Shown here in pieces: positions 1-64,000 of a DNA stretch of 64,000 nucleotides. How positions within the stretch are numbered: position 1 is the stretch's first letter; each line of letters begins with the position of its first letter. Below the pieces are notes generated by a model that was not told the origin of the DNA, made no database searches, and worked only from the letters and a program-made list of their open reading frames with translations. The stretch is from Croceicoccus mobilis. GTDB taxonomy: Bacteria > Pseudomonadota > Alphaproteobacteria > Sphingomonadales > Sphingomonadaceae. The DNA lies in the NCBI RefSeq assembly GCF_001661965.1, contig NZ_LYWZ01000026.1, positions 1-64,000 on the forward strand, read 5' to 3'. The translations under genes were made by a program, and so were the position numbers.

Positions 1-887
1 ATGTCTGCGACCTGGAAGATGGGTGCGTCCTCGTCCTTGTTGATGGCGATGATGGTCTTGGAATCCTTCATGCCGGCAAGGTGCTGGATCGCGCCGCTGA
101 TGCCGATCGCGATATAGACTTCCGGAGCCACGATCTTGCCCGTCTGCCCGACCTGGTAGTCGTTGGGGACATAGCCCGCGTCCACGGCGGCGCGCGATGC
201 GCCCACGCCCGCGCCGAGCTTGTCGGCAAGCGGCATGATGAGGCTCTCGAAGGTCTCGCTGTCCTTCAGCGCGCGGCCGCCCGACACGATGATCTTCGCG
301 CTGGTCAGTTCCGGGCGTTCGCTCTTGGCGATCTCGGCGCTGACGAAGCTCGATTTGCCGGTATCGCCGGTCGATGCGACCGCTTCGATCTCGGCGCTGC
401 CGCCCTCGGCCTCGGCCTTGTCGAAGGCGGTGCCGCGCACGGTGATGACCAGCTTCGCATCGGTCGATTCAACGGTCGCAATCGCGTTGCCCGCATAGAT
501 CGGACGGGTGAAGGTCTTCTCGCCCTCGACCGAGAGGATGTCGCTGATCTGCATGACATCGAGCAGCGCGGCGACCCGCGGCGCGATGTTCTTGCCGGTG
601 GTGGTGGCGGGGAACAGCACGGCGTCATGCCCATGCTCACCTGCGTCCATCAAGCCCGCAATCAGCGGCGCGACATTCTCGGCCAGCTGGTGTTCAAAGG
701 CCGCGTCGTCCGCGACATGGACCTTGCCCACGCCTGCGATCCTGGCAGCGGCTTCACCCACGGCAGCGCAGCCAGCGCCCGCGACCAGCAGGTGCACTTC
801 GCCCAGCTTGGACGCAGCGGTGACGGTGGCGAGCGTCGCATCGCCCAGATTGGCGTTGTCGTGATCGACATAAACAAGCGTCTTCAT
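1..887 (-). CDS. etfA: Electron transfer flavoprotein alpha subunit (3' end outside window)
   Basis: FAD-carrying subunit of the ETF heterodimer, which takes electrons from acyl-CoA dehydrogenases and passes them to ETF:ubiquinone oxidoreductase. The reverse-strand frame is open from the ATG at 887 to the window edge. Near the edge it reads the family's FAD-binding signature ([15 protein letters not shown], then a run like [13 protein letters not shown]), so only about 15-25 residues should be missing. The N-terminus [12 protein letters not shown] is typical. The ATG begins one base after the etfB stop, indicating translational coupling. With the acyl-CoA dehydrogenase upstream it forms an electron-disposal unit for CoA-thioester oxidation. 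Confidence 0.93.
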
Positions 888-888
888 C

Positions 889-1635
889 TTACGCGACTCC
901 CATGGCTTTGAGCTTGGCGACCAGTTCGTCGACGTCGGCGACCTTCACGCCCGCCTGCCGCACCGGCGGTTCGGACACTTTCAGCGTCTTCAGGCGCGGC
1001 GCGATATCCACGCCGTAGTCAGCCGGGGTCCTGGTCTCCAAAGGCTTCTTCTTCGCCTTCATGATGTTCGGCAGCGACGCATAGCGCGGCTCGTTCAGGC
1101 GCAGATCGGTCGTCACGATCGCAGGCAGCGACAGCTTCACCGTCTCCAGCCCGCCATCGACTTCGCGGGTCACGCTGACGCTGTCACCCTCGACCACGAC
1201 CTTCGAGGCAAACGTGCCCTGCGGCAGGTCCATCAGCGCGGCCAGCATCTGGCCGGTCTGGTTCGCATCGTCGTCGATCGCCTGCTTGCCGAGGATGATC
1301 AGGCCCGGTTCGACCTCTCCGGCCACGGCCTTCAGGATCTTCGCCACCGCGAGCGGCTCCACGGTCTCGTCCGTCTCGACCAGCACCGCGCTATCCGCGC
1401 CCATCGCCAGCGCCGTGCGCAGCGTTTCCTGCGCCTTTGCCGGGCCGATGGAGACGGCCACGATCTCCGAAACCGAACCCGCTTCCTTCAGCCGGATCGC
1501 TTCTTCCACCGCGATCTCGTCAAACGGGTTCATGCTCATCTTGACGTTCGCAAGATCCACGCCCGAGCCGTCCGCTTTCACACGCGGCTTCACGTTGTAG
1601 TCAATAACCCGCTTCACGGGCACCAGGGCCTTCAT
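889..1635 (-). CDS. etfB: Electron transfer flavoprotein beta subunit
   Basis: AMP-binding partner of EtfA. The 248-residue product starts [18 protein letters not shown] and contains the conserved [16 protein letters not shown] segment and the adenine-nucleotide region around [17 protein letters not shown], both diagnostic for EtfB. Length is normal for the family. It lies 29 bp downstream of an acyl-CoA dehydrogenase gene and one base upstream of etfA, giving an acd-etfB-etfA operon on the reverse strand. Confidence 0.95.
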
Positions 1636-1664
1636 AAGCCTATCCTATTCAATGCAGAGGTGAA

Positions 1665-2801
1665 TCAGCGCAGCAGTTCTTTTGCGATGGTGTTCTTCTG
1701 AATTTCCGAAGAACCCTCATAAATCCGCGTGATGCGGATATCGCGATAGAGCCGTTCGATCGCATAGCCCTTGCAATAGCCCGCGCCGCCATAAATCTGC
1801 AGCGCGGTATCGACCGTACGGCCACCCGCCTCGGTCGCGAACAGCTTCGCCATCGAAGCCAGTTCGCGGCGCTTTTCGCCCTGATCATAGCGCCATGCGG
1901 CATCGAGCAGGATCAGGCGCGCGGCACGCATGTCGGTCGCCATACCGGCCAGATAATGGCGAATTGCCTGAAAATCGGCGATGACATTGCCGAACGCCGG
2001 GCGAACTTTCGCTTCTTCAGTCGCAAGTTCGAGCGCATATTCGCCCATTCCCACTGCCGTCGCGCCAACATTCATGCGGCCTTCGTTCAAACATTCAAGC
2101 GCATAGCTGAAGCCCTTGCCCTCTTCGCCGATCAAAGCGTCGGCAGGCACCTGACATTCATCGAATGTCAGTTCGTACACGGCCGGCGAAGTACCCATCA
2201 GCTCGATCACGCCCGACACCGAAAAGCCCGGCGTATCCGCTGGCATCAAGAAGGCCGAGATGCCGCCGCGAGCACCTGCGCTCTTGTCCGTGTAGGCATA
2301 GACCGTGACAAATTTCGCGTTCTTGCCGTTCGAGATATAGGTCTTCGATCCATTGATCACCCAGCCATCGGCATTGCGCGTCGCGGTGGTGCGCATTGAA
2401 CCGGGATCAGACCCCGAACCCGGCTCCGTGAGAGCGAAGGCTACCGGAATTTCGCCAGTTGCCATTCCCGGGATCAGCATCTCCTTCTGCGCTTCAGTGC
2501 AGTGATAGGCGATGTTCTTCGCGCCCGGACCCATCAGTGGGCGAATTTCGGTCCAGAATTGGGGGGGAAGGCGCGCAAGCTCGATCTGCACCGCAGCCTG
2601 CGCCAGAGCGCCAAGCCCAAGGCCGCCATATTCCTCGGGCAAGGCCATGCCGAAATATCCGTTATCGACTAGGGTCTGGCGAACGATCGGCGGGACCACG
2701 CCAGTCTCAACGAATTCGCGCTCCAGCGGCAGCAGGTCGTTGACGATGGCCTTTGTCGCCTCGCAGAAATCCTTGATCTCGTCGGGAAGTTCGAAGTCCA
2801 T
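1665..2801 (-). CDS. Acyl-CoA dehydrogenase
   Basis: FAD enzyme that alpha,beta-desaturates an acyl-CoA and reduces ETF. The 378-residue product carries the FAD/substrate signature FALTEPGSGSDPGSM and the C-terminal motif YGGAGYCKGYAIERLYRD followed by RIYEGSSEIQKNTIAKELL. The Glu of the YEG motif is the expected catalytic base. I place the start at the ATG at 2801 (MDFELPDEIKDF), preceded by an AAAGG ribosome site, rather than at an upstream TTG/ATG that adds 12 poor residues. The acyl substrate cannot be told from sequence; the neighbouring Rieske oxygenase, alcohol and aldehyde dehydrogenases suggest an aromatic or side-chain acid. Confidence 0.92.
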   Translation of the reverse strand: MDFELPDEIKDFCEATKAIVNDLLPLEREFVETGVVPPIVRQTLVDNGYFGMALPEEYGGLGLGALAQAAVQIELARLPPQFWTEIRPLMGPGAKNIAYHCTEAQKEMLIPGMATGEIPVAFALTEPGSGSDPGSMRTTATRNADGWVINGSKTYISNGKNAKFVTVYAYTDKSAGARGGISAFLMPADTPGFSVSGVIELMGTSPAVYELTFDECQVPADALIGEEGKGFSYALECLNEGRMNVGATAVGMGEYALELATEEAKVRPAFGNVIADFQAIRHYLAGMATDMRAARLILLDAAWRYDQGEKRRELASMAKLFATEAGGRTVDTALQIYGGAGYCKGYAIERLYRDIRITRIYEGSSEIQKNTIAKELLR

Positions 2802-3212
2802 GATGTGCCTTTCAGATGTCTCGATCACTCTCAACACTGAAAAAGCATAATGGTCCTACCATTGCAAGAGTGATGTCGGCCAATTCTGAGGCAGGCGACA
2901 AAGCGAGCGCCGTTCCAAACCGGCTGCTAGAGAAAAATTGCGTTGCCGGCGGCCAATCAACATACTGAAATTAGTAGATTTATTATCTAAGCAAATCGCA
3001 ATTATTCAATTTCGCAAATACCATTCAGAACCCGTGAAATTGCGCCTCGCCCGCCTACACACGACAACGGCGCTGAATTTCATGCCCCCTCCATCCCGAA
3101 AATCTTATGGCATTATGCTATTGGAATTGGCTTGCGCGCAGCATGGCAGCATACTGAAAATACAGATCAGAACAGTGCCGCTCAGATCGGCAGGAATTAT
3201 CTGGAGAGAGTC
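2802..3212. other. Divergent intergenic region between acyl-CoA dehydrogenase and Rieske oxygenase genes
   Basis: About 410 bp, clearly more A+T-rich around 2970-3030 than the flanking genes, as expected for two divergent promoters. Around 2995-3020 there are two similar blocks (CAAATCGCAATT and CAATTTCGCAAAT) that could be a regulator site, but the match is imperfect. No convincing protein-coding frame is present. Confidence 0.4.
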
Positions 3213-4256
3213 ATGTTCATCAAGAACACATGGTATGTCGCTGCCTTCGCCGCCGAGATCGAGTCGGGCAAGACACTCGCCCGCAAGCTCCTGAACAAAC
3301 CGGTCGTCCTCTTTCGCACCGAAGACAGCAAAATCGCCGCACTGGAAGACCGGTGCAGTCACCGTGCGATGCCCCTCAGTTCCGGCCACGTAGACGGTTG
3401 TCGCATCCGCTGCGCCTATCACGGTGTCGAATTCGAAGCCGACGGCAAGTGCGCGCGCATTCCTAATCAGGAACGTATTCCGCCTGCCGCCAATGTGCGC
3501 AGCTATCCGGTTGTCGAAAAGGATCATCTGATCTGGATCTGGATGGGCGATGCCGAACTGGCCGATCCCGCACAGATCATCGACAGTCCGGAACACAACG
3601 ATCCAAAGTGGACGTGGCGACCCTATAATTTCCCGGTGAATGCCGATTGGCAGCTTATCGTCGACAATATCATGGACCTGACCCATGTGCCGTACATCCA
3701 CGCGGGCACGATCGGCGGTAACCCCGAACAGCATTATGGCGCGGAAACCAAGGTAGAGTTCGACGGCAAGCGCGTGGAACTTCTGCGCAAGATGCCCAAT
3801 TCGGTCCCGCCGCGTTCCTATATCGACGCGGGCGGCTTCAAGGGACGCGTCGATCGCTGGCAGGAAGTGCGCTTCGAACCGGCCCGGGGCATGACCCTGC
3901 GCGTCAATGCGGGTGGCTGCGATGCGGGGACCGGCGCCTATGAAGGCCGCCGCGACAATGGCTTTGAACTGGCGAACAACCATTTCATCACGCCCGAAAC
4001 GGAAACGACCAGCCATTATTTGTGGACCATCTGCACCACGGCCGATCCGGCGACCGGCGTGCCTGACAAGCTTTTCGATCAGTTCTTCGACACGATCACC
4101 GAAGACGAACAGACGCTGGCGCTACAGCAGGAACGGATCAATGACGATCCTGGTCGTACCTTCGTCGGCATTGCCAGCGACGGCGCCGTGAATCAGGCTC
4201 GCCGCCTGCTCAGCGCTATGGCTGAGGCTGAAGAAGGTCAGGGCATGGCGGCCTGA
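3213..4256 (+). CDS. Rieske non-haem iron oxygenase, VanA/dicamba-demethylase type
   Basis: Terminal oxygenase that would hydroxylate or O-demethylate an aromatic acid using electrons from a separate reductase or ferredoxin. The start is the ATG at 3213 (MFIKNTWYVAAF), with GGAGAGAG just upstream; a 27-residue upstream extension has no family support. The Rieske cluster ligands are C48-x-H50 (CSHRAMPL) and C67-x2-H70 (CAYHG). The mononuclear iron site is DNIMDLTHVPYIH, with N152, D155, H158 and H163. The 347-residue length and motif layout fit vanillate O-demethylase and dicamba monooxygenase oxygenase components. No reductase gene is in the window, so the partner must come from elsewhere. 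The substrate is an inference; a methoxylated aromatic acid would feed protocatechuate to the lig genes downstream. Confidence 0.85.
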   Translation: MFIKNTWYVAAFAAEIESGKTLARKLLNKPVVLFRTEDSKIAALEDRCSHRAMPLSSGHVDGCRIRCAYHGVEFEADGKCARIPNQERIPPAANVRSYPVVEKDHLIWIWMGDAELADPAQIIDSPEHNDPKWTWRPYNFPVNADWQLIVDNIMDLTHVPYIHAGTIGGNPEQHYGAETKVEFDGKRVELLRKMPNSVPPRSYIDAGGFKGRVDRWQEVRFEPARGMTLRVNAGGCDAGTGAYEGRRDNGFELANNHFITPETETTSHYLWTICTTADPATGVPDKLFDQFFDTITEDEQTLALQQERINDDPGRTFVGIASDGAVNQARRLLSAMAEAEEGQGMAA

Positions 4257-4278
4257 CGGAAAAGATTCTGCCCCACTA

Positions 4279-4310
4279 AAAAGGAGCGGCGCTTCAGCAC
4301 CGCTCCTTTT
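4279..4310 (+). terminator. Rho-independent terminator after the Rieske oxygenase gene
   Basis: Perfect 11-bp stem AAAAGGAGCGG / CCGCTCCTTTT with a 10-nt loop, followed by TTTTC-rich sequence. It lies 22 bp past the Rieske oxygenase stop and between convergent genes; the A/T tracts on both sides may let it work in both directions. Confidence 0.85.
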
Positions 4311-4335
4311 CTTTTGCACATGATGAACGCTTCGA

Positions 4336-5430
4336 TCAGAACGAGGTAATCACGCTGCGGGCGATCGCACCGCCCTTCAGCTCCGCATAGGCCTCATTAA
4401 TCTCCTCGATCCCGATCTCGCGCGAGATCAGGTCATCGAGGTTGAGCTTACCCTGCAAGTACAGCTGGGCATACATCGGGATGTCTTGCTTGATATTAGT
4501 CGAACCCATATAGACACCGCGGAGATCAACCTGATTGGTCAACAGGTCGACCGTGACATTGACATCGATGGTCGATGTCGGCGCATGGACCCCGATCATA
4601 TAGGCGCCCCCGCCCTTGCGGGCCATCTGGATCGCCTGCTCCGATGTAGCCTTGATGCCCACGACCTCGAAAACGTGATCCGCGCCGCCCGGTATAAGCG
4701 TGCGCAACGCTTCGACAGAATTGCCGGAAGACGCATCGATGAAATCGGTCGCACCGAACTTGCGGGCAAGCTCTTCCTTCCTTGGCTGCATGTCGATCGC
4801 CACAATGCGCCCTGCGCCAGCCAGCTTCGCACCCGAAATAACGTTAAGCCCGACGCCGCCAATGCCGATCACGGCAACCGTATCGCCCGGGCGGACAGAA
4901 GCGGTATTGATCGCTGCACCTGCCCCGGTGATCGTGCCGCAGCCCAGCAGCGAGGCCTGTGCGAACGGCAGTTCCTTTGGCACCTTGGCAAGCTGGTTTT
5001 CATGCACCAGCGCCTTTTCCGCAAAGGCACCCGTACCGAAAACTTGCGTGACGGCCCCGCTCTCACCTCGCAGGCGCGGCTTCTCACCCTCATCGGCGCG
5101 CAGCGTTTTTTCCGGATGGGTGCATTGATAGGTCTTGCCCGAATTGCAGGCGCGGCAATGACCACAGAACTGGATAAGCGAGCCGACGACATGGTCGCCA
5201 ATCTCGAATTCGCGCACTTCGGGACCGACCGCGATGACCACGCCGGCCAGTTCGTGCCCCAACACGGCGGGAAGCGGCACGCCGAAATCGGTCTCGGCAA
5301 AGTGAAGATCGGAATGGCAAAGGCCCGATGCCTTCACCTCGACCAGCACCTCGTGGTCGCGGGGTTCGTCGATTTCGATTTCGCCGACCTGAAACGTACC
5401 GTCCAGGTTATTGAGTATGGCAGCCTTCAC
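4336..5430 (-). CDS. Zinc-dependent alcohol dehydrogenase (MDR superfamily)
   Basis: NAD(P)-dependent dehydrogenase of 364 residues. Catalytic zinc ligands are visible: C38 in GLCHSD, H59-E60 in GHELAG. The structural zinc lobe is C89-x2-C92-x2-C95-x7-C103. The Rossmann motif is GIGGVGLN. The overall pattern resembles class III-like enzymes (TGAGAAINTA, GGAYMIGVH), so an aryl or aliphatic alcohol, or a glutathione adduct of formaldehyde, are possible substrates. It sits downstream, on the same strand, of a small Cys-rich ORF and an aldehyde dehydrogenase gene. An alcohol-to-acid oxidation pair is the natural reading, though a formaldehyde-detoxifying role next to a demethylating oxygenase is also possible. 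Confidence 0.9.
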   Translation of the reverse strand: MKAAILNNLDGTFQVGEIEIDEPRDHEVLVEVKASGLCHSDLHFAETDFGVPLPAVLGHELAGVVIAVGPEVREFEIGDHVVGSLIQFCGHCRACNSGKTYQCTHPEKTLRADEGEKPRLRGESGAVTQVFGTGAFAEKALVHENQLAKVPKELPFAQASLLGCGTITGAGAAINTASVRPGDTVAVIGIGGVGLNVISGAKLAGAGRIVAIDMQPRKEELARKFGATDFIDASSGNSVEALRTLIPGGADHVFEVVGIKATSEQAIQMARKGGGAYMIGVHAPTSTIDVNVTVDLLTNQVDLRGVYMGSTNIKQDIPMYAQLYLQGKLNLDDLISREIGIEEINEAYAELKGGAIARSVITSF

Positions 5431-5454
5431 GTTCTTCTCCTTGATCCTTCTGCG

Positions 5455-5610
5455 TCAGGCGCAAATCGGCCCGACGATCATGGTCGTATCCTCAATCGCC
5501 TTTGGATTGCGGCAGCACTCGACCATCTGGTCGGGTTGGCCGATCGCGAATTTAAACGTTGCGCATTCGGCGCATGTGGGAAGCTTCTCACGCAGATCGT
5601 TCCAATTCAC
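5455..5610 (-). CDS. Candidate 51-residue Cys-rich small protein
   Basis: A GTG-started frame of 51 codons plus TGA. Key features are a CAEC pair (residues 13 and 16), adjacent cysteines at 32-33 in VECCRNPKAI, and a C-terminal ending VGPICA. The C-x2-C ... CC ... C spacing suggests a metal or iron-sulfur site or a disulfide-bonded protein. Its GTG overlaps the TGA of a preceding short frame (GTGA), the arrangement of translationally coupled genes. It lies 24 bp upstream of the alcohol dehydrogenase start and downstream of the aldehyde dehydrogenase gene, all on the reverse strand. I do not recognise a family; function is unknown. Confidence 0.45.
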   Translation of the reverse strand: MNWNDLREKLPTCAECATFKFAIGQPDQMVECCRNPKAIEDTTMIVGPICA

Positions 5611-5720
5611 GGAACTGTGTCTTCGAATGAGTCTTTCTGCGTCCTGGCCATCGTCGCATGGCGATCGCAGCGGTGAGCACGCTGCCTACACGCCGCCAAA
5701 CACGTCGAAAAACAACTCAT
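5607..5720 (-). CDS. Short frame (37 codons) overlapping the Cys-rich small gene
   Basis: ATG at 5720, or an internal ATG at 5651 giving a 14-residue peptide MARTQKDSFEDTVP. Its TGA is embedded in the GTGA start of the following Cys-rich frame. It could be a real small protein, a leader peptide that couples translation, or chance. The longer version is rich in Cys and Arg with no recognisable domain. Only the overlap argues for it. Confidence 0.2.
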   Translation of the reverse strand: MSCFSTCLAACRQRAHRCDRHATMARTQKDSFEDTVP

Positions 5721-5770
5721 TCACTCATGTCTCCCGTCTTTTCCTGTTGTGAAGGCAGCCATGTTCGCGC

Positions 5771-7276
5771 TCATTCGCCAAGCAGAGCGGTCACCGTCTT
5801 GGTCTCGGTGTAGTGCAGCAAGCCCTCTTCCCCGACCTCGCGGCCCCAGCCGGATTCCTTCACGCCGCCAAAAGGCGCGGAAGGATCGTTCATGCCGTGG
5901 GTGTTGATCCAGACCACGCCGGCCTGCAGTTGACGTGCGGTAAGATGCGCGCGCGAAAGATCGCGGGTCCAGATATTGGCGGCCAGCCCATAGTGTGTGT
6001 CATTGGCAGCCTTCACCACTTCCTCGACATCGTCGAACGGGGTGGCGACAAGGACCGGACCGAAGATTTCTTCACGCACAATGCTGGCGTCGCGGTCCGG
6101 ATTGGAGAAGATCGTCGGCTCTACGAAATAGCCGTCCTTGCCGCCGGTCCCGCCGCCGGTGACGACTTCGGCTCCGCACTGCCGGCCCTGTTCAATATAG
6201 TCGAGCACGCGGATCTGCTGCGCACGCGACACCAGCGGTCCAAGCATCGTGTCCGGATCACGGCCATGACCCAGCTTGAAGCCTTGCGCCACCTTTGCAA
6301 TGCCTTCGACAACCTGATCATAGACCGATCGTTCGACGAACAGGCGCGAGGCGGCGAGGCACACCTGACCCGAATTGAAAAAGATGGCGAGCGCGGCCCC
6401 GAGAGTCGCCTTCTCGAGGTCCGCATCGGCAAAAATCAGCGAAGGCGATTTACCGCCGAGCTCCAAAGTTACGCGTTTCAGATCATCGGCAGCCGTGCGC
6501 ACGATCTGCTTGCCGACCCTTGTCGAACCGGTGAAGGCGATCTTGTCCACGCCGCGATGTTCGACCAATGCCTGCCCGGCATCCTGGCCATAGCCCGTCA
6601 CCACGTTGAGCACGCCTTCTGGCAAACCGGCTTCGAGCGCGAGTTCAGCCAGTCGAAGCGCGGTCAGCGGCGTCAGTTCCGATGGCTTCAGGACGATCGT
6701 ACAGCCTGCCGCCAGCGCCGGCGCGATTTTCCACGCGGCCATCGCCAGCGGATAGTTCCATGGCACGATCTGGCCGACCACGCCCACTGGCTCGCGCACG
6801 GAATAGCTGTGGTATTGCTGCCCGTCGCCCGAAATCGGATTGACCTGCCCGCCGATCTTGGACGTCCAGCCCGCCATATAGCGAAAAATGTCGACCGCCG
6901 CCGGCACGTCGACGGCTAGCGCGTGATGCACCGCCTTGCCGTTGTCGTAACTTTCCAGAAGTGCCAGTTCGCCGGCGTGCTCCTCGATCTTGCGGGCGAT
7001 ATTCTCGATTATCTTGCCGCGGTCGAGCGGACGCATGCGCGCCCAGCTTGCAGACTCAAATGCCTTTCGCGCGGCGCTAACAGCACGGTCAATATCCTCG
7101 GCGGAACCTGCCGGGACGCGGGTGAAGATTTCGGCGGTGGCCGGATCCTCCACATTGATGCATTGCCCTTCGGCGCTTTCGATCCATTCGCCACCGATCA
7201 GCATGCGATTGCGTGGTAAGTGGACTTCGTGCCCCTTTTGACCATGCAGCGTCTGCGCAAAAGCCGTTGCGTTCAT
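5771..7276 (-). CDS. NAD(P)-dependent aldehyde dehydrogenase
   Basis: 501-residue ALDH superfamily enzyme oxidising an aldehyde to its acid. It shows the coenzyme segment GQIVPWNYPLAMAAWKIAPAL, the FTGSTRVGK loop, the general-base glutamate motif ELGGKSPS, the catalytic cysteine in NSGQVCLAASR, and the late EEIFGPVL motif. Length is standard. The start MNATAFAQ has a GGGAGAGAG ribosome site just upstream on the reverse strand. With the alcohol dehydrogenase and Rieske oxygenase it forms an oxidation module; substrate not determinable. Confidence 0.92.
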   Translation of the reverse strand: MNATAFAQTLHGQKGHEVHLPRNRMLIGGEWIESAEGQCINVEDPATAEIFTRVPAGSAEDIDRAVSAARKAFESASWARMRPLDRGKIIENIARKIEEHAGELALLESYDNGKAVHHALAVDVPAAVDIFRYMAGWTSKIGGQVNPISGDGQQYHSYSVREPVGVVGQIVPWNYPLAMAAWKIAPALAAGCTIVLKPSELTPLTALRLAELALEAGLPEGVLNVVTGYGQDAGQALVEHRGVDKIAFTGSTRVGKQIVRTAADDLKRVTLELGGKSPSLIFADADLEKATLGAALAIFFNSGQVCLAASRLFVERSVYDQVVEGIAKVAQGFKLGHGRDPDTMLGPLVSRAQQIRVLDYIEQGRQCGAEVVTGGGTGGKDGYFVEPTIFSNPDRDASIVREEIFGPVLVATPFDDVEEVVKAANDTHYGLAANIWTRDLSRAHLTARQLQAGVVWINTHGMNDPSAPFGGVKESGWGREVGEEGLLHYTETKTVTALLGE

Positions 7277-7719
7277 AGCTCTCTCCCTCGCGCAGGTTTC
7301 ATTCGCCAGCGCGTCAGTCTTTTCTCAAGGCGGCCGTCTGCCCGCCGCGCCGCATCAAACACCATCGGTCAGACAGCGCTCAGCCAGCGAGCCTCGTCAG
7401 GATGGTCGAAGCTTTGCGCTCATCTCGATTCCGGGGAATGGGTCACATTGATCCTCTCATCCATCACGCATCTCTCACTGTGCGTATATAGAATACGTAA
7501 CTAGCGATATGCAGATCGGCAATATGTTTAAAAGGTCGCACCAATATTGGCTTTTCATGGCAAAAATCACGTTTTTAAGCCGTTTTTCTAAGGCAAATGT
7601 CGAGGCTTGCTTCACTTTTTGAATAGTCAGCAGTGATTCGAATATCATCGGCCACCTAAGCTCATGACCCATTGATTTGCAGGCGGCGATATGAACCAGG
7701 CTCCGCGAGGAGACTGAGT
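7277..7719. other. Intergenic region upstream of aldehyde dehydrogenase, ending at an IS boundary
   Basis: About 440 bp. The left part should hold the promoter of the reverse-strand aldehyde dehydrogenase operon. The right part, from roughly 7640, should contain the left end of the IS5-type element, but I could not define its inverted repeat because the right end is lost. No supported gene. Confidence 0.35.
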
Positions 7720-8309
7720 ATGAGCGACCTGTATTGGCTGACGGATGAGCAGATAGCGCGTCTGTCGCCGTATTTTCCCAAGAGCGATGGAAGGCCACGG
7801 GTCGATGATCGGCAGGTCCTGAGCGGGAATATTTTCGTCAATCGGAACGGCCTGCGTTGGCGGGTTGCTCCCAGAGCATACGGGCCACGCATGACATTGT
7901 ATAACCGCTGGAAGCGGTGGGGCGAGATGGGTGTGTTTGCTCGGATGATGGAAGGTCTGTCCGCCCAGAGAGCCGAACCCCAGACCATCATGATCGACCC
8001 GACCTATCTCAACGCTCACCGCACGGCTTCCAGCCTTGGGTTAAAAAAGGGAACCTCGGGCGCCTGATCGGGCGGACGAAGGGCGGCATGAACACCAAGC
8101 TTCACGCAGTCACTGATGCCAACGGTCGCCCTTTGAGCTTCTTCATCACGGCTGGCAAGATCAGCGACTACACGGGCGGCGGCCCTCCTCGGCGACCTGC
8201 CTATGGCGAAATGGATGATGGCCGATCGGGGTTAACGCCCAATGGTTCAGGGACGCGCTTGAACGAAAGGGCATCAAGCCGTGCATTCCGGGCCGGCGGC
8301 GAAGGGCGA
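7720..8309 (+). mobile_element. IS5-family transposase, degenerate and 3'-truncated
   Basis: The first frame (ATG at 7720 after a GCGAGGAG ribosome site) reads MSDLYWLTDEQIARLSPYFPK and then RNGLRWR, a DUF4096-type N-terminus of two-frame IS5-group elements. It ends at 8067. A slippery run at 8041-8050 (TTAAAAAAGGG) is where programmed frameshifting normally joins it to the second frame, which continues RTKGGMNTKLHAVTDANGRP. That second frame is broken: a shift near 8172 after ISDYTG and a stop in MADRG-stop at about 8230. Homology ceases near 8309, without the catalytic C-terminus or right inverted repeat. It cannot encode active transposase. Confidence 0.85.
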
Positions 8310-8832
8310 TGATATCGCTGACTGTGCCGATCTTCATCGCATGGTCGTCGGCGAACTGGACTAGATCGTCAAAGTCGGCGACATTGCCGTTTATGTCCAG
8401 CTCCGCACAGATAACTGCCGAGGGTTTAAGGCCAGCAAGCCGCGCAATATCGACCGACGCCTCGGTCTGACCCGCTCGCAGCAGGACGCCGCCCTCGTTC
8501 GCAGTCAATGGAAAGACATGGCCGGGAGTGACGATATCGTCTGGCCCGCAGTCGGAATTGATCGCCACCGCAATTGTGCGCGCACGATCGGCCGCACTGA
8601 TGCCGGTGGTCACACCCTCAAAAGCCTCTATGGACGTATGGAAGGCAGTGCCCGGCCCAGCGTTTTGTCCGCCGACCATCGGTTTGAGGCCAAGTTGCGC
8701 CATGCGTGCCTGCGTCAGCGCAAGGCAGACCAGCCCGCGGCCCTGCATCGCCATGAAGTTGACGGCACCCGGGGTCGCCATCTGGGCTGGAATGACAAGG
8801 CTACCGCGCCCAGTACCATTCTCGGCCTTCTC
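8310..8832 (-). pseudogene. 3,4-dihydroxy-2-butanone 4-phosphate synthase (RibB) fragment
   Basis: The reverse frame reads clear RibB core sequence: IPAQMATPGAVNFM, GRGLVCLALT, then EGVTTGISAADRARTIAVAI, GPDDIVTPGHVFPL, GGVLLRAGQTEA, and IARLAGLKPSAVICAE. The N-terminal acidic active-site loop (normally DRENEGDL-like) is degraded to ENGTGRGSL and everything before it is replaced by transposase-like sequence. The C-terminus stops abruptly at IGTVSDIIA where the IS5 fragment begins. It is therefore truncated at both ends and very probably non-functional. A complete ribB elsewhere in the genome is expected. Confidence 0.8.
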
Positions 8833-8840
8833 GCCATCGA

Positions 8841-8963
8841 TCCGATGCCCGGATCGTTTGCTACGCGCTTGAGCGGCAAACCGCTGGTCAATGCAATCCG
8901 CACCGCCTCGCGCTGAAATTCCAATGAATATTTGATTACCTTTCGGTCTCTTTCGATGAGCAT
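8841..8963 (-). mobile_element. IS3-family OrfA (helix-turn-helix) fragment
   Basis: Roughly 40 codons reading KVIKYSLEFQREAVRIALTS followed by GLPLKRVANDPGIG, the characteristic N-terminal HTH of IS3-type OrfA proteins. It stops where RibB-like sequence starts in another frame, so an IS3-type insertion or recombination event removed the RibB N-terminus. No OrfB is present. Confidence 0.65.
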
Positions 8964-9268
8964 CATGCTCGCAGGAGACCGGCACAAAACCATCACAAGT
9001 CCACTTTGGCGCATGCTCTTCGAGCCAAGACAGAATTTCATCGCGACCAGGGCCGTATCGGCGATACGCGTTAAACGGGTTTCACATCCACGTTCAGCCT
9101 TAAGGCGACCTCGGGAATAACGGTGCACGTCAGTGTAAAACGTCCACTCTTCGGATAGGTCCGGCTGGTTCCAATACCTCTTGGAGAGCCCTTACCATCT
9201 CGTATGGGTTGCCAGCCTCGCACATCGAGGCGTGCGATCAGGTCATGGTGAGCTGGTTAACGATATCC
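8964..9268. other. Unassigned spacer between mobile-element debris and the lig cluster
   Basis: About 300 bp with no convincing start codon or family signature. One reverse frame around 8985-9060 reads EILSWLEEHAPKWTCDGFVP, which looks like genuine ancestral coding sequence, but I cannot name it and it runs into the IS3/RibB mosaic. Confidence 0.3.
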
Positions 9269-10252
9269 TCAGAAATCCTCGGTATCGATCGTTCCGCGCA
9301 TGACTTCCGGGTAGCGACGGCCCGATACGGTCTGCTGGTTCACGATGTCGCCCGCCTTGGCCAGCACCTCGTCGCTGACAGCGATGTCGCTGGCCGCGAA
9401 ATTTTCAGCAAGATGCACGGGACTGGTGGTGCCGGGGATCGCATGGACGTGATCGCCGCGCGATAGCACCCATGCCAGCGACAACTGCGCGGGCGTGATG
9501 CCAGCCTCTGCCGCCAATGCGTTGAACGCCCGGATCAGCACCATGTTACGCGGCCAGTTATCGTCGCTGAAACGCGGGTGGCTGGCGCGCAAGTCTTTCT
9601 CTTCCAGCACCAGCGGATCGCTCAGCGCATTGGCCAGCGCCCCACGCGCGACGGGGGAAAAGGCGACGAGCGGGATGCCCAGTTCCCTGGTCGTTTCCAG
9701 CACGCCCAGTTCGACATTGCGGGTCCACGGCGAATATTCGGTCTGCACCGCCGCTACGGGATGCACGCCGTGGGCTTCGCGGATATGGGCGCTGCTCCAT
9801 TCGGAAACGCCATAGGCGCCGATCTTGCCCGCCTGTATCGCATCGCCCAAAGCGCCGACGCTGTCGGCAATCGGCACCTTGGGATCGAAGCGGTGCATGT
9901 AGAACAGGTCGATATGATCGGTCTTCAGCCGCTCAAGGCTCGCCTCGATCGAGGCGGTCATTGCGTCGGGGCTGCAATTGATGCCGCGCTTTGGCCCATC
10001 GACGACGATGCCCGTCTTGGACGCAAGCAGGAATTCGTCCCGCCGATCCATGATCGCCTCGCCAAGGATCTCCTCCGACACGCCCTTGCCGTAGATATTG
10101 GCGGTGTCGAAATGATCATAGCCAAGATCGAGCGCCTGCCGGAACAGACGAACCGCATCCTGGCGCGACGGGGGCGTGCCATAGGCCCAGGCCACATTCA
10201 TGCAGCCAAGGCCGATGGCCTCTACATTACGTCCGGCAAGCGCGCGCTTCAT
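9269..10252 (-). CDS. Aldo/keto reductase in the ligJABC operon
   Basis: 327-residue NADPH-dependent oxidoreductase of the AKR (beta/alpha)8 fold. The catalytic tetrad is visible: D49 and Y54 (FDTANIYGKG), K79 (ASKTG), H120 (YMHRFD). The late cofactor segment PAQLSLAWVLSRGDHVHAIP is also typical. Its ATG shares one base with the ligC stop (TGATG), so it is the last gene of the protocatechuate operon and translationally coupled to it. AKRs are not part of the canonical 4,5-cleavage pathway; it may reduce an aromatic aldehyde or ketone, or a reactive semialdehyde by-product. Confidence 0.92.
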   Translation of the reverse strand: MKRALAGRNVEAIGLGCMNVAWAYGTPPSRQDAVRLFRQALDLGYDHFDTANIYGKGVSEEILGEAIMDRRDEFLLASKTGIVVDGPKRGINCSPDAMTASIEASLERLKTDHIDLFYMHRFDPKVPIADSVGALGDAIQAGKIGAYGVSEWSSAHIREAHGVHPVAAVQTEYSPWTRNVELGVLETTRELGIPLVAFSPVARGALANALSDPLVLEEKDLRASHPRFSDDNWPRNMVLIRAFNALAAEAGITPAQLSLAWVLSRGDHVHAIPGTTSPVHLAENFAASDIAVSDEVLAKAGDIVNQQTVSGRRYPEVMRGTIDTEDF

Positions 10253-11211
10253 CAGGACCAGCCGTCCTGCGCTTCAAGGCTGGCGGCCAGCTCCCCGATC
10301 ACGCGGTAGCAATCGAGCACGCTGGAGACGGAACTGTTGGGCTCACGCCCTTCGGTGATGGCGGCCACGAATTCGCGGTCCTGCAGTTCGATTCCGTTCA
10401 TGGAAACATCGACGTTCGACACATCGATCGGTTCCTCGCGCCCGGTCACCAGATCGTCATAGCGCGCGATATAGGTGCCGGTGTCGCCGATATAGCGGAA
10501 GAAGGTGCCCAGCGGCCCGTCATTATTGAACGACAGCGCCAGCGTCAGGATCTGGCCTGCCTCGGTCTTCAGCTGGATCGACATGTCCATCGCAATACCC
10601 AGCTCGGCATGCTTGGGACCCTGCAGCACATTGGCGGCGATGACCTTCGACCCGGTCATGTACTGGAAAATATCGATGGAATGCGCCGAATGGTGCCACA
10701 GCAGGTGATCTGTCCAGCTGCGGGGCTGGCCCTTGGCGTTCATGTTCTTGCGGCGGAAGAAGAAGGTTTCGATATCCATCGCCTGGATGTTGAATTCACC
10801 GGCGTCGATCTTGTTCTTCACCCACTGGTGGCTGGGGTTAAAGCGGCGGGTATGGCCGACCATGCAGGTGAGGCCCGTTTCCTTGGCCTTGGCTTCCACG
10901 GCCAGCGCATCTTCCCAGCTGTCGGCCAGCGGGATTTCGACCTGCACGTGCTTGCCCGCATCCATGCAGGCAATCGCCTGCTCGGCATGCATCTGCGTGG
11001 GGGTGCACAGGATCACCGCATCGACTTCGGGCAGAGCCAGCGCATCGGCAAGGTCCGTGCCCGAATGGGGAGCGCCATATTTTGCGGCGACTTCGGCGGC
11101 CTGCTCGGCCTCGCGAGAGATGACCGAGGCGATCTCGACGCCTTCGATATTCTTAAGGCCGTCGAGGTGCTTTTCACCGAACGCGCCGGCACCGACGAGT
11201 GCGATCTTCAT
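10252..11211 (-). CDS. ligC: 4-carboxy-2-hydroxymuconate-6-semialdehyde dehydrogenase
   Basis: Oxidises the hemiacetal form of the protocatechuate ring-fission product to 2-pyrone-4,6-dicarboxylate with NADP. This 319-residue Gfo/Idh/MocA-fold protein has the Rossmann motif GAGAFGEKHLDGLKNIEGVE and the LigC-typical stretches CTPTQMHAEQAIACMDAGKH, GHTRRFNPSHQ and FFFRRKNMNAKGQPRSWTDH. As in LigC, the usual EKP motif of the superfamily is replaced by VEIPLADS. It lies 63 bp after ligB and overlaps the AKR start by one base. Confidence 0.96.
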   Translation of the reverse strand: MKIALVGAGAFGEKHLDGLKNIEGVEIASVISREAEQAAEVAAKYGAPHSGTDLADALALPEVDAVILCTPTQMHAEQAIACMDAGKHVQVEIPLADSWEDALAVEAKAKETGLTCMVGHTRRFNPSHQWVKNKIDAGEFNIQAMDIETFFFRRKNMNAKGQPRSWTDHLLWHHSAHSIDIFQYMTGSKVIAANVLQGPKHAELGIAMDMSIQLKTEAGQILTLALSFNNDGPLGTFFRYIGDTGTYIARYDDLVTGREEPIDVSNVDVSMNGIELQDREFVAAITEGREPNSSVSSVLDCYRVIGELAASLEAQDGWS

Positions 11212-11274
11212 GGGGGTAACTCCTGAATGTGCCCGGATGGGGGGTGTTCCGGGGAGGGATGGGTTCGGTGGGGC

Positions 11275-12581
<1,307 letters not shown>

Positions 12582-12592
12582 AGGCCTCCCCC

Positions 12593-13612
12593 TTACTGAC
12601 CCTGCGCCTTGAGCATGGCGTCGAGGCGCGGGAACACCTTCCGCGCATTGCCCTCGAAGATCGCGGCGCGCTCTTCCTCTGTAATGTCGAGCGCGTCGAC
12701 ATAGCGTTTGGTGTCGTCGAAATAATGGCCGGTCTGCGGATCGATCCCGCGCACCGCGCCCACCATTTCGCTGCCGAACAGGATGTTCTTGTTGTCGATC
12801 ACGTCGGCCAGGAGGTCGACCCCCGGCTGGTGATAGACGCAGGTGTCGAAGAACACATTGTTCATGATATATTCGTCGAGGCTGGGCTTTTTCAGCATGT
12901 CGGCGAGCCCGCGATACCGGCCCCAGTGATAGGGCACCGCCCCGCCGCCATGCGGGATGATGAAGCGAAGCTTGGGGAATTTGGCGAACAGGTCGCCCTG
13001 CATCAGCTGCATGAAGGCGACCGTATCGGCGGCCAGATAAAAGCCGCCCGTCGCATGCATGGCCGGATTGCAGCTGCCCGACACATGGATCATGGCCGGA
13101 ACGTCGAGTTCCTCCATCACCTCATACAAAGGGAACCAATATTCGTCGGTCAGCGGCGGATGTTCGAAATGGCCGCCGCCCGGATCGGGATTGAGGTTGC
13201 AGCCGATGAAGCCCAGCTCCTCGACGCAGCGACGCAGTTCGGTGATGCTGGCGGCAAGATCGGCCTTGGGGCTTTGCGGCAGCATGCACACGCCGACGAA
13301 GGTATCCGGAAACAGCTTCGTCACGCGGTGGATGAGGTTGTTGCAATGGAGCGCCCATTCGGCGCTGACATCCTGATCGCCGACATGATGCGCCATGGCC
13401 GACGCACGCGGGGAGAAGATGGTCAGATCCGCGCCGCGCTCCTTGATCAGGCGAAGCTGATTGTCCTCGATCGTCTGGCGAATTTCATCATCGCTGATCT
13501 CGGGATAGGGCGGCGGGGCCTTGCCTTCCAGATAAGCGGCCTTCTGGTCTTCGCGCCATTGGTCGTGCCCCTTGGGCAGGACGGTATAATGGCCGTGGCA
13601 ATCGATAATCAT
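12593..13612 (-). CDS. ligJ: 4-oxalomesaconate hydratase
   Basis: Hydrates 4-oxalomesaconate to 4-carboxy-4-hydroxy-2-oxoadipate. It is an amidohydrolase-fold protein of 339 residues with the metal motif DCHGHY at its N-terminus and the family segments LTIFSPRASAMAHHVGDQ, GFIGCNLNPDPGGGHF, PAMIHVSGSCNPAMHATGG, FIIPHGGGAVPYHWGRYRGL and FGSEMVGAVRG. I use the ATG at 13612 (MIIDCHGHY), with GGGAGAG upstream, instead of a longer start that runs toward the preceding gene. Confidence 0.95.
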   Translation of the reverse strand: MIIDCHGHYTVLPKGHDQWREDQKAAYLEGKAPPPYPEISDDEIRQTIEDNQLRLIKERGADLTIFSPRASAMAHHVGDQDVSAEWALHCNNLIHRVTKLFPDTFVGVCMLPQSPKADLAASITELRRCVEELGFIGCNLNPDPGGGHFEHPPLTDEYWFPLYEVMEELDVPAMIHVSGSCNPAMHATGGFYLAADTVAFMQLMQGDLFAKFPKLRFIIPHGGGAVPYHWGRYRGLADMLKKPSLDEYIMNNVFFDTCVYHQPGVDLLADVIDNKNILFGSEMVGAVRGIDPQTGHYFDDTKRYVDALDITEEERAAIFEGNARKVFPRLDAMLKAQGQ

Positions 13613-13631
13613 GATGCGTGTCTCTCCCGCC

Positions 13632-14450
13632 TTACTGGCTGAAATCATCGGGTGTGCGCCCTGCCATTGCGCGCTGGCGCTGCACGGTGCCGCCGGTCAT
13701 CAGCGGCTCGATGCCAAGACCGGTCAGCGTCTTGGCGCTCTCCTCCATCTCGGCTGCGCGGCGCAGGCCGTGGGTCATCATGCGCTCAAGGTTGTATTCG
13801 GCGCGTTCGGCCCAGCCGATATTCTTCTCGCTCGCGTCGAGAGAGGCGATGACCTCTTCGGTCACACCGGCGCGGGTGGCGGCGATCATCATCTCGGCGG
13901 TCAGCGCTTCCACGCCCTTGACCATGATCGAACGGATCATCTTGATCGCCGATGCGCGCCCGATTTCATCGCCGACGATGCGCGTATTGGCAAAGCCGGC
14001 CTGCTCCAGCGCGTCGCGCCCATCGGATGCTGCGGGTCCCGCGATCAGCAGCGGCACCCGCAGCCGCGCCGGATGAACAGGGGCCAGCACGGCAACATCG
14101 ACATAGCGGCCAGCGCCCGCGTGCACAGCTGCCGCCGCTTCCCGCTTGGTATCGGGGGAGACCGAGTTCATGTCGCAAAAAAGCGCACCGGGCATTAGCA
14201 GCGGGGCCGCGGCCTGTGCCGCGTCAAGCGCGCTGTCGGCGGTCACCAGCGAAAGGACGAGATCGGCCCGTTCGAGCGCCTGCGCAGGCGATGCGCAGGC
14301 GGTGACGCCATCGGCCTCCATCACGGTATGGCGCGCAGGCAAGGGATCGAAGGCGCAGGCCTGCGCTTCCCACCCGGCGGCATGGGCAAAGGTGTGCCCG
14401 GCCTCGCCATAACCGATGAGCGCTATCGTTGGGGTTGGGTTGCCTAACAT
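13632..14450 (-). CDS. 6-phosphogluconate-dehydrogenase-like oxidoreductase with DUF1932-type C-terminus
   Basis: 272 residues. The N-terminal Rossmann motif is LIGYGEAGHTFA, followed by the beta-hydroxyacid dehydrogenase pattern LVLSLVTADSAL, and a C-terminal helical domain with GRASAIKMIRSIMVKGVEAL, which carries the expected catalytic-type lysine, and YNLERMMTHGLRRAAEM, typical of DUF1932 proteins. It is the first gene of the ligJABC operon, 19 bp upstream of ligJ. It has no assigned step in the 4,5-cleavage pathway. Reduction or oxidation of a pathway intermediate, or of a related hydroxy-acid, is an inference from position. Confidence 0.88.
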   Translation of the reverse strand: MLGNPTPTIALIGYGEAGHTFAHAAGWEAQACAFDPLPARHTVMEADGVTACASPAQALERADLVLSLVTADSALDAAQAAAPLLMPGALFCDMNSVSPDTKREAAAAVHAGAGRYVDVAVLAPVHPARLRVPLLIAGPAASDGRDALEQAGFANTRIVGDEIGRASAIKMIRSIMVKGVEALTAEMMIAATRAGVTEEVIASLDASEKNIGWAERAEYNLERMMTHGLRRAAEMEESAKTLTGLGIEPLMTGGTVQRQRAMAGRTPDDFSQ

Positions 14451-14506
14451 GCCCTTACTATGCCGGGCGCGTGGCGAGGGTAACCAATGGAAAGGCCGAG
14501 ATAGCG

Positions 14507-14521
14507 ATAAGCTTTCGCTAA
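14507..14521 (-). promoter_or_regulatory. Candidate LysR-type operator upstream of the ligJABC operon
   Basis: Read in the direction of the operon the site is TTAGCGAAAGCTTAT, 57-71 bp upstream of the first ATG. On the forward strand it sits inside an inverted repeat TAGCGA-N7-TCGCTA (14502-14520). An almost identical sequence occurs upstream of ligK in the same orientation. The layout fits the T-N11-A LysR box. Confidence 0.6.
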
Positions 14522-14588
14522 TTCTCGATCCTTGAAGTCACCCACTTGTTATGGCCAGCACCGATGTCGGGGCGCGGCATCGGTCACT

Positions 14589-15734
14589 TCACACCGCAAC
14601 CACCTCGCGCAAAGTGGCGAGGAAGGCACTTTGCACGCTGGTCGCACGCCATCCCGATCGCTGGGTGATGCCGATGGTGCGGCGCATGCCATCGACCGGC
14701 TCTGCAACCTGCTGCAAAAGCCCGGCATCCAGCTCGACCGCCAGCTGGTCGGGCGACAGCACCGTCAGCCGGTCGCTGCCGACCAGCATCTGACGGATCA
14801 TCATGACCGATCCGGTCTCGATCACGACACGCGGCGGTTCCAGCCCGGCAAGGGTGAAACGTTCATCCCAGGCATCGCGCAGCGGCGTCCCGACCGGGGG
14901 CATGACGAATTCATGCCGCGCGAGTTCCGCAAGCGAGGCGTCGGTACCGGCAAGCGGGTGACCGGACCGGGCGATCACGACCGGCATGTCGATGAACAGC
15001 GCCTCCTGCTCCAGATCGGGTTCGGGCAAGGGATCGCGCAGCGCTCCAATGGTGAAATCGATCATGCCGTCGCGCAAGGGTTCGACCAGCTCGACCCGGG
15101 ATCCTTCGACAATGGAGATGCGTACTTCGGGATAGCGGCGGGCAAAGCGCACCACCGCTTCTGGCAACACGCGCGCCCGCGACAAAGGCATGGCGCCGAT
15201 CGCGATGGCCCGCGTCTCGCGCCCTTTCAGTGCCTCGACCTCCGACAATCCAGCGATAAGTTCGGACCGCGCCAGCCGAAAGGCCCTGACCGTGCGCAGC
15301 CCCGCTTCGGTAAAGACCAGCGCCTTGCCGCGCCGTTCCACCAGCTTGCGCCTTGTGGCAAGCGCAAGATCGCTGACGGCCCGGTGCAGCGATGGCATCG
15401 ACAGCCCAGTGGCCGCAGCCGCCCCCGTATAGCTGCCCGCATCGGCGAGCGCGAGCAGCGCTCGCATACGCGCCATGGTGACATGGGGACTACCGATCCG
15501 CTCCATCGCGGCATCCACGCGCGGGGCCAGCAGCAGGGCCGGTTCGGTCGGCGTCATGCCATCGGGGCGCCGGTCGAACAGGCTGGCGCCCAGCTGGCGT
15601 TCCAGCCGGGCAAGCGCCTGGGTGATCGCAGGCTGGGTCAGGTTCACCGCACCTGCGGCTGCATTGATCGTGCCCAAGCGCGCGATCTCGGCCATGGCCG
15701 ACAGGTGGCGCAGGTTCAGGTCCCAAAGCTCCAT
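14589..15734 (-). CDS. LysR-type regulator with two tandem HTH domains, probable lig operon regulator
   Basis: About 381 residues from the ATG at 15734 (MELWDLNLRHL). Residues 5-75 are a normal LysR winged HTH (AAAGAVNLTQPAITQALARL then ERQLGASLFDR). Residues 82-150 are a second LysR-like HTH (GAAAATGLSMPSLHRAVSDL then ALATRRKLVER). A standard periplasmic-binding-like effector domain follows. Normal LysR proteins are about 300 residues with one HTH. Earlier starts (ATG 15773, TTG 15806) would add 13-24 residues before the HTH and would bury a candidate operator in the coding region, so I prefer 15734. It is divergent from ligK and its 3' end faces the ligJABC promoter. Confidence 0.88.
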   Translation of the reverse strand: MELWDLNLRHLSAMAEIARLGTINAAAGAVNLTQPAITQALARLERQLGASLFDRRPDGMTPTEPALLLAPRVDAAMERIGSPHVTMARMRALLALADAGSYTGAAAATGLSMPSLHRAVSDLALATRRKLVERRGKALVFTEAGLRTVRAFRLARSELIAGLSEVEALKGRETRAIAIGAMPLSRARVLPEAVVRFARRYPEVRISIVEGSRVELVEPLRDGMIDFTIGALRDPLPEPDLEQEALFIDMPVVIARSGHPLAGTDASLAELARHEFVMPPVGTPLRDAWDERFTLAGLEPPRVVIETGSVMMIRQMLVGSDRLTVLSPDQLAVELDAGLLQQVAEPVDGMRRTIGITQRSGWRATSVQSAFLATLREVVAV

Positions 15735-15744
15735 GACGGGTGTT

Positions 15745-15758
15745 TTAGCGAAAACTAA
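15745..15758 (+). promoter_or_regulatory. Candidate LysR-type operator upstream of ligKUI
   Basis: TTAGCGAAAACTAA, a TTAG-N6-CTAA dyad with T-N11-A spacing, 87-100 bp upstream of the ligK start and 11 bp upstream of the regulator start. It matches the site in front of the ligJABC operon (TTAGCGAAA, then A or G, CT, then A or T, A) in the same orientation relative to the operon it precedes. Autoregulation plus activation of both operons is the likely role. Confidence 0.6.
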
Positions 15759-15844
15759 TAGGCGATCCAGCATTTCCTGTTTTCCAATTCCGCGCGGCAG
15801 GGCCAAGTCAGCAGGCCAAGATCAGAAAACCAAGGAGCAGTCCC

Positions 15845-16518
15845 GTGAGCGGCATCGTCGTCCAGAATATCGAACGCGCATCTCAGGACGTCATCGATGG
15901 GCTTGCCGCCTGCGGCGTCGCCACCGTGCATGAGGCGCAAGGCCGCACCGGTCTCCTCGCCAGCTATATGCGCCCGATCTATGCCGGGGCGCGCATCGCG
16001 GGCAGCGCGGTCACGATCAGCGCGCCTCCGGGCGACAACTGGATGGTGCATGTCGCGATCGAGCAGCTTCAGGCGAATGACATCCTGCTGCTGGCCCCGA
16101 CCTCCCCGTGCGAGGATGGCTATTTCGGCGATCTTCTTGCCACCAGCGCACAGGCGCGCGGCTGCCGCGGGCTGATCATCGATGCAGGCGTGCGCGACGT
16201 GCGCGACCTCACGGAAATGAACTTCCCCGTCTGGTCCAAGGCTGTCTATGCGCAAGGCACCGTCAAGAACACTTTGGGCAGCGTCAACGTGCCGGTGGTG
16301 TGCGCCAATTGCGCGGTAAACCCGGGCGATGTGATCGTGGCCGACGACGATGGCGTGGCCTGCGTGCCGCGCGAAAAGGCTGCCGAAGTGCTGGAAAAAG
16401 CCCGCGCCCGCGAAGCGATGGAAGGCGAAAAGCGCAAGACGCTGGAATCGGGCGTTCTCGGCCTCGACATGTACAAGATGCGCGAGCGGCTTGAGGCCGA
16501 AGGGCTGAAGTACGTCTG

Positions 16519-16519
<1 letters not shown>
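15845..16519 (+). CDS. ligK: 4-carboxy-4-hydroxy-2-oxoadipate aldolase / oxaloacetate decarboxylase
   Basis: Last step of the pathway: cleaves 4-carboxy-4-hydroxy-2-oxoadipate to pyruvate and oxaloacetate. The 224-residue product belongs to the class II RraA-like/HMG aldolase fold, with [34 protein letters not shown] and the metal/substrate motif [20 protein letters not shown] start, preceded at 7 nt by AAGGAG (15832-15837). The stop shares one base with the ligU ATG. Confidence 0.95.
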
Positions 16520-18463
<1,944 letters not shown>

Positions 18464-18474
18464 CAACGGACAGA

Positions 18475-18514
18475 AAAAGGCCCCGCCGGTGATAATCCGG
18501 CGGGGCCTTTTCTT
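18475..18514 (+). terminator. Strong Rho-independent terminator after ligI
   Basis: Perfect 15-bp stem AAAAGGCCCCGCCGG / CCGGCGGGGCCTTTT with loop TGATAAT, then CTTTT. It lies 11 bp past the ligI stop and 18 bp from the end of the convergent pobA relic, so it may serve both directions. Confidence 0.92.
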
Positions 18515-18531
18515 TTGCGCGGGCGCTGAGA

Positions 18532-19270
18532 TCAGGCCGGCAGACCAACATGGTTTTCCGCAATGGATGTCTGCGCCGCGCGCTCGTGGCGATATGGTCC
18601 AGCGCTGCCACCTGCATGGCGCGTTCGGACCGGACGTCCTCAGGCAAGCGGTGCATCAGGCGCGTCAGTGACCAGCTGAAAGGTTCGGACGTCCACACGC
18701 GGGTCAACGACTTGTCCGAACAGGCGGTGATGAAATCGCCGTCGTTCCTCTTGAAAAACCCGGTCATTGCCTCGGCCGCATAATGCACGTCGCCGGCGCC
18801 AAGGTTTGGCCCCTTGGCCCCGGTCGGCGGCACGATATGCGCGCTATCGCCGCACAGCAGCAGCGAGCTGTGCCGTATTGGCGCGACCACATAGGAGCGC
18901 AGCGGCGCGATGCTCTTTTCGATGGACGGGCCGCGCGTGATATGCGCCGCCGCCTCGGGGCCGAGGCGGATGGCAAGCTTGTCCTAGGTGCGGTCATCAG
19001 ACCAGTCCTCGATTTTTCCGGTCAGCGGCACATCGGCGAGGCTGCCAAGCCAGCCGAAAGTATAGACACGCCCGAACGCCTTGCCCACGCTCATCCGCAC
19101 GGCCTTGTGGCTGGGGCAGTGAAACCCGTCGCAACCGGCGATGAAGCGGCAATCGGCGCGATGTTCGGTGCCTGCGGTCGCGATTTCGACCAGCCCGCCC
19201 TTCACTTCGAGAAACTGACGATAGGTTTCCTCGTGCCTCAGACCAGCCTTCTGGGTCAGCACATTCAGAT
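18532..19270 (-). pseudogene. pobA: 4-hydroxybenzoate 3-monooxygenase (PobA) pseudogene
   Basis: PobA would convert 4-hydroxybenzoate to protocatechuate, the lig pathway substrate. Recognisable pieces on the reverse strand are CRFIAGCDGFHCPSHKAV, FGWLGSLADVPLTGKIEDWS, GPSIEKSIAPLRSYVVAP, LLLCGDSAHIVPPTGAKG and, in a different frame, QTSIAENHVGLPA at the C-terminus. Lesions: about 33 residues missing between LAD and VPLT; a TAG at 18984-18986 where the family has Trp (SDDRT-stop-DKLAIRLG); and a single-base frameshift near 18575. The N-terminal FAD-binding GxGxxG part is not recognisable. Four-part damage makes this a dead gene. Confidence 0.88.
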
Positions 19271-19638
19271 CGCCATCGGCTGCCTTGTCCGGCGCAGCAG
19301 CGGGATCGGTTGCCTGCAGCAAATGCAGTGCCGTGGCATGGCCGCAACCGAGAAAGCGGACCAGATCGGAGGGCGCGTGAAGCAGCAAGCCATGGTGAAT
19401 GTACAAGATTGCCCCCTGAACGAATGGGCTGCGGCCGTTATTTCCTACACCTGCGTCAGATTCGGTCGTCGCCGCCGCTTGCGTAAAGAGATGCGATTTT
19501 CCCGCGCAGGACGGGGAGGCTTTTGGAGCGGACAGACGACCCAGACTTCGGACAATCCTCGGTCGATTTTCTCACCAGGAAGAACGACATCGATGCCCCC
19601 TCCCCCATATCCTGCTGGACGGCATCCGAATGTCGCCG
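19271..19638. other. Degenerate region between the pobA and hipA relics
   Basis: This should contain the pobA N-terminus and upstream region. The reverse frame stays open to 19406 (GLRHEETYRQFLEVKGG resembles the PobA GL-HEG region) but the rest does not match a family I recognise. No intact gene. Confidence 0.4.
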
Positions 19639-20639
19639 TCAAACAAGAAGCTTTTTGCGGTGCTTGTCGATTGCCGCAACTACTTCGCTCGGAAAGGGAA
19701 GATTGCTGCGTTCCTGATTCCAAAGCTGATCGAAGCGCGCGACAATGTCACGCGCAGTCGACACAACAAGATGCGATGGGAGCCGCGCTTTGTCGTAAGC
19801 CGGAATAGGCCGACGCCGATCCGGATGAGCAAGAGACCAGTTCTTGAGGTGCATGTCCCCATTTCCGATCAGCACGCAATATGTGAGACGCTGAAGACCT
19901 GAGCGAAATCCTCCATATGCACGGGTCCGTCTGGGCTGGGGTCGAAACGCCTGATTGCATAAGCCGATTGCCCATACCGCTGGATCCCTTCCGGCAAACC
20001 TTCAACGGCCTCGATCGGTATCAGATCGATTTCTGGCACATCTATTCCCAATTGCCGGGCGAGCGTCATCGCCGCGAACTCTGCTTCAGGAACGTCGGGA
20101 TGCCGCACTGAGGGCAATTTCACGATCCAGTCGCCACCCGTCCCGCTCGCCGGTATGGCCAGCCCCCCGTTCTTGGCGCCGGAGCGGATACCCGAAAATT
20201 TCAGCTGAACACCGGCCAGCGAGAAGCGCATTGTCCGCGTGATCTGCTCGCTCACACGCTCGTCGGACACCGGATCTAATGCGGCCTGCACCTTGTCGAT
20301 AGGAAGGACCTTCACAGCACCGGGCAGGTCTTCGCCGAGCTGCGTGAGAAGCGGAAACTCACGGAGCGCTTTGACACCTGCCCGGCGAGCCAAGAAATCT
20401 CTTAAGGTGCCTTCAGGTAGCAGGTTCGAGAAGAAGGGTTCGATCCGAGTACGATAGGCGCGCGGCGTATCGATCAACCCGCCCAATGTATCCTTGTACG
20501 ACAGATACAAGGTCGGTCGCGCGGTGTCTGCAACATAGTCGCGATCGAACGAGAAAATGCTGCCGTCGCCGTCGAGATGGAGCAGACTTCCTATGCGGCG
20601 ATCATGCAAGAAGACGTCGAGCGCAGGAGCATTGGTCAT
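19639..20639 (-). pseudogene. hipA: HipA-type Ser/Thr kinase toxin pseudogene
   Basis: The N-terminal 250 codons are intact HipA: FFSNLLPEGTLRDFLARRAG, MRFSLAGVQLKFSGI, GGDWIVKLPSVRHPDVPEAE, YAIRRFDPSPDGPVHMEDFA. At about 19892 AQVF is joined out of frame to QRLTYCVLIGNGDMHLKNWS, losing roughly 50 residues. A second deletion joins PAYD at about 19785 directly to a C-terminal piece ending RFDQLWNQERSNLPFP, removing residues after the metal-binding Asp. Kinase activity should be lost. The ATG overlaps the stop of an upstream frame (ATGA) that looks like the end of its antitoxin. Confidence 0.85.
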
Positions 20640-20725
20640 GCGTCATCCTCGTCGAGCCGATACGCTGGGATTTGGGGCGAGCCGGTTGGAGATCCGACCG
20701 TTCTAAGAACACCTTCTAGAACTAC
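20636..20725 (-). pseudogene. C-terminal fragment of a probable HipB antitoxin
   Basis: The reverse frame ending at the TGA that overlaps the hipA ATG reads VVLEGVLRTVGSPTGSPQIP then AYRLDEDDA, about 29 residues. Stop/start overlap is the usual hipBA arrangement. Further upstream the sequence becomes an enoyl-CoA hydratase on the other strand, so the HTH part of the antitoxin is gone. The assignment rests on position only. Confidence 0.5.
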
Positions 20726-20745
20726 TACTGCCGCTCTGGGCACCA

Positions 20746-21195
20746 GTGTCACTCGCGATGCTGGGCGATATCGTCATCGCGGGCGAAGCCGCGCAGTTTA
20801 CGCTGGCCTATACCGCCATCGGCCTCACACCCGACGGCGGCGCGAGCTGGCTACTCCCCCGGCTTGTCGGAATGCGCAAGGCGCAACATCTTATCCTTAC
20901 GAATGCGCGCCTTTCCGCGCAGCAAGCCTTGGAAATAGGCCTGATCACACAGCTTGTCCCCGATGCCGATCTGGAGGCAATGGCAGTGGCGCAGGCCGGG
21001 CAACTCGCCGAAGGGCCAACCAGGGCTTTTGCCCGTAGTCGGGCGCTTTTGATGGGTGCCTATGCAGAAGGTCTCGAAACCCATCTCGAACGCGAAGCGA
21101 AAAGCATCGCCTCCTGCGCTGCAGGAGAGGATGGCCGGGAAGGTATCGGCGCCTTCCTTGGAAAACGCGCTCCATCTTTCAAAGGGCAATCGTGA
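20746..21195 (+). pseudogene. Enoyl-CoA hydratase/isomerase, 5'-truncated
   Basis: 149 residues corresponding to the C-terminal 55-60% of a crotonase: SLAMLGDIVIAGEAAQFTLA then YTAIGLTPDGGASWLLPRLV, followed by ARLSAQQALEIGLITQLVP and a C-terminus ending GAFLGKRAPSFKG. The first oxyanion-hole strand and about 100 N-terminal residues are absent; upstream sequence is the hipB fragment on the other strand. The second oxyanion glycine region begins right at the junction. Probably non-functional. Confidence 0.85.
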
Positions 21196-21208
21196 TCGCC
21201 TATCGGCT

Positions 21209-22665
21209 TCAAATTCCGGCGAAGCAAATATATTTAAGCTCGGTGTAATCCTCTATGCCGTGCCGCGATCTCTCTCGGCCCATGCCGGGTTCCTTGATAC
21301 CGCCGAACGGGGCGACTTCCGTGCAAATCATGCCGGTGTTGACGCCCACCATCCCCACTTCGAGCGCTTCGGCTACCCGCAGGCGCGTGACAAGTCGCGA
21401 CTGTAGAAATAGCCGGCCAGCTCGACCTCGGTATCATTGGCGAGCGCAATCGCCTCCTCCTCGGAAGCAAAGGGAAACAGCGGTGCGAGAGGGCCGAAAG
21501 TTTCCTCTTTCATGACCGCCATGTCAGGCGAACATTGCGCAATGACGGTCGGTTCGAAAAACGTCTGCCCGAGTGGATGCCGTCGTCCACCGGTCACGAG
21601 CCTGCCGCCCTTTTCGATGGCGTCAGCGATGTGAGCCTCGACCTTCGCCACCGCGTTCTCGTCGATCAGCGGGCCTTGCGTCGTTCCGTCCGAGACACCG
21701 GCCCCTACCTTGAGCGCGGCAACGGCGCGCGACAGCCTATCCTCGAACTGCTCGGCCACGTCCTCATGCACGAAGATCCGGTTGACGCAGACACAGGTCT
21801 GCCCGCTGTTTCGATATTTTGAGGCGATCACCCCTTCGACCGCAGCATCGAGGTCGGCATCTTCGAAAATGATGAAGGGAGCGTTGCCGCCCAGTTCCAT
21901 CGACAGTTTTTTCATAGTGGACGCACATTGCGCCATGAGCATCTTGCCCACTCGGGTCGAGCCTGTGAAACTGAGCTTGGCGACATTCGGGTTTTGCGTG
22001 AATTCGTCGCCGATCGGTTTGGCTGGCCCGGTGACGACATTGAACAGCCCGGCCGGAATACCAGCCCGTTCGGCCAAGGCCGCCAGGGCCAGGGCGGTCA
22101 GGGGCGTCTGCATGGCAGGCTTGAGCACGACGGAACAACCCGCCGCGAGTGCCGGAGCGACCTTGCGCGTGATCATCGCGGCCGGAAAGTTCCACGGGGT
22201 AATCGCGGCGACAACGCCCACTGGTTGGCGGATGACAACGATCCTGCTGTCCGATCTGTGCGCGGGGATGGGTTCGCCATAGACCCGCCTCCCCTCCTCG
22301 GCGAACCATTCGACGTAAGCGGCGGCATAGGCGATTTCGTCGCGCGCTTCTGCCAGCGGATTACCTTGTTCGCGCGTCAGGATGAGGGCCAGGTCCTCAG
22401 CGTTTTCGAGAATGAGATTGAATCAGCGACGCAGGAGTTTCGCGCGATCCGCGGCCAGTCGCGCCTTCCACTCGGCCATGGCGACCTGGGCAGCCTCGAT
22501 CGCCTGGCGCGCGAGCTTTCCATCGGCACGTGGCACGAAGGCGATTTTTTCGCCCGAGGCAGGATCATTTACGGGATGGTCCGCGTCACCGATCCAGTCA
22601 CCACCTATGTACATCTGCTGCCGCAAGAGACTTGAGTCGGCCAAAGGCAAAGATGATATGGTCAT
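21209..22665 (-). pseudogene. gabD: Succinate-semialdehyde-type aldehyde dehydrogenase pseudogene
   Basis: About 485 codons of a GabD-like [84 protein letters not shown], the catalytic cysteine in [11 protein letters not shown], and [13 protein letters not shown]. An in-frame TGA at 22423-22425 replaces the Trp expected in [18 protein letters not shown] one-base deletion near 21380 shifts the frame in [17 protein letters not shown]; the remaining C-terminus ([16 protein letters not shown] ... [13 protein letters not shown]) is intact in the new frame. Two lesions make it inactive unless one is a sequencing error. Confidence 0.88.
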
Positions 22666-22867
22666 ACGATCAATCCGACTGACTGGAAGCAACAGGCATC
22701 TGCTACCCGTCGCTGGATTGATAAACTCGCCCCATTGGCGTCGCGTTTTTCACAAGCGCGTAAGGGGCATGCAGGGCACGATATTTGAGCGTCGAACCCG
22801 CTCCGGCTGCGCAAGGTCTCTTCAGCTGGCGACGCGTACCTCGGTTCATCCGCGGACAGTTGCGTAT

Positions 22868-23115
22868 TTTACTGCAGCCCAGAGACGGCCCTGGGCTCAG
22901 GACCATTGGCCATGTCCAGAGAATGACGAAAGCGGTTACGGAGGGCGTCGAGAAGACAGGATCGCGGATCTTGGCCGTAGCGGGTTGCCACACAGCTCCC
23001 TTCTTTCAGGCGATTGTTCATGGGCATCGATCATGGCATGGATCTTCGTGCCCATACCGACCCTGGTCCGACATATCGGGCGCACGATATCCCCTCTCCA
23101 GTCCCTAAGCCGGAT
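22868..23115 (-). mobile_element. Very degenerate IS5-like transposase remnant
   Basis: Reverse-strand pieces GMGTKIHAMIDAHEQ and, in another frame, NNRLKEGSCVATRYG resemble the GxxTKIHA and RLK-xx-VATRYD motifs of IS5-group transposases. The rest of 22693-23303 shows no intact frame. Tentative. Confidence 0.3.
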
Positions 23116-23303
23116 GGTGTGCGGCATCCTTCAGTTAGATGGCTGCAACCACGACCGTTGTCGGTTTTGTCCTACCGCTTCCATTGGACGTCAATTGACT
23201 GCCCTAAAGGCTGGAATTCAGGCCGCACGGATGTCCGCGTTCGATTGCCGGGCCGGATGGTCACTCAGTTGGGCCAGAGCCCTTGTGTCTTTGCCCTGCG
23301 TCT

Positions 23304-23648
23304 TCAGCTGCCGAGAAGTCGCTCGTTAAGCAAGGTGTGGAAGTCCCGGCGTGAATCGGCGACGATGAGGACCGTTACGGTCGTGCCCTCAAGGTGATAG
23401 ACGATCCGGTAGGGGTTGAGGGATAGTTGCCGGTATTCGCGTATGCCGATTGCGTCGAGTTCGTGCACCACCGGCCCGCGAGCTGCGAATGTGCCAAGGC
23501 TTTCGATCGCTTCGACAAGAGCATCGAGCAGGGCATCGGATCCGTCAGGCCCCCCTTCCCCGCGCTGGAGGCTGCGCCGACGGTATATGGCGGCAAGATC
23601 GCGTTCGGCGCCGAGCGCGATCCTGACTTTGTTCGACTGTTCGGCCAT
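23304..23648 (-). CDS. RelE/ParE-family toxin
   Basis: 114 residues with the ParE/RelE fold pattern: N-terminal AERDLAAIYRR, central ARGPVVHELDAIGIREYRQL, then YRIVYHLEGTTVTVLIVADS and RRDFHTLL. YRIVY and the late RRDF motif are typical. It could target ribosome-bound mRNA or gyrase; sequence does not decide. It starts 3 bp after the antitoxin stop, in one operon. A stabilisation role for the adjacent replicon origin is likely. Confidence 0.88.
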   Translation of the reverse strand: MAEQSNKVRIALGAERDLAAIYRRRSLQRGEGGPDGSDALLDALVEAIESLGTFAARGPVVHELDAIGIREYRQLSLNPYRIVYHLEGTTVTVLIVADSRRDFHTLLNERLLGS

Positions 23649-23651
23649 GGA

Positions 23652-23918
23652 TCAGCGACGCGAACGGATCCTGTCGGCAAGGCCTTCGACCGGGACGGTG
23701 CGGCCCTGCGCCATGTCGTCGCGGCCGAGCGCGATCAGCTTGAGCAAGGCAAGCGTCTCCTGCGTCTGTTCATAACTGCCGATGTCCTGCAGTACGGCCT
23801 TCGCCTCGCCGTTTTGCGTCACGATCAGTGGCGGGGCGCCCTCCCCCAGCTGGCGGATAAGCTCGGCACTATGAGCCTTGAGATAGCTGATGGGTTTCAC
23901 GCGGTCGTGCATGTTCAC
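23652..23918 (-). CDS. Phd/YefM-family antitoxin
   Basis: 88 residues: MHDRVKPISYLKAHSAELIR then QLGEGAPPLIVTQNGEAKAV, the DNA-binding N-terminal Phd/YefM domain, followed by an acidic then basic C-terminus (GRTVPVEGLADRIRSRR) that would neutralise the toxin. It precedes the toxin by 3 bp. A palindromic operator sits immediately upstream of its start, consistent with autorepression. Met at residue 3 is an alternative start. Confidence 0.9.
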   Translation of the reverse strand: MNMHDRVKPISYLKAHSAELIRQLGEGAPPLIVTQNGEAKAVLQDIGSYEQTQETLALLKLIALGRDDMAQGRTVPVEGLADRIRSRR

Positions 23919-23924
23919 GGATCG

Positions 23925-23951
23925 GTCCTTTCAAGGACTGAATATAGTCCT
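23925..23951. promoter_or_regulatory. Operator of the toxin-antitoxin operon
   Basis: Two overlapping dyads: GTCCTT-TC-AAGGAC (23925-23938) and AGGACT-GAATAT-AGTCCT (23934-23951), so three copies of an AAGGAC half-site in alternating orientation. It begins 6 bp upstream of the antitoxin start codon, and the TATA core in the second spacer could be the -10 element. Confidence 0.7.
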
Positions 23952-24114
23952 GAAGCCGTGGCATGGCAAGGTGCGTGTGCAGGGGCACCCTTCCCCTTCA
24001 TCCAGAGATCCTATGATCTTCGTGAAGGTTAGAGGGGTTAAAGGAGAGTTTGAATAGTTAAGCGGTCGGAAGAGGGGTGTCATGCGGTTGAGTCCGCGAG
24101 TCGCGGCAGGCCTG

Positions 24115-24242
24115 CGTTCCTGATGGATCGAGAAATCGTTCCCGTAGTGTCGGGGAAGCGTTCCTGAAGGGTCGATAATCTGTTCCTGTTGTGCCTAATG
24201 GCGTTCTCGATGTGTCGATGCTGTTCGAAAAGTACAAATCCG
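24115..24242 (+). repeat. Iteron-like array: six phased copies of a 22-bp unit, candidate replication origin
   Basis: Copies begin (at CGTTC or TGTTC) at 24115, 24137, 24159, 24181, 24202 and 24222, i.e. spaced 22, 22, 22, 21 and 20 bp. The first three are best conserved (for example CGTTCCTGATGGATCGAGAA and CGTTCCTGAAGGGTCGATAA); the last is partial (TGTTCGAAAAG). Approximate consensus YGTTCCTGATGTGTCGA. The array lies between the toxin-antitoxin module and the 3' end of repA. Helical phasing next to a replication initiator gene is the classic iteron/oriV layout. The surrounding 23952-24458 holds no supported gene. Confidence 0.7.
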
Positions 24243-24458
24243 GCGCTCTTATTGAATCAGTTTATTGCCGCATCTGCGGAAACTCCTTCAAAGATGCGCT
24301 CGCTTGCTGACGGCCTGATGATCGGGCCTGCTAAACGCGACACTTCGGGAACGCTGGGGCGGAATCTGGCGCGGCAGCTGAGGGCAAGTGCCACGATAAA
24401 AGGCGCAAGTCATGACGAAGATCGGTTCAGGCCAAGTTTGGAAGGCCCTCTCAGGCGG

Positions 24459-25769
24459 TCAGCCGCGCAGTTCGTGACGATGCTTTTCGTGGTGTCGCTT
24501 GACCCATCCAATGAAAGCCTTCTGCCAGTTGGCGGGCATGCGTGTGGGATCTGCATCGACCCAGCGCTGGTAATCGGCATGAAGCGCGTGGAGGTCCCAT
24601 CCGGGGCATTTCTCGCGGAGATGTTCGATCGTATCGTCGGTGAGATAGCCGCGCGTTGCCGCATCGGTCATTCCGGCGAGCGTTGAGCGGATCAGCGCAC
24701 TGGCATCGATAGCGTCTTCGGTGACATGGTCATCAGCGCCGGCACGTGTTCCGGGCTGCGCGCGCCCTCCCCGCCCCGGCTTGGCATTGGCAGGCGCGGG
24801 GCTTGATTTGTGCGCGACGGCTGTTTCCGGTTTCCCCGGGGAAACATCGTTTGTGGGTATCGGTGCATCCTGGCATTCCGAATTCGGCGACATCGTGGAC
24901 CTTGTCTCCGCCCCGTCCTTGCCGTCGATCCGCCGCATGCGTACGAGTGTCTCCCCTCCCCTGCCCTCCTCGAGGGTCAGGCCGTAGCCCGGAAGTGCGT
25001 TCTTCTCGACCAGCTTGAGCATCTCGAACTTGAAACGGCGATATTGCCCCTCTGCGCCCGATTTCTCGAACAATGTCGGCATGGCGATGGCAAAGCCCGC
25101 CTCCCCTGCCCCGCCCGCGTGCTTTCGCGCCACGCGATAGAGCCAGCGTTCGCGACCGCCGGTGATGTCGAAATAGGCGCGGTCGATGGAGAGGACCCCG
25201 CCCTTCATCATCACGCCTTCCCAGAACCAGTTCGACAGTTCCAGTGTCATGCCGCGAGACCGTTCGGTCTTTTCATCGACAAGCTGGGTCCAGCCATCGA
25301 GCCATGAGAAAGTTGCCTCGCGTCGGTTTTCTGCGCGAATATTGGTCTTGATCGTGGTGGCGACGAGACGGTCCAATGCCTGTCCGAGCAGCTCGTAGGC
25401 GCGGCCTGTGGTAGGCCGGCCGATGGCACGCAGAAGATCGTAAGGCATCAGGTGCAGCTTGCGCGGGACGTCATTGATGCCCCGGCGCGCCATGTCGGCG
25501 AGCTGGCTGGCGCAATAGATAAGGATGTCGGCATCCCAGATCGTGGCCATGCCGTAATCGGAATTGGCGCTGACATGGACCCACAGCTTGCCGTCTGGGC
25601 TGGTGTAATCGATCGGCTTGACGCGTTTCGATTTGGCAAGGGAGAAGAAGGGCCGCTCCATCATCTCGCGCTGATCGCGCATCGGCAGATCGGCGAGATA
25701 GGGAAGGAACAGGTCGAACTGTTCGGGGACCGATTGTCTGGTCGCATTGGTCTTTGCAGAGCGCGTCAT
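24459..25769 (-). CDS. repA: Plasmid replication initiator protein RepA
   Basis: 436 residues from ATG 25769 (MTRSAKTNATRQSVPEQFDL). The core PYLADLPMRDQREMMERPFF, SLAKSKRVKPIDYTSPDGKL, ATIWDADILIYCASQLADM and LSIDRAYFDITGGRERWLYR matches the RPA/RepA initiator family of alphaproteobacterial plasmids (Pfam family RPA). The C-terminal 150 residues are a low-complexity linker plus a helical tail. A longer start at 25817 would translate through a palindromic repeat and lacks a ribosome site, so I reject it. A copy of the 16-bp palindrome is inside the linker-coding region. It defines this DNA as an autonomous replicon. Confidence 0.9.
   Translation of the reverse strand: MTRSAKTNATRQSVPEQFDLFLPYLADLPMRDQREMMERPFFSLAKSKRVKPIDYTSPDGKLWVHVSANSDYGMATIWDADILIYCASQLADMARRGINDVPRKLHLMPYDLLRAIGRPTTGRAYELLGQALDRLVATTIKTNIRAENRREATFSWLDGWTQLVDEKTERSRGMTLELSNWFWEGVMMKGGVLSIDRAYFDITGGRERWLYRVARKHAGGAGEAGFAIAMPTLFEKSGAEGQYRRFKFEMLKLVEKNALPGYGLTLEEGRGGETLVRMRRIDGKDGAETRSTMSPNSECQDAPIPTNDVSPGKPETAVAHKSSPAPANAKPGRGGRAQPGTRAGADDHVTEDAIDASALIRSTLAGMTDAATRGYLTDDTIEHLREKCPGWDLHALHADYQRWVDADPTRMPANWQKAFIGWVKRHHEKHRHELRG
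24830..24845. repeat. 16-bp perfect palindrome, copy 1 (inside repA)
   Basis: GTTTCCCCGGGGAAAC, identical to two copies between repA and parB. It lies in the codons for the variable linker of RepA (DVSPGKPE), where a DNA-level site is tolerated. See the cluster at 25800-25862 for interpretation. Confidence 0.7.
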
Positions 25770-25799
25770 TTTCGTCCGGCCTTCATAGCATCGAGCCGT

Positions 25800-25862
25800 G
25801 TTTCCCCGGGGAAACACGGCTCAGGTCATGGCGGGGAAACATGCAGGTTTCCCCGGGGAAAC
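25800..25862. repeat. Cluster of GTTTCCCCGGGGAAAC palindromes, candidate parS centromere
   Basis: Two perfect copies at 25800-25815 and 25847-25862 with a half-site GGGGAAAC at 25833-25840 between them. A third full copy is 985 bp away in repA. The form resembles the chromosomal ParB site GTTTCACGTGAAAC with a different core. Position between repA and parB in a ParAB operon region suggests it is the ParB binding site, an operator for repA, or both. Confidence 0.7.
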
Positions 25863-25898
25863 ATATCCTGCCGGATGGGCAGGGCAGGGGGCGGGCGC

Positions 25899-26978
25899 TC
25901 ACGGCTTCAGGCCCCGACCATCCTCATCGAGTTGCACCAGCGCGCGCTTGACCGCATTCAGCACATCGGCCTCGCGCGCTCCGGTTCCCGAATGCAGCTG
26001 GATGGTGACGCCCTGCCGGTTCGTCTGCTTGACCGTCAGCAGGGGCCGTCCTTCGCGCAGGATCACCATCGGTTTTGCCTCGGGCTTTTCCGTGCCGGCG
26101 GCCAGCAGGCGCTTCAGCACATCGACGGCGGGGAGGGGAGGGCGGCCATTGACGCGCGCGTCTGCCTGCTCTTTGGAGAGCGTCCGGGCTTCGCCACGGA
26201 TCGACTTGGCGCGGCTATCGTCATCCAGCGCCTGCGCCAGGGAATAGGCGGGCTTGAGCTGCACGTCGCCAGGTGAGGCGAAGGCGGCGATAACGCTATC
26301 GGGGATCGCGGCGACCTTCAGCATTTTCGACAGCCACCCTTTCGAAAGCTTCAGCCGTTCCGCCATGCGGGTCATGTGATTGCCGTAATGCGTCTTGAGC
26401 GCCTCGGCATAATTGCGCGCGCGTTCGAGGTCGGAAACGTCCTTGCGCGCCCGGTTCTCGATATCGGCAAGGCGAAAGGCAGCCTCGTCGTCCAGTTCCG
26501 CAACCTGCGCCAGAAAGCGCATTTCGGGATAGGAATTGGCGCGCAGCCAGCTGATCGACCAGTGGCGGCGGGTGCCGGCGATAACTTCGTATTCATGGTT
26601 CGGATCGTCCGAAACCCGGCGCACCACGGCAGGAACCTTCTGTCCCCCCTCGGCGATGATCGCGTCGATCAGCTCGCGGCAATTCTCCTCGCTCAGATGC
26701 GCATATGAGCGCGCATTGCCTGCCCATGGCCGCACCCGCGCAGGGTCCAGCAGCATCTGCGTGACCTGCTTTACATCACCGCTGGCAACGCGGGCGAGGG
26801 CGCTTTCGCGGCCCAGCAGCGTCATCGAACCGCGGCGATTGCGGGGCGGGGAAGCGGGCGCCGGCGTCGACACTTCCGGAACGGCTGCTTCGGCAGTCTC
26901 GGAAGGTGGCGCCGTGGCTGCATCGTCCTCGTCATCACCCAGGAGATCGGCGAGATATTCGCTTTGCTTACGGGCCAT
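25899..26978 (-). CDS. parB: ParB-type plasmid partition protein
   Basis: 359 residues from ATG 26978 (MARKQSEYLADLLGD), with AAGGA 8 bp upstream; the longer frame from 27122 runs into parA. The ParB/sulfiredoxin-like domain has HEYEVIAGTRRHWSISWL (ParB box 2 GxRR), then a DNA-binding helical domain with DLERARNYAEAL, MAERLKLSKGWLSKMLKVAA (HTH) and a C-terminal dimerisation region. It would bind the centromere and act with ParA in segregation. 92 bp follow parA. Confidence 0.93.
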   Translation of the reverse strand: MARKQSEYLADLLGDDEDDAATAPPSETAEAAVPEVSTPAPASPPRNRRGSMTLLGRESALARVASGDVKQVTQMLLDPARVRPWAGNARSYAHLSEENCRELIDAIIAEGGQKVPAVVRRVSDDPNHEYEVIAGTRRHWSISWLRANSYPEMRFLAQVAELDDEAAFRLADIENRARKDVSDLERARNYAEALKTHYGNHMTRMAERLKLSKGWLSKMLKVAAIPDSVIAAFASPGDVQLKPAYSLAQALDDDSRAKSIRGEARTLSKEQADARVNGRPPLPAVDVLKRLLAAGTEKPEAKPMVILREGRPLLTVKQTNRQGVTIQLHSGTGAREADVLNAVKRALVQLDEDGRGLKP

Positions 26979-27070
26979 CGTGCATCCTTTCGGCGTTACC
27001 GGTGTGTCGGGCGCGCTCGCTGCGCAGATCTTGGGCCGGTAGGAAAATAAAATCGAAGGAGAGCGGGAGT

Positions 27071-28267
27071 TCAGGCCGCATTGACCACGGTCTCTTCGCT
27101 CGCGGGTTGGGCAACACCCCATCCGCGGCGCACCAGCGCCTCGACCTGTCCCATCGCCTCGTCCAGATTGGCGCGGCAGCGTTTATGCGTGCGCGGGGTG
27201 CCGATGGGGCGCTCCAGCTCGTACACGGTCATCATGCGCAGGGCCGCGTGGCTGATCTCCGCACTTTCAAGGATCGGCACCGGCAGCAGGGCAGGGCCGA
27301 AGCTCTGCTCCATGATCTGGCGGACCATCGCGTGGCTCGGGTCATTGGCGTCGAATTTCGAACAGATGAGGCGGACGAAATCATATTCGACCGCGATCCC
27401 AGCTTCCTGAAGCTGCCCGGTGACCTGCTCCATCATCGAAAGGAATTGCACGGTCGAGCAGTAATCGGGTGTGGTCGCCGCCATCGGCACAAGCAGCGCA
27501 TTGGCCGCCTGCATCACGGCAAGGCTGATCGTCCCCAGCGCTGGCGGAGGATCGAGCAAAACGATGTCGTAATCCTGCGCAAGCTCCATAAGGCCTTGTT
27601 TCAGCTTACGAAAACGGCTTGCCAGCACCGATCCGCCATCGGAACCGGCGGCGGCCAGCTCATATTCCACATCGAAGAGTTCGAGGTTCGACGGGATCAG
27701 ATCGACATTGGGCCATGGCGTGCCCTGCACCGCGTAATCCAGCGTCTGCTGCGTCGGCTCGATCGACAGGTAGGGATAGAGCGTCTGTTCCCGCGTCACG
27801 TTGAAATGCGGGTTGAACCCGAACAGGGTGGTCGTCGTCGCCTGGCTGTCGCAATCGACGACCAGCACGCGGTACCCCTGTACCCCGAAATAATGGGCGA
27901 GGTGGGTGGTCACCGTCGACTTGCCCACGCCGCCCTTGAAGTTCTGCACCGCGATCATCGCGGGCGTATCCAGCGGCGCGCGCCGGGGCGAGGCGTCCAG
28001 CACCTCGCGCATGTTGAGGAGTTCCTCGATCGTATAGCCGGGACGCCTCCCGTTCTCGGTCGGGGGAGGGGGGGGGAGCCGGCCATCCTCTTCGGCCATG
28101 CGAATGCGGTTGGTGCTGCACTCCAGCAGGGCGGCCGCCTCGGCAATGCCATAGCGGACCGACAGCCCCTTGCGCGCTTCGGGCAGAAATGCCTTTTTGC
28201 GCAGGCGTTCGATCATGCGTTCACCGGCTTCAGCCAGTTCGGATATGCGGTCGATCTCAGAATGCAT
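27071..28267 (-). CDS. parA: ParA-type partition ATPase
   Basis: 398 residues from ATG 28267 (MHSEIDRISELAEAGERM). An N-terminal MerR-like HTH (IAEAAALLECSTNRIRMAEE) allows autoregulation, as in type Ia ParA. The deviant Walker A is FKGGVGKST, followed by VVDCDSQATTTTLFGF and the Walker B region DIVLLDPPPALGTISLAV. It heads the parA-parB-repA block on the reverse strand. A 13-residue longer start (28306) is possible but has no better ribosome site. Confidence 0.94.
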   Translation of the reverse strand: MHSEIDRISELAEAGERMIERLRKKAFLPEARKGLSVRYGIAEAAALLECSTNRIRMAEEDGRLPPPPPTENGRRPGYTIEELLNMREVLDASPRRAPLDTPAMIAVQNFKGGVGKSTVTTHLAHYFGVQGYRVLVVDCDSQATTTTLFGFNPHFNVTREQTLYPYLSIEPTQQTLDYAVQGTPWPNVDLIPSNLELFDVEYELAAAGSDGGSVLASRFRKLKQGLMELAQDYDIVLLDPPPALGTISLAVMQAANALLVPMAATTPDYCSTVQFLSMMEQVTGQLQEAGIAVEYDFVRLICSKFDANDPSHAMVRQIMEQSFGPALLPVPILESAEISHAALRMMTVYELERPIGTPRTHKRCRANLDEAMGQVEALVRRGWGVAQPASEETVVNAA

Positions 28268-28546
28268 TTTGCGCCTCGCGAAAAAAATGAAGCTTTTCGC
28301 TGGCACGCTGCGCCAATTTAATTCATTTCACAAAGGCGCTCATGGTTTTTCCACAATCCATGGGGTTTTAGCACAAAAAGCTGCGGAAAAATCCTCTTTC
28401 AGGGCTTCGTACAAGGCCAAAAGCCCGATTCGGGTGGGGTAGATGCCACCCCATCCCAGAAACGCGCTCTATGCGACTCACAGGCGGTTTTTCTCCCCGG
28501 AAGAATGGCGAAACCTGCCTGATCGGCGAATTTTCGCACAATGGGA
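28268..28546. other. parA upstream region
   Basis: 279 bp between parA and a convergently oriented neighbour's stop. It should hold the parA promoter and operator. TTTTTCCACA at 28346-28355 differs by one base from the DnaA-box consensus, and a related TTTTCGCACA occurs near 28530; neither is enough to call an origin here. No gene. Confidence 0.4.
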
Positions 28547-29350
28547 TCAGCGTCCGCTGAATTCAGGGGGGCGCTTGGCCAGGAACGCATCGACTGCCTC
28601 GGCATGGTCCTCCGTCTCATGCGCAACAGCCTGCATGGCCGCCGACATTTCCAGAATCGTATCGAGACTCGCGTCCTGCGCGTTGAGGAGCAGTCGCTTT
28701 GCCATGCGGAGCGAGCGTGCCGGGTTCGCAGCGATCCGCTCTGCCATCGCCAGCGCTTCGTCCATCAGCGCATCGGGTTCGACCACGCGCGAGACGAGGC
28801 CGCAGGACAGTGCCTCTTCCGCCGTGATGAGATCGCCGGTCAGGATCATTTCCGCCGCTTTGGAAAAGCCGACGATGCGCGGCAGGATCCACGCGCCGCC
28901 ATCGCCGGGGATGATCCCGATCTTGATGAAGCTGGCCGCGAATTTCGCATGGGTGCTGGCGATGCGAATGTCGCACAGGCAGCCGATGTCATTGCCCAGC
29001 CCGACAGCCGCGCCATTGATCGCAGCGACGATTGGCACCTCGCACGCGCGGAAGGCGCGCGGAATCTTTTGCACGCCGGACCGGTAATTGCTGCGGGTGA
29101 GGGCAGGGTGCTCCCGATTGGCGACGCCGTTCTTTTCCTTCATCGATTGCAGATCGCCGCCCGCGCTGAAGCCGCGCCCCGCGCCAGTCAGCACCGCGGC
29201 GCTGATCTGCGGGTCATCGCCGATCCGTTCCAAAGCGGCGATCAGATCGTGGCAATCCTCCAGCGAAGCCAGCGCATTCAGCTTGTCGGGACGGTTGAGC
29301 GTCAGCACCGCGATCTGCCCGCGCTTTTCGTATTGGACAAAGTCACCCAT
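28547..29350 (-). CDS. Enoyl-CoA hydratase/isomerase family protein
   Basis: 267-residue crotonase from ATG 29350 (MGDFVQYEKRGQIAVLTLNR) with AAGGAG upstream. Oxyanion-hole segments are GAGRGFSAGGDLQSM and INGAAVGLGNDIGCLCDIRI. The catalytic-Glu region reads KIGIIPGDGGAWILPRIVG, where a single acidic residue (D rather than E) precedes GG. C-terminal LAKRPPEFSG is standard. It would hydrate or isomerise an enoyl-CoA; substrate unknown. Divergent from the FAD oxidoreductase at 29476. Confidence 0.92.
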   Translation of the reverse strand: MGDFVQYEKRGQIAVLTLNRPDKLNALASLEDCHDLIAALERIGDDPQISAAVLTGAGRGFSAGGDLQSMKEKNGVANREHPALTRSNYRSGVQKIPRAFRACEVPIVAAINGAAVGLGNDIGCLCDIRIASTHAKFAASFIKIGIIPGDGGAWILPRIVGFSKAAEMILTGDLITAEEALSCGLVSRVVEPDALMDEALAMAERIAANPARSLRMAKRLLLNAQDASLDTILEMSAAMQAVAHETEDHAEAVDAFLAKRPPEFSGR

Positions 29351-29475
29351 CTCTTCGCGTCTCCTTGCATCGCGTGGCCGGATCGGCGGCCTGCCACGCC
29401 GTCTTAGGCGAAATCGCTTGGTTGTGTAGCCCGCTGCGCGATAGACCCGGATCTGCCGAACAGGGGAATTGGCGC

Positions 29476-30579
29476 ATGGCTGAAGAAGTGGGGGCGATCG
29501 TTGTCGGCGCTGGCGTCGTAGGCCTTGCCGTTGCGCGCGCATTGGCGCTGGCGGGAAAGGCTCCCCTGATCCTTGATGGCGAAGACCATTTCGGTAGCTG
29601 GACCAGCAGCCGCAATTCCGAGGTTATCCATGCCGGAATCTATTATCCGGAAGGCTCGTTGAAAGCGCGGCTCTGCGTTGAGGGGCGCCAGATGCTTTAT
29701 GATTTCTGTGCGCAAGCCGGCGTGCCGCATCGCCGCCTGGGCAAGCTGGTGTTCGCCCATGGGGCGGCCCAGTTCGGTGAGCTGGAGACGATACTGAAGC
29801 GGGCAGAGGGAGCGGGTGTGCGCGATTTGCGCTTCCTGTCACGCACAGAGGCGCAAGGCCTGGAGCCGGAACTGGATTGCGCGGGCGCGCTGTTCTCTCC
29901 CTCTACCGGTATCATCGACAGCCATGCGCTGATGCTGGCGCTATTGGGCGTGGCGGAGGCGCATGACGCGATGCTGGTGACCGGGAGCCGGGTCACGCAT
30001 GTCACGCGCGCCGGCGGATTGTGGCAGATGTGGCTGGAAGGCATGGACGAGCCGGTCGTTTCGGCACCTCTGCTGGTGAATTCCGCAGGGCTGAAAGCGC
30101 AAAGCCTGGCCCGCGCGACCGAGGGGCTGGACCCTGCGCATGTGCCACCGATCCATTATGCGCGCGGCGTCTATTTCACCTATGCGGGCAAACTGCCTTT
30201 TTCGCACCTTATCTACCCCGTGCCCGAGCCGGGCGGTCTGGGGACACATCTGACGCTCGATATTGCGGGCCAGGCACGGTTCGGTCCGGATGTCGAATGG
30301 ATCGAAGAGGTCGATTATACGGTCGACCCTGCGCGACACGAGAGATTCGCCGATGCTGCACGGCGGATCTGGCCTGCGCTTGATCCCGAACGGTTGCAAC
30401 CGGGCTATGCAGGGGTCAGGCCCAAGCTTTCGAGGCCGGGTGAGGCTGCCGCCGATTTCGTGATTTCCGGCCCTGACGACCATGGCTGCGAAGGGCTGGT
30501 CAACCTGTTCGGCATTGAAAGCCCGGGGTTGACCGCCAGCATGGCGATCGCGCGGGAGGTGGCGGCGAAACTCGCCTGA
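29476..30579 (+). CDS. FAD-dependent oxidoreductase, L-2-hydroxyglutarate oxidase-like (DAO family)
   Basis: 367 residues from ATG 29476 with AGGGG upstream. Dinucleotide motif AIVVGAGVVGLAVARALALA; next the LhgO-type sequence SWTSSRNSEVIHAGIYYPEG, SLKARLCVEGRQMLYDFCAQ, LVNSAGLKAQSLA, and C-terminal GIESPGLTASMAIAREVA. It would oxidise a 2-hydroxyacid or related compound and reduce the quinone pool or oxygen. The divergent enoyl-CoA hydratase suggests shared acid metabolism but does not fix the substrate. Confidence 0.87.
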   Translation: MAEEVGAIVVGAGVVGLAVARALALAGKAPLILDGEDHFGSWTSSRNSEVIHAGIYYPEGSLKARLCVEGRQMLYDFCAQAGVPHRRLGKLVFAHGAAQFGELETILKRAEGAGVRDLRFLSRTEAQGLEPELDCAGALFSPSTGIIDSHALMLALLGVAEAHDAMLVTGSRVTHVTRAGGLWQMWLEGMDEPVVSAPLLVNSAGLKAQSLARATEGLDPAHVPPIHYARGVYFTYAGKLPFSHLIYPVPEPGGLGTHLTLDIAGQARFGPDVEWIEEVDYTVDPARHERFADAARRIWPALDPERLQPGYAGVRPKLSRPGEAAADFVISGPDDHGCEGLVNLFGIESPGLTASMAIAREVAAKLA

Positions 30580-30878
30580 AAGCGCCGCAATTCGCGGCTC
30601 GACAGCGCCAGCGCGCCGTCTGCATTGATCTTCTCCGAGACTGGTTCCGATACCGCGGCTGCGGCGGCAGCACCGGGTGATCCTTTTGCACGGGATCAAC
30701 GGCGTTGGGCGTTGCGTGGCCGCATGCGCCATTCTTGGGCGAGAGGATACGGCTTTCAGGCGCCATATCGTGCGCGTAGCGGGCAGGTCAGGGCCCGGCT
30801 GAAAAGAGACACGGGCTGAAGAGGGAAAGGCCCGCGATCTGCCGCCTGTCACCAATCTATCTGCAAGCTTTGGTTGCA

Positions 30879-30897
30879 AATGAGAGTGAGTCGCATT
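30879..30897 (+). promoter_or_regulatory. Fur box upstream of siderophore receptor operon
   Basis: AATGAGAGTGAGTCGCATT, an imperfect dyad (AATGAGA / TCGCATT, 6 of 7 paired) close to the Fur-site form seen in Proteobacteria, 31 bp before the receptor ATG. Iron-dependent repression of the receptor-DUF-PepSY operon is the expected effect. The rest of 30580-30928 holds no gene. Confidence 0.75.
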
Positions 30898-30928
30898 ATC
30901 GAGTCGGCAACTTCGAAACGGGGAACCC

Positions 30929-33088
30929 ATGCGACTGCTCAAATTCTCGATCCTGTCCGCCACCATGCTCACTTCAGCCCATGCGTTCGCTGCCGAACGC
31001 ACCGAAGCCAAAGACAATGCTGCTGGGAAATATGCTGGCGCGAGCGAACAACCGCGCGACATCGTCGTTTCGGGCGGCAAGGAAGAAGGTGTCACCGCCA
31101 CCAAGACCAAGACGCCGGTGGTGGAAATCCCGCAGCCCGTGACCATCATCGACGATAGCGTTTTCGAAGCGCAGGGCGCGGTATCGGTCAGCGATACGCT
31201 CAACTATGTCTCGGGCGTGACGGCCAATCCCTATGGTCCCGACAGCCGCGTCGATGGCGCGCTGGTGCGCGGGATCAGCGCGCTGCAGTTCCGCGACGGC
31301 ATGCGCGACATCTTCAGCTATTACGCCAGCATTCGCGCCGATCCGTATAATTTCGACCGCATCGAACTGGTCCGCGGGCCAGCCTCTGTCCTGTTCGGGC
31401 AGGGATCGCTGGGCGGCATCATCAACATGGTATCGAAAACCCCGCAATTCGAAAGCGGGGGCGAAGTATCGCTACGCTATGGCTCTTTCGATCGGAAGGA
31501 AGCGATGGCCGACATCACCGGGCCGCTGACCGACACGGTCGCGGCGCGCATCGTCGCCCGCGTGCGCGATTCCGGGACGCAGACCGATTACGTTTCTGAC
31601 GACCGGGTGATGATCTCGCCCTCCATTACCTTCGCGCCGGATGCGGCGACGACGATCACGCTGATCGGTCTGTATCAAGAGGATGACGGCGGCTCGACGT
31701 CGCAGTTCCTGCCGCTGGTCGGCACGATCCTCGACAATCCGAACGGGCAGCTGGACAATGATACCTTCATCGGCAAGCCGGGCTGGGACCGGTATGACGG
31801 ACGCCTGCTGCAGGGCACGGCCATGGCGTCGCACCAATTTTCACGCGATCTGACGGTGAATCTCAAGGCGCGCTATATCGACAGCGACCTGACCTATCTC
31901 ACCCATTACCCCAACAGCTATTCAAGCCCGCTGAACCCCTATCTGGACGAGGATCAGCGCCTGATCTCCAACTATGCGAGCGGCAGCATCGCGCGGATGG
32001 AGATCTTTTCGGCCGACAATAATGTGCAGTTCGATTTCCGCACCGGCGATGCGGTCGAACACACGCTGCTGGCGGGCGTCGATTACAGCTGGAACCGGGT
32101 GCGCAAGACCAGCGGCTATGCGCTGGAGACGATCGACATATACGACATCGATTACGATGCGCTGTCGGATTTCGGCGGCACGATCCCGATGCCCGGCGAT
32201 ACGGGCTATCTCTATGGCTCTGAAGAGGACACGAAGCAGAGCCAGATCGGCTTCTACCTGCAGGACCAGATCCGCATGTGGGACCGCGTGTCCATCGTGC
32301 TGGGCGCGCGCCGCGACAAGGCACGCTCCACTTCCTATGGCACAGAGGTCTATGACCAGAGCGCCACGACATTCCGCGCCGGGATCATCGGCGAGCTTGT
32401 TCCCGGCATCTCCCCCTTCGCCAGCTATACCGAGAGTTTCGAGCCGATCGGCGGCACCGATGTCTATGGCGATCCCTTCGTCCCCAAAACGGGCCGCCAG
32501 TTCGAAGCAGGTGTGAAATTCCACCCCCTCGACGGCATTATCGTCACCGCCACGGCCTATCACATCAAGGAAGCGAACCGCCCGGTCTCTGCCGTCGTGA
32601 CCAGCCCCGACGATCCCGATGTCGTGCTGACCGGCCAGCTTCAGATCGGATCGCTGACATCGAAAGGCGTGGAGCTGGAGGCCAATGCCGCGCTGCCCGG
32701 CGAAATCAGCCTGATCGCCAATGCCAGCTATAATGAGGCGGAGGTCGAGGATACCGGCCACCAGCTCGACAATGTGCCGAAATTCAACGCCTCGCTCTGG
32801 GCCATGAAGGGGCTGCGCCTGTCGGCGGATACGGCCGCAAAATTCGGCGCGGGCGTGCGCCATGTCGGCAAGAACAGATCATATGGCACCGCATTCCCCG
32901 ACGGGCTGACGACGCCTGCCTTCACCCTTGTCGACGCGGTGGCCGAAATTGGCTGGCAGCGCTGGAGCCTGTCGGTCAATGCGACCAACCTGCTCGGCAA
33001 GGACTATTACGCCGCCTGCCTTGCGCGGGGCGATTGCTTCATGGGCAGCGAACGCAATGTCTATGCCACCCTTGGCTATCGTTTCTGA
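30929..33088 (+). CDS. TonB-dependent siderophore (FhuA/hydroxamate-type) receptor
   Basis: 719-residue outer-membrane receptor. Signal peptide MRLLKFSILSATMLTSAHAF-A. Plug domain includes VEIPQPVTIIDDSVFEAQGA, VSVSDTLNYVSGV, VRGISALQFRDGMRD and the IELVRGPASVLFGQGSLGGI motif common to siderophore receptors. It ends in NATNLLGKDYYAAC and the terminal aromatic YRF needed for barrel assembly. It is the first gene of an iron-uptake operon behind a Fur box; its stop shares one base with the next start. Confidence 0.93.
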   Translation: MRLLKFSILSATMLTSAHAFAAERTEAKDNAAGKYAGASEQPRDIVVSGGKEEGVTATKTKTPVVEIPQPVTIIDDSVFEAQGAVSVSDTLNYVSGVTANPYGPDSRVDGALVRGISALQFRDGMRDIFSYYASIRADPYNFDRIELVRGPASVLFGQGSLGGIINMVSKTPQFESGGEVSLRYGSFDRKEAMADITGPLTDTVAARIVARVRDSGTQTDYVSDDRVMISPSITFAPDAATTITLIGLYQEDDGGSTSQFLPLVGTILDNPNGQLDNDTFIGKPGWDRYDGRLLQGTAMASHQFSRDLTVNLKARYIDSDLTYLTHYPNSYSSPLNPYLDEDQRLISNYASGSIARMEIFSADNNVQFDFRTGDAVEHTLLAGVDYSWNRVRKTSGYALETIDIYDIDYDALSDFGGTIPMPGDTGYLYGSEEDTKQSQIGFYLQDQIRMWDRVSIVLGARRDKARSTSYGTEVYDQSATTFRAGIIGELVPGISPFASYTESFEPIGGTDVYGDPFVPKTGRQFEAGVKFHPLDGIIVTATAYHIKEANRPVSAVVTSPDDPDVVLTGQLQIGSLTSKGVELEANAALPGEISLIANASYNEAEVEDTGHQLDNVPKFNASLWAMKGLRLSADTAAKFGAGVRHVGKNRSYGTAFPDGLTTPAFTLVDAVAEIGWQRWSLSVNATNLLGKDYYAACLARGDCFMGSERNVYATLGYRF

Positions 33089-33666
33089 TGGCGGATGATG
33101 GATTGCTCGCCTTGGGCAGCGCGGCGGGGGTGGTCGGCATCCTCGTCCTGCGCCTGTCGTGGGGGCTGCAGGCTCGCTCCGCATGGCACAATCTCGCGGG
33201 TTGGGGTGCCATTGCCCTTTCCCTGCTGTGCGGAGCGGGATCGGCGGGCGCGTGGGGGATCGCGGTCGCGGCGCTATGGGCGATGGCGGCGGCTTTCGCC
33301 TGTCTTGGCTGGGCGGCGATCACTACGCCGCCAAAGCGGGGCAGGGCGCCGAACCGGCGCGCCGGCATGCTGCCCGAAGGGGGTGAGCCGCTGCGCCTTG
33401 GCGAGCGGTTCCTGACCTTTGCGCTGGTCGCGGTGCTCTCCTTCGGCAGCGCGATCGCCATGGCGCTGCTGCTGCGCTGGATCGCGCTGCTTTGCGGCGC
33501 GGCAGAGGCGAATGCGACCGTAATCGCCCTGTTTACCGCGCCGCTGGCGTGGACGGTGCTGGCCTATGCCCTGTTGATGACGGCCAGCCGCCGCCGCCAG
33601 TTCGCGCTGATCGGCGCGACCATGGCCGCCGCGCTTCCGCCGGTTCTTGCCGGGGGCCTGTCATGA
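33088..33666 (+). CDS. Small polytopic membrane protein of the receptor-PepSY operon (possible DUF3325-DUF3649 fusion)
   Basis: 192 residues, hydrophobic, with about five to six predicted membrane segments. The first half (GVVGILVLRLSWGLQARSAW, then WAMAAAFACLGWAAI) resembles the short DUF3325-type proteins. The second half (RFLTFALVAVLSFGSAIAMA, then FTAPLAWTVLAYALLMTAS) resembles DUF3649-type proteins. In other Proteobacteria these are separate small genes next to a TonB receptor and a PepSY protein. The fusion idea is inference. It overlaps the receptor by one base and the PepSY gene by four (ATGA). Confidence 0.75.
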   Translation: MADDGLLALGSAAGVVGILVLRLSWGLQARSAWHNLAGWGAIALSLLCGAGSAGAWGIAVAALWAMAAAFACLGWAAITTPPKRGRAPNRRAGMLPEGGEPLRLGERFLTFALVAVLSFGSAIAMALLLRWIALLCGAAEANATVIALFTAPLAWTVLAYALLMTASRRRQFALIGATMAAALPPVLAGGLS

Positions 33667-34964
33667 CCAAGGCCGTCGAAGCCGGAACGGTAAAGCGCGC
33701 CTTGTCGGCCCATGCCGCGATCGGGCTGATCGCGGGGGCTTTGCTCTATCTCGTATCGCTTACCGGAACCGTCGCGGTATTCTACGCCGAATTGCAGCGG
33801 GCCGAGCAGCCAAATGCCCCCGAAATGGCCTCGATCGCGCCCGAAGCGGTGCAGCGCGGGGTGGAGGCCATGCTCCGCCAGCCCGCAGATGCACTAACGA
33901 CGCATCTCTACGTCCATCTTCCGACGGAGGATCTGCCGCGCACAACGATCACCACTGACAGCGCGGCCATGCACCTGACCGCGAATGGCGATATCGCAGG
34001 GCCGGAAGAGATCGCCTGGTCCGATTTCCTTGTCGCGCTGCATTACACGCTGAACCTGCCGTCGCTGGTCGGCATTACGGTGGTGGGCATATTGGGCGTG
34101 ATGATGCTGGCGCTGTCATTGTCGGGCGTGGTGGCACTGCCGCGCATCTTCCGCGATGCATTCCGCTTTCGCGCGCGGAGTTCTGGCGGTGTGGCGCTGG
34201 CCGACTGGCACAACCGGTTAAGCGTGTGGACCCTGCCTTTCGGCATCGCCATCGCCCTGACGGGTGCGCTGATCGGCCTCGCCAGCGTGACCGCCTATGC
34301 GATTGCCGCGAATGATTACGATGGCGATGTGGAGGCGGTCTATGCCCCGATCTTCGGCGAGGAGGCCGAAGGCGACAGCGCGCCCGCCCCGCCGCCCGAT
34401 GTCGCGGCGGCCCTGCGATACATGGGCGCCAACCACCCCGGCGTCGAACTGACATATGCCATTCTGCACGACCCGTTGACGCGCGGACAGCATGTGCAGA
34501 TGGTGGGGGTGCACGACAGGCGGCTGATTTTTGGCGAATATTACGGATTCGATGCCGCGGGCCATTTCACGGGAAAGACCGGGCTTTCCGACGGCGAATG
34601 GGGGCAGCAGGCGGCTGCGTCCACCTATAACCTCCATTTCGGAAACTATGGCGGGATATGGGTGAAGCTTGCCTATGTCCTGTTCGGGGCGGCGCTGACC
34701 GCGATCTGCGCGACCGGCACCTATATCTGGCTCGGCAAGCGTCAGCGGCGCGGATATCGCGAACCGATGCTCTGGTCCCTATGGCATGGCGTGGTCGGTG
34801 GTGCTCCCGTCATGCTCATGCTGAGCTTCGCTGCCAGGATCGCTCTCGGCAATGCCGCACCGCTCACGGCGATCTTCTGGACCGGCTATGCGCTTTGCAT
34901 CGCGGCTTTTTCAATCGCGGACAGAATGCTCGCGAAAAGGCGGATTGACGCCCCTGCCGGTTGA
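33663..34964 (+). CDS. PepSY-associated transmembrane protein, probable periplasmic/inner-membrane ferric reductase
   Basis: 433 residues with the PepSY_TM layout: N-terminal anchor AHAAIGLIAGALLYLVSLTG, periplasmic region, then membrane segments with conserved histidines (LHYTLNLPSL, ADWHNRLSVWTLPFGI, NLHFGNYGGIWVKLAYVLFG, LWHGVVGGAPVMLML). Family members next to siderophore receptors are thought to reduce or release iron from siderophores. ATG 33663 overlaps the preceding stop, giving a three-gene operon. Confidence 0.87.
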   Translation: MTKAVEAGTVKRALSAHAAIGLIAGALLYLVSLTGTVAVFYAELQRAEQPNAPEMASIAPEAVQRGVEAMLRQPADALTTHLYVHLPTEDLPRTTITTDSAAMHLTANGDIAGPEEIAWSDFLVALHYTLNLPSLVGITVVGILGVMMLALSLSGVVALPRIFRDAFRFRARSSGGVALADWHNRLSVWTLPFGIAIALTGALIGLASVTAYAIAANDYDGDVEAVYAPIFGEEAEGDSAPAPPPDVAAALRYMGANHPGVELTYAILHDPLTRGQHVQMVGVHDRRLIFGEYYGFDAAGHFTGKTGLSDGEWGQQAAASTYNLHFGNYGGIWVKLAYVLFGAALTAICATGTYIWLGKRQRRGYREPMLWSLWHGVVGGAPVMLMLSFAARIALGNAAPLTAIFWTGYALCIAAFSIADRMLAKRRIDAPAG

Positions 34965-34987
34965 AACCCGTCAAGCGGGAGCGGTGC

Positions 34988-35326
34988 TCAGCGTTTCTTC
35001 TTGGCTATCGTGGCCGTGAAATCGGGGTCCTTGTTAGCCACCCAATCGACGAACTTGCGGACCGCGGGGTCGGCCAACAAGCCCTCGACGTCCATCCCGT
35101 GGCGCTGCATTTCCGAATTGGTGAAATTGGCGATCAGCGTCTGCTGACAGATCGGGTGCATCGGGACCACGTCTCTTCCGCCCCGGCTTTTGGGCACGGG
35201 ATGATGCCATACGATGGTCTTTCCGGTCGGGCGCCCGCAGAGCCAACAGTCCGGAATGCTTTCAGGAGTGTCTTCTTCCTGATGCAGGTCGCCATACGGG
35301 TCTTTTTTCGAATGCTTGCGGGCCAT
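34988..35326 (-). CDS. Small HNH-type protein
   Basis: 112 residues from ATG 35326 (MARKHSKKDPYGDLHQEEDT). A zinc pair CWLCGRP is followed by KTIVWHHPVPKSRGGRDVVP and MHPICQQTLIANFTN, the HNH endonuclease pattern with the first catalytic His in HH. It stands alone, convergent with the iron operon. Its function (nuclease or nucleic-acid-binding) is not established. Confidence 0.75.
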   Translation of the reverse strand: MARKHSKKDPYGDLHQEEDTPESIPDCWLCGRPTGKTIVWHHPVPKSRGGRDVVPMHPICQQTLIANFTNSEMQRHGMDVEGLLADPAVRKFVDWVANKDPDFTATIAKKKR

Positions 35327-35556
35327 TGGTCTGCCTGAATTTGCGGTGTTCGCCTCATAGCGGGTTCGCCCGATAAAGCCATACCGGCATCGCCACTCGC
35401 AGCGTTCATTTCGCGGCACTGGCGGCGCAAAGCGGGGCTGCGTCAGTGGCCATCCGGCCAGCAAGAGGCACACTCACCATGCCCATGGGTGGCCATCCAT
35501 CGGCTCTCTGTCAGTTGGCGAGCGACTAACCGGTGCGTCATCTGTAGTGTGGCAGG

Positions 35557-35733
35557 GTGCGAACCCGATTGAGCATATGTCTGAAGAAGAAATCCTACCG
35601 CTCGCAGGAAGAGGCCCTTGCGGTAGTGCGGCGCTCGGGCTTGCAGCTTCGAACTTACCGCTGCGACCGCTGTCATTCCTTTCACCTGACAAGCCGCCGC
35701 AAGGGGAAACGCATTCCTCGCCCTGCCGAGTAA
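35557..35733 (+). CDS. 58-residue zinc-ribbon-like small protein
   Basis: GTG start at 35557, stop TAA at 35731-35733. The sequence is basic, with a helical LKKKSYRSQEEALAVVRRSG segment followed by a Cys/His site YRCDRCHSFHLTSR (C36, C39, H40, H43) and a basic tail. Small proteins of this build (KKxYxSxxEA ... YxCxxCxxxHLT) are common in phage and mobile regions. The frame is open from a TAG at 35545. No strong ribosome site; a GGCAGG run overlaps the start. Confidence 0.55.
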   Translation: MRTRLSICLKKKSYRSQEEALAVVRRSGLQLRTYRCDRCHSFHLTSRRKGKRIPRPAE

Positions 35734-35867
35734 ATCAAAGTGGCTGGGCACAAGATAAAGCCGTCTGTCTTGCTGCGCCTTGCATGTCAAAAGCGGTCAG
35801 AGAGAAAGCGGCGCGGTGTAAACCGGTCAGCGATAATCCCGATCAAATCGGTAGATTGCTTGTCCCC

Positions 35868-35898
35868 TTGACCCTGACATGATGTCAGGCCTTATATG
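35868..35898 (+). promoter_or_regulatory. MerR-type promoter/operator of the metal-resistance operon
   Basis: A -35 element TTGACC (35868-35873) and a -10 element TATATG (35893-35898) are separated by 19 bp, longer than the usual 17, and the spacer region carries a perfect 8-bp-armed dyad CCTGACATGATGTCAGG (35873-35889). Over-long spacer plus central dyad is the hallmark of MerR-family activation. It lies 25 bp upstream of the ATPase ATG, and a MerR gene ends the unit. Confidence 0.75.
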
Positions 35899-35922
35899 TC
35901 TTATCGGCAAGGAGATAAGCCG

Positions 35923-37951
35923 ATGGAAGCGCATCAGCACTGTAATCACGATCATGCCGCGGCAGGCAGCACGCAGGTCACCGATCCCGTATGCGGGATG
36001 CAGGTCGATCCACAGGCGACCGCGCATCACGCCACGCATGACGGGCGCGAATATTATTTCTGCAGCGCCCGCTGCGCGGCGCGCTTTGTCGAGGACCCGG
36101 ATCGCTGGCTGAACCCGGCGGACGAGGAACCCGCCCCCGAAGGCGCGATCTGGACCTGTCCGATGCACCCCGAGGTGCGGCAGGACCACCCGGGATCGTG
36201 CCCAATCTGCGGCATTGCGCTGGAGCCCGAGATGGTCGACCCCGATGCCGGCCCGAACGAGGAACTGGTCGACATGACGCGGCGGTTCCGGATCGGGCTT
36301 GCGCTCGCCTTGCCGGTGTTCCTCTTGGAAATGGGCGGGCATGTGTTTCCCGCTGTCCATCATCTCGTGCCGATGGATGTTTCGGTCTGGGTGCAGCTGG
36401 CGCTGGCGACGCCGGTGGTGCTGTGGGCGGGCTGGCCGTTCTTTACGCGGGCGGCGGCATCGGTCGCCACGCGCAATCTCAACATGTTCACCCTCATCGC
36501 GCTGGGGACCGGGGTGGCGTGGTCCTATTCCATGGTCGCGACGCTCGCGCCCGGCCTGTTCCCCGATGCCTTCCGCCGCGCCGATGGCACGGTCGCGGTC
36601 TATTTCGAAGCGGCTGCGGTCATTACCGTGCTGGTCCTTCTGGGCCAGGTGCTCGAACTACGCGCGCGCGAACGAACCTCTGGCGCGCATCGTGCAGATG
36701 GTGGCGCAGGCCCAGCGTTCGCGCGCGCCGATCCAGCGTCTGGCGGACAAGGTTGCGGGCTGGTTCGTGCCGCTGATCCTGTTCGTCGCGCTGCTCGCCT
36801 TTGCCGCGTGGGGCCTGTGGGGCCCCGAACCGCGCCTTGCCCATGCGCTGGTCGCGGCAGTGGCGGTGCTGATCATCGCCTGTCCCTGCGCGCTTGGCCT
36901 TGCCACGCCGATGTCGATCATGGTCGGCGTGGGGCGCGGGGCGGAGGAAGGAATATTGGTCAAGAATGCCGAAGCGCTGGAGCGGATGGAGAAGGTCGAT
37001 ACGCTGGTGGTCGACAAGACCGGCACGCTGACCGAGGGCAAGCCGTCGGTCACTCGCATCGTGACGCTGGGCAATCTGGCAGAGGAGGAGGCGCTGCGCC
37101 TTGCCGCAGGGGTCGAGCAGGCGTCGGAACATCCGCTTGCGCAGGCGGTCATGGCCGAAGCGGAGCGGCGCGGCATTGCTGCGCCCGAGGCAAGCGACTT
37201 CGATTCCCCCAGCGGCAAGGGCGCGAGCGCCCATGTCGATGGCAGGCGGGTGCTGCTCGGCAATGCGGCCTTCCTGCGCGAAAACGGCGTGGATCCCGAT
37301 ACAGCGGCGCAGGAGGCCGATCACCTTCGGCACGATGGCGCCAGCGCGATTTTGATGGCCGTCGATGGCAAGGTCGCCGCCGTCATCGCCATTGCCGACG
37401 CGGTCAAGGCGACCACGCCTGCCGCGATCAAGGCCCTGCGCGCCGAAGGTATCCGCGTGCTGATGCTGACCGGCGACAACCGCACCACGGCAGAGGCGGT
37501 GGCAAGGTCGCTCGGCATTGACGAGGTCGAGGCCGATGTCCTGCCCGACCGCAAGAGCGCGGTGGTCGAACGGCTGCGCGCAGAGGGTCAGGTCGTCGCC
37601 ATGGCGGGCGACGGGGTGAACGATGCCCCGGCACTGGCCGCGGCGGACGTCGGGATCGCCATGGGGTCGGGCACCGATGTCGCCATCGAAAGCGCGGGCA
37701 TCACGCTGCTGGGCGGCGAGCTGACCGGCATCGCCCGCGCCCGGACGCTGAGCCGCAAGGTCATGTCGAACATCCGGCAGAACCTTGTCTTCGCCTTTGC
37801 CTATAATGCGCTGGGCGTGCCGGTGGCGGCGGGGGTGCTCTATCCGCATTTCGGCATATTGCTGTCCCCCGTGATCGCGGCGGCGGCGATGTCGCTGTCC
37901 TCTGTCAGCGTGATCGGCAATTCGCTGCGGCTGAAAGCGGCAAGCTTGTGA
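35923..37951 (+). pseudogene. Heavy-metal P1B-type ATPase lacking its actuator domain (frame broken)
   Basis: Start ATG 35923 after AAGGAGATAAGCCG. The N-terminus is His-rich, then a YHS-type domain (TDPVCGMQVDPQATAHHATH), then a heavy-metal-binding domain (IWTCPMHPEVRQDHPGSCPI then CGIALEP), then four membrane segments ending [10 protein letters not shown] (residue 252). At 36678-36680 the reading frame changes and resumes at [20 protein letters not shown]; the intervening actuator domain with the TGES motif, roughly 90-110 residues, is absent. Downstream is complete: [10 protein letters not shown] metal motif, [33 protein letters not shown] and the last membrane pair. Without TGES and in two frames, it should be inactive. 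A copper/silver (CopA-like) specificity is inferred from CPC and the CueR-like gene. Confidence 0.88.
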
Positions 37952-38361
37952 ACATCGGCGATGCAGCACAGCGCACCGGGGTGTCGCAAAGGATGATCCG
38001 CCATTACGAAAAGATCGGCCTGATCCCCGCGCCGCTGCGCCGCGACAGCGGCTATCGCGATTATGCCGATGCCGACGTCAACCGCCTGCGCTTCATCGCC
38101 AATGCCCGCGACCTCGGCTTTTCGATCGAGGAGATTGGCGAGCTGCTGGCATTATGGAGCCACGAGCACCGCGCCAGTGCCGAGGTCAAGGCGCTGGCTC
38201 TGGCCAAGGCCGACGAGCTGGGCCGCAAGGTCGAGGCGCTGGCCGCCATCGTCCATCTTGCCCAGACCTGCCATGGCGACGACCGGCCCGAATGCCCGAT
38301 TATCGACAGCATGTCGGGCAAAAGAACGGCCATCAATTTCGATTCTGCCAAGGATGATTGA
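37948..38361 (+). CDS. cueR: MerR-family copper-responsive regulator, CueR-like
   Basis: 137 residues from a GTG that overlaps the ATPase stop (GTGA). N-terminal Mer[24 protein letters not shown] then [19 protein letters not shown], a long dimerisation helix, and the metal loop C-x7-C (CHGDDRPEC), the CueR/HmrR pattern for a monovalent metal. It would activate the MerR-type promoter at 35868-35898, i.e. its own operon. Confidence 0.9.
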
Positions 38362-38425
38362 TCCCGGTCATGTGCCGGCAATCGCAAGGCGCTATGATCG
38401 CGCAAATGTCGCAAGGGGAAACAGG

Positions 38426-38887
38426 ATGATGGCTTTCAAGCATAATACGGCCCGTAATCTGGCGAGCGCGGTGGCTCTCCTTGCCGCTTCGTGCACCGGC
38501 GCCGCGCAGGCCGTGCCCTATGTCATGTTCCGCGATCCGGGCTGCGGCTGCTGCCACGAATGGGCGAAACATGTCCGCGAAGGGCTTCAGGCCGAAATCG
38601 TGATGCGCGAAGACGTGCCGATGCCGCAGGTAAAGGCCGCCCGCGGCGTGCCGCTTGCGCTCGCCTCGTGCCACACGATGGAAGTCGAAGGCTATGTGAT
38701 CGAGGGCCATGTTCCCGCCGCCGAGATCAAGCGCCTGCTGCGCGAAAGGCCCAAGGGCGTGAAAGGCCTTGCCGTGGCGGGAATGCCGCTGGGTTCGCCT
38801 GGCATGGAGATGGGCGGGCGAACCCAGCCCTATCAGGTCATCGCCTTCGGTGACTTCGGGCAAAGAGTTTTCGCGCGATACCCTTAG
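38426..38887 (+). CDS. DUF411 secreted metal-binding protein
   Basis: 153 residues from ATG 38426 with AAGGGG upstream. Sec signal peptide (ASAVALLAASCTGAAQA-VPY), then the DUF411 core FRDPGCGCCHEWAKHVREGL, GVPLALASCHTMEVEGYVIE and GLAVAGMPLGSPGMEMGG. The CGCC cluster and conserved His/Met residues suggest copper or other metal binding in the periplasm. It belongs to the metal-resistance block with the ATPase relic and CueR. Confidence 0.9.
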   Translation: MMAFKHNTARNLASAVALLAASCTGAAQAVPYVMFRDPGCGCCHEWAKHVREGLQAEIVMREDVPMPQVKAARGVPLALASCHTMEVEGYVIEGHVPAAEIKRLLRERPKGVKGLAVAGMPLGSPGMEMGGRTQPYQVIAFGDFGQRVFARYP

Positions 38888-39013
38888 GCACATGACAGGA
38901 AAGCTGTTCCGACCGAGGCGGAGCATGAGTTCGCCGCGCACGAAGGGCTGGAGGGCGAGGATCACGCCCACAGCGACGATCTGGCTCCCCACAGCCTGAT
39001 GATGGCAGGATAA
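38888..39013 (+). pseudogene. His-rich coding relic after DUF411
   Basis: The frame directly following the DUF411 stop codon reads DRKAVPTEAEHEFAAHEGLE then GEDHAHSDDLAPHSLMMAG and a TAA at 39011-39013. It has no start codon, and looks like the C-terminus of a His-rich metal-related protein. It could instead be the former end of the DUF411 gene exposed by a new TAG, or another gene's remnant. Confidence 0.35.
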
Positions 39014-39041
39014 TTGCTGCCCATTCGAAAATCCGCGCGGG

Positions 39042-40490
39042 TTAGCTTTCTCCCGGGTCTTCCCCGTCCCAGCCCAGACCCAGCTCCATCATCACCGAGA
39101 TGTAATCGACGGCAAGCTGGGTGCGAGCCTTTTCGGTAGAAATGGCGGCGGCAATCGCCTGCCGTTCTGCGCCATACTGGTCGATCAGCGTGGCGGTTCC
39201 GGCCTTGTATCGCGCGGCGTTCAGCGTGCCGGCATCCTGCGCCGCGCGTTCGGCCAGCAGAAACGCCGCGAGCTGCTTGCGCGTCGCGCCAAAGCGGGCG
39301 AGGCTGTCTTCGGCTTTTTGCAGCGCTTCCAGCACGGTCCCGCGATATTGCGCACGCGCCTGATCCGCCTGCGCCTCCGCCCCGCGCACCCGCGCCTGTC
39401 CGGCCCCGAAATCGAGGATCGACCAGCTGAGCATGGGCAGCGCGATCGTGCTGAGATTGCCGGGATCGAGCACGTCGCCCGGATCGGTGCCGCCAAGGCC
39501 AAGGATGCCGGTAAAGCTGATCTGCGGGAACAGGCTGGCCTTGTTCACGCCGATATTCGCATTGGCCGATGCCAGCGCGCGTTCGGCGGCGCGAATATCG
39601 GGCCTGCGCGCGATCAGCGCGGCGGGATCGCCGACCGATACGTTCGCCGGGGGCAGCGGCACGGGAGAAGGCTGTTCCAGCACCGCGTCCAGTTCGCCCG
39701 GAACCCGGCCCGTCAGCACCGCCAGCGCGTCGAGATAGGCCGCGATCTGCGCCTCCAGCGGGGCGGCCTGCGCGATCATGGTGCGCAGATCGCCTTCCAT
39801 CCGGTCGACCTCCAGTCTTGTCGCCGTGCCTGCATCGTAACGCGCCTGCGTCAGCACCAGCGATTTTCTCATGAGGTCGATCGAGCGCGCATTAAGCGCA
39901 TCGCGCGCCTGCGCATCGCGCAGGTTCACATAGTTCTGCGCGACCTGCGCGGTAAGCTGCACCTGCGCATCGGCCAGATCGAAGCCGCTTTTCTGGTAAT
40001 CGGCTCTCGCGGCTTCCAGCTTGCGGCGAGAGCCGCCGAACAGGTCCGGATTCCACGAGGCATTGGCCCCGACATTGTAGAAATTCAGCGTGCTGGTGCC
40101 GGCCGAAGAACCATCCGCCTCGCTCGACTGCCCGATGCCGCTGCCCGGCAATTCGGCATGCGCATAAAGCGCGCTGGCCGACAGTGAGGGAAACAGCGCC
40201 GCGCGTGCTCCGCCGATCTTGGCGCGGGCCTGGGCGATCTTTGCTTCGGCGGCGGCAATGTCGGGGCTGTTCGCCAGCGCGTCGTCAATCAGGCCGTTCA
40301 GCACCGGATCGCCCAGCGCGCTCCACCATTCCATCAATTCCGGTCGGCCCGCATCCGCGATGTCACCGCCGCGCACAAAGCTGCCGCGTTCCACCGCGCC
40401 ACCCGCGACCTTGGGCGGGCCGTCGTAATCGGGGCCGACGGTGCAGGCGGCCAGCGCCGCAAGGCAGGTGAGGGGGGCAAAAATTCGCAT
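39042..40490 (-). CDS. Outer-membrane efflux lipoprotein, OprM/NodT family
   Basis: 482-residue TolC-like channel. Lipoprotein signal MRIFAPLTCLAALAAC with lipidated C16, then TVGPDYDGPP, which is the standard NodT/OprM N-terminus. Two OEP repeats follow with WWSALGDPVLNGLIDDALAN, NPDLFGGSRRKLEAARAD and PMLSWSILDFGAGQARVRGA. ATG 40490 shares one base with the emrB stop (TGATG). It completes the tripartite pump. Confidence 0.93.
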   Translation of the reverse strand: MRIFAPLTCLAALAACTVGPDYDGPPKVAGGAVERGSFVRGGDIADAGRPELMEWWSALGDPVLNGLIDDALANSPDIAAAEAKIAQARAKIGGARAALFPSLSASALYAHAELPGSGIGQSSEADGSSAGTSTLNFYNVGANASWNPDLFGGSRRKLEAARADYQKSGFDLADAQVQLTAQVAQNYVNLRDAQARDALNARSIDLMRKSLVLTQARYDAGTATRLEVDRMEGDLRTMIAQAAPLEAQIAAYLDALAVLTGRVPGELDAVLEQPSPVPLPPANVSVGDPAALIARRPDIRAAERALASANANIGVNKASLFPQISFTGILGLGGTDPGDVLDPGNLSTIALPMLSWSILDFGAGQARVRGAEAQADQARAQYRGTVLEALQKAEDSLARFGATRKQLAAFLLAERAAQDAGTLNAARYKAGTATLIDQYGAERQAIAAAISTEKARTQLAVDYISVMMELGLGWDGEDPGES

Positions 40491-42082
40491 CAATGCATCG
40501 CCATTTCTTGTGAACCGTCCTGCGGCAGCGGACGCAGCAGCAGCACCAGCGGTGTGGCCAGCGCGACCGCGACCGTCAGTGCGAAAAATATGTCGTTATA
40601 GGTCATGACCAGCGCCTGTCCGTAAATCTGCTGGCCCAGCACCCGCATGCCGGTGGCGGCATTGCCGAACTGGTGCGAAAGCTGGGCGACATAGGACTGG
40701 ACCTCCATGCCATTGGCGTTGAGCGATTCCTCGATCCGGCGCTGGTGCAGCCACAGCCGGTTCTGCTGCAGGATCGAAATGCCCGCCAATGCGAAACTGC
40801 CGCCCAGATTGCGAAAGGCGTTGAACAGCCCCGACGCGTCGCCCGCATCCTCTGGCGGAACCGATGCGACGGTCGCCTGGCTGAGGAACATCATCGCCAT
40901 GATCGTGCCCGCCCCGCGCAGCAGCTGCGACACGGTAAAGGCGCCGCCGGTCGAATTGATGGTCAGCTCCGCATCGAAATAGGCCGACAGTCCCATCATC
41001 ACCATGCCCGCCCCGACCGCAACGCGAATGTCGATATTGCGGATCATCAAGGGCACGAAAGGCATGAGCATGATCGAGGGAATGCCCGATAGCAGCACCA
41101 CCTTGCCCGCCTGCAGTGCGTTGTAATCGGCAATCGCGGCCAGGAATTGCGGGATCGCATAGGAGGTGCCGTAAAGCACCATGCCGATGGTGATCCCCAT
41201 GATCGCCACCGCCCCGAATTGCCGGTCGAGCAGCAGTTTGAGCTTGATGACCGGTTCGCGCGCAGTCGCCTGCCCATAAAATAACAGACAGGCCCCGACC
41301 ACGACGATCAGCGCCATCAGCTGGATCAGCTCGCTCGCAAACCATTCTTCGCGCGCGCCTTCTTCAAGAAGCACGGTCAGCGCACCCAGCGTCATCGCAA
41401 GGCCGAGGATCCCGATCCAGTCGGCGCGACCGAGCAGGCCCAGATTGGCCTTTTCATGCGGCAGACCGGTCAGCAGCAGGATCAGCAGCACGCCCGATAC
41501 GGGGACATTGATGAAGAACGCATAGTGCCAGCTGATATTCTCCGTCAGCCATCCGCCCAGCAGCGGGCCGAGCAGCGGGCCGAGGATGACGACCACGCCG
41601 AACAGCGCAATGCCGACCGGCTGCTGCCTGCGCGGCAGGCGCAGGGCGATGATGGTCTGTGCGATCGGGATCAGCGCGCCGCCGGTAAAGCCTTGCCCGA
41701 TCCGCCCGATCACCATGGTCGAAAGCGAGGTTGCAATGCCGCAGACGATCGAAAAGCCGGTAAAGGTCGTGACCGCGATCAGCAGGAAAGTGCGCAGGCC
41801 GAACACCCGCGTAAGCCATGCGGCAAGCGGGATGACGATGATTTCCGCCACCAGATAGGCGGTGGCGACCCATGCGCCCTCGGTCCCCGAAGCGCCGATT
41901 TCGCCCTGGATGGTGGGAAGCGCGGAATTGACGATGGAGATGTCGAGCGTCGCCATCAATGCGCCCAGCGTGCCCGCGATCACGGCGAGCCAGTCGGTGA
42001 TGCTCGCCTTTGGCTCCGCCCGCGTGGGGGGAGGGGCGGTTTCCAGACCGCCCGTTTCGTCCGGTGTCGCGGCGCTAGCCAT
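40490..42082 (-). CDS. emrB: Multidrug MFS transporter, DHA2/EmrB-QacA type
   Basis: 530 residues, 14 predicted membrane segments. Motif C/A region TLDISIVNSALPTIQGEIGA then WVATAYLVAEIIVIPLAAWL, GRIGQGFTGGALIPIAQTII and GPLLGPLLGGWLTENISWHY AFF-type segments are DHA2 hallmarks. Proton-driven export of amphipathic drugs through EmrA and the outer-membrane channel. It starts 2 bp after emrA. Confidence 0.94.
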   Translation of the reverse strand: MASAATPDETGGLETAPPPTRAEPKASITDWLAVIAGTLGALMATLDISIVNSALPTIQGEIGASGTEGAWVATAYLVAEIIVIPLAAWLTRVFGLRTFLLIAVTTFTGFSIVCGIATSLSTMVIGRIGQGFTGGALIPIAQTIIALRLPRRQQPVGIALFGVVVILGPLLGPLLGGWLTENISWHYAFFINVPVSGVLLILLLTGLPHEKANLGLLGRADWIGILGLAMTLGALTVLLEEGAREEWFASELIQLMALIVVVGACLLFYGQATAREPVIKLKLLLDRQFGAVAIMGITIGMVLYGTSYAIPQFLAAIADYNALQAGKVVLLSGIPSIMLMPFVPLMIRNIDIRVAVGAGMVMMGLSAYFDAELTINSTGGAFTVSQLLRGAGTIMAMMFLSQATVASVPPEDAGDASGLFNAFRNLGGSFALAGISILQQNRLWLHQRRIEESLNANGMEVQSYVAQLSHQFGNAATGMRVLGQQIYGQALVMTYNDIFFALTVAVALATPLVLLLRPLPQDGSQEMAMH

Positions 42083-42084
42083 GA

Positions 42085-43257
42085 TCAGTTTGCGGCACCC
42101 ATCGCGTCCTGTTGTTCCTGAATCTGCTCAAGCTCGCCGTCTGCTCCGCGGGTGTCGACAGTGACGGTGACCGACATGCCGGGCACCAGCAGCTTGCGCG
42201 CATCGGGGGCGGCGTCCAATGCGATGCGAACTGGCACGCGCTGCACGATTTTCGTGAAATTGCCCGTCGCGTTTTCGGGTGGCAGCAGAGAGAATTGCGC
42301 ACCCGTCGCAGGCGATATGCTGGCGACATGGCCGTCGATGGTAACGCCGGGCAGGGCGTCGACCTCGATCTCCACCGGCTGGCCGGGGCGCATCAGGGCG
42401 AGCTGCGTTTCCTTGAAATTGGCGGTGATATAAAGATCCTGCAAAGGCACCACGCTCATCAGGCGGGTGCCGGGCTGGACATATTGCCCGGCGGTCACGG
42501 TCTTGTCGCCGATGCGGCCTGCGACTGGCGCCTTCAATTCGGTGGAGGACAGGTCTTGCTGCGCCGCGTTCAGTTGCGCGCGCGCCTGCTGGCCGCGGGC
42601 CTGCGCCTCTCTCACCTGGGCCTGCATCCCTGAAACCTGTCGGCGCTGCGCGGCCAAAGCGGCGGTCAGCTGGCGCACCCGGTCGGCGGATTGGCGCGCC
42701 TGCGATTGCAGGCCGTTCAGCTTTTCGCGGGTTTCTGCGCCCATCTCGACCAGCGGGCGATAGCGGGCGACTTCTTCGGCGTCATGCGCGGCCTGGGTCC
42801 TGGCGGCAGCCAGCTGCGCCTCTGCCTGCGCGATCTGGGCGCGCTGCACGCCAATGGCCGAACGCGCATTGTCGGCGGCAGCCTCGGCCTGTGCGATCTG
42901 CGCCTGTGCCTGCCCGGTCTGGCTGCGGTAATCGGTGGGGTTGATGCGGACGAGGACCTGACCCTTTTTCACGTCTTCGTTCTCGCTGACCAGCACGGCA
43001 TCGACGAAACCGTCGATCTTTGGCGAGATGACCGAAAGGTCCGCCCGGATCTGCGCGTCGTTCGTTTCCTGCATGTACTGGCCGTAGCTCTTGTAGCGCA
43101 TGTACCATGCCGCCGCTCCCACCAGCACCACGATAGCCACGACGGCAAGAATGGTCTTTGTCCGCTTCGAAAGGGACTTCTTTTCCGGGGCTCTTTCCTC
43201 TCCGGCCGGATCCTGAGCGATTTCGCTCGGCGGATTGGCCGGTTCATTGCCGTTCAT
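42085..43257 (-). CDS. emrA: Membrane fusion protein, EmrA/HlyD family
   Basis: 390 residues: an N-terminal cytoplasmic stretch, one membrane anchor (TILAVVAIVVLVGAAAWYMR), lipoyl half-motifs (ISPKIDGFVDAVLVSENEDV KKGQ-type and LKAPVAGRIGDKTVTAGQYV), a long coiled-coil hairpin rich in Ala/Gln, and a beta-barrel domain. First gene of the emrA-emrB-oprM operon on the reverse strand. No regulator gene adjoins it. Confidence 0.94.
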   Translation of the reverse strand: MNGNEPANPPSEIAQDPAGEERAPEKKSLSKRTKTILAVVAIVVLVGAAAWYMRYKSYGQYMQETNDAQIRADLSVISPKIDGFVDAVLVSENEDVKKGQVLVRINPTDYRSQTGQAQAQIAQAEAAADNARSAIGVQRAQIAQAEAQLAAARTQAAHDAEEVARYRPLVEMGAETREKLNGLQSQARQSADRVRQLTAALAAQRRQVSGMQAQVREAQARGQQARAQLNAAQQDLSSTELKAPVAGRIGDKTVTAGQYVQPGTRLMSVVPLQDLYITANFKETQLALMRPGQPVEIEVDALPGVTIDGHVASISPATGAQFSLLPPENATGNFTKIVQRVPVRIALDAAPDARKLLVPGMSVTVTVDTRGADGELEQIQEQQDAMGAAN

Positions 43258-43383
43258 GGGGTCGAATTCTCACGGTTAGAGTGGGGGGCGCGGATGGAGC
43301 TAGCCGAGCTTTCGGTCCAGTCAAGACCGCAACCCATATGCTTGTCAGCGGTTTCCCGAAAAGCTATTCTGGCAAAAAATAAA

Positions 43384-43506
43384 ATGGGAGTCGGATGCGT
43401 GGAACGTGGCGATGCCGGATTCAAAACCTGCCCGATGGGCATGCTCTGTGCAGCCAGTGCGGGCGCGCTGGCGATTTTCCTGCTGGCGCTGATGCTGGTG
43501 GGTTGA
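43384..43506 (+). CDS. Possible 40-residue single-span membrane peptide
   Basis: ATG 43384 to TGA 43506. The C-terminal half MLCAASAGALAIFLLALMLV is a clean membrane span, and two cysteines precede it. No ribosome site is visible and the region 43258-43808 otherwise holds no supported gene, so this is a weak call. Confidence 0.25.
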   Translation: MGVGCVERGDAGFKTCPMGMLCAASAGALAIFLLALMLVG

Positions 43507-43531
43507 TCAGCCCCCCCTGATCGGCCCTCTC

Positions 43532-43579
43532 GATCAAGGCCCCGGTCAAGCCCCTGATCAAGCCTCTTATCAAGCCAGC
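43532..43579 (+). repeat. Four tandem 12-bp repeats
   Basis: Units GATCAAGGCCCC, GGTCAAGCCCCT, GATCAAGCCTCT and TATCAAGCCAGC, with a degenerate fifth unit just before. The reverse strand would read a repeated GLDR/RLDQ tetrapeptide in a frame that runs 43254-43676, but that frame has no other protein support. Confidence 0.7.
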
Positions 43580-43808
43580 GCCTGATGCCTGTCGATATGT
43601 CGCGGACCAGGTCGATCTGTCCGCGCGCGCCGGTCTTGGCGTATACCCTCTTCGAAGAGTAGTGCCCGGGCGGCACATTTCTGCGGCGCTATCGATGCAG
43701 GGACCGATGCGCCGCAGATATGCCTCATGGCGGGCAAGACGCACCGCGAGGAACTGGCGGGTCAGTTCATTCCGATCGAACGGGCCGAACGGGGTGGGAA
43801 CGTCGCGC

Positions 43809-44891
43809 TCAATGTCCGGTGACCGTCGTGCTGTCGAGCATGTTGCCAATGCCGATCACGATCGTCGCCCCGACCAGCAAAGCGATGCCGAGCCAGACCA
43901 TGCGCCGCGTACGGGTGCTGGCGCCCTTCCATTCCTTGAGCGCGAAACCCCACAGCGTGGAAAACAGGATGATCGAGGCCATGTGCAGCGTCCACGAAGA
44001 GAAGCTGAAGCGGCCCATCTGGCTTTCGCCCATCGTGTAGAAGAAGAACTGGAAATACCAGAGCGTGCCGCCCAGCGCGGCCAGCAGGTAATTCGCCAGA
44101 AGCGGCACCCGCGCCCCGGCAGAATCGTCGGTGCCCGCACCAAAGAACTGACCGAAGCTATTGTTGCGATGAATCAGTATGGCGCACCAGATCGCATTGG
44201 TCGTCAGCCCGCCTGCCAGCACGACGCACAGCACGGGGAGGCCCTGGCTGAGCGGATCGGTGCCGGCGGCCAGGGTTAGCTGGCGGATGGGTTCACCGGC
44301 GTCGAGGCCCCATGCAAAGCAGCCCGACAGCACGCCCGAGAAGACCGCGATGATGAGACCCTTTTTAAGGTCGAATTCGGCAACGCCCTCGCTGGCGCTA
44401 TCGCCCAGCTCCGCATCCTTGGCATGGCCCGCGCGGGCCACCACGATGATGCCGACAAGGGTGATCAGGATGGCGAACAGCGTGATCTGCCCGCTGGTGC
44501 GTGACGCGATATCGACCAGGGTCCCGCGGAAGATTGGCGGCCCCAATGTTCCCACGACAGTGGTCAGCCCCATGATCACCGCCATGCCGAGCGAAAGGCC
44601 GAGATAGCGCATGGTCAGCCCAAAGGTTAGCCCGCCAAAGCCCCAGAGCAGACCCCAGAAATAGCACCACCCCAGCGTGCTGGTCGGTGTGGCGGCCAGC
44701 ACGCCCAAAAGGTCGTTCGTCCTCCATGCGGCAAAGAACCAGGGGGCGATCGCCCAGGAAAACAGGCCACCGAAAAGCCAGAAGATCTCCCATGACCAGT
44801 ACTTGATGCGTTTGTAGGGGACGTAGAAACTGGCCGAGGCAAAGCCGCCCAGCCAGTGGAAGATCACGCCCAGTATCGGATTTGCGCCCAT
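43809..44891 (-). CDS. rhaT: L-rhamnose/proton symporter
   Basis: 360 residues with ten predicted membrane segments. The RhaT pattern is clear: GVIFHWLGGFASASFYVPYK then IKYWSWEIFWLFGG, GLTMRYLGLSLGMAVIMGLT, VARAGHAKDAE, FDLKKGLIIAVFSGVLSG, LGGTLWYFQFFFYTMGESQM and the terminal GIGN. It imports rhamnose released from rhamnogalacturonan. Third gene of the GDSL-GH28-rhaT operon, 74 bp after GH28. Confidence 0.93.
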   Translation of the reverse strand: MGANPILGVIFHWLGGFASASFYVPYKRIKYWSWEIFWLFGGLFSWAIAPWFFAAWRTNDLLGVLAATPTSTLGWCYFWGLLWGFGGLTFGLTMRYLGLSLGMAVIMGLTTVVGTLGPPIFRGTLVDIASRTSGQITLFAILITLVGIIVVARAGHAKDAELGDSASEGVAEFDLKKGLIIAVFSGVLSGCFAWGLDAGEPIRQLTLAAGTDPLSQGLPVLCVVLAGGLTTNAIWCAILIHRNNSFGQFFGAGTDDSAGARVPLLANYLLAALGGTLWYFQFFFYTMGESQMGRFSFSSWTLHMASIILFSTLWGFALKEWKGASTRTRRMVWLGIALLVGATIVIGIGNMLDSTTVTGH

Positions 44892-44965
44892 GGAATTTGT
44901 CTCTTCATGCTGTCTTTGTGGATTTTGAGCCGGTTATCGACCCTTTGCGTGGATGGTGATGCGGC

Positions 44966-46474
44966 TTACGGTGCGACGTTTCCCCCGAGCCGGCAGTCGG
45001 CATCTTTTATGACCACGTCTTCGCATTGATCGAGGATGATGTCGGTTCGTTCATCGCTGAATGTCCGCGCAGTAAAATTCTCGACCCTGAGGCCGCATAC
45101 GTGCCTCGCCCAGAGAGCCCATGCGGGCAGCACGCCCAGCATGCTGGGTTCGGGGTAGGCATCGCGGATTTCAGGGACCATGCGCCGCGCATCGGCGGCG
45201 GTTCCGCCGCCTTCGTATTGCAGCAGGATGTTGCGCAGCACAATGTCTTCCAGCGGACTGTCGGCGAGGCCCGAAAGCATCACCGGAAAGCGATGATCGA
45301 TGCCGCTCGCCTCGATGTCCTCGAAGGTGATGCGGCGCACGCGGCCTATGCCGGTTCCGTCGGGGCCGCGGCGGCGGTCGCCGACCATCGCGAACAACGG
45401 GGCGGTGGTCACTTCGCGCATGGTGATGCGGCGAACGGTCACATCCTCCATGATGCCGCCGTCGACCGTTTCCAGCGCCACGCCCCGGCTGCGTTCGAAC
45501 CGGCAGTCCTCGATCGTGATGCGGCGATATCCGCCATTGCTTTCGGTGCCGAGCTTGATGCGGCCCGTCACCCGGTCGCGGTCGGGCGCGCATTGCTGCG
45601 TGCGGCCAAAGCTGCCGTCGAGCATCGTGCCCATGTCGAAACCCGACACAAGGCAATGGCGGATGACGACATCTTCGCTTGGGATGGCGCGGCCCAGCGC
45701 AAGGCTGCTCTTGAGGACGATGGCGTCGTCATTGGGGCTGTTCACCCGGCAATGTTCGACCACCACATCGGCCACGCAATCAAGGTCGATCCCGTCGCGG
45801 TCGGTATCGATGGCAAGATGCGAGATGGTGAGCTTTCGCGTGCCGGTGGCAAGGATCGCGAAATGGCCGCCCATGGCCATGGTGAAGCCCGACAGGACGA
45901 TATCGCGCCCGCGCTTCAGCGCGATGGCCTTGTTGCCCTTGCCCTGCATCGCGGCGGCTTCGGGCTCCAGCTCGGCGATTTCGGACTCGCTCATGCCGGC
46001 CATGGACAGAGGCCTTTCGCCGGTCTGCTGTTTCCAGCGCGCACCGGGCCCGTCGCGCGTCAGCCCGGTGCCGACGATCATGCCGGGACCGACGATCGCC
46101 GCCTGTTCCAGATCCTCGGCCCAGATCAGGCTGTTGTGCCAGTGGCTGTGGCCGAAATCCTGATAGAGCTGTTCGCCATTGTCTTCGGGCAGGTCATAGC
46201 TGCCCGGATGGATCGCGGGGTCCGCCGCCTCGATCACCGCGCCCTTTGCCAGCACCAGCGTGACATGGCTGGCGAGCCGGATCGAAAAGCACAGATAACG
46301 CCCCGCAGGCACGATGACGGCGCCTGCGCCCGCAGCGGCGGCGCTGGCGATTGCCATGTTTATCGCGCCGCTGTCGATGGTCGTGCCATCGCCGCGCGCG
46401 CCATGATCGCGCACATCGAAGACTTGCGCGGCATGGCCCGCGAAGGGGAGGGTGATTTCCGAAGGAATGGTCAT
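44966..46474 (-). CDS. Glycoside hydrolase family 28 (polygalacturonase/rhamnogalacturonase-like)
   Basis: 502 residues from ATG 46474. N-terminal VFDVRDHGARGDGTTIDSGA and a right-handed beta-helix with repeated IxxxxI strands. Family motifs: DTDRDGIDLDCVADVVVEHC (NTDG-like), NSPNDDAIVLKSS (catalytic DD), and GRIKLGTESNGGYRR (RIK). No secretion signal is apparent, so it may act in the cytoplasm on imported oligosaccharides. Five bp after the GDSL esterase gene. Confidence 0.9.
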   Translation of the reverse strand: MTIPSEITLPFAGHAAQVFDVRDHGARGDGTTIDSGAINMAIASAAAAGAGAVIVPAGRYLCFSIRLASHVTLVLAKGAVIEAADPAIHPGSYDLPEDNGEQLYQDFGHSHWHNSLIWAEDLEQAAIVGPGMIVGTGLTRDGPGARWKQQTGERPLSMAGMSESEIAELEPEAAAMQGKGNKAIALKRGRDIVLSGFTMAMGGHFAILATGTRKLTISHLAIDTDRDGIDLDCVADVVVEHCRVNSPNDDAIVLKSSLALGRAIPSEDVVIRHCLVSGFDMGTMLDGSFGRTQQCAPDRDRVTGRIKLGTESNGGYRRITIEDCRFERSRGVALETVDGGIMEDVTVRRITMREVTTAPLFAMVGDRRRGPDGTGIGRVRRITFEDIEASGIDHRFPVMLSGLADSPLEDIVLRNILLQYEGGGTAADARRMVPEIRDAYPEPSMLGVLPAWALWARHVCGLRVENFTARTFSDERTDIILDQCEDVVIKDADCRLGGNVAP

Positions 46475-46479
46475 GCGCG

Positions 46480-47691
46480 TCAATACCCTTGCGGCCGGGC
46501 CGAATTGTGCAGCAGGCTCGGCGCGATGGCGACCGTGCCGGGCAGGGGCGGATGTTCGGGGTCGAACGGGGCTGCGGTCAGATGCGGGGCAAGTGCGGGC
46601 ACCGCTTTGACAAGCCCTGCCGCCACCGCATTGGCCATCAGCCATGCGCCGTAATTATCGTGATGCGTCCTGTCGCGCCCGCCATCGTTGAAGGCCAAAG
46701 CCGCGCGCTGTTCGCCAAGTGCTTCGTAAATGGCGATGCTGTCGCGGTTGAGATCGACGAGCGGCACGCCTTCGGCCTGCGCGACCTTTCGCATAGCGTC
46801 GGGATAGCCTGCCAGCGTGTCGCGGATGCGGCCATCGTCGAAAAAGCGCCGCTCAGGCGAGGTGACGAGAACCGGATGCGCCCCGCGTGCCCGCGCTTCC
46901 GCGATCAGGGCGCGCAGATAGGCTGGATAGGCGAAGCGGGCATCGGCATGGGTCTGCGGCCAGTTCGCCTTTTGGTCATTATGTCCGAACTGGATCAGCA
47001 GGTAATCGCCGGGCTTCAGCGTTTCGGTTATCTTGGCAAGCCGCAGCTCGGCGATGAAGCTTTTGAGCGTGCCGCCCGATTTCGCATGATTGGCAACGGC
47101 AATGCGCTCGTCGAACAATGCGGGCAGCATCTGCCCCCAGCTGGCGGCAGGCTCGGCGGGCTGGTCCGCGACCGTCGAATCCCCGGCAAGGTAAATGGTC
47201 GGCACATCTTCCCCTGCCGGTTCGACGCAGATCTCTGCCACCGCCGGCCGGCCCAGGAATTCCAGTGTCAGCCTGTCGTCCCAGTCGCGCGTTTCCGCTT
47301 CTGCCGTATCGACCAGCACGGCATGGCCGCCCGGCGCGTTTTCAGGCACCGGGGCAAGCGCGGGCGTTCGTACGGGCACCAGAAAGGAGACATCGCGATA
47401 TTGCCCTGCGCGGGTCGTGATGGAACGCGCCATCAGGCGGCGGCTTTCGGCCTTGATCGTGGTGTCGCCCGCGGCGCTCTTGCTCCCCAGCCTCACGGTT
47501 ACGCGCCATGTCCCTTCCGGCACGGCGAAGGAATAGGCGAAGCCCGTGTCCGAACCGCCCGGCTCAATCCCTTGGCCGTTCACTCCATAGGCTGGCAGCG
47601 CGGTCGGGAGGATTTCGGAAAGATCGGCGTGGATGGCGCCGGGCGCGCTGCACGCTATCGACATGGCCGTGACGGCGGCGAAAATTGGCAT
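46480..47691 (-). CDS. GDSL-family rhamnogalacturonan acetylesterase-like protein (CE12 type)
   Basis: 403 residues. A possible signal at the N-terminus (MPIFAAVTAMSIACSAPGAI), a beta-sandwich domain (to about 165), then the SGNH hydrolase: block I YLAGDSTVAD, block III FGHNDQK, block V DRTHHDNYGAWLMANAVA with catalytic Asp and His. CE12 enzymes remove acetyl groups from rhamnogalacturonan I. First gene of a reverse operon, divergent from the PL22 gene. Confidence 0.9.
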   Translation of the reverse strand: MPIFAAVTAMSIACSAPGAIHADLSEILPTALPAYGVNGQGIEPGGSDTGFAYSFAVPEGTWRVTVRLGSKSAAGDTTIKAESRRLMARSITTRAGQYRDVSFLVPVRTPALAPVPENAPGGHAVLVDTAEAETRDWDDRLTLEFLGRPAVAEICVEPAGEDVPTIYLAGDSTVADQPAEPAASWGQMLPALFDERIAVANHAKSGGTLKSFIAELRLAKITETLKPGDYLLIQFGHNDQKANWPQTHADARFAYPAYLRALIAEARARGAHPVLVTSPERRFFDDGRIRDTLAGYPDAMRKVAQAEGVPLVDLNRDSIAIYEALGEQRAALAFNDGGRDRTHHDNYGAWLMANAVAAGLVKAVPALAPHLTAAPFDPEHPPLPGTVAIAPSLLHNSARPQGY

Positions 47692-47762
47692 GTCACCCTG
47701 AAGCCTCTCTGCTGTCGGTCATCCCGATGTGCCCATTCATCGTGGAACGAGATGCCTTGACC

Positions 47763-47795
47763 TTATGGTCCATATGATAAAACATTAAACCATAA
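47763..47795. promoter_or_regulatory. Inverted repeat in the GDSL/PL22 divergent promoter
   Basis: Perfect 7-bp arms TTATGGT (47763-47769) and ACCATAA (47789-47795) 19 bp apart around an A+T-rich centre (GATAAAACATTAAA). It lies between two divergent pectin genes, and a GTGGAAC half-site is at 47742-47748. Candidate regulator site for both operons. Confidence 0.45.
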
Positions 47796-47847
47796 AGTGA
47801 AACACCGGGTTCGATTCAAATCGGCGCCCGTGGACAGGAGAGAACGC

Positions 47848-49179
47848 TTGAAGAGTTTCCTGGCAGGCATCGCAGCCATGGCGCTGACCGCCCCGGCATT
47901 TGTTGTCGCCGATAGTGCCAATGCCCGCGACGCAGCCGCCGCGACGGCGCAGCAGATGGCCCACCCCAAGAGCTGGGTCGATGAGCTGACCGGCCACCGC
48001 ATCGTGCGCATTACCGATCAGGCGGGCAGCCAGTCGCTCTATTTCCATCAGAACAGCTATACCCCGCAGGGCGACATGATGGTCATCACCACGCCTGCTG
48101 GCATCGCGACGATCCGGCTGAAGGACTGGAAGGTCGCCCCCCTCGTCAACGACAAGGATGCGAAGCTGCTTTTCACCGGGCGCAAGACGCGCACGGCCTA
48201 TTTCTCAAAGCCCTATGGCGAGGAGGGCACGAGCGTTTACGGCGTGAACGTCGACACGGGGAAGATCCGCAAGATCGCGAGCATCGAATCCGGTTCGATC
48301 GGTTCGATCAATGCCGATGAAACGCTGCTGCTGGGCCAGTGGGCGGAGCGCAATCCCCCGCTGCAGCCGGGCGGCGAAATGCAGAAGCATGGCGACCCCG
48401 CCTATGCCGCGCTGGGCCCCGACGGCAAGCCACTGACCTATGCCGAGGCGAAGGAAGTGCGCCTTGACCAGCGGCTGGAAGCGAAGATCCCGATGGAGAT
48501 CTTCACGCTCGACACCAAAACCGGCGAGAGGAAAGTGGTCGTCGCCTCGACCGACTGGCTGAACCATGTCCAGTTCTCGCCCACCGACCCCAATCTCATC
48601 ATGTATTGCCATGAAGGGCCCTGGCATAAGGTCGACCGTATCTGGACCGTGCGCACCGATGGCAGCCAGAACACGAAAATCCACACCCGCACCATGAACA
48701 TGGAGATCGCGGGCCATGAATTCTTCAGCCCCGACGGCAAGTGGATCTGGTACGATCTCCAGACCCCGCGCGGAGAGGATTTCTGGCTGGCGGGCTATGA
48801 GATCGCGACCGGCAAGCGCAAATGGTACCATGTCGAGCGCAACGAATGGTCGGTACATTACTACCAGTCGCCCGACATGACGCGCTTTTCGGGCGATGGC
48901 GGCGATAGCGAAATGGTCGCCCATGCGCCGGACGGCAAATATCTCTATCTCTTCACGCCGCAGGACGTGCCCGATGTCGCGGGCATTCATGCCGCCAATG
49001 CGGCCGATTTGATCAGCCCGGGCACCTTCGCTGCCGAAAAGATCGTCGACATGCGCGGCCATGACTACAAGCTGGAGCCGAACATCACTTTCACGCCCGA
49101 CGGCAAATGGATCATCTTCCGTTCAAACATGGAAGGCGAAGAACAGGTCTACGCCGCCGAACTGGCGAAAGCGGAATAA
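47848..49179 (+). CDS. Oligogalacturonate lyase (PL22-type)
   Basis: Degrades digalacturonate-type oligomers by beta-elimination. I choose the TTG at 47848, 6 nt after AGGAGA, giving a signal peptide (LKSFLAGIAAMALTAPAFVV-ADSANA) and 443 residues; the ATG at 47797 would add 17 charged residues in front of the signal. Seven-bladed propeller repeats with family motifs GHRIVRITDQ, YCHEGPWHKVDRIWTV, GHEFFSPDGKWIWYD, WSVHYYQSPD and IIFRSNMEGEEQVYA. The HEGPWH and late His motifs are expected metal/catalytic sites. A periplasmic PL22 is somewhat unusual, as many are cytoplasmic. Confidence 0.9.
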   Translation: MKSFLAGIAAMALTAPAFVVADSANARDAAAATAQQMAHPKSWVDELTGHRIVRITDQAGSQSLYFHQNSYTPQGDMMVITTPAGIATIRLKDWKVAPLVNDKDAKLLFTGRKTRTAYFSKPYGEEGTSVYGVNVDTGKIRKIASIESGSIGSINADETLLLGQWAERNPPLQPGGEMQKHGDPAYAALGPDGKPLTYAEAKEVRLDQRLEAKIPMEIFTLDTKTGERKVVVASTDWLNHVQFSPTDPNLIMYCHEGPWHKVDRIWTVRTDGSQNTKIHTRTMNMEIAGHEFFSPDGKWIWYDLQTPRGEDFWLAGYEIATGKRKWYHVERNEWSVHYYQSPDMTRFSGDGGDSEMVAHAPDGKYLYLFTPQDVPDVAGIHAANAADLISPGTFAAEKIVDMRGHDYKLEPNITFTPDGKWIIFRSNMEGEEQVYAAELAKAE

Positions 49180-49186
49180 GGGACGA

Positions 49187-50260
49187 ATGGCGATGGACAG
49201 GTCCAAACTCGACCGGCCCGTTTTTGATGGGCCCGGTTTTGATAGGCCCGGTTTTGATAGGCGGGGCATGCTGAACGCGATGGCACGGGCAGGGGCACTG
49301 ACCGGTGCGGGGCTGGCTATGGGGGGCGGGCTTGGCGCCTTTTCCGCACAGGCCGAAGTGCTGCCGCCGGGCGGCGATGGCGGTATCGTGCGGCTGTGGC
49401 CGGGCGCCGCGCCGGGCATGCCCGATGGCGGGGTGCAGGACGAATTCGTCAACCGCAACAAGGGCGGCGGACCGGATGACATCGCATGGCCCCATGTCGC
49501 GGATCCGGTGATGACCGTGACGCCATCGCCCAATCCATCGGGCGCGGCGATGCTTCTGATCCCGGGCGGCGGCTATGCCCGCGTCGCCGTGGGGCGCAAA
49601 TCCATGCCCATCGCGCTCTGGTTCGCATCGCTGGGCGTGACGACTTTCACCCTGCGCTACCGGCTTGCGCATGACGGCTGGGCGGCTGGCCCCGATACGC
49701 CCTTGCAGGATGCGCAGCGCGCGATGCGGCTGATCCGGTCATGGGCATCGCATTACGGCTATGATGCCGAAAACGTCGGTGCGATGGGTTTTTCCGCAGG
49801 CGGGCATCTGTGCGGCATGCTGTCCACCCGATCGGGCGACAAGACCTATGACGCGGTCGATGCCGCCGATGGGTTGAGCGCGCGGCCCAAGGTGTCGGCC
49901 ATGCTGTTCCCGGTGGTGTCGATGATGGCGCCGCTGGCGCATGCCCAGTCGCGCACCGAACTGTTGGGCGAAAACCCTTCGGCAGAGCTGGAGCAGCGCT
50001 ATTCGCTGGAACGCAATATTCCCGCCGATTGCCCGCCGATCATGCTGGGGCAGGCCGCCGATGACGAAGTCGTCCCCGTCGGCAATTCGATCGCCATGTT
50101 CCAGGGGCTGAAGGCGGCGCAGGTCCCGTCGGAGCTGTTCATCATCGAAGAGGGCGGGCACGGCGCGCCCATGTTGACCGACGATGGCGATGCGCTGCTC
50201 TGGCTCAGCCGTTTCAGCCATTTCGCGCCCCGACACGGGCTGCCGATGACCAGCGTCTAA
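49187..50260 (+). CDS. Alpha/beta-hydrolase esterase with Tat-like signal (BD-FAE/acetylxylan-esterase type)
   Basis: 357 residues. After a repetitive N-terminus there is an RR-containing signal (DRRGMLNAMARAGAL ... FSAQAEV). The mature enzyme has oxyanion motif LLIPGGGYARVAVGRKS, nucleophile GFSAGGHL, Asp in GQAADDEVVP and His in EEGGHGAPM. In this locus an acetyl or feruloyl esterase acting on pectic side groups is likely. It lies 7 bp after the PL22 stop, so the two are co-transcribed. Confidence 0.88.
   Translation: MAMDRSKLDRPVFDGPGFDRPGFDRRGMLNAMARAGALTGAGLAMGGGLGAFSAQAEVLPPGGDGGIVRLWPGAAPGMPDGGVQDEFVNRNKGGGPDDIAWPHVADPVMTVTPSPNPSGAAMLLIPGGGYARVAVGRKSMPIALWFASLGVTTFTLRYRLAHDGWAAGPDTPLQDAQRAMRLIRSWASHYGYDAENVGAMGFSAGGHLCGMLSTRSGDKTYDAVDAADGLSARPKVSAMLFPVVSMMAPLAHAQSRTELLGENPSAELEQRYSLERNIPADCPPIMLGQAADDEVVPVGNSIAMFQGLKAAQVPSELFIIEEGGHGAPMLTDDGDALLWLSRFSHFAPRHGLPMTSV
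49205..49264 (+). repeat. Four tandem 15-bp repeats in the esterase N-terminus
   Basis: Units of 15 bp at 49205, 49220, 49235 and 49250 (best copy GGTTTTGATAGGCCC, twice nearly exact) encode KLDRP-VFDGP-GFDRP-GFDRR before the signal peptide core. Recent slippage-type expansion is likely; the extra residues lie in the n-region and may not matter for activity. Confidence 0.85.
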
Positions 50261-50263
50261 CGT

Positions 50264-50980
50264 TTACTCGGCAATCGGGGTGATCCGCACGTTGCGGATC
50301 TGCAAATGGCTTTTCGTCGTGCGCAGCGCGAACCATCCCATTTTATAGGGATCGTCGTCCTGCATGGTGAAGATCCGCTTGCCGCCGTAATCGACGGCGA
50401 CGGTCTTGCCATTGGCGGTCAGCGTCACGCTGGTCCAAATATTGGGCTTTAGCATCACATCCGCATCGGCGCGGTCGTTTTCGGGCAGCAGCGGGCGATT
50501 GCCCGTTTCCCCGACATAGCGGCGCATCCGCGTCGTCGTGTTCCGGTTGCCGCCGATCCCGACATAATAGGTCTTCATCGTGTCATAGGTCGCAAAGGCC
50601 CCGCTGCGCCCATAGAACAGGGGCGAACTGTCGGGTGCTGACGGATCGGTCGCCATCCAGAAGGCGTTGACGTCGCTGACCTCGTCATTGGGGCCGCCCT
50701 CGCTGACTGCCCTGGCTTCAAAGCTGATCCTGACCGGCCCTTCGACCGGCTGGTTCCACCACAGCGAGAGCCCCTTGGGTGTGTCGATATCGATGATGTC
50801 GCCATCCAGCGCGCGCACCGTGGCATCCTCGCCCGCTTCGGCTTCCACCGTCCAGCCGGGCAGGCCCTTTTCCACCGGGAGCACGTCGACCGGAGGGATG
50901 GTCGACGCGCAGCCTGCCAGCAGCAATGCGACCGGCAGGAAAGCCCGGGGGGCAAGGCTAAAGCGGGAAGAAAGGGTCAT
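50264..50980 (-). CDS. DUF6250-type lipoprotein
   Basis: 238 residues from ATG 50980. Lipoprotein signal ending LLLAGC, then a jelly-roll-like domain with DTPKGLSLWWNQPVEGPVRI, DVNAFWMATDP, YYVGIGGNRNTTTRMRRYVG and MGWFALRTTKSHLQIRNVRI, matching DUF6250 proteins that accompany pectin lyases. The exact activity is unknown; carbohydrate binding or a lyase/hydrolase accessory is plausible. Its ATGA start overlaps the stop of the 923-residue upstream gene by four bases. Confidence 0.82.
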   Translation of the reverse strand: MTLSSRFSLAPRAFLPVALLLAGCASTIPPVDVLPVEKGLPGWTVEAEAGEDATVRALDGDIIDIDTPKGLSLWWNQPVEGPVRISFEARAVSEGGPNDEVSDVNAFWMATDPSAPDSSPLFYGRSGAFATYDTMKTYYVGIGGNRNTTTRMRRYVGETGNRPLLPENDRADADVMLKPNIWTSVTLTANGKTVAVDYGGKRIFTMQDDDPYKMGWFALRTTKSHLQIRNVRITPIAE

Positions 50981-53745
50981 GGACGCAGCACATCCCCGAT
51001 CAGGGTCAGGTTCTCGATCGCGGTCAGGCCCCATTGCGATGCATCATTGGTCGAGATCTCGATGATCTCGTCCACGGGCCTCAGCACCGCATCGCCGGTG
51101 ACGCGATGCCCTTCGGCATATTGGTCGCGGTCTGTCCGGTCGCCGGGTCCGAAGAATTCGGCCCATGCGCGGCGTTTGAGTTCGGGATCGTCGCGCATGA
51201 CGCCTGCATAGGCGGTAAAGCGCGAGTGTGCCTGCCGCAGCCCGCGTCCCGCCGCGCCCGGCGCGCCGCCAGGCAGCGTGTATTTCTCGGCGGTGAGATT
51301 ATAGACCGCGCAGTAATCCAGCCAGGCCTCTTCATATTCGGGCACGTCGAGCAGGGTGAGCAGTTCCGCCGTGATCTCGAACACGCCGAAAACGCCCGAC
51401 AAATGGCTGATCGAAATTTCATCGCCCGCGCCCAAGAAGCGCCCGGTCTTGAGATCAAAGGGCGCACCGCCCGCGAGCCAGCCGTATTTAAGGCCCGCAA
51501 TGCTCTTCATCCCGTTGACGATCATGGATTTCGCCCATTCGGACCGGGTGCGCTCCCACTCTGTCAGCCATGCGGCGAGCAGCGATCCCCAACTGGTGCC
51601 AAAGCCCATCATCACCTGGCCTTCGGGCAGGCCATTGCCCGCCCCGATGCTGCCGGTCATGCGATTATCGCCTTCACGCGCATTGACCTTGCGCTCGATG
51701 ATCACGGTGGAGAGCGCCTTGGCGCTGTCGTTGAGATCGCGCATCAGATCGCCGCAACGTTCATCGGCGGCGAGGTAGAAGTAGAAGCGGCGATAGGCGG
51801 CATTGGAAATGCGTGGCTGTTTCGAACTATCGGCCCAGTGCTGCACCCCGTGGCGCGTGCCCAGCCCCTTGAACCGGCCGGTGTGATAGACATCGACCTC
51901 GCCGGTGTGGCGGGTCATCGCCTCGGCCATGCGGAACACATCGGCGCGGCCGGTGCGCAGATAGCTGGTCCACAGCCACAGATCGCTCGACAGTTCGGAA
52001 TTGTCCCAGGCAAAGCCGCCGATGTCATAGCGCCAGACATGGCGGTCATTGTCATAGCTGTGCATGACATCGCCATAGTTCCAGAACCCGTACCAGCGCC
52101 GCTGGTCGACCTGGCCCACATAGAAATCGAGTTCGCGCTTCAGCCGCGCCTCGATCTTCTCACGCAGCGGATTGCCGTCGGCGGCGGGCGGGCTCCACGG
52201 GCCGAACATGTCCGCTTCATACACGCGCATCGTATTGGCGGTCAGGCGGGCAGGGGTCTCCATCGTCGCCGACATCTGCGCCAGCCGGTCGCGCGAAGGC
52301 GTGGCGGGCAGGGCCCACAGGCGAAATTCCATCGTGCGCGCAATGCCGGATGCATCGCCCCAGCCGGGCTCATAATCTTCATAGGTCACGTCGAGCCCGC
52401 GGTTCTGGTCGACGTAATCCTCCATCCCCATCACGTCGTGATAGAAACGCAGATCCATCGCGGGCGCATCGGGGGCATGGTACCAGACCGTGAAACCGGC
52501 CTTGTCCGACGCGGCATCATTGATGTCGAGGCCAGTCGGGCAACGCTGCCAGAAATCATGCATGCCGAATGCGACGCCGCCGGTGGTCCCGCCGACATAG
52601 CCAAGGCCCGGCGCGCGGCCGGCGGTGTCGACATCGATCCAGCCGAAGCCGGGTGCCGTGCGCTTGATGATCGAGAACCCGTCGGCATTGGGCTGGCGCA
52701 GACGGAAATCGCCCCAGGCCGGGATGAACTGCAGATTGGGCCGCACCCGCTCCGACATTTCGGACAGGGGCGGGGTGGGCATGCCGGCGACCTGCGCGGC
52801 GCGGAAAGTCTCGCCCGGATCGCGGCGCAGGCCGGTGAGGGGGCGCACCGCCTCTCCCCACAGGCCGCCATCCTCGCCGCCAAAGCGGACATGGCGGTCA
52901 TGCAGTTCATCGCGCATCGGCACATGGCCCGACAGGCCAAGCCCGCGGATGAAGCGTTTCGCCGGATCGCCGTCGAAGATCTGCGAATGCACGATCCGCA
53001 CGCTGGCGCTGCCCGCGTGGAAATACAGGCGCATGGAAAAGGGCATCCAGTCGCCCCCTTCGCCGGTGAATTTGCCAAACAGTTTCACGACCGCGCGGAT
53101 CGGGCCGGTCTGCTCGATCTCGGCCCCGGTGATCGTGCCGGTCGATCGGATCAGTTTCGGCGCGGCCTCGACCGGGCCGGTGCCGTCGTCGCCGGGCTTG
53201 TCCTGATCGGTCGCGTGGAAATGCACGTCTTCCAGCACGGTGCGCCCGTCGGCGCTGGTCGCGCGCAGGAAATTCGTGCCCGATTTGGCGATGGACCACA
53301 CCGTCGCGCCATTGGTGACGGTGATCGCCGTGGATCCATCGGCGAGCTTGAGCGAGGGCGCTCCTTTGGCGGCGCCCGGCTTGACAGCGAAGCCATCTGC
53401 CAGCGCGGCATCGGCGGCAGTGGCGTGGCCGGTCCACTTGATCGAACCGTCCGGCCACCATGCCAGCGGCCATGTCTGAAGCGGGATCTTTCCGTCCTTG
53501 CCCGAAAGGTGATATCCCGACTTGTCGTATTTCGTCCCGCGCGGCCAAGGTTGTCCCCATGCCTGCCCTTCATGCGCGGCGGGCGGCGCAGGGTCGAGCC
53601 ATGCGACGTCTGGGCCGGAGCCCTTATGCAATCCGGTCGATGGGGCGGGGGAGGCTGCCTGCGCAAGGCCCGGCAATGCCGCTGCCGAACCTGCCAGTGC
53701 CGAGGAAGCCAGCATCGATCGACGTGTCATGGACGCCAGGGCCAT
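50977..53745 (-). CDS. Exo-rhamnogalacturonan lyase-like protein (PcRGLX/YetA type)
   Basis: About 922 residues. Tat-type signal MTRRSMLASSALAGSAAALP-GLAQA. Three regions follow: a beta-sandwich (PLQTWPLAWWPDGSIKWTGH, typical of PcRGLX_1st), a central domain (RGLGLSGHVPMRDELHDRHV ... GFSIIKRTAPGFGWIDVDTA), and an (alpha/alpha)-barrel-like C-terminal region (RWYGFWNYGDVMHSYDNDRH then VWRYDIGGFAWDN). These match the YetA/PcRGLX group that includes rhamnogalacturonan exolyase. ATG 53745, after GGGAGATGAT, is preferred to 53757. In the reverse-strand operon it precedes the DUF6250 gene. Confidence 0.85.
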   Translation of the reverse strand: MALASMTRRSMLASSALAGSAAALPGLAQAASPAPSTGLHKGSGPDVAWLDPAPPAAHEGQAWGQPWPRGTKYDKSGYHLSGKDGKIPLQTWPLAWWPDGSIKWTGHATAADAALADGFAVKPGAAKGAPSLKLADGSTAITVTNGATVWSIAKSGTNFLRATSADGRTVLEDVHFHATDQDKPGDDGTGPVEAAPKLIRSTGTITGAEIEQTGPIRAVVKLFGKFTGEGGDWMPFSMRLYFHAGSASVRIVHSQIFDGDPAKRFIRGLGLSGHVPMRDELHDRHVRFGGEDGGLWGEAVRPLTGLRRDPGETFRAAQVAGMPTPPLSEMSERVRPNLQFIPAWGDFRLRQPNADGFSIIKRTAPGFGWIDVDTAGRAPGLGYVGGTTGGVAFGMHDFWQRCPTGLDINDAASDKAGFTVWYHAPDAPAMDLRFYHDVMGMEDYVDQNRGLDVTYEDYEPGWGDASGIARTMEFRLWALPATPSRDRLAQMSATMETPARLTANTMRVYEADMFGPWSPPAADGNPLREKIEARLKRELDFYVGQVDQRRWYGFWNYGDVMHSYDNDRHVWRYDIGGFAWDNSELSSDLWLWTSYLRTGRADVFRMAEAMTRHTGEVDVYHTGRFKGLGTRHGVQHWADSSKQPRISNAAYRRFYFYLAADERCGDLMRDLNDSAKALSTVIIERKVNAREGDNRMTGSIGAGNGLPEGQVMMGFGTSWGSLLAAWLTEWERTRSEWAKSMIVNGMKSIAGLKYGWLAGGAPFDLKTGRFLGAGDEISISHLSGVFGVFEITAELLTLLDVPEYEEAWLDYCAVYNLTAEKYTLPGGAPGAAGRGLRQAHSRFTAYAGVMRDDPELKRRAWAEFFGPGDRTDRDQYAEGHRVTGDAVLRPVDEIIEISTNDASQWGLTAIENLTLIGDVLRP

Positions 53746-53788
53746 ATCATCTCCCATGAGAAAGCGAAATCGCTATGATTTCCATATT

Positions 53789-53808
53789 ATGGTGATAAAG
53801 TTCACCAT
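53789..53808. promoter_or_regulatory. Perfect 20-bp dyad upstream of the lyase operon
   Basis: ATGGTGATAAAGTTCACCAT: arms ATGGTGA and TCACCAT around TAAAGT, 44 bp upstream of the lyase ATG and 236 bp upstream of the IclR regulator start. A probable binding site for a pectin-locus regulator, possibly IclR itself. The rest of 53746-54043 holds no gene. Confidence 0.6.
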
Positions 53809-54043
53809 CTGGGAACATCAAGTCAAGCCTTTCAGTGGCGGAATTGGAAAACTCCCCTTATAGCCATCGGACATATCGCGATTTCATATCCGCGGTTTGA
53901 CACGGCGGCGGGGCCATAATTCTGCCACGGCGGGCTCGTCCTTTACGGACTGGCAGAGTTGCAAGCGGTCAAATTGGGGGGGGCTCGAGGCTGCGCCGAC
54001 GGTCAAGGTCGGGGTGAACGGGCCGGGGGAGAGGAGGATAGAC

Positions 54044-54829
54044 ATGCAAAACGTGGCCGACCGGGACGTGAATCCCGATCTTGAGGTAAAGGGCGCGCAG
54101 ACGCTGATGCGGGCGCTCGACATCCTCGATGCCGTCATCGACGGGCCGATCCGCACCACCGACCTTGCCCGCAGGCTGGGCGTTAGCAAGACGACCGCGC
54201 ATCGGCTGGTGCAGGCGCTGCGCTCGCGCAATTATCTCGCCGTCACGCCAGAGGGGCTGGCCCTGGGGCCAAAGCTCCTCCATCTCGGCCGGCTTGCGAC
54301 CGAGCAGATTGACTATGTCCGCGTGGCGCGGCCGTTCATGGAGACCCTGTCGGAACACACCGGGATCTGCGTGTTTCTGGCCAAGCGCGAGGGCGATTTT
54401 TCACGCCATCTCGAACGCGTCACCGGCACGCAGCGGCTGCGCGTGGCGACCGCGCCGGGCGATCGTCGCCCGGTGGCGGAAACGGGTCTGGGCAAGACCT
54501 TGCTGCTGGACGAGAGCGAGGAGGAGTGGGAGCGGCTTTACCGCGCGGCGCGCGGCGAGACGGCAACCGCTGCCGCGCTCAAGCGTTTCATCGCCCAGAT
54601 GCGCGAGGCCAAGGAAGCGGGTTCGCTTATCCATGACAGCGAGCTGGGCGATGGCGTCCGGTCCATTGCCGCGCCGGTACGAGATTCCTTTGGCAAGATC
54701 TGTGTCGCGATCTCGATCGCCAGCGCCGCCTTCTACCTTGCCGACCGGGATATCGACGAGCTTCGTGCCTCCGTCGTCGAGACTGCCGACCAGATCAGCG
54801 AAGCGCTGGGTTACCGCCCCGGCAATTAG
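54044..54829 (+). CDS. IclR-family transcriptional regulator
   Basis: 261 residues from ATG 54044 after GAGGAGGATAGAC. N-terminal winged HTH (IRTTDLARRLGVSKTTAHRL then VQALRSRNYLAVTPEG) and C-terminal IclR effector domain (VAETGLGKTLLLDESEEE, DGVRSIAAPVRDSFGKICVA ISIAS-type). In Proteobacteria, pectin genes are often under IclR (KdgR-like) control; regulation of this locus by a galacturonate- or rhamnose-derived metabolite is inferred. Confidence 0.92.
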   Translation: MQNVADRDVNPDLEVKGAQTLMRALDILDAVIDGPIRTTDLARRLGVSKTTAHRLVQALRSRNYLAVTPEGLALGPKLLHLGRLATEQIDYVRVARPFMETLSEHTGICVFLAKREGDFSRHLERVTGTQRLRVATAPGDRRPVAETGLGKTLLLDESEEEWERLYRAARGETATAAALKRFIAQMREAKEAGSLIHDSELGDGVRSIAAPVRDSFGKICVAISIASAAFYLADRDIDELRASVVETADQISEALGYRPGN

Positions 54830-54896
54830 GCCCGGCAACTCGGACCGGTAACTGGGCGACGCGGCGCTGGCCGCCGAAGCTGATACAAAATTTTCA

Positions 54897-54931
54897 GGGC
54901 CCGCCGGCATCAGCCGCGCGGGCCCGTTTTT
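54897..54931 (+). terminator. Rho-independent terminator after the IclR gene
   Basis: Stem GGGCCCGC / GCGGGCCC with a 13-nt loop, followed by GTTTTT, 68 bp past the IclR stop. Confidence 0.8.
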
Positions 54932-55003
54932 CATGACGCGTCAAGCGTCATGATGTCGCGGTTTTGTGCGGGATCCGGCCCGATTGCGACCGATCGCGAC
55001 CCC

Positions 55004-55035
55004 ATGTGGAACAGACGTTCAGGCGTGTTCCACAT
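55004..55035. promoter_or_regulatory. Inverted-repeat operator upstream of the carbohydrate TonB receptor
   Basis: Perfect 9-bp arms ATGTGGAAC and GTTCCACAT with a 14-bp spacer, 115-146 bp before the receptor ATG. The right arm is part of the 12-mer CGTGTTCCACAT that recurs upstream of rhaM. Candidate site for the IclR protein encoded just upstream or another sugar regulator. Confidence 0.65.
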
Positions 55036-55149
55036 ATTGGGCTTTGACAGCACTATGTGAACTTTTTCTTGACTGTGAATCGGAATGGAACGAAAGAGGC
55101 GACGCTTCACCGACCACAGAGTCGGGACCGAGATTTGGGGAGTAAGCTG

Positions 55150-57840
55150 ATGCGAAAGACTAATCATACATTCCTGATCGCCGGCGCTTCGGCCATTGCT
55201 CTTGCCTTTGGCGGCACCGCCAATGCGCAGGACGCAACCACCGCGTCGAGCGATGACACCATGGCCGAAGCGGCCGACGAAACCGATGCGCAGACGCCGG
55301 CTCCTGCCGATGAAAATGTCATCGTCGTGTCGGGCATCCGCCAGAGCCTTGAAAACGCCCTTCGCGCCAAGCGCGATTCGGACCAGGTCCTCGATGCCAT
55401 TTCGGCAGAGGACATCGGCAAGTTCCCGGACAAGAACGTGGGCGAGGCGCTGCAGCGCGTCACCGGCGTTCAGATCAGCCGCACCAACGGCGAAGGCAGC
55501 GGCGTCTCCATCCGCGGCGCCAGCCCAGATCTCAACCGCGTTGAAATGAACGGCGTCTCGATGCTGGGCACGCAGTCGGGCTCGCGCGCGGTCGATTTCC
55601 GCGATATCCCGGTCGAATTCGTCAACCGTCTCGAAGTCGTGAAGTCGGTGACTCCCGACATGACCGAAGGCGGCCTTGGCGGCACGGTGCGCATCATCAC
55701 CCGCCGTCCGTTCGATTCGAAGGAAGATTCCTTCATCGCGGGGTCTGCGCAGGGCATCTATTCGGAAATCGGCGATACGCTCGATCCCAAGCTCGCGCTG
55801 ATCGGTTCCAAGCGTTTTGCCGACGACACCATGGGCATCCTGCTGTCGGCCACCTATGAACGCCGCCGGATCGAGACGCACACCACCCGCACCACCGGCT
55901 GGCGCCAGATCACCGATCCCGACACGGGCGAACTCTACGACCTCGACGGTAACGGCAATCCGGATTTCTTCCCCGAAATCCCGCGCTATTCCGAAGACGT
56001 GCTGGATACGAAGCGCATCGGTCTCAACGGCGTGTTCGAATACAAGCCCACGGATGACCTCCACGCCTATGTCGAAGGGACCTACACCCGATCAAAGCAG
56101 GACCTGGAAGCGCCCTATTTTCAGCTGTTCAGCGGCGGCGCGCTGGTCGATGCAGCCAATTCGGCCACGGGTGAGGACGATACCGTCAGCCAGGTCACCT
56201 ATCTGAACAATGGCTCGGCCCCCTATCTGAACCTGCGCACCATCCGCGGCGACATCACGCGCTATAACTGGAGCGCGGCGGGCGGCGTCGACTATACGCC
56301 CGGCCAATGGGAAATCGGTGTCCGCACCAGCTTCTCCAAGGCGCAGATCGACAACGACTACGTCAACACCACGGCGGACGTGCGCGGTCTCGATTATCTG
56401 ATCGTGAACTACGACAATGCCGAATATGCGCCGGAAATCACGCTTCCGTTCGATTATGACGATTCGTCGGCGATCAACTATGTCCGCGTGCAGCACCGCC
56501 CGGTCCTGTCGACGCAGGAAGAGTTCATGGCCAAGGGCGATGTCGCGCGCAACGACCTGACCGACTGGCTGACCCAGCTCAAGGCGGGCGTCCAGTATCG
56601 CCGCACCACGCTCGACAACAAGCAGTGGGACGCGAATATCATCCTCGACGGATATTCCGATCCCTCGCTGCTGGACGAGATCCAGAGCTATGCCGACCTG
56701 CTCGTCCCGATCGAGAACGAGTTCTTCAATACCGGCTCGCTTGGTGGCTTCTCGGTCCCGGCCTGGCTGTATGACGATGGCGCGTTCTCCTCGGCCATCG
56801 GTGTTCCCGATCCGTACGACAACCCGACGCTCAGCGCGACCTATGACGTGGTCGAAAAGAACCTTGCCGGCTATCTGCAGGGCAGCTTCACCTTCGACCT
56901 CGGCGTGCCGTTCTATGGCGTGGTCGGTGCCCGCGTGGTCCAGACCAAGACGACCGCGAACGGCTATCAGTCGGCAGGCGGCGTGTTCTCGCCGGTCAGC
57001 TTCGACGGTGATTATGTCGAGTTCCTGCCCGCACTGAACCTGCGTGCCGACATCATCCCGAACAAGCTTCTGTTCCGCGGCTCGGCGACCGAGGTGCTGG
57101 CCCGTCCGAACCCGACCGATCTTGCCCCGCGCCTGACGCTGGACATCGTCGGATTCTCCGGTTCGCGCGGCAATCCGGATCTGCAGCCCTATCGTGCCCG
57201 TCAGTACGATGCCGGTCTCGAATATTACATAGACTCGGTCAGCTTCGTGTCGGCGACCTATTTCCGCAAGGAAATCAGCTCGTTCATCGAACGTACCACG
57301 GTCAACGAAACCTATGATGGCCAGGTCTATGCGATTAACCTGCCGGTCAACGGCTCGGCTGCGGTGACGGTTAACGGTCTTGAGATTGGCGGCCAGCTGT
57401 CGTTCAGCACCTTTACCGACATGGCGGTCGTGCAGAACTTCGGCGTGATCGCGAATTTCACCTATTCGAAGGACTCGGGCTATGAAGGCACCGACTACTT
57501 CACGGGTGAGCAGCTTCCGTTCCCGGGCCTCTCGCGCAAGAGCTACAACCTCTCGCTCTATTACGAGGATGATCTGTTCAGCCTGCGCGGTTCGTACAAC
57601 TGGCGCTCGAAGTATCTGATCAACGCGGTCGGCCGCGGCAACAACCCCGAATTCGGCGAAGCTGCAGGCCAGCTCGACGTTTCGGCGAGCGTCAACGTGA
57701 CCGACAATATCTCGGTGTTCTTCGAAGGTGTGAACCTCACCGACGAGATGACCATCCAGAACGCCAACAGCACTTACCGCCGGATCTTCATGGAAACCTA
57801 CGGCCCCCGTTACTACGGCGGCGTTCGCTTCCGCTTCTGA
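55150..57840 (+). CDS. Carbohydrate-type TonB-dependent receptor
   Basis: 896 residues from ATG 55150 with GGGGAG upstream. Signal MRKTNHTFLIAGASAIALAF-GGTANAQ, acidic linker, then plug sequence VIVVSGIRQSLENALRAKRD, AISAEDIGKFPDKNVGEALQ and RVTGVQISRTNGEGSGVSIR, the signature of the large Xanthomonas/Caulobacter/Sphingomonas receptor group used for plant oligosaccharides. The barrel ends with RYYGGVRFRF. It probably imports pectic oligomers across the outer membrane. Confidence 0.94.
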   Translation: MRKTNHTFLIAGASAIALAFGGTANAQDATTASSDDTMAEAADETDAQTPAPADENVIVVSGIRQSLENALRAKRDSDQVLDAISAEDIGKFPDKNVGEALQRVTGVQISRTNGEGSGVSIRGASPDLNRVEMNGVSMLGTQSGSRAVDFRDIPVEFVNRLEVVKSVTPDMTEGGLGGTVRIITRRPFDSKEDSFIAGSAQGIYSEIGDTLDPKLALIGSKRFADDTMGILLSATYERRRIETHTTRTTGWRQITDPDTGELYDLDGNGNPDFFPEIPRYSEDVLDTKRIGLNGVFEYKPTDDLHAYVEGTYTRSKQDLEAPYFQLFSGGALVDAANSATGEDDTVSQVTYLNNGSAPYLNLRTIRGDITRYNWSAAGGVDYTPGQWEIGVRTSFSKAQIDNDYVNTTADVRGLDYLIVNYDNAEYAPEITLPFDYDDSSAINYVRVQHRPVLSTQEEFMAKGDVARNDLTDWLTQLKAGVQYRRTTLDNKQWDANIILDGYSDPSLLDEIQSYADLLVPIENEFFNTGSLGGFSVPAWLYDDGAFSSAIGVPDPYDNPTLSATYDVVEKNLAGYLQGSFTFDLGVPFYGVVGARVVQTKTTANGYQSAGGVFSPVSFDGDYVEFLPALNLRADIIPNKLLFRGSATEVLARPNPTDLAPRLTLDIVGFSGSRGNPDLQPYRARQYDAGLEYYIDSVSFVSATYFRKEISSFIERTTVNETYDGQVYAINLPVNGSAAVTVNGLEIGGQLSFSTFTDMAVVQNFGVIANFTYSKDSGYEGTDYFTGEQLPFPGLSRKSYNLSLYYEDDLFSLRGSYNWRSKYLINAVGRGNNPEFGEAAGQLDVSASVNVTDNISVFFEGVNLTDEMTIQNANSTYRRIFMETYGPRYYGGVRFRF

Positions 57841-57853
57841 TCCTTAACCGGTG

Positions 57854-57896
57854 AAAGGGCGCCGCTAACCTCTCCAGGCGGCGCCCTTTCTTTTTT
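57854..57896 (+). terminator. Rho-independent terminator after the TonB receptor
   Basis: Perfect 12-bp stem AAAGGGCGCCGC / GCGGCGCCCTTT, 12-nt loop, then CTTTTTT, 13 bp after the stop. Confidence 0.93.
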
Positions 57897-57991
57897 ATCC
57901 CGGCGCATGACATGCCGGAAGCGATCCAGACCCGACCCTGCTCCCGGCCACTGCCTTTGCGCCAGATCGGCGAAAGGACGGTTGAGCGGTC

Positions 57992-60900
57992 TTGATCGAA
58001 TTCTTGCGGACAAATCGGACCCTTGCGGCGACCCTGTTGCTGGCAGCTGCCTGCCTGCATGGCGCGTCGGCTTTTGCCGCCCAGCCGGATGGCGGCCTGC
58101 TGTTCGCCATGGATGGATCGACAGGAACCGAGGCGCAGCAGGCGGGCGGCGCGGCGCGGCCGCTTTTCAATCGCGGCGTACGGGCGGCCTCCGATGGCGC
58201 TGTCGGTCCGGCGCTTGATCTTGATGGCGATCTGACCTTGGCATGGGCCGCGCCCGGCAACATGCTGGCACAGCGCGGCACGATTTCCTTTTTCATCCGC
58301 TCGACAGATCCGTTCGATAAGGCACCGGTCACGCTTTTCAGGGTGGGCACCGCCGATTCCACCAGCTGGGATTTCACCTTCCTCAGGGTCGACTGGAACG
58401 GGCATGGCTATGATGCCTTTGTCACCGATGCCAATCTGGGCCGGACCCGCGTTTCCTGGGTATCGCCCGATGCGCCCGATGGCAGCGACTGGGTGCATGT
58501 CGCCTTTGCATGGGATGAGGAAACGGGCGCAGAGCTGTGGATTGATGGAAAACGCGTAGGTGCGGCGAAATCGACCGGCGTATTCGACCAGTCACTGTTC
58601 GCATTCGGTCCGTTCCAGCGGGTCATCAGCCCGCAAAAGACCGAAAGCGCCTATAATGGTGTGCGGCCGGGCCAGCTGGACGAGCTGAGGATCTACGATC
58701 ACGCGCTCAGTGATGGCGAAGTGGCAAAGCTGGCGGCGGGCGAAGCCGTGTCGTCCACCGCCGCCGCGCCGCGCAGCTTAAACGACAAGGGCGTGAGCGC
58801 CGACTGGGACGCGCGCTTCGGATGGAGCGGCGTGTCGGCGCTCGACATCCCGGCCAGGAGCGGGGCGCTGGCCATACGCAAGGTTGAATTTACCGATACC
58901 CGCGATGAAAAGACCAAGGCTTTTCGCGGTGCCGACGGCATTCGCGAAACGACATGGCCCGGCGTCTATAACCGCTCGCGCCTGACCGGGCGGACCGATT
59001 ATTTCGTGCTGCCTGACTGGAACACCTATTCCACCGCGGGCCGCCGATACGATCTCACCCTGCCGGACAAGGCGTGGAACCGGGTTGAGATTCAGGGTGC
59101 AGCGCATGGCAGGCTGCTGTGGCAGGACAAGCCTGTCCTCACCCGCCGCGCCGGAATCGAACGCAGCAGCGACGCGCTGAATACCCGCACCGGCGGCGTG
59201 CTCAGCTTTGTGAACGATCTGCCCGAAACGCCGATACAGGAAATCGGTGTCTATCACGTGCATGCGGTCGAAGCGTTGCCCGAAAGCTGGCGGCAGCTGG
59301 ATTACACCGTCGATATTGCCGCCAGCCCCGGCGCTTATCGCGGGCTCGACACGCTGACGGCGGCGCTGGCCGGGCGCCGCCCGCGCGACGAACGCGCCGC
59401 CGTGGTCGCGCTGCCCTCCGGTGGACCGCTGGTTGAGGGCGCATCGGGCGCGATTCCGGCGCCGGACGAAAAGACCCTGCCGGTCGTCACCGTGATGATC
59501 CCCGCGACCTTCCGCGACCAGGCCCACGGCGGCATCGCCACGCGCTTCGACCAAGGGTGGAAGAACATGAACGCCGGACTTGACGGCGTGGCGCTGACCC
59601 TGCCTGCGATGGGCACGGCCAAAAGCATGGCGCTTAATATAAGGCTGCACGATCCGCTCTGGCCCGCGCGCGATCTGGTGGATATCAATGTCCGCATCGA
59701 TCCGCGTCATGCGAACACGATCTGGCTCGACAGCCGCGACCGGATTTTGCGCGATGGCGACCCCATTTCCCTGACCATTGCTTCTGCCGATCCGGATTTC
59801 GGCGCGGCCAGCCTGCAAGGCGCGGAGATCTCGCTCCGCTTCAAACCGGCGGATGCGGCACGGGCAGAGCATGTGGCCGACCGGCTCGAACAGGCGCGCG
59901 ACCAGCTGGCCTCGACCATCGAGGAAAAGCCGGCGAGCCGCCTCTACCCATCCTATGTCCGGTTCGAGCGCGACGTTTCCGATGTGCTGCGCGTCGATCC
60001 CGACAATGCGCGCGCGCTGGCGCTGTGGCACGAGGTCAATCCCGATCAAGCCGCACAGGCCGTGCCGCCTCCGCCGCCCGTGCCCGATGGCGTCCCCGCA
60101 TGGGCTTTCCGCCAGACCGAGGCGCTCAAGACCTATCGCGAATTCGTCGACTGGTGGATCGATCATCGCCAGATGCCGAGCGGCGAATTTGGCGGTGGGC
60201 TTTCCGACGATACCGATCTGGTCAACCAGTGGGTCGGCCTTGCGCTGATGGGGGTGGAGCGCGAGCGCATCGCCGCTTCGCAGCGCGCGGTGCTGGATGC
60301 GACCATCGCCAATGGCATGTGGGACAATGGGATCAATCGCATCGTCACCGACCAGCTCCACACTTACGAGGAAGGCATCAACACGCTGGCGCAGGCGATG
60401 ATGCTGACCCCCGGCGATCCCGCGCTGATCGCCATGGCGCAGGCGGCGGTGGCCCAATATCCGCGCATCATCCGCAAAAACCCGGCGGGTCACGATCATT
60501 TCGCCAGCGCCTGGTATTCGGGCAGCGAGATCTACACCGGCGGTCATCTGGGGCGGCAATATCCCTATAGTTTCCTGATCACCCATCCCGGCCTGCTGCT
60601 CGGCGAATATGAAGGGGACGAGGCGGCGAGACGGTCGATCCTTGCGGCTCTCGACAGCTGGCTGGCCCATGCGGAAAAGGGCGACAATGGCGTGTGGCGC
60701 ATCCCTTCGGAAATCGCATGGGAAAGCGACAGCGGCAGCGGCAATGGCGTCGGCCCCGCGATCCACGATTTCTGGGCGGCATGGCTGTGGACCGGCGATG
60801 ACCGATATCTGCGTGCGATTGCACCTGCCGGCATGACCGCAGGGTCGGCCGCGAACCTGTTTTCGCTGAATGCCGATGCGCTTGCATGGCTGCCGGGGGG

Positions 60901-61528
60901 TGACGCGCTGGCGCGCAAGATCGCCGATGGCGCGCTGTCAGACCCCGGTGCGCGGTTCGACCCCAATCTGGGCACGGCCAGCAATGCCGATCGCGCCCGT
61001 TTCGTCACATGGCAGATGGACGGCGACAATGATCTGCTGGCAAACCTCTATGCCGGGGAAACGGCTCGCACGCGCGCACGCTGGTATGTGCTGACCGATG
61101 CGGAGCTGTGGTCGGACCGTGTCGCGGTACCGAGCGAGTTTCTCCAGCGCGCAAGGCTGGGCGGGGTGGCGCATCTCAGAAACGCCTATTTCCCGGGCAA
61201 TCTTGTCGAATGGCGTTTTGCCGATCCGCATGGGGCAGAGGATATGGGGATCATGATCCCCCGTGGGAACCGCACGCAATTCCGCGTGATCGCGCATAAT
61301 CTCTCGGACCGGCCGATCGAAGCTGAAATGCTGGGCGCGATGCTGACGGGCGGGCAATGGACCATGACCTCGGGCCGCGATGCCGATGGCGACAACCGCG
61401 CCGACCGGCAGGAAAATGCGGCGAAAGTGACGCTGGCGCGGGGGCAGGGCGTGACCCTGCTTTTCCCGCCGCACCGGACGATGGTTTTCGACTTCGCGCT
61501 GGCCATGCCCGAGGTGGCAAGACCGTGA
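57992..61528 (+). CDS. 1178-residue secreted multidomain protein of unknown activity (LamG-like plus alpha/alpha-barrel-like)
   Basis: TTG start at 57992, AAAGGA 14 bp before; an in-frame TTG at 58004 is an alternative. Signal peptide RTLAATLLLAAACLHGASAF-AA. Residues about 30-250 form a LamG/concanavalin-like jelly roll (GTISFFIRSTDPFDKAPVTL; ending GQLDELRIYDHALSDGEVAK). Residues 270-420 look like another beta-rich module, 430-690 like two further sandwich domains, and 700-1100 like an (alpha/alpha) toroid (EALKTYREFVDWWIDHRQMP, SGEFGGGLSDDTDLVNQWVG, TYEEGINTLAQAMMLTPGDP, HLGRQYPYSFLITHPGLLLG). No known catalytic motif is recognised. Co-transcribed with galM (GTGA overlap), inside a pectin locus, so a new polysaccharide lyase or hydrolase acting on rhamnogalacturonan is the best inference. 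Confidence 0.85.
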   Translation: MIEFLRTNRTLAATLLLAAACLHGASAFAAQPDGGLLFAMDGSTGTEAQQAGGAARPLFNRGVRAASDGAVGPALDLDGDLTLAWAAPGNMLAQRGTISFFIRSTDPFDKAPVTLFRVGTADSTSWDFTFLRVDWNGHGYDAFVTDANLGRTRVSWVSPDAPDGSDWVHVAFAWDEETGAELWIDGKRVGAAKSTGVFDQSLFAFGPFQRVISPQKTESAYNGVRPGQLDELRIYDHALSDGEVAKLAAGEAVSSTAAAPRSLNDKGVSADWDARFGWSGVSALDIPARSGALAIRKVEFTDTRDEKTKAFRGADGIRETTWPGVYNRSRLTGRTDYFVLPDWNTYSTAGRRYDLTLPDKAWNRVEIQGAAHGRLLWQDKPVLTRRAGIERSSDALNTRTGGVLSFVNDLPETPIQEIGVYHVHAVEALPESWRQLDYTVDIAASPGAYRGLDTLTAALAGRRPRDERAAVVALPSGGPLVEGASGAIPAPDEKTLPVVTVMIPATFRDQAHGGIATRFDQGWKNMNAGLDGVALTLPAMGTAKSMALNIRLHDPLWPARDLVDINVRIDPRHANTIWLDSRDRILRDGDPISLTIASADPDFGAASLQGAEISLRFKPADAARAEHVADRLEQARDQLASTIEEKPASRLYPSYVRFERDVSDVLRVDPDNARALALWHEVNPDQAAQAVPPPPPVPDGVPAWAFRQTEALKTYREFVDWWIDHRQMPSGEFGGGLSDDTDLVNQWVGLALMGVERERIAASQRAVLDATIANGMWDNGINRIVTDQLHTYEEGINTLAQAMMLTPGDPALIAMAQAAVAQYPRIIRKNPAGHDHFASAWYSGSEIYTGGHLGRQYPYSFLITHPGLLLGEYEGDEAARRSILAALDSWLAHAEKGDNGVWRIPSEIAWESDSGSGNGVGPAIHDFWAAWLWTGDDRYLRAIAPAGMTAGSAANLFSLNADALAWLPGGDALARKIADGALSDPGARFDPNLGTASNADRARFVTWQMDGDNDLLANLYAGETARTRARWYVLTDAELWSDRVAVPSEFLQRARLGGVAHLRNAYFPGNLVEWRFADPHGAEDMGIMIPRGNRTQFRVIAHNLSDRPIEAEMLGAMLTGGQWTMTSGRDADGDNRADRQENAAKVTLARGQGVTLLFPPHRTMVFDFALAMPEVARP

Positions 61529-62715
61529 CCCGCGTAGCCACTGCTCTTGCGGCCTGCGCCGCGATGCTGGCACTCGGCGCACCTGCTCAGGCGCAAAGCG
61601 TGTCCGTGCGCGATTACGGCGCCTTGTCCGATGGGCGCATGGTCCATGAATACACGCTCTCCAGCGGCGATGGCATGGATGTGCGCGTGCTCGACTATGG
61701 CGGGATCGTCACCGCCGTCCTCGTTCCCGATCGGGATGGGCGTCGCGATAATGTGGTGCTCGCTCTGCCCGATATCGCCGCGATCGAGGCACGGCCGAAT
61801 TTCAGCGCGATCATCGGACGCTATGCCGGTCGGTTATCGGGCCATGGGGTGACCATCGATGGGAAATTCCACGCGCTCGACACCAATGATGCGGGGATCA
61901 TTACCCATGGCGGCAAGGGCGGCTTTGGCGCGCAGCTTTGGCAAGCTCGCGAGACGCCGATGCCAAGGCGAGCGGCGCTGACCCTTACGCTGGTGAGCCC
62001 CGATGGAGACAATGGCTTTCCCGGGACGATGACGACGCAGGTCACGTTCTCCGTTGGCCGGGATCACGTGCTGCGGCTCGATTACCGGGCGACCACGACG
62101 GCGCCGACGGTGGTCAACCTGACCCATCATGCCTTTTTCAACCTTGCAGGCGCAGGGGAAGAGGGGGTGGACCGCCAATGGATCCACGTGGCGGCGTCAC
62201 GCTACACGCCGCTGGGCGATCACAGCCTCCCGACTGGCGCGATCGCTACGCTCGACGACATGCCGCTGGACCTGCGCGGGTGGACCCGGCTTGGCGCGGT
62301 GATGCGCTCGCCATGGCCGGGAATCGTGGCCATGCGTGGGCTCGACCATTACTGGGTTCTGGACGGCTGGGGCGGTGACGGGCGCTCGGTCGCCCCGCAG
62401 GCGTGCCTTTACGATCCGGGCAGCGGGCGCCTTCTGGCGGTGCGAACAAGCGAACCGGGCATGCAGCTTTATACCGGCAATGGCTTCGACGGCATGCGAG
62501 AGGCGATGGCCGGTGATGGACGCCGCTATTTCCTGCGACAGGGGGATGGTATTGCACTGGAAACACAGCATTTTCCGGATAGCCCGGCGCATCCGCAATT
62601 TCCCTCCACCGTATTGCGTCCGGGCGCGGCGATGACCAGCACGACCAGCTTTCGCTTTGCCGCCTTGAAGGACCCCGAAGACGGTCCGCCACCAGCGGGA
62701 GCATGCGGCGGATGA
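61525..62715 (+). CDS. galM: Periplasmic aldose 1-epimerase (mutarotase)
   Basis: 396 residues from a GTG that overlaps the previous stop. Signal peptide VTRVATALAACAAMLALGAP-AQA. GalM motifs: GGIVTAVLVPDRDGR, IIGRYAGRLSGHGVTIDGK, the catalytic His in NLTHHAFFNLAG, DHYWVLDGW, MQLYTGNGFDG and the catalytic Glu in GIALETQHFPDSPAHPQFPS. It interconverts anomers of free sugar, here probably galactose or rhamnose released in the periplasm. Confidence 0.92.
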   Translation: MTRVATALAACAAMLALGAPAQAQSVSVRDYGALSDGRMVHEYTLSSGDGMDVRVLDYGGIVTAVLVPDRDGRRDNVVLALPDIAAIEARPNFSAIIGRYAGRLSGHGVTIDGKFHALDTNDAGIITHGGKGGFGAQLWQARETPMPRRAALTLTLVSPDGDNGFPGTMTTQVTFSVGRDHVLRLDYRATTTAPTVVNLTHHAFFNLAGAGEEGVDRQWIHVAASRYTPLGDHSLPTGAIATLDDMPLDLRGWTRLGAVMRSPWPGIVAMRGLDHYWVLDGWGGDGRSVAPQACLYDPGSGRLLAVRTSEPGMQLYTGNGFDGMREAMAGDGRRYFLRQGDGIALETQHFPDSPAHPQFPSTVLRPGAAMTSTTSFRFAALKDPEDGPPPAGACGG

Positions 62716-62739
62716 CAAAAAAGTTCCATTTAAGGAAAC

Positions 62740-62751
62740 CGTGTTCCACAT
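62740..62751 (+). promoter_or_regulatory. 12-bp motif shared with the TonB receptor promoter
   Basis: CGTGTTCCACAT, identical to 55024-55035, located 72-83 bp upstream of the rhaM start. It overlaps a short dyad GGAA-N6-TTCC at 62734-62747. Suggests co-regulation of rhaM-GH105 with the receptor. Confidence 0.55.
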
Positions 62752-62822
62752 TATGACTTTTCAACCGGGCAACACTCGTTCATAGAGTGCGGACCGGATA
62801 CCGGATGATGGGAGAAACTGGC

Positions 62823-63137
62823 GTGGAAACACACGCATTCAGGATGCAGCTCAAACAGGGCATGACGGAGGAATATCGCCGCCGCCATGACGAGATCTGG
62901 CCGGAACTGGTCACCTTGCTGCATGAAGCGGGTATCCGCGACTATCACATCTTCCTCGATGCAGAGACGAACGCATTATTCGCGACGTTGAAGCTGACCC
63001 CGGACAATAATCGCGATTCGCTCCCCGACCATCCCGTGATGCGCCGGTGGTGGGATCACATGGCCGACATCATGGAAGTCGAGCCAGACAACAAGCCTTG
63101 CGAGTGGCCGCTCGCGCATATGTTCACACTGCCCTGA
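62823..63137 (+). CDS. rhaM: L-rhamnose mutarotase
   Basis: 104 residues from the GTG at 62823, 8 nt after GGGAG; this length equals the E. coli enzyme, whereas upstream ATGs add poorly conserved residues. Conserved HAFRMQLKQGMTEEYRRRHD then EIWPEL, with the catalytic-type His in RRRHDEIWPEL, and VMRRWWDHMADIMEVEPDN with terminal MFTLP. It interconverts alpha and beta rhamnose. It precedes GH105 by 10 bp. Confidence 0.93.
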   Translation: METHAFRMQLKQGMTEEYRRRHDEIWPELVTLLHEAGIRDYHIFLDAETNALFATLKLTPDNNRDSLPDHPVMRRWWDHMADIMEVEPDNKPCEWPLAHMFTLP

Positions 63138-63147
63138 GGAGCTGACC

Positions 63148-64000
63148 TTGGCTGCCCTTGACCATAATATCCCGCGCGACACGACCGTCGATGCGATCAA
63201 GCGCCTGATGCACAATCTCGTCAATATCAAGGACGAGACCGGCGAATTCCTGCTGCACCTCGAAGACGGGCGCATCATCGACACGAAAGGCTGGGCCGGA
63301 TGGGAATGGACCCACGGCGTCGGCCTGTTCGGCATGTGGCGCTATTTCGAACAGACCGGCGACCAGACCGCGCTCGACATTATCAAGGGCTGGTTCGAGG
63401 ACCGGTTTGCCGAAGGCACGCCGACCAAGAACATCAACACGATGGCGCCCTTCATCACGCTCGCCTATCTGTACGAGCACGAGCCCGATCCGCGCTACAT
63501 CCCCTATCTCGACACCTGGGCCGAATGGCTGATGGCCGATGACGGCCTGCCCAAGGTCGAGGAAGGCGGCTTCCAGCACATCGTCTATAATGATGAGAAT
63601 CCGGGCGAGATGTGGGACGACACGCTGATGATGAGCGTGCTGCCGCTGGCCAAGATCGGCCTGCTGCTGAACCGCCCCCAATATATCGAGGAAGCCAAGC
63701 GCCAGTTCCTCGTCCACATCAAATATCTCTTCGACAAGAAGACCGGGCTCTGGTTCCACGGCTGGGACTTCAACGGCCGCCACAATTTCGCCGAGGCGCT
63801 TTGGGCGCGCGGCAATTGCTGGGTCACGGTCGCCATCCCCGAGATCATCGAGATCCTCGACCTGCCCGAAGGCGATGCCTTCCGCATGTATCTGATCGAC
63901 ACGCTGGCCGCGCAGGTGAAGACGCTTGCTGAAACGCAGGATGCCGAAAGCGGGTTGTGGCACACGCTGATCAACGATCCGACCAGCTATCTGGAAGCAT
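63148..64000 (+). CDS. GH105 unsaturated rhamnogalacturonyl/galacturonyl hydrolase (3' end outside window)
   Basis: TTG start at 63148, 6 nt after GAGGAG. At least 284 residues of an (alpha/alpha)6 barrel: TKGWAGWEWTHGVGLFGMWR, TPTKNINTMAPFITLAYLYE, ENPGEMWDDTLMMSVLPLAK (the catalytic-type Asp in MWDDTL) and WFHGWDFNGRHNFAEALWAR then GNCWVTVAIPEI. The family (YteR/RhiN-like) removes the unsaturated uronyl residue left by lyases. No signal peptide, so cytoplasmic. The C-terminal part is outside the window. Confidence 0.93.
   Translation, partial: MAALDHNIPRDTTVDAIKRLMHNLVNIKDETGEFLLHLEDGRIIDTKGWAGWEWTHGVGLFGMWRYFEQTGDQTALDIIKGWFEDRFAEGTPTKNINTMAPFITLAYLYEHEPDPRYIPYLDTWAEWLMADDGLPKVEEGGFQHIVYNDENPGEMWDDTLMMSVLPLAKIGLLLNRPQYIEEAKRQFLVHIKYLFDKKTGLWFHGWDFNGRHNFAEALWARGNCWVTVAIPEIIEILDLPEGDAFRMYLIDTLAAQVKTLAETQDAESGLWHTLINDPTSYLEA

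What the first reader, a model, noticed from the sequence alone, without database searches (positions are those of the whole stretch)
57992..61528. Large secreted protein of unrecognised activity in a pectin locus
The 1178-residue gene sits between the carbohydrate TonB receptor and galM and is translationally coupled to galM. Seen in sequence: signal peptide, LamG-like jelly roll, several beta-rich modules and an alpha/alpha-toroid-like C-terminal half. No catalytic motif of GH28, PL22, GH105 or YetA-like enzymes is present, although these activities surround it. Inference: a new pectin-active lyase or hydrolase family.
Basis: partly seen in the sequence, partly recalled or inferred. Interest (0 to 1): 0.75.

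Follow-up and report, generated by a model that had tools for sequence, protein, structure and literature searches.

The report
Unclassified pectin-locus enzyme, probable uronate lyase
A large secreted bacterial protein that the tested family libraries classify only in its sugar-binding-type front module often sits in gene clusters for eating acidic plant sugars such as pectin, and may be a new kind of enzyme that cuts them; this rests on sequence and gene context, with no assay.

Summary
The gene is real: 1178 aa, TTG start at 57992, signal-like N-terminus, between a TonB receptor and galM, with a 4-nt GTGA overlap into galM. Pfam recognises only Laminin_G_3 (residues 90-245); NCBIfam and PDB sequence searches add nothing. 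Full-length relatives occur in 13 of 298 genomes of its bacterial family (own one included), Caulobacter, Asticcacaulis and rumen Bacteroidales. Its C-terminal half is homologous to a second unclassified ~850-aa Bacteroidota family (hhalign 99.7%, E 1e-25). KduI and/or KduD genes lie near 10 of 26 alphaproteobacterial loci. G708 and G027 have no GH88/105, PL22, PL1 or DUF2264 match. I favour a new uronate (pectin-type) lyase family, about 45%. Substrate, chemistry and active site are inferred. Both structure predictions were poor (pLDDT 46.5, 56.8), so toroid and cleft are weakly supported or untested.

The parts
57992..61528 (+). Unclassified 1178-aa secreted protein (the finding)
   Evidence: homologs
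57992..58081 (+). Signal-peptide-like N-terminus (residues 1-30)
   Evidence: hydropathy; no predictor run
58259..58726 (+). LamG / ConA-like jelly-roll module (residues 90-245)
   Evidence: PF13385 E 3.7e-13
58355..58429 (+). Conserved block in the LamG module (residues 122-146)
58775..59827 (+). Middle region (residues 262-612), mostly beta in the low-confidence model, no Pfam or PDB relative
58931..59020 (+). Most conserved block of the family (residues 314-343)
   Evidence: 22 invariant positions in a 30-residue window, 0 of 5000 shuffles reach it
60059..61081 (+). Helical, probably (alpha/alpha)-toroid region (about residues 690-1030), homologous to the ~850-aa Bacteroidota family
60152..60217 (+). 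Conserved block with Q727, D739, D740 (residues 721-742)
60350..60382 (+). Conserved block with D787, H790, E794 (residues 787-797)
61205..61501 (+). C-terminal beta region (about residues 1072-1170)
61525..62715 (+). galM (aldose 1-epimerase), likely GTG start overlapping the finding's stop by 4 nt
   Evidence: PF01263; sequence
55057..57840 (+). TonB-dependent receptor
   Evidence: TIGR01782
63148..63999 (+). GH88/105 gene; Pfam match runs past the window to contig position 64254
   Evidence: PF07470
47797..49179 (+). PL22 oligogalacturonate lyase gene
   Evidence: PF14583
50977..53757 (-). PcRGLX-type (exo-rhamnogalacturonan-lyase-like) gene
   Evidence: PF21346/PF21345/PF19501
44966..46645 (-). 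GH28-like gene
   Evidence: PF12708
46480..47691 (-). GDSL (acetyl)esterase gene
   Evidence: PF13472

Best explanation
The protein belongs to a new family of exported enzymes that cleave uronic-acid glycans of the pectin type and yield 4,5-unsaturated uronate, that is, a polysaccharide or oligosaccharide lyase; in the window's organism it probably works on rhamnogalacturonan/galacturonan pieces next to PL22, GH28-like, PcRGLX and GH105 enzymes. Shown: the gene, its export-type N-terminus, the family, homology of its C-terminal half to a second unclassified Bacteroidota family, and repeated linkage, with 4-nt overlaps in some loci, to unsaturated-uronate and pectin genes. Inferred: that it is an enzyme, that it is a lyase, that pectin is the substrate, and that catalysis sits in the toroid half, where Q727, D739, D740, D787, H790, D1042 and R1043 are identical in all 28 aligned members of both subfamilies and E794 in 27; H790 as base with a metal held by the acidic residues is a guess by analogy with metal-dependent pectate lyases (recalled).
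For: KduI in 11 of the 13 genomes with this protein against 37 of the 285 without it (Fisher 4e-8, no correction for kinship). KduI and/or KduD (>=50% identity) near 10 of 26 alphaproteobacterial loci, the own contig included. G708: uxaC-kduI-kduD-TonB receptor-pectinesterase-KdgK-like kinase-homolog on one strand, kinase/homolog overlap ATGA. G125: PL22-like gene overlaps the homolog by ATGA, and galM follows on the same strand. G708 and G027 have no PF07470, PF14583, PF00544 or PF10022 match, so none of those four families explains how they feed KduI. The Bacteroidota family shows the same linkage in 2 of its 8 loci: kduI and kduD directly after it in L092; GH105 before it and PL22 immediately after it in L096.
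Against: 16 of 26 alphaproteobacterial loci show no kduI/kduD in the stretch fetched (9.5 to 64 kb); of the 13 genomes with the protein in the 298-genome sample, KduI is physically near in 6 (G027, G043 as a copy cut by the contig end, G110, G155, G171, G287). 37 genomes have KduI without this family. Within the own subclade (7 members in the tree) only the own locus and G125 have kduD; the rest have GH42, GH28-like, DUF6250 or no recognised CAZyme neighbour. The own genome has no KduI at E<=1e-30 and already has PL22 and GH105. No tyrosine is identical in all 28 toroid sequences, though Y939 (27) and Y859 (26) are nearly so and R1043 is identical. In G708 a DUF3141 protein of unknown function lies just downstream of the homolog and could be the active one. 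PL2, PL3, PL9, PL10, PL11, PL26, GH28 and other families were not searched in the whole genomes of G708 and G027. The structure models are poor.
Confidence: 0.45

Rival explanations
1. An unsaturated-uronyl hydrolase: it removes the unsaturated uronate that other lyases leave at the non-reducing end, as GH88/GH105 do, and supplies KduI.
For: GH88/105 are (alpha/alpha) barrels (recalled); G027 and G708 have kduI/kduD but no PF07470; a marginal profile match of the 28-sequence toroid alignment to GH105 (probability 43%, E 2.5e-4); acidic residues are among the most conserved.
Against: No Pfam GH88 match in any of 20 members; 14 of 18 genomes tested have GH88/105 as well, the own one beside this gene; A1 alone and A3 alone give no GH105 match (3.9% and 0.7%); in G027 and G708 no PL1 or PL22 was found either, so another lyase would still be needed.
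Confidence: 0.2
2. A glycoside hydrolase that trims neutral side chains (galactan, arabinan) of RG-I and hands monosaccharide to the neighbouring aldose epimerase.
For: galM directly behind the gene in the own locus and G125, and near in G868 and G963; GH43, GH42 and GH3 genes in other loci; best weak fold hits include GH76 and an AGE-type epimerase.
Against: Does not explain the kduI/kduD/kdgK/uxaC linkage or the pectinesterase row of G708.
Confidence: 0.17
3. A uronate dehydratase of the kind described for GH154 and P29_PDnc: it makes the unsaturated uronate from a saturated non-reducing end.
For: Such dehydratases are known and pair with GH88/105 (PMC12269599 and PMC8511951, passages and one section read); the linkage to KduI would be the same. 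A Tyr/Arg mechanism as proposed there is not excluded: Y939, Y859 and R1043 are near-invariant or invariant.
Against: No DUF2264/PF10022 match, no profile match to GH154 (six-sequence profile); no tyrosine is identical in all 28 toroid sequences; G027 and G708 lack the GH88/105 partner.
Confidence: 0.07
4. A non-catalytic surface or periplasmic glycan-binding protein.
For: LamG module and TonB-receptor neighbours; the LamG block 122-146 is strongly conserved.
Against: Several strongly conserved blocks including acidic/His motifs in the helical half, shared with a second family in which no LamG was found in the 3 members scanned.
Confidence: 0.08

Closest known systems
Unclassified ~850-aa Bacteroidota proteins (L031-L038, alignment A3)
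   Same: C-terminal half homologous over 475 columns (hhalign 99.7%, E 9.7e-26); shares Q727, D739, D740, G780, D787, H790, D1042, R1043 in all 28 sequences and E794 in 27; near kduI/kduD in L092 and near PL22 and GH105 in L096
   Different: Different N-terminal half; no significant Pfam or NCBIfam match in the 3 members scanned (one DUF2674 hit at E 0.083)
GH88/GH105 unsaturated uronyl hydrolases
   Same: Same pathway neighbourhood; probably same fold class; marginal profile match
   Different: No Pfam match
PL22 oligogalacturonate lyase
   Same: Same pathway; overlapping gene in G125
   Different: PL22 is a beta-propeller (recalled); no sequence match
PcRGLX / PL26-like lyases with beta domains plus alpha/alpha toroid
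   Same: Similar general layout of beta modules and a toroid; a PcRGLX gene lies in the same window; 5 of 8 PcRGLX-bearing genomes of a 149-genome sample also carry this family
   Different: No sequence or profile relation
GH154 / DUF2264 uronate dehydratases
   Same: Uronate enzymes feeding the same pathway (papers)
   Different: No Pfam or profile relation

Membership tests
Laminin_G_3 (PF13385) module | Profile match above the curated cut-off | tested here: met
   50.3 bits against 27.6, residues 90-245; 19 of 20 members of A1 match
GH88/GH105 | PF07470 match | tested here: not met
GH88/GH105 | Profile-profile relation | tested here: inconclusive
   43% for the combined toroid alignment, 3.9% for A1, 0.7% for A3
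PL22 | PF14583 match | tested here: not met
PcRGLX / PL26-like | PF19501, PF21345, PF21346 match or profile relation | tested here: not met
GH154 / DUF2264 | PF10022 match or profile relation | tested here: not met
Other Pfam families, CAZyme ones included | Pfam match at E up to 10 in any of 20 members (HMMER's filters drop most above about 0.1) | tested here: not met
   only LamG, Pentaxin, DUF1287 (1 member) and Mce4_CUP1 (1 member) appear
Any CAZy family | dbCAN/CAZy HMM match | not testable with these tools
   no dbCAN library here
(alpha/alpha)-toroid enzymes | Confident predicted fold with an open cleft | tested here: inconclusive
   pLDDT 46.5 full length, 56.8 for residues 600-1178; no PDB hit below E 0.001 for the latter
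Polysaccharide lyase | Beta-elimination giving an unsaturated uronate | not testable with these tools
   needs an assay

The most novel reading that the evidence does not exclude
A new clan of pectin/uronate lyases, defined by a toroid module with an acid/His motif (GxxGGxxxDD ... DxxH) joined to a LamG plus a unique middle module in Alphaproteobacteria and rumen Bacteroidales and to another N-terminal module in other Bacteroidota, that lets some bacteria live on pectin without PL1, PL22 or GH88/105.
Probability: 0.3. Interest if true: 0.75.

Novelty: new variant of a known kind. Interest (0 to 1): 0.55.

Why it matters
If right, it adds an unclassified enzyme family in two phyla to pectin breakdown and would explain how bacteria such as G708 and G027, which have the unsaturated-uronate catabolic genes but none of four upstream families searched, obtain their substrate. 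It would also give a function to proteins now called only 'LamG domain-containing protein'. The test is simple: a 232-nm assay on pectin fractions.

Tried and rejected
Relation to PcRGLX (in the same window): hhalign gives nothing. Relation to GH154: nothing. Relation to GH105: marginal only. Control for these: GH105, GH154 and PcRGLX profiles do not find each other either (0.5%, 0.3%, 2.1%), and the profiles are shallow (20, 6 and 8 sequences), so these negatives do not exclude a shared fold. Viral contigs: no relatives with P0001, A1 or A3. Pfam tally of 93 neighbour proteins: I picked the 93 from mechanical ORF calls (245 ORFs, the family's own ORFs included), leaving out large TonB-receptor-like ORFs and others, and some of the 93 may be antisense ORFs; no single CAZyme dominates (GH43 in 4, DUF885 in 4). 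Foldseek on the full-length model gave 4 hits below E 0.001 and returned lectin-type jelly rolls (CBM40, pentraxin, laminin G, neurexin and the sugar-binding domains of clostridial neurotoxins); this is the common ConA-like fold of the LamG module and says nothing about toxicity. Paper searches found nothing that describes this family (concern dehydratases); they cover only open-licence PMC papers, and the single hit (PMC10434189) was seen in the listing only.

Limits of the counts: searches scored at most two candidates per genome, so their counts are lower bounds. I take to cover the same 298 genomes, because the handles agree. The rough binomial (7 of 20 loci with kduI nearby) used 20 where 19 unnamed alphaproteobacterial loci exist and assumed 60 kb in every case; it is given no weight. 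The Fisher test treats genomes as independent. When I checked the report against the calls, I corrected several statements (class-level count, near-invariant tyrosines, the DUF3141 neighbour, gap lengths); none required a change of odds.
Full report
Observation. The ORF at 57992-61528 codes for 1178 aa from a TTG start. A hydrophobic stretch followed by ASAFAA resembles a signal peptide (no predictor run). It begins 151 nt after the stop of a TonB-dependent receptor gene (TIGR01782), and its TGA overlaps a likely GTG start of an aldose-1-epimerase gene by 4 nt. Pfam names for the neighbours fit pectin use: GH28-like, GDSL esterase, PL22, DUF6250, PcRGLX, IclR, GH88/105. A protein resembling the L-rhamnose transporter RhaT at 43809-44891 fits too, but this resemblance is recalled, not searched.

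What it is. Pfam finds only the LamG module at 90-245; at E up to 10 over 20 members nothing else recurs except the Pentaxin profile in 10. NCBIfam finds nothing. PDB sequence searches give LamG-type chains and one insignificant hit (E 0.78), and nothing for the middle region. Three plasmid homologs (3 of 72,556 records) are annotated 'LamG domain-containing protein'.

Family. Full-length homologs are in 13 of 298 genomes of the same bacterial family, own genome included, 8 of 96 genera. In the class sample 8 of 289 genomes matched: the own one, three more full length (G708, G868, G963), and four with the LamG region only. Others are in Caulobacter, Asticcacaulis and rumen Bacteroidales. In 395 Bacteroidota genomes the profile matched 47: G300 full length, 8 with the C-terminal half, and 38 with the LamG region alone. 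Those 8 proteins (844-906 aa as ORFs; L031-L038) form a second unclassified family; the 3 members scanned have no significant Pfam or NCBIfam hit. Profile comparison with the finding's family gives 99.7%, E 9.7e-26 over 475 columns. Polar positions identical in all 28 sequences are Q727, D739, D740, D787, H790, D1042 and R1043; E794 and Y939 are identical in 27, Y859 and R815 in 26. In the LamG-type family 166 of 1178 positions are invariant in 20 sequences, dense at 122-146, 314-343, 721-742 and 787-797; the densest 30 residues (314-343) hold 22, reached in 0 of 5000 shuffles.

Structure. Two AlphaFold2 jobs with six sequences each gave mean pLDDT 46.5 (full length) and 56.8 (600-1178). Helices fill most of 620-1026, with beta regions on both sides. 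Foldseek on the second model gave no hit below E 0.001; top hits are a glucose-2-epimerase and GH76 barrels, presumably for the helical part, and GH30, GH44, GH97 and other enzymes over about 90-110 columns, presumably for the beta end. This agrees with an (alpha/alpha) toroid but does not prove it, and the cleft could not be examined.

Gene context. Seed proteins were searched by tblastn over 26 alphaproteobacterial loci of the family, 9.5-64 kb each (repeated with more seeds, without G025). KduI or KduD (>=50% identity) was found in 10: own contig (KduD and a KdgK-like gene beyond the window's end), G125, G043, G110, G171b, G155, G287b, G027, G708 and the Novosphingobium capsulatum plasmid; 16 had neither. 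UxaC, altronate dehydratase and mannitol-dehydrogenase-type reductase relatives were all present in six of these: G171b, G155, G287b, G027, G708 and N. capsulatum (record annotation; family checks). In the 298-genome sample KduI is in 48, this family in 13, both in 11 (Fisher 4e-8, uncorrected for kinship); in 6 of these 11 a KduI copy lies in the same fetched stretch. 37 genomes have KduI without the family.

Two gene rows are telling. In G708 the order on one strand is uxaC, kduI, kduD, TonB receptor, pectinesterase (PF01095, 1e-35), a KdgK-like PfkB kinase, then the homolog, whose ATG overlaps the kinase stop by 4 nt; a DUF3141 protein follows. In G125 a PL22-like gene (PF14583, 1.5e-11) overlaps the homolog by 4 nt, and galM follows on the same strand. 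G708 and G027 have no match to GH88/105, PL22, DUF2264 or PL1. Other lyase families and GH28 were not searched there. The second family shows kduI and kduD directly behind it in L092, and GH105 before and PL22 a few nt behind it in L096; the other six loci have GH2 and GH20-like relatives, and one of these (B366) a KduD some 20 kb away.

Against. Outside these loci the company is mixed: GH43 in 4 and DUF885 in 4 of 93 neighbour proteins scanned, GH42, GH3, serine hydrolases, or no CAZyme annotated within 12 kb (Asticcacaulis AND118 plasmid). The own subclade (support 1.0 in the FastTree tree) has kduD in two of seven members. The own genome has no KduI at E<=1e-30 and has its own PL22 and GH105.

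Reading. KduI works on the unsaturated-uronate product of lyases, usually after GH88/105 or PL22 action (recalled). In the G708 row the homolog is, beside the DUF3141 protein, the only product without a known role; an export-type N-terminus was seen in the homolog, and the DUF3141 protein was not examined for one. I therefore hold a lyase most likely (0.45), then a GH88/105-like unsaturated-uronyl hydrolase (0.20), a neutral side-chain hydrolase (0.17), a binding protein (0.08) and a GH154-like dehydratase (0.07). The dehydratase papers were read in passages and one section (PMC8511951; PMC12269599); PMC8377490 as outline with abstract. Others were seen only in search listings.

Known or new. 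None of the libraries searched and none of the paper searches made here (listed in Tried and rejected) names the family. dbCAN/CAZy could not be consulted, so a recent CAZy family could already cover it.

Noticed in passing
L031-L038 (unnamed Bacteroidota genomes): A ~850-aa family without significant Pfam or NCBIfam match in the 3 members scanned, its C-terminal half homologous to the finding; in 6 of 8 loci close relatives of one GH2 and one GH20-like protein recur beside it.
   Followed up: partly
L106:10984-11808 and homologs in 10 loci: A ~275-aa protein with no Pfam match and only weak NCBIfam similarity to 2-oxo-hexenedioate decarboxylases/hydratases recurs in the uronate loci, often beside an MFS transporter.
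   Followed up: partly
L077:12036-13220, L080:11845-13038, L078:6117-7643, L083:3591-4502: DUF885-type proteins next to the family's gene in four loci, for no evident reason (Pfam for the first and third; the four cluster together).
   Followed up: no
own genome contigs C1:36786, C16:738, C17:738, C19:72675: The same KduD-like stretch (70% to N. capsulatum KduD, identical scores) appears on four contigs, at least three times near a contig end: a repeat or an assembly overlap.
   Followed up: no
L088:335-4051 and 4075-7719: A rumen Bacteroidales genome carries two copies of the family in tandem; one search shows a third on another contig.
   Followed up: no
window 43809-44891 (-): Membrane protein resembling the L-rhamnose/proton symporter RhaT (recalled, not searched), which would fit rhamnogalacturonan use.
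   Followed up: no
window 50264-51034 (-), and near the homologs in G294, G868, G963: DUF6250 protein overlapping the PcRGLX ORF in the window; DUF6250 relatives also occur in three other loci of the family.
   Followed up: partly
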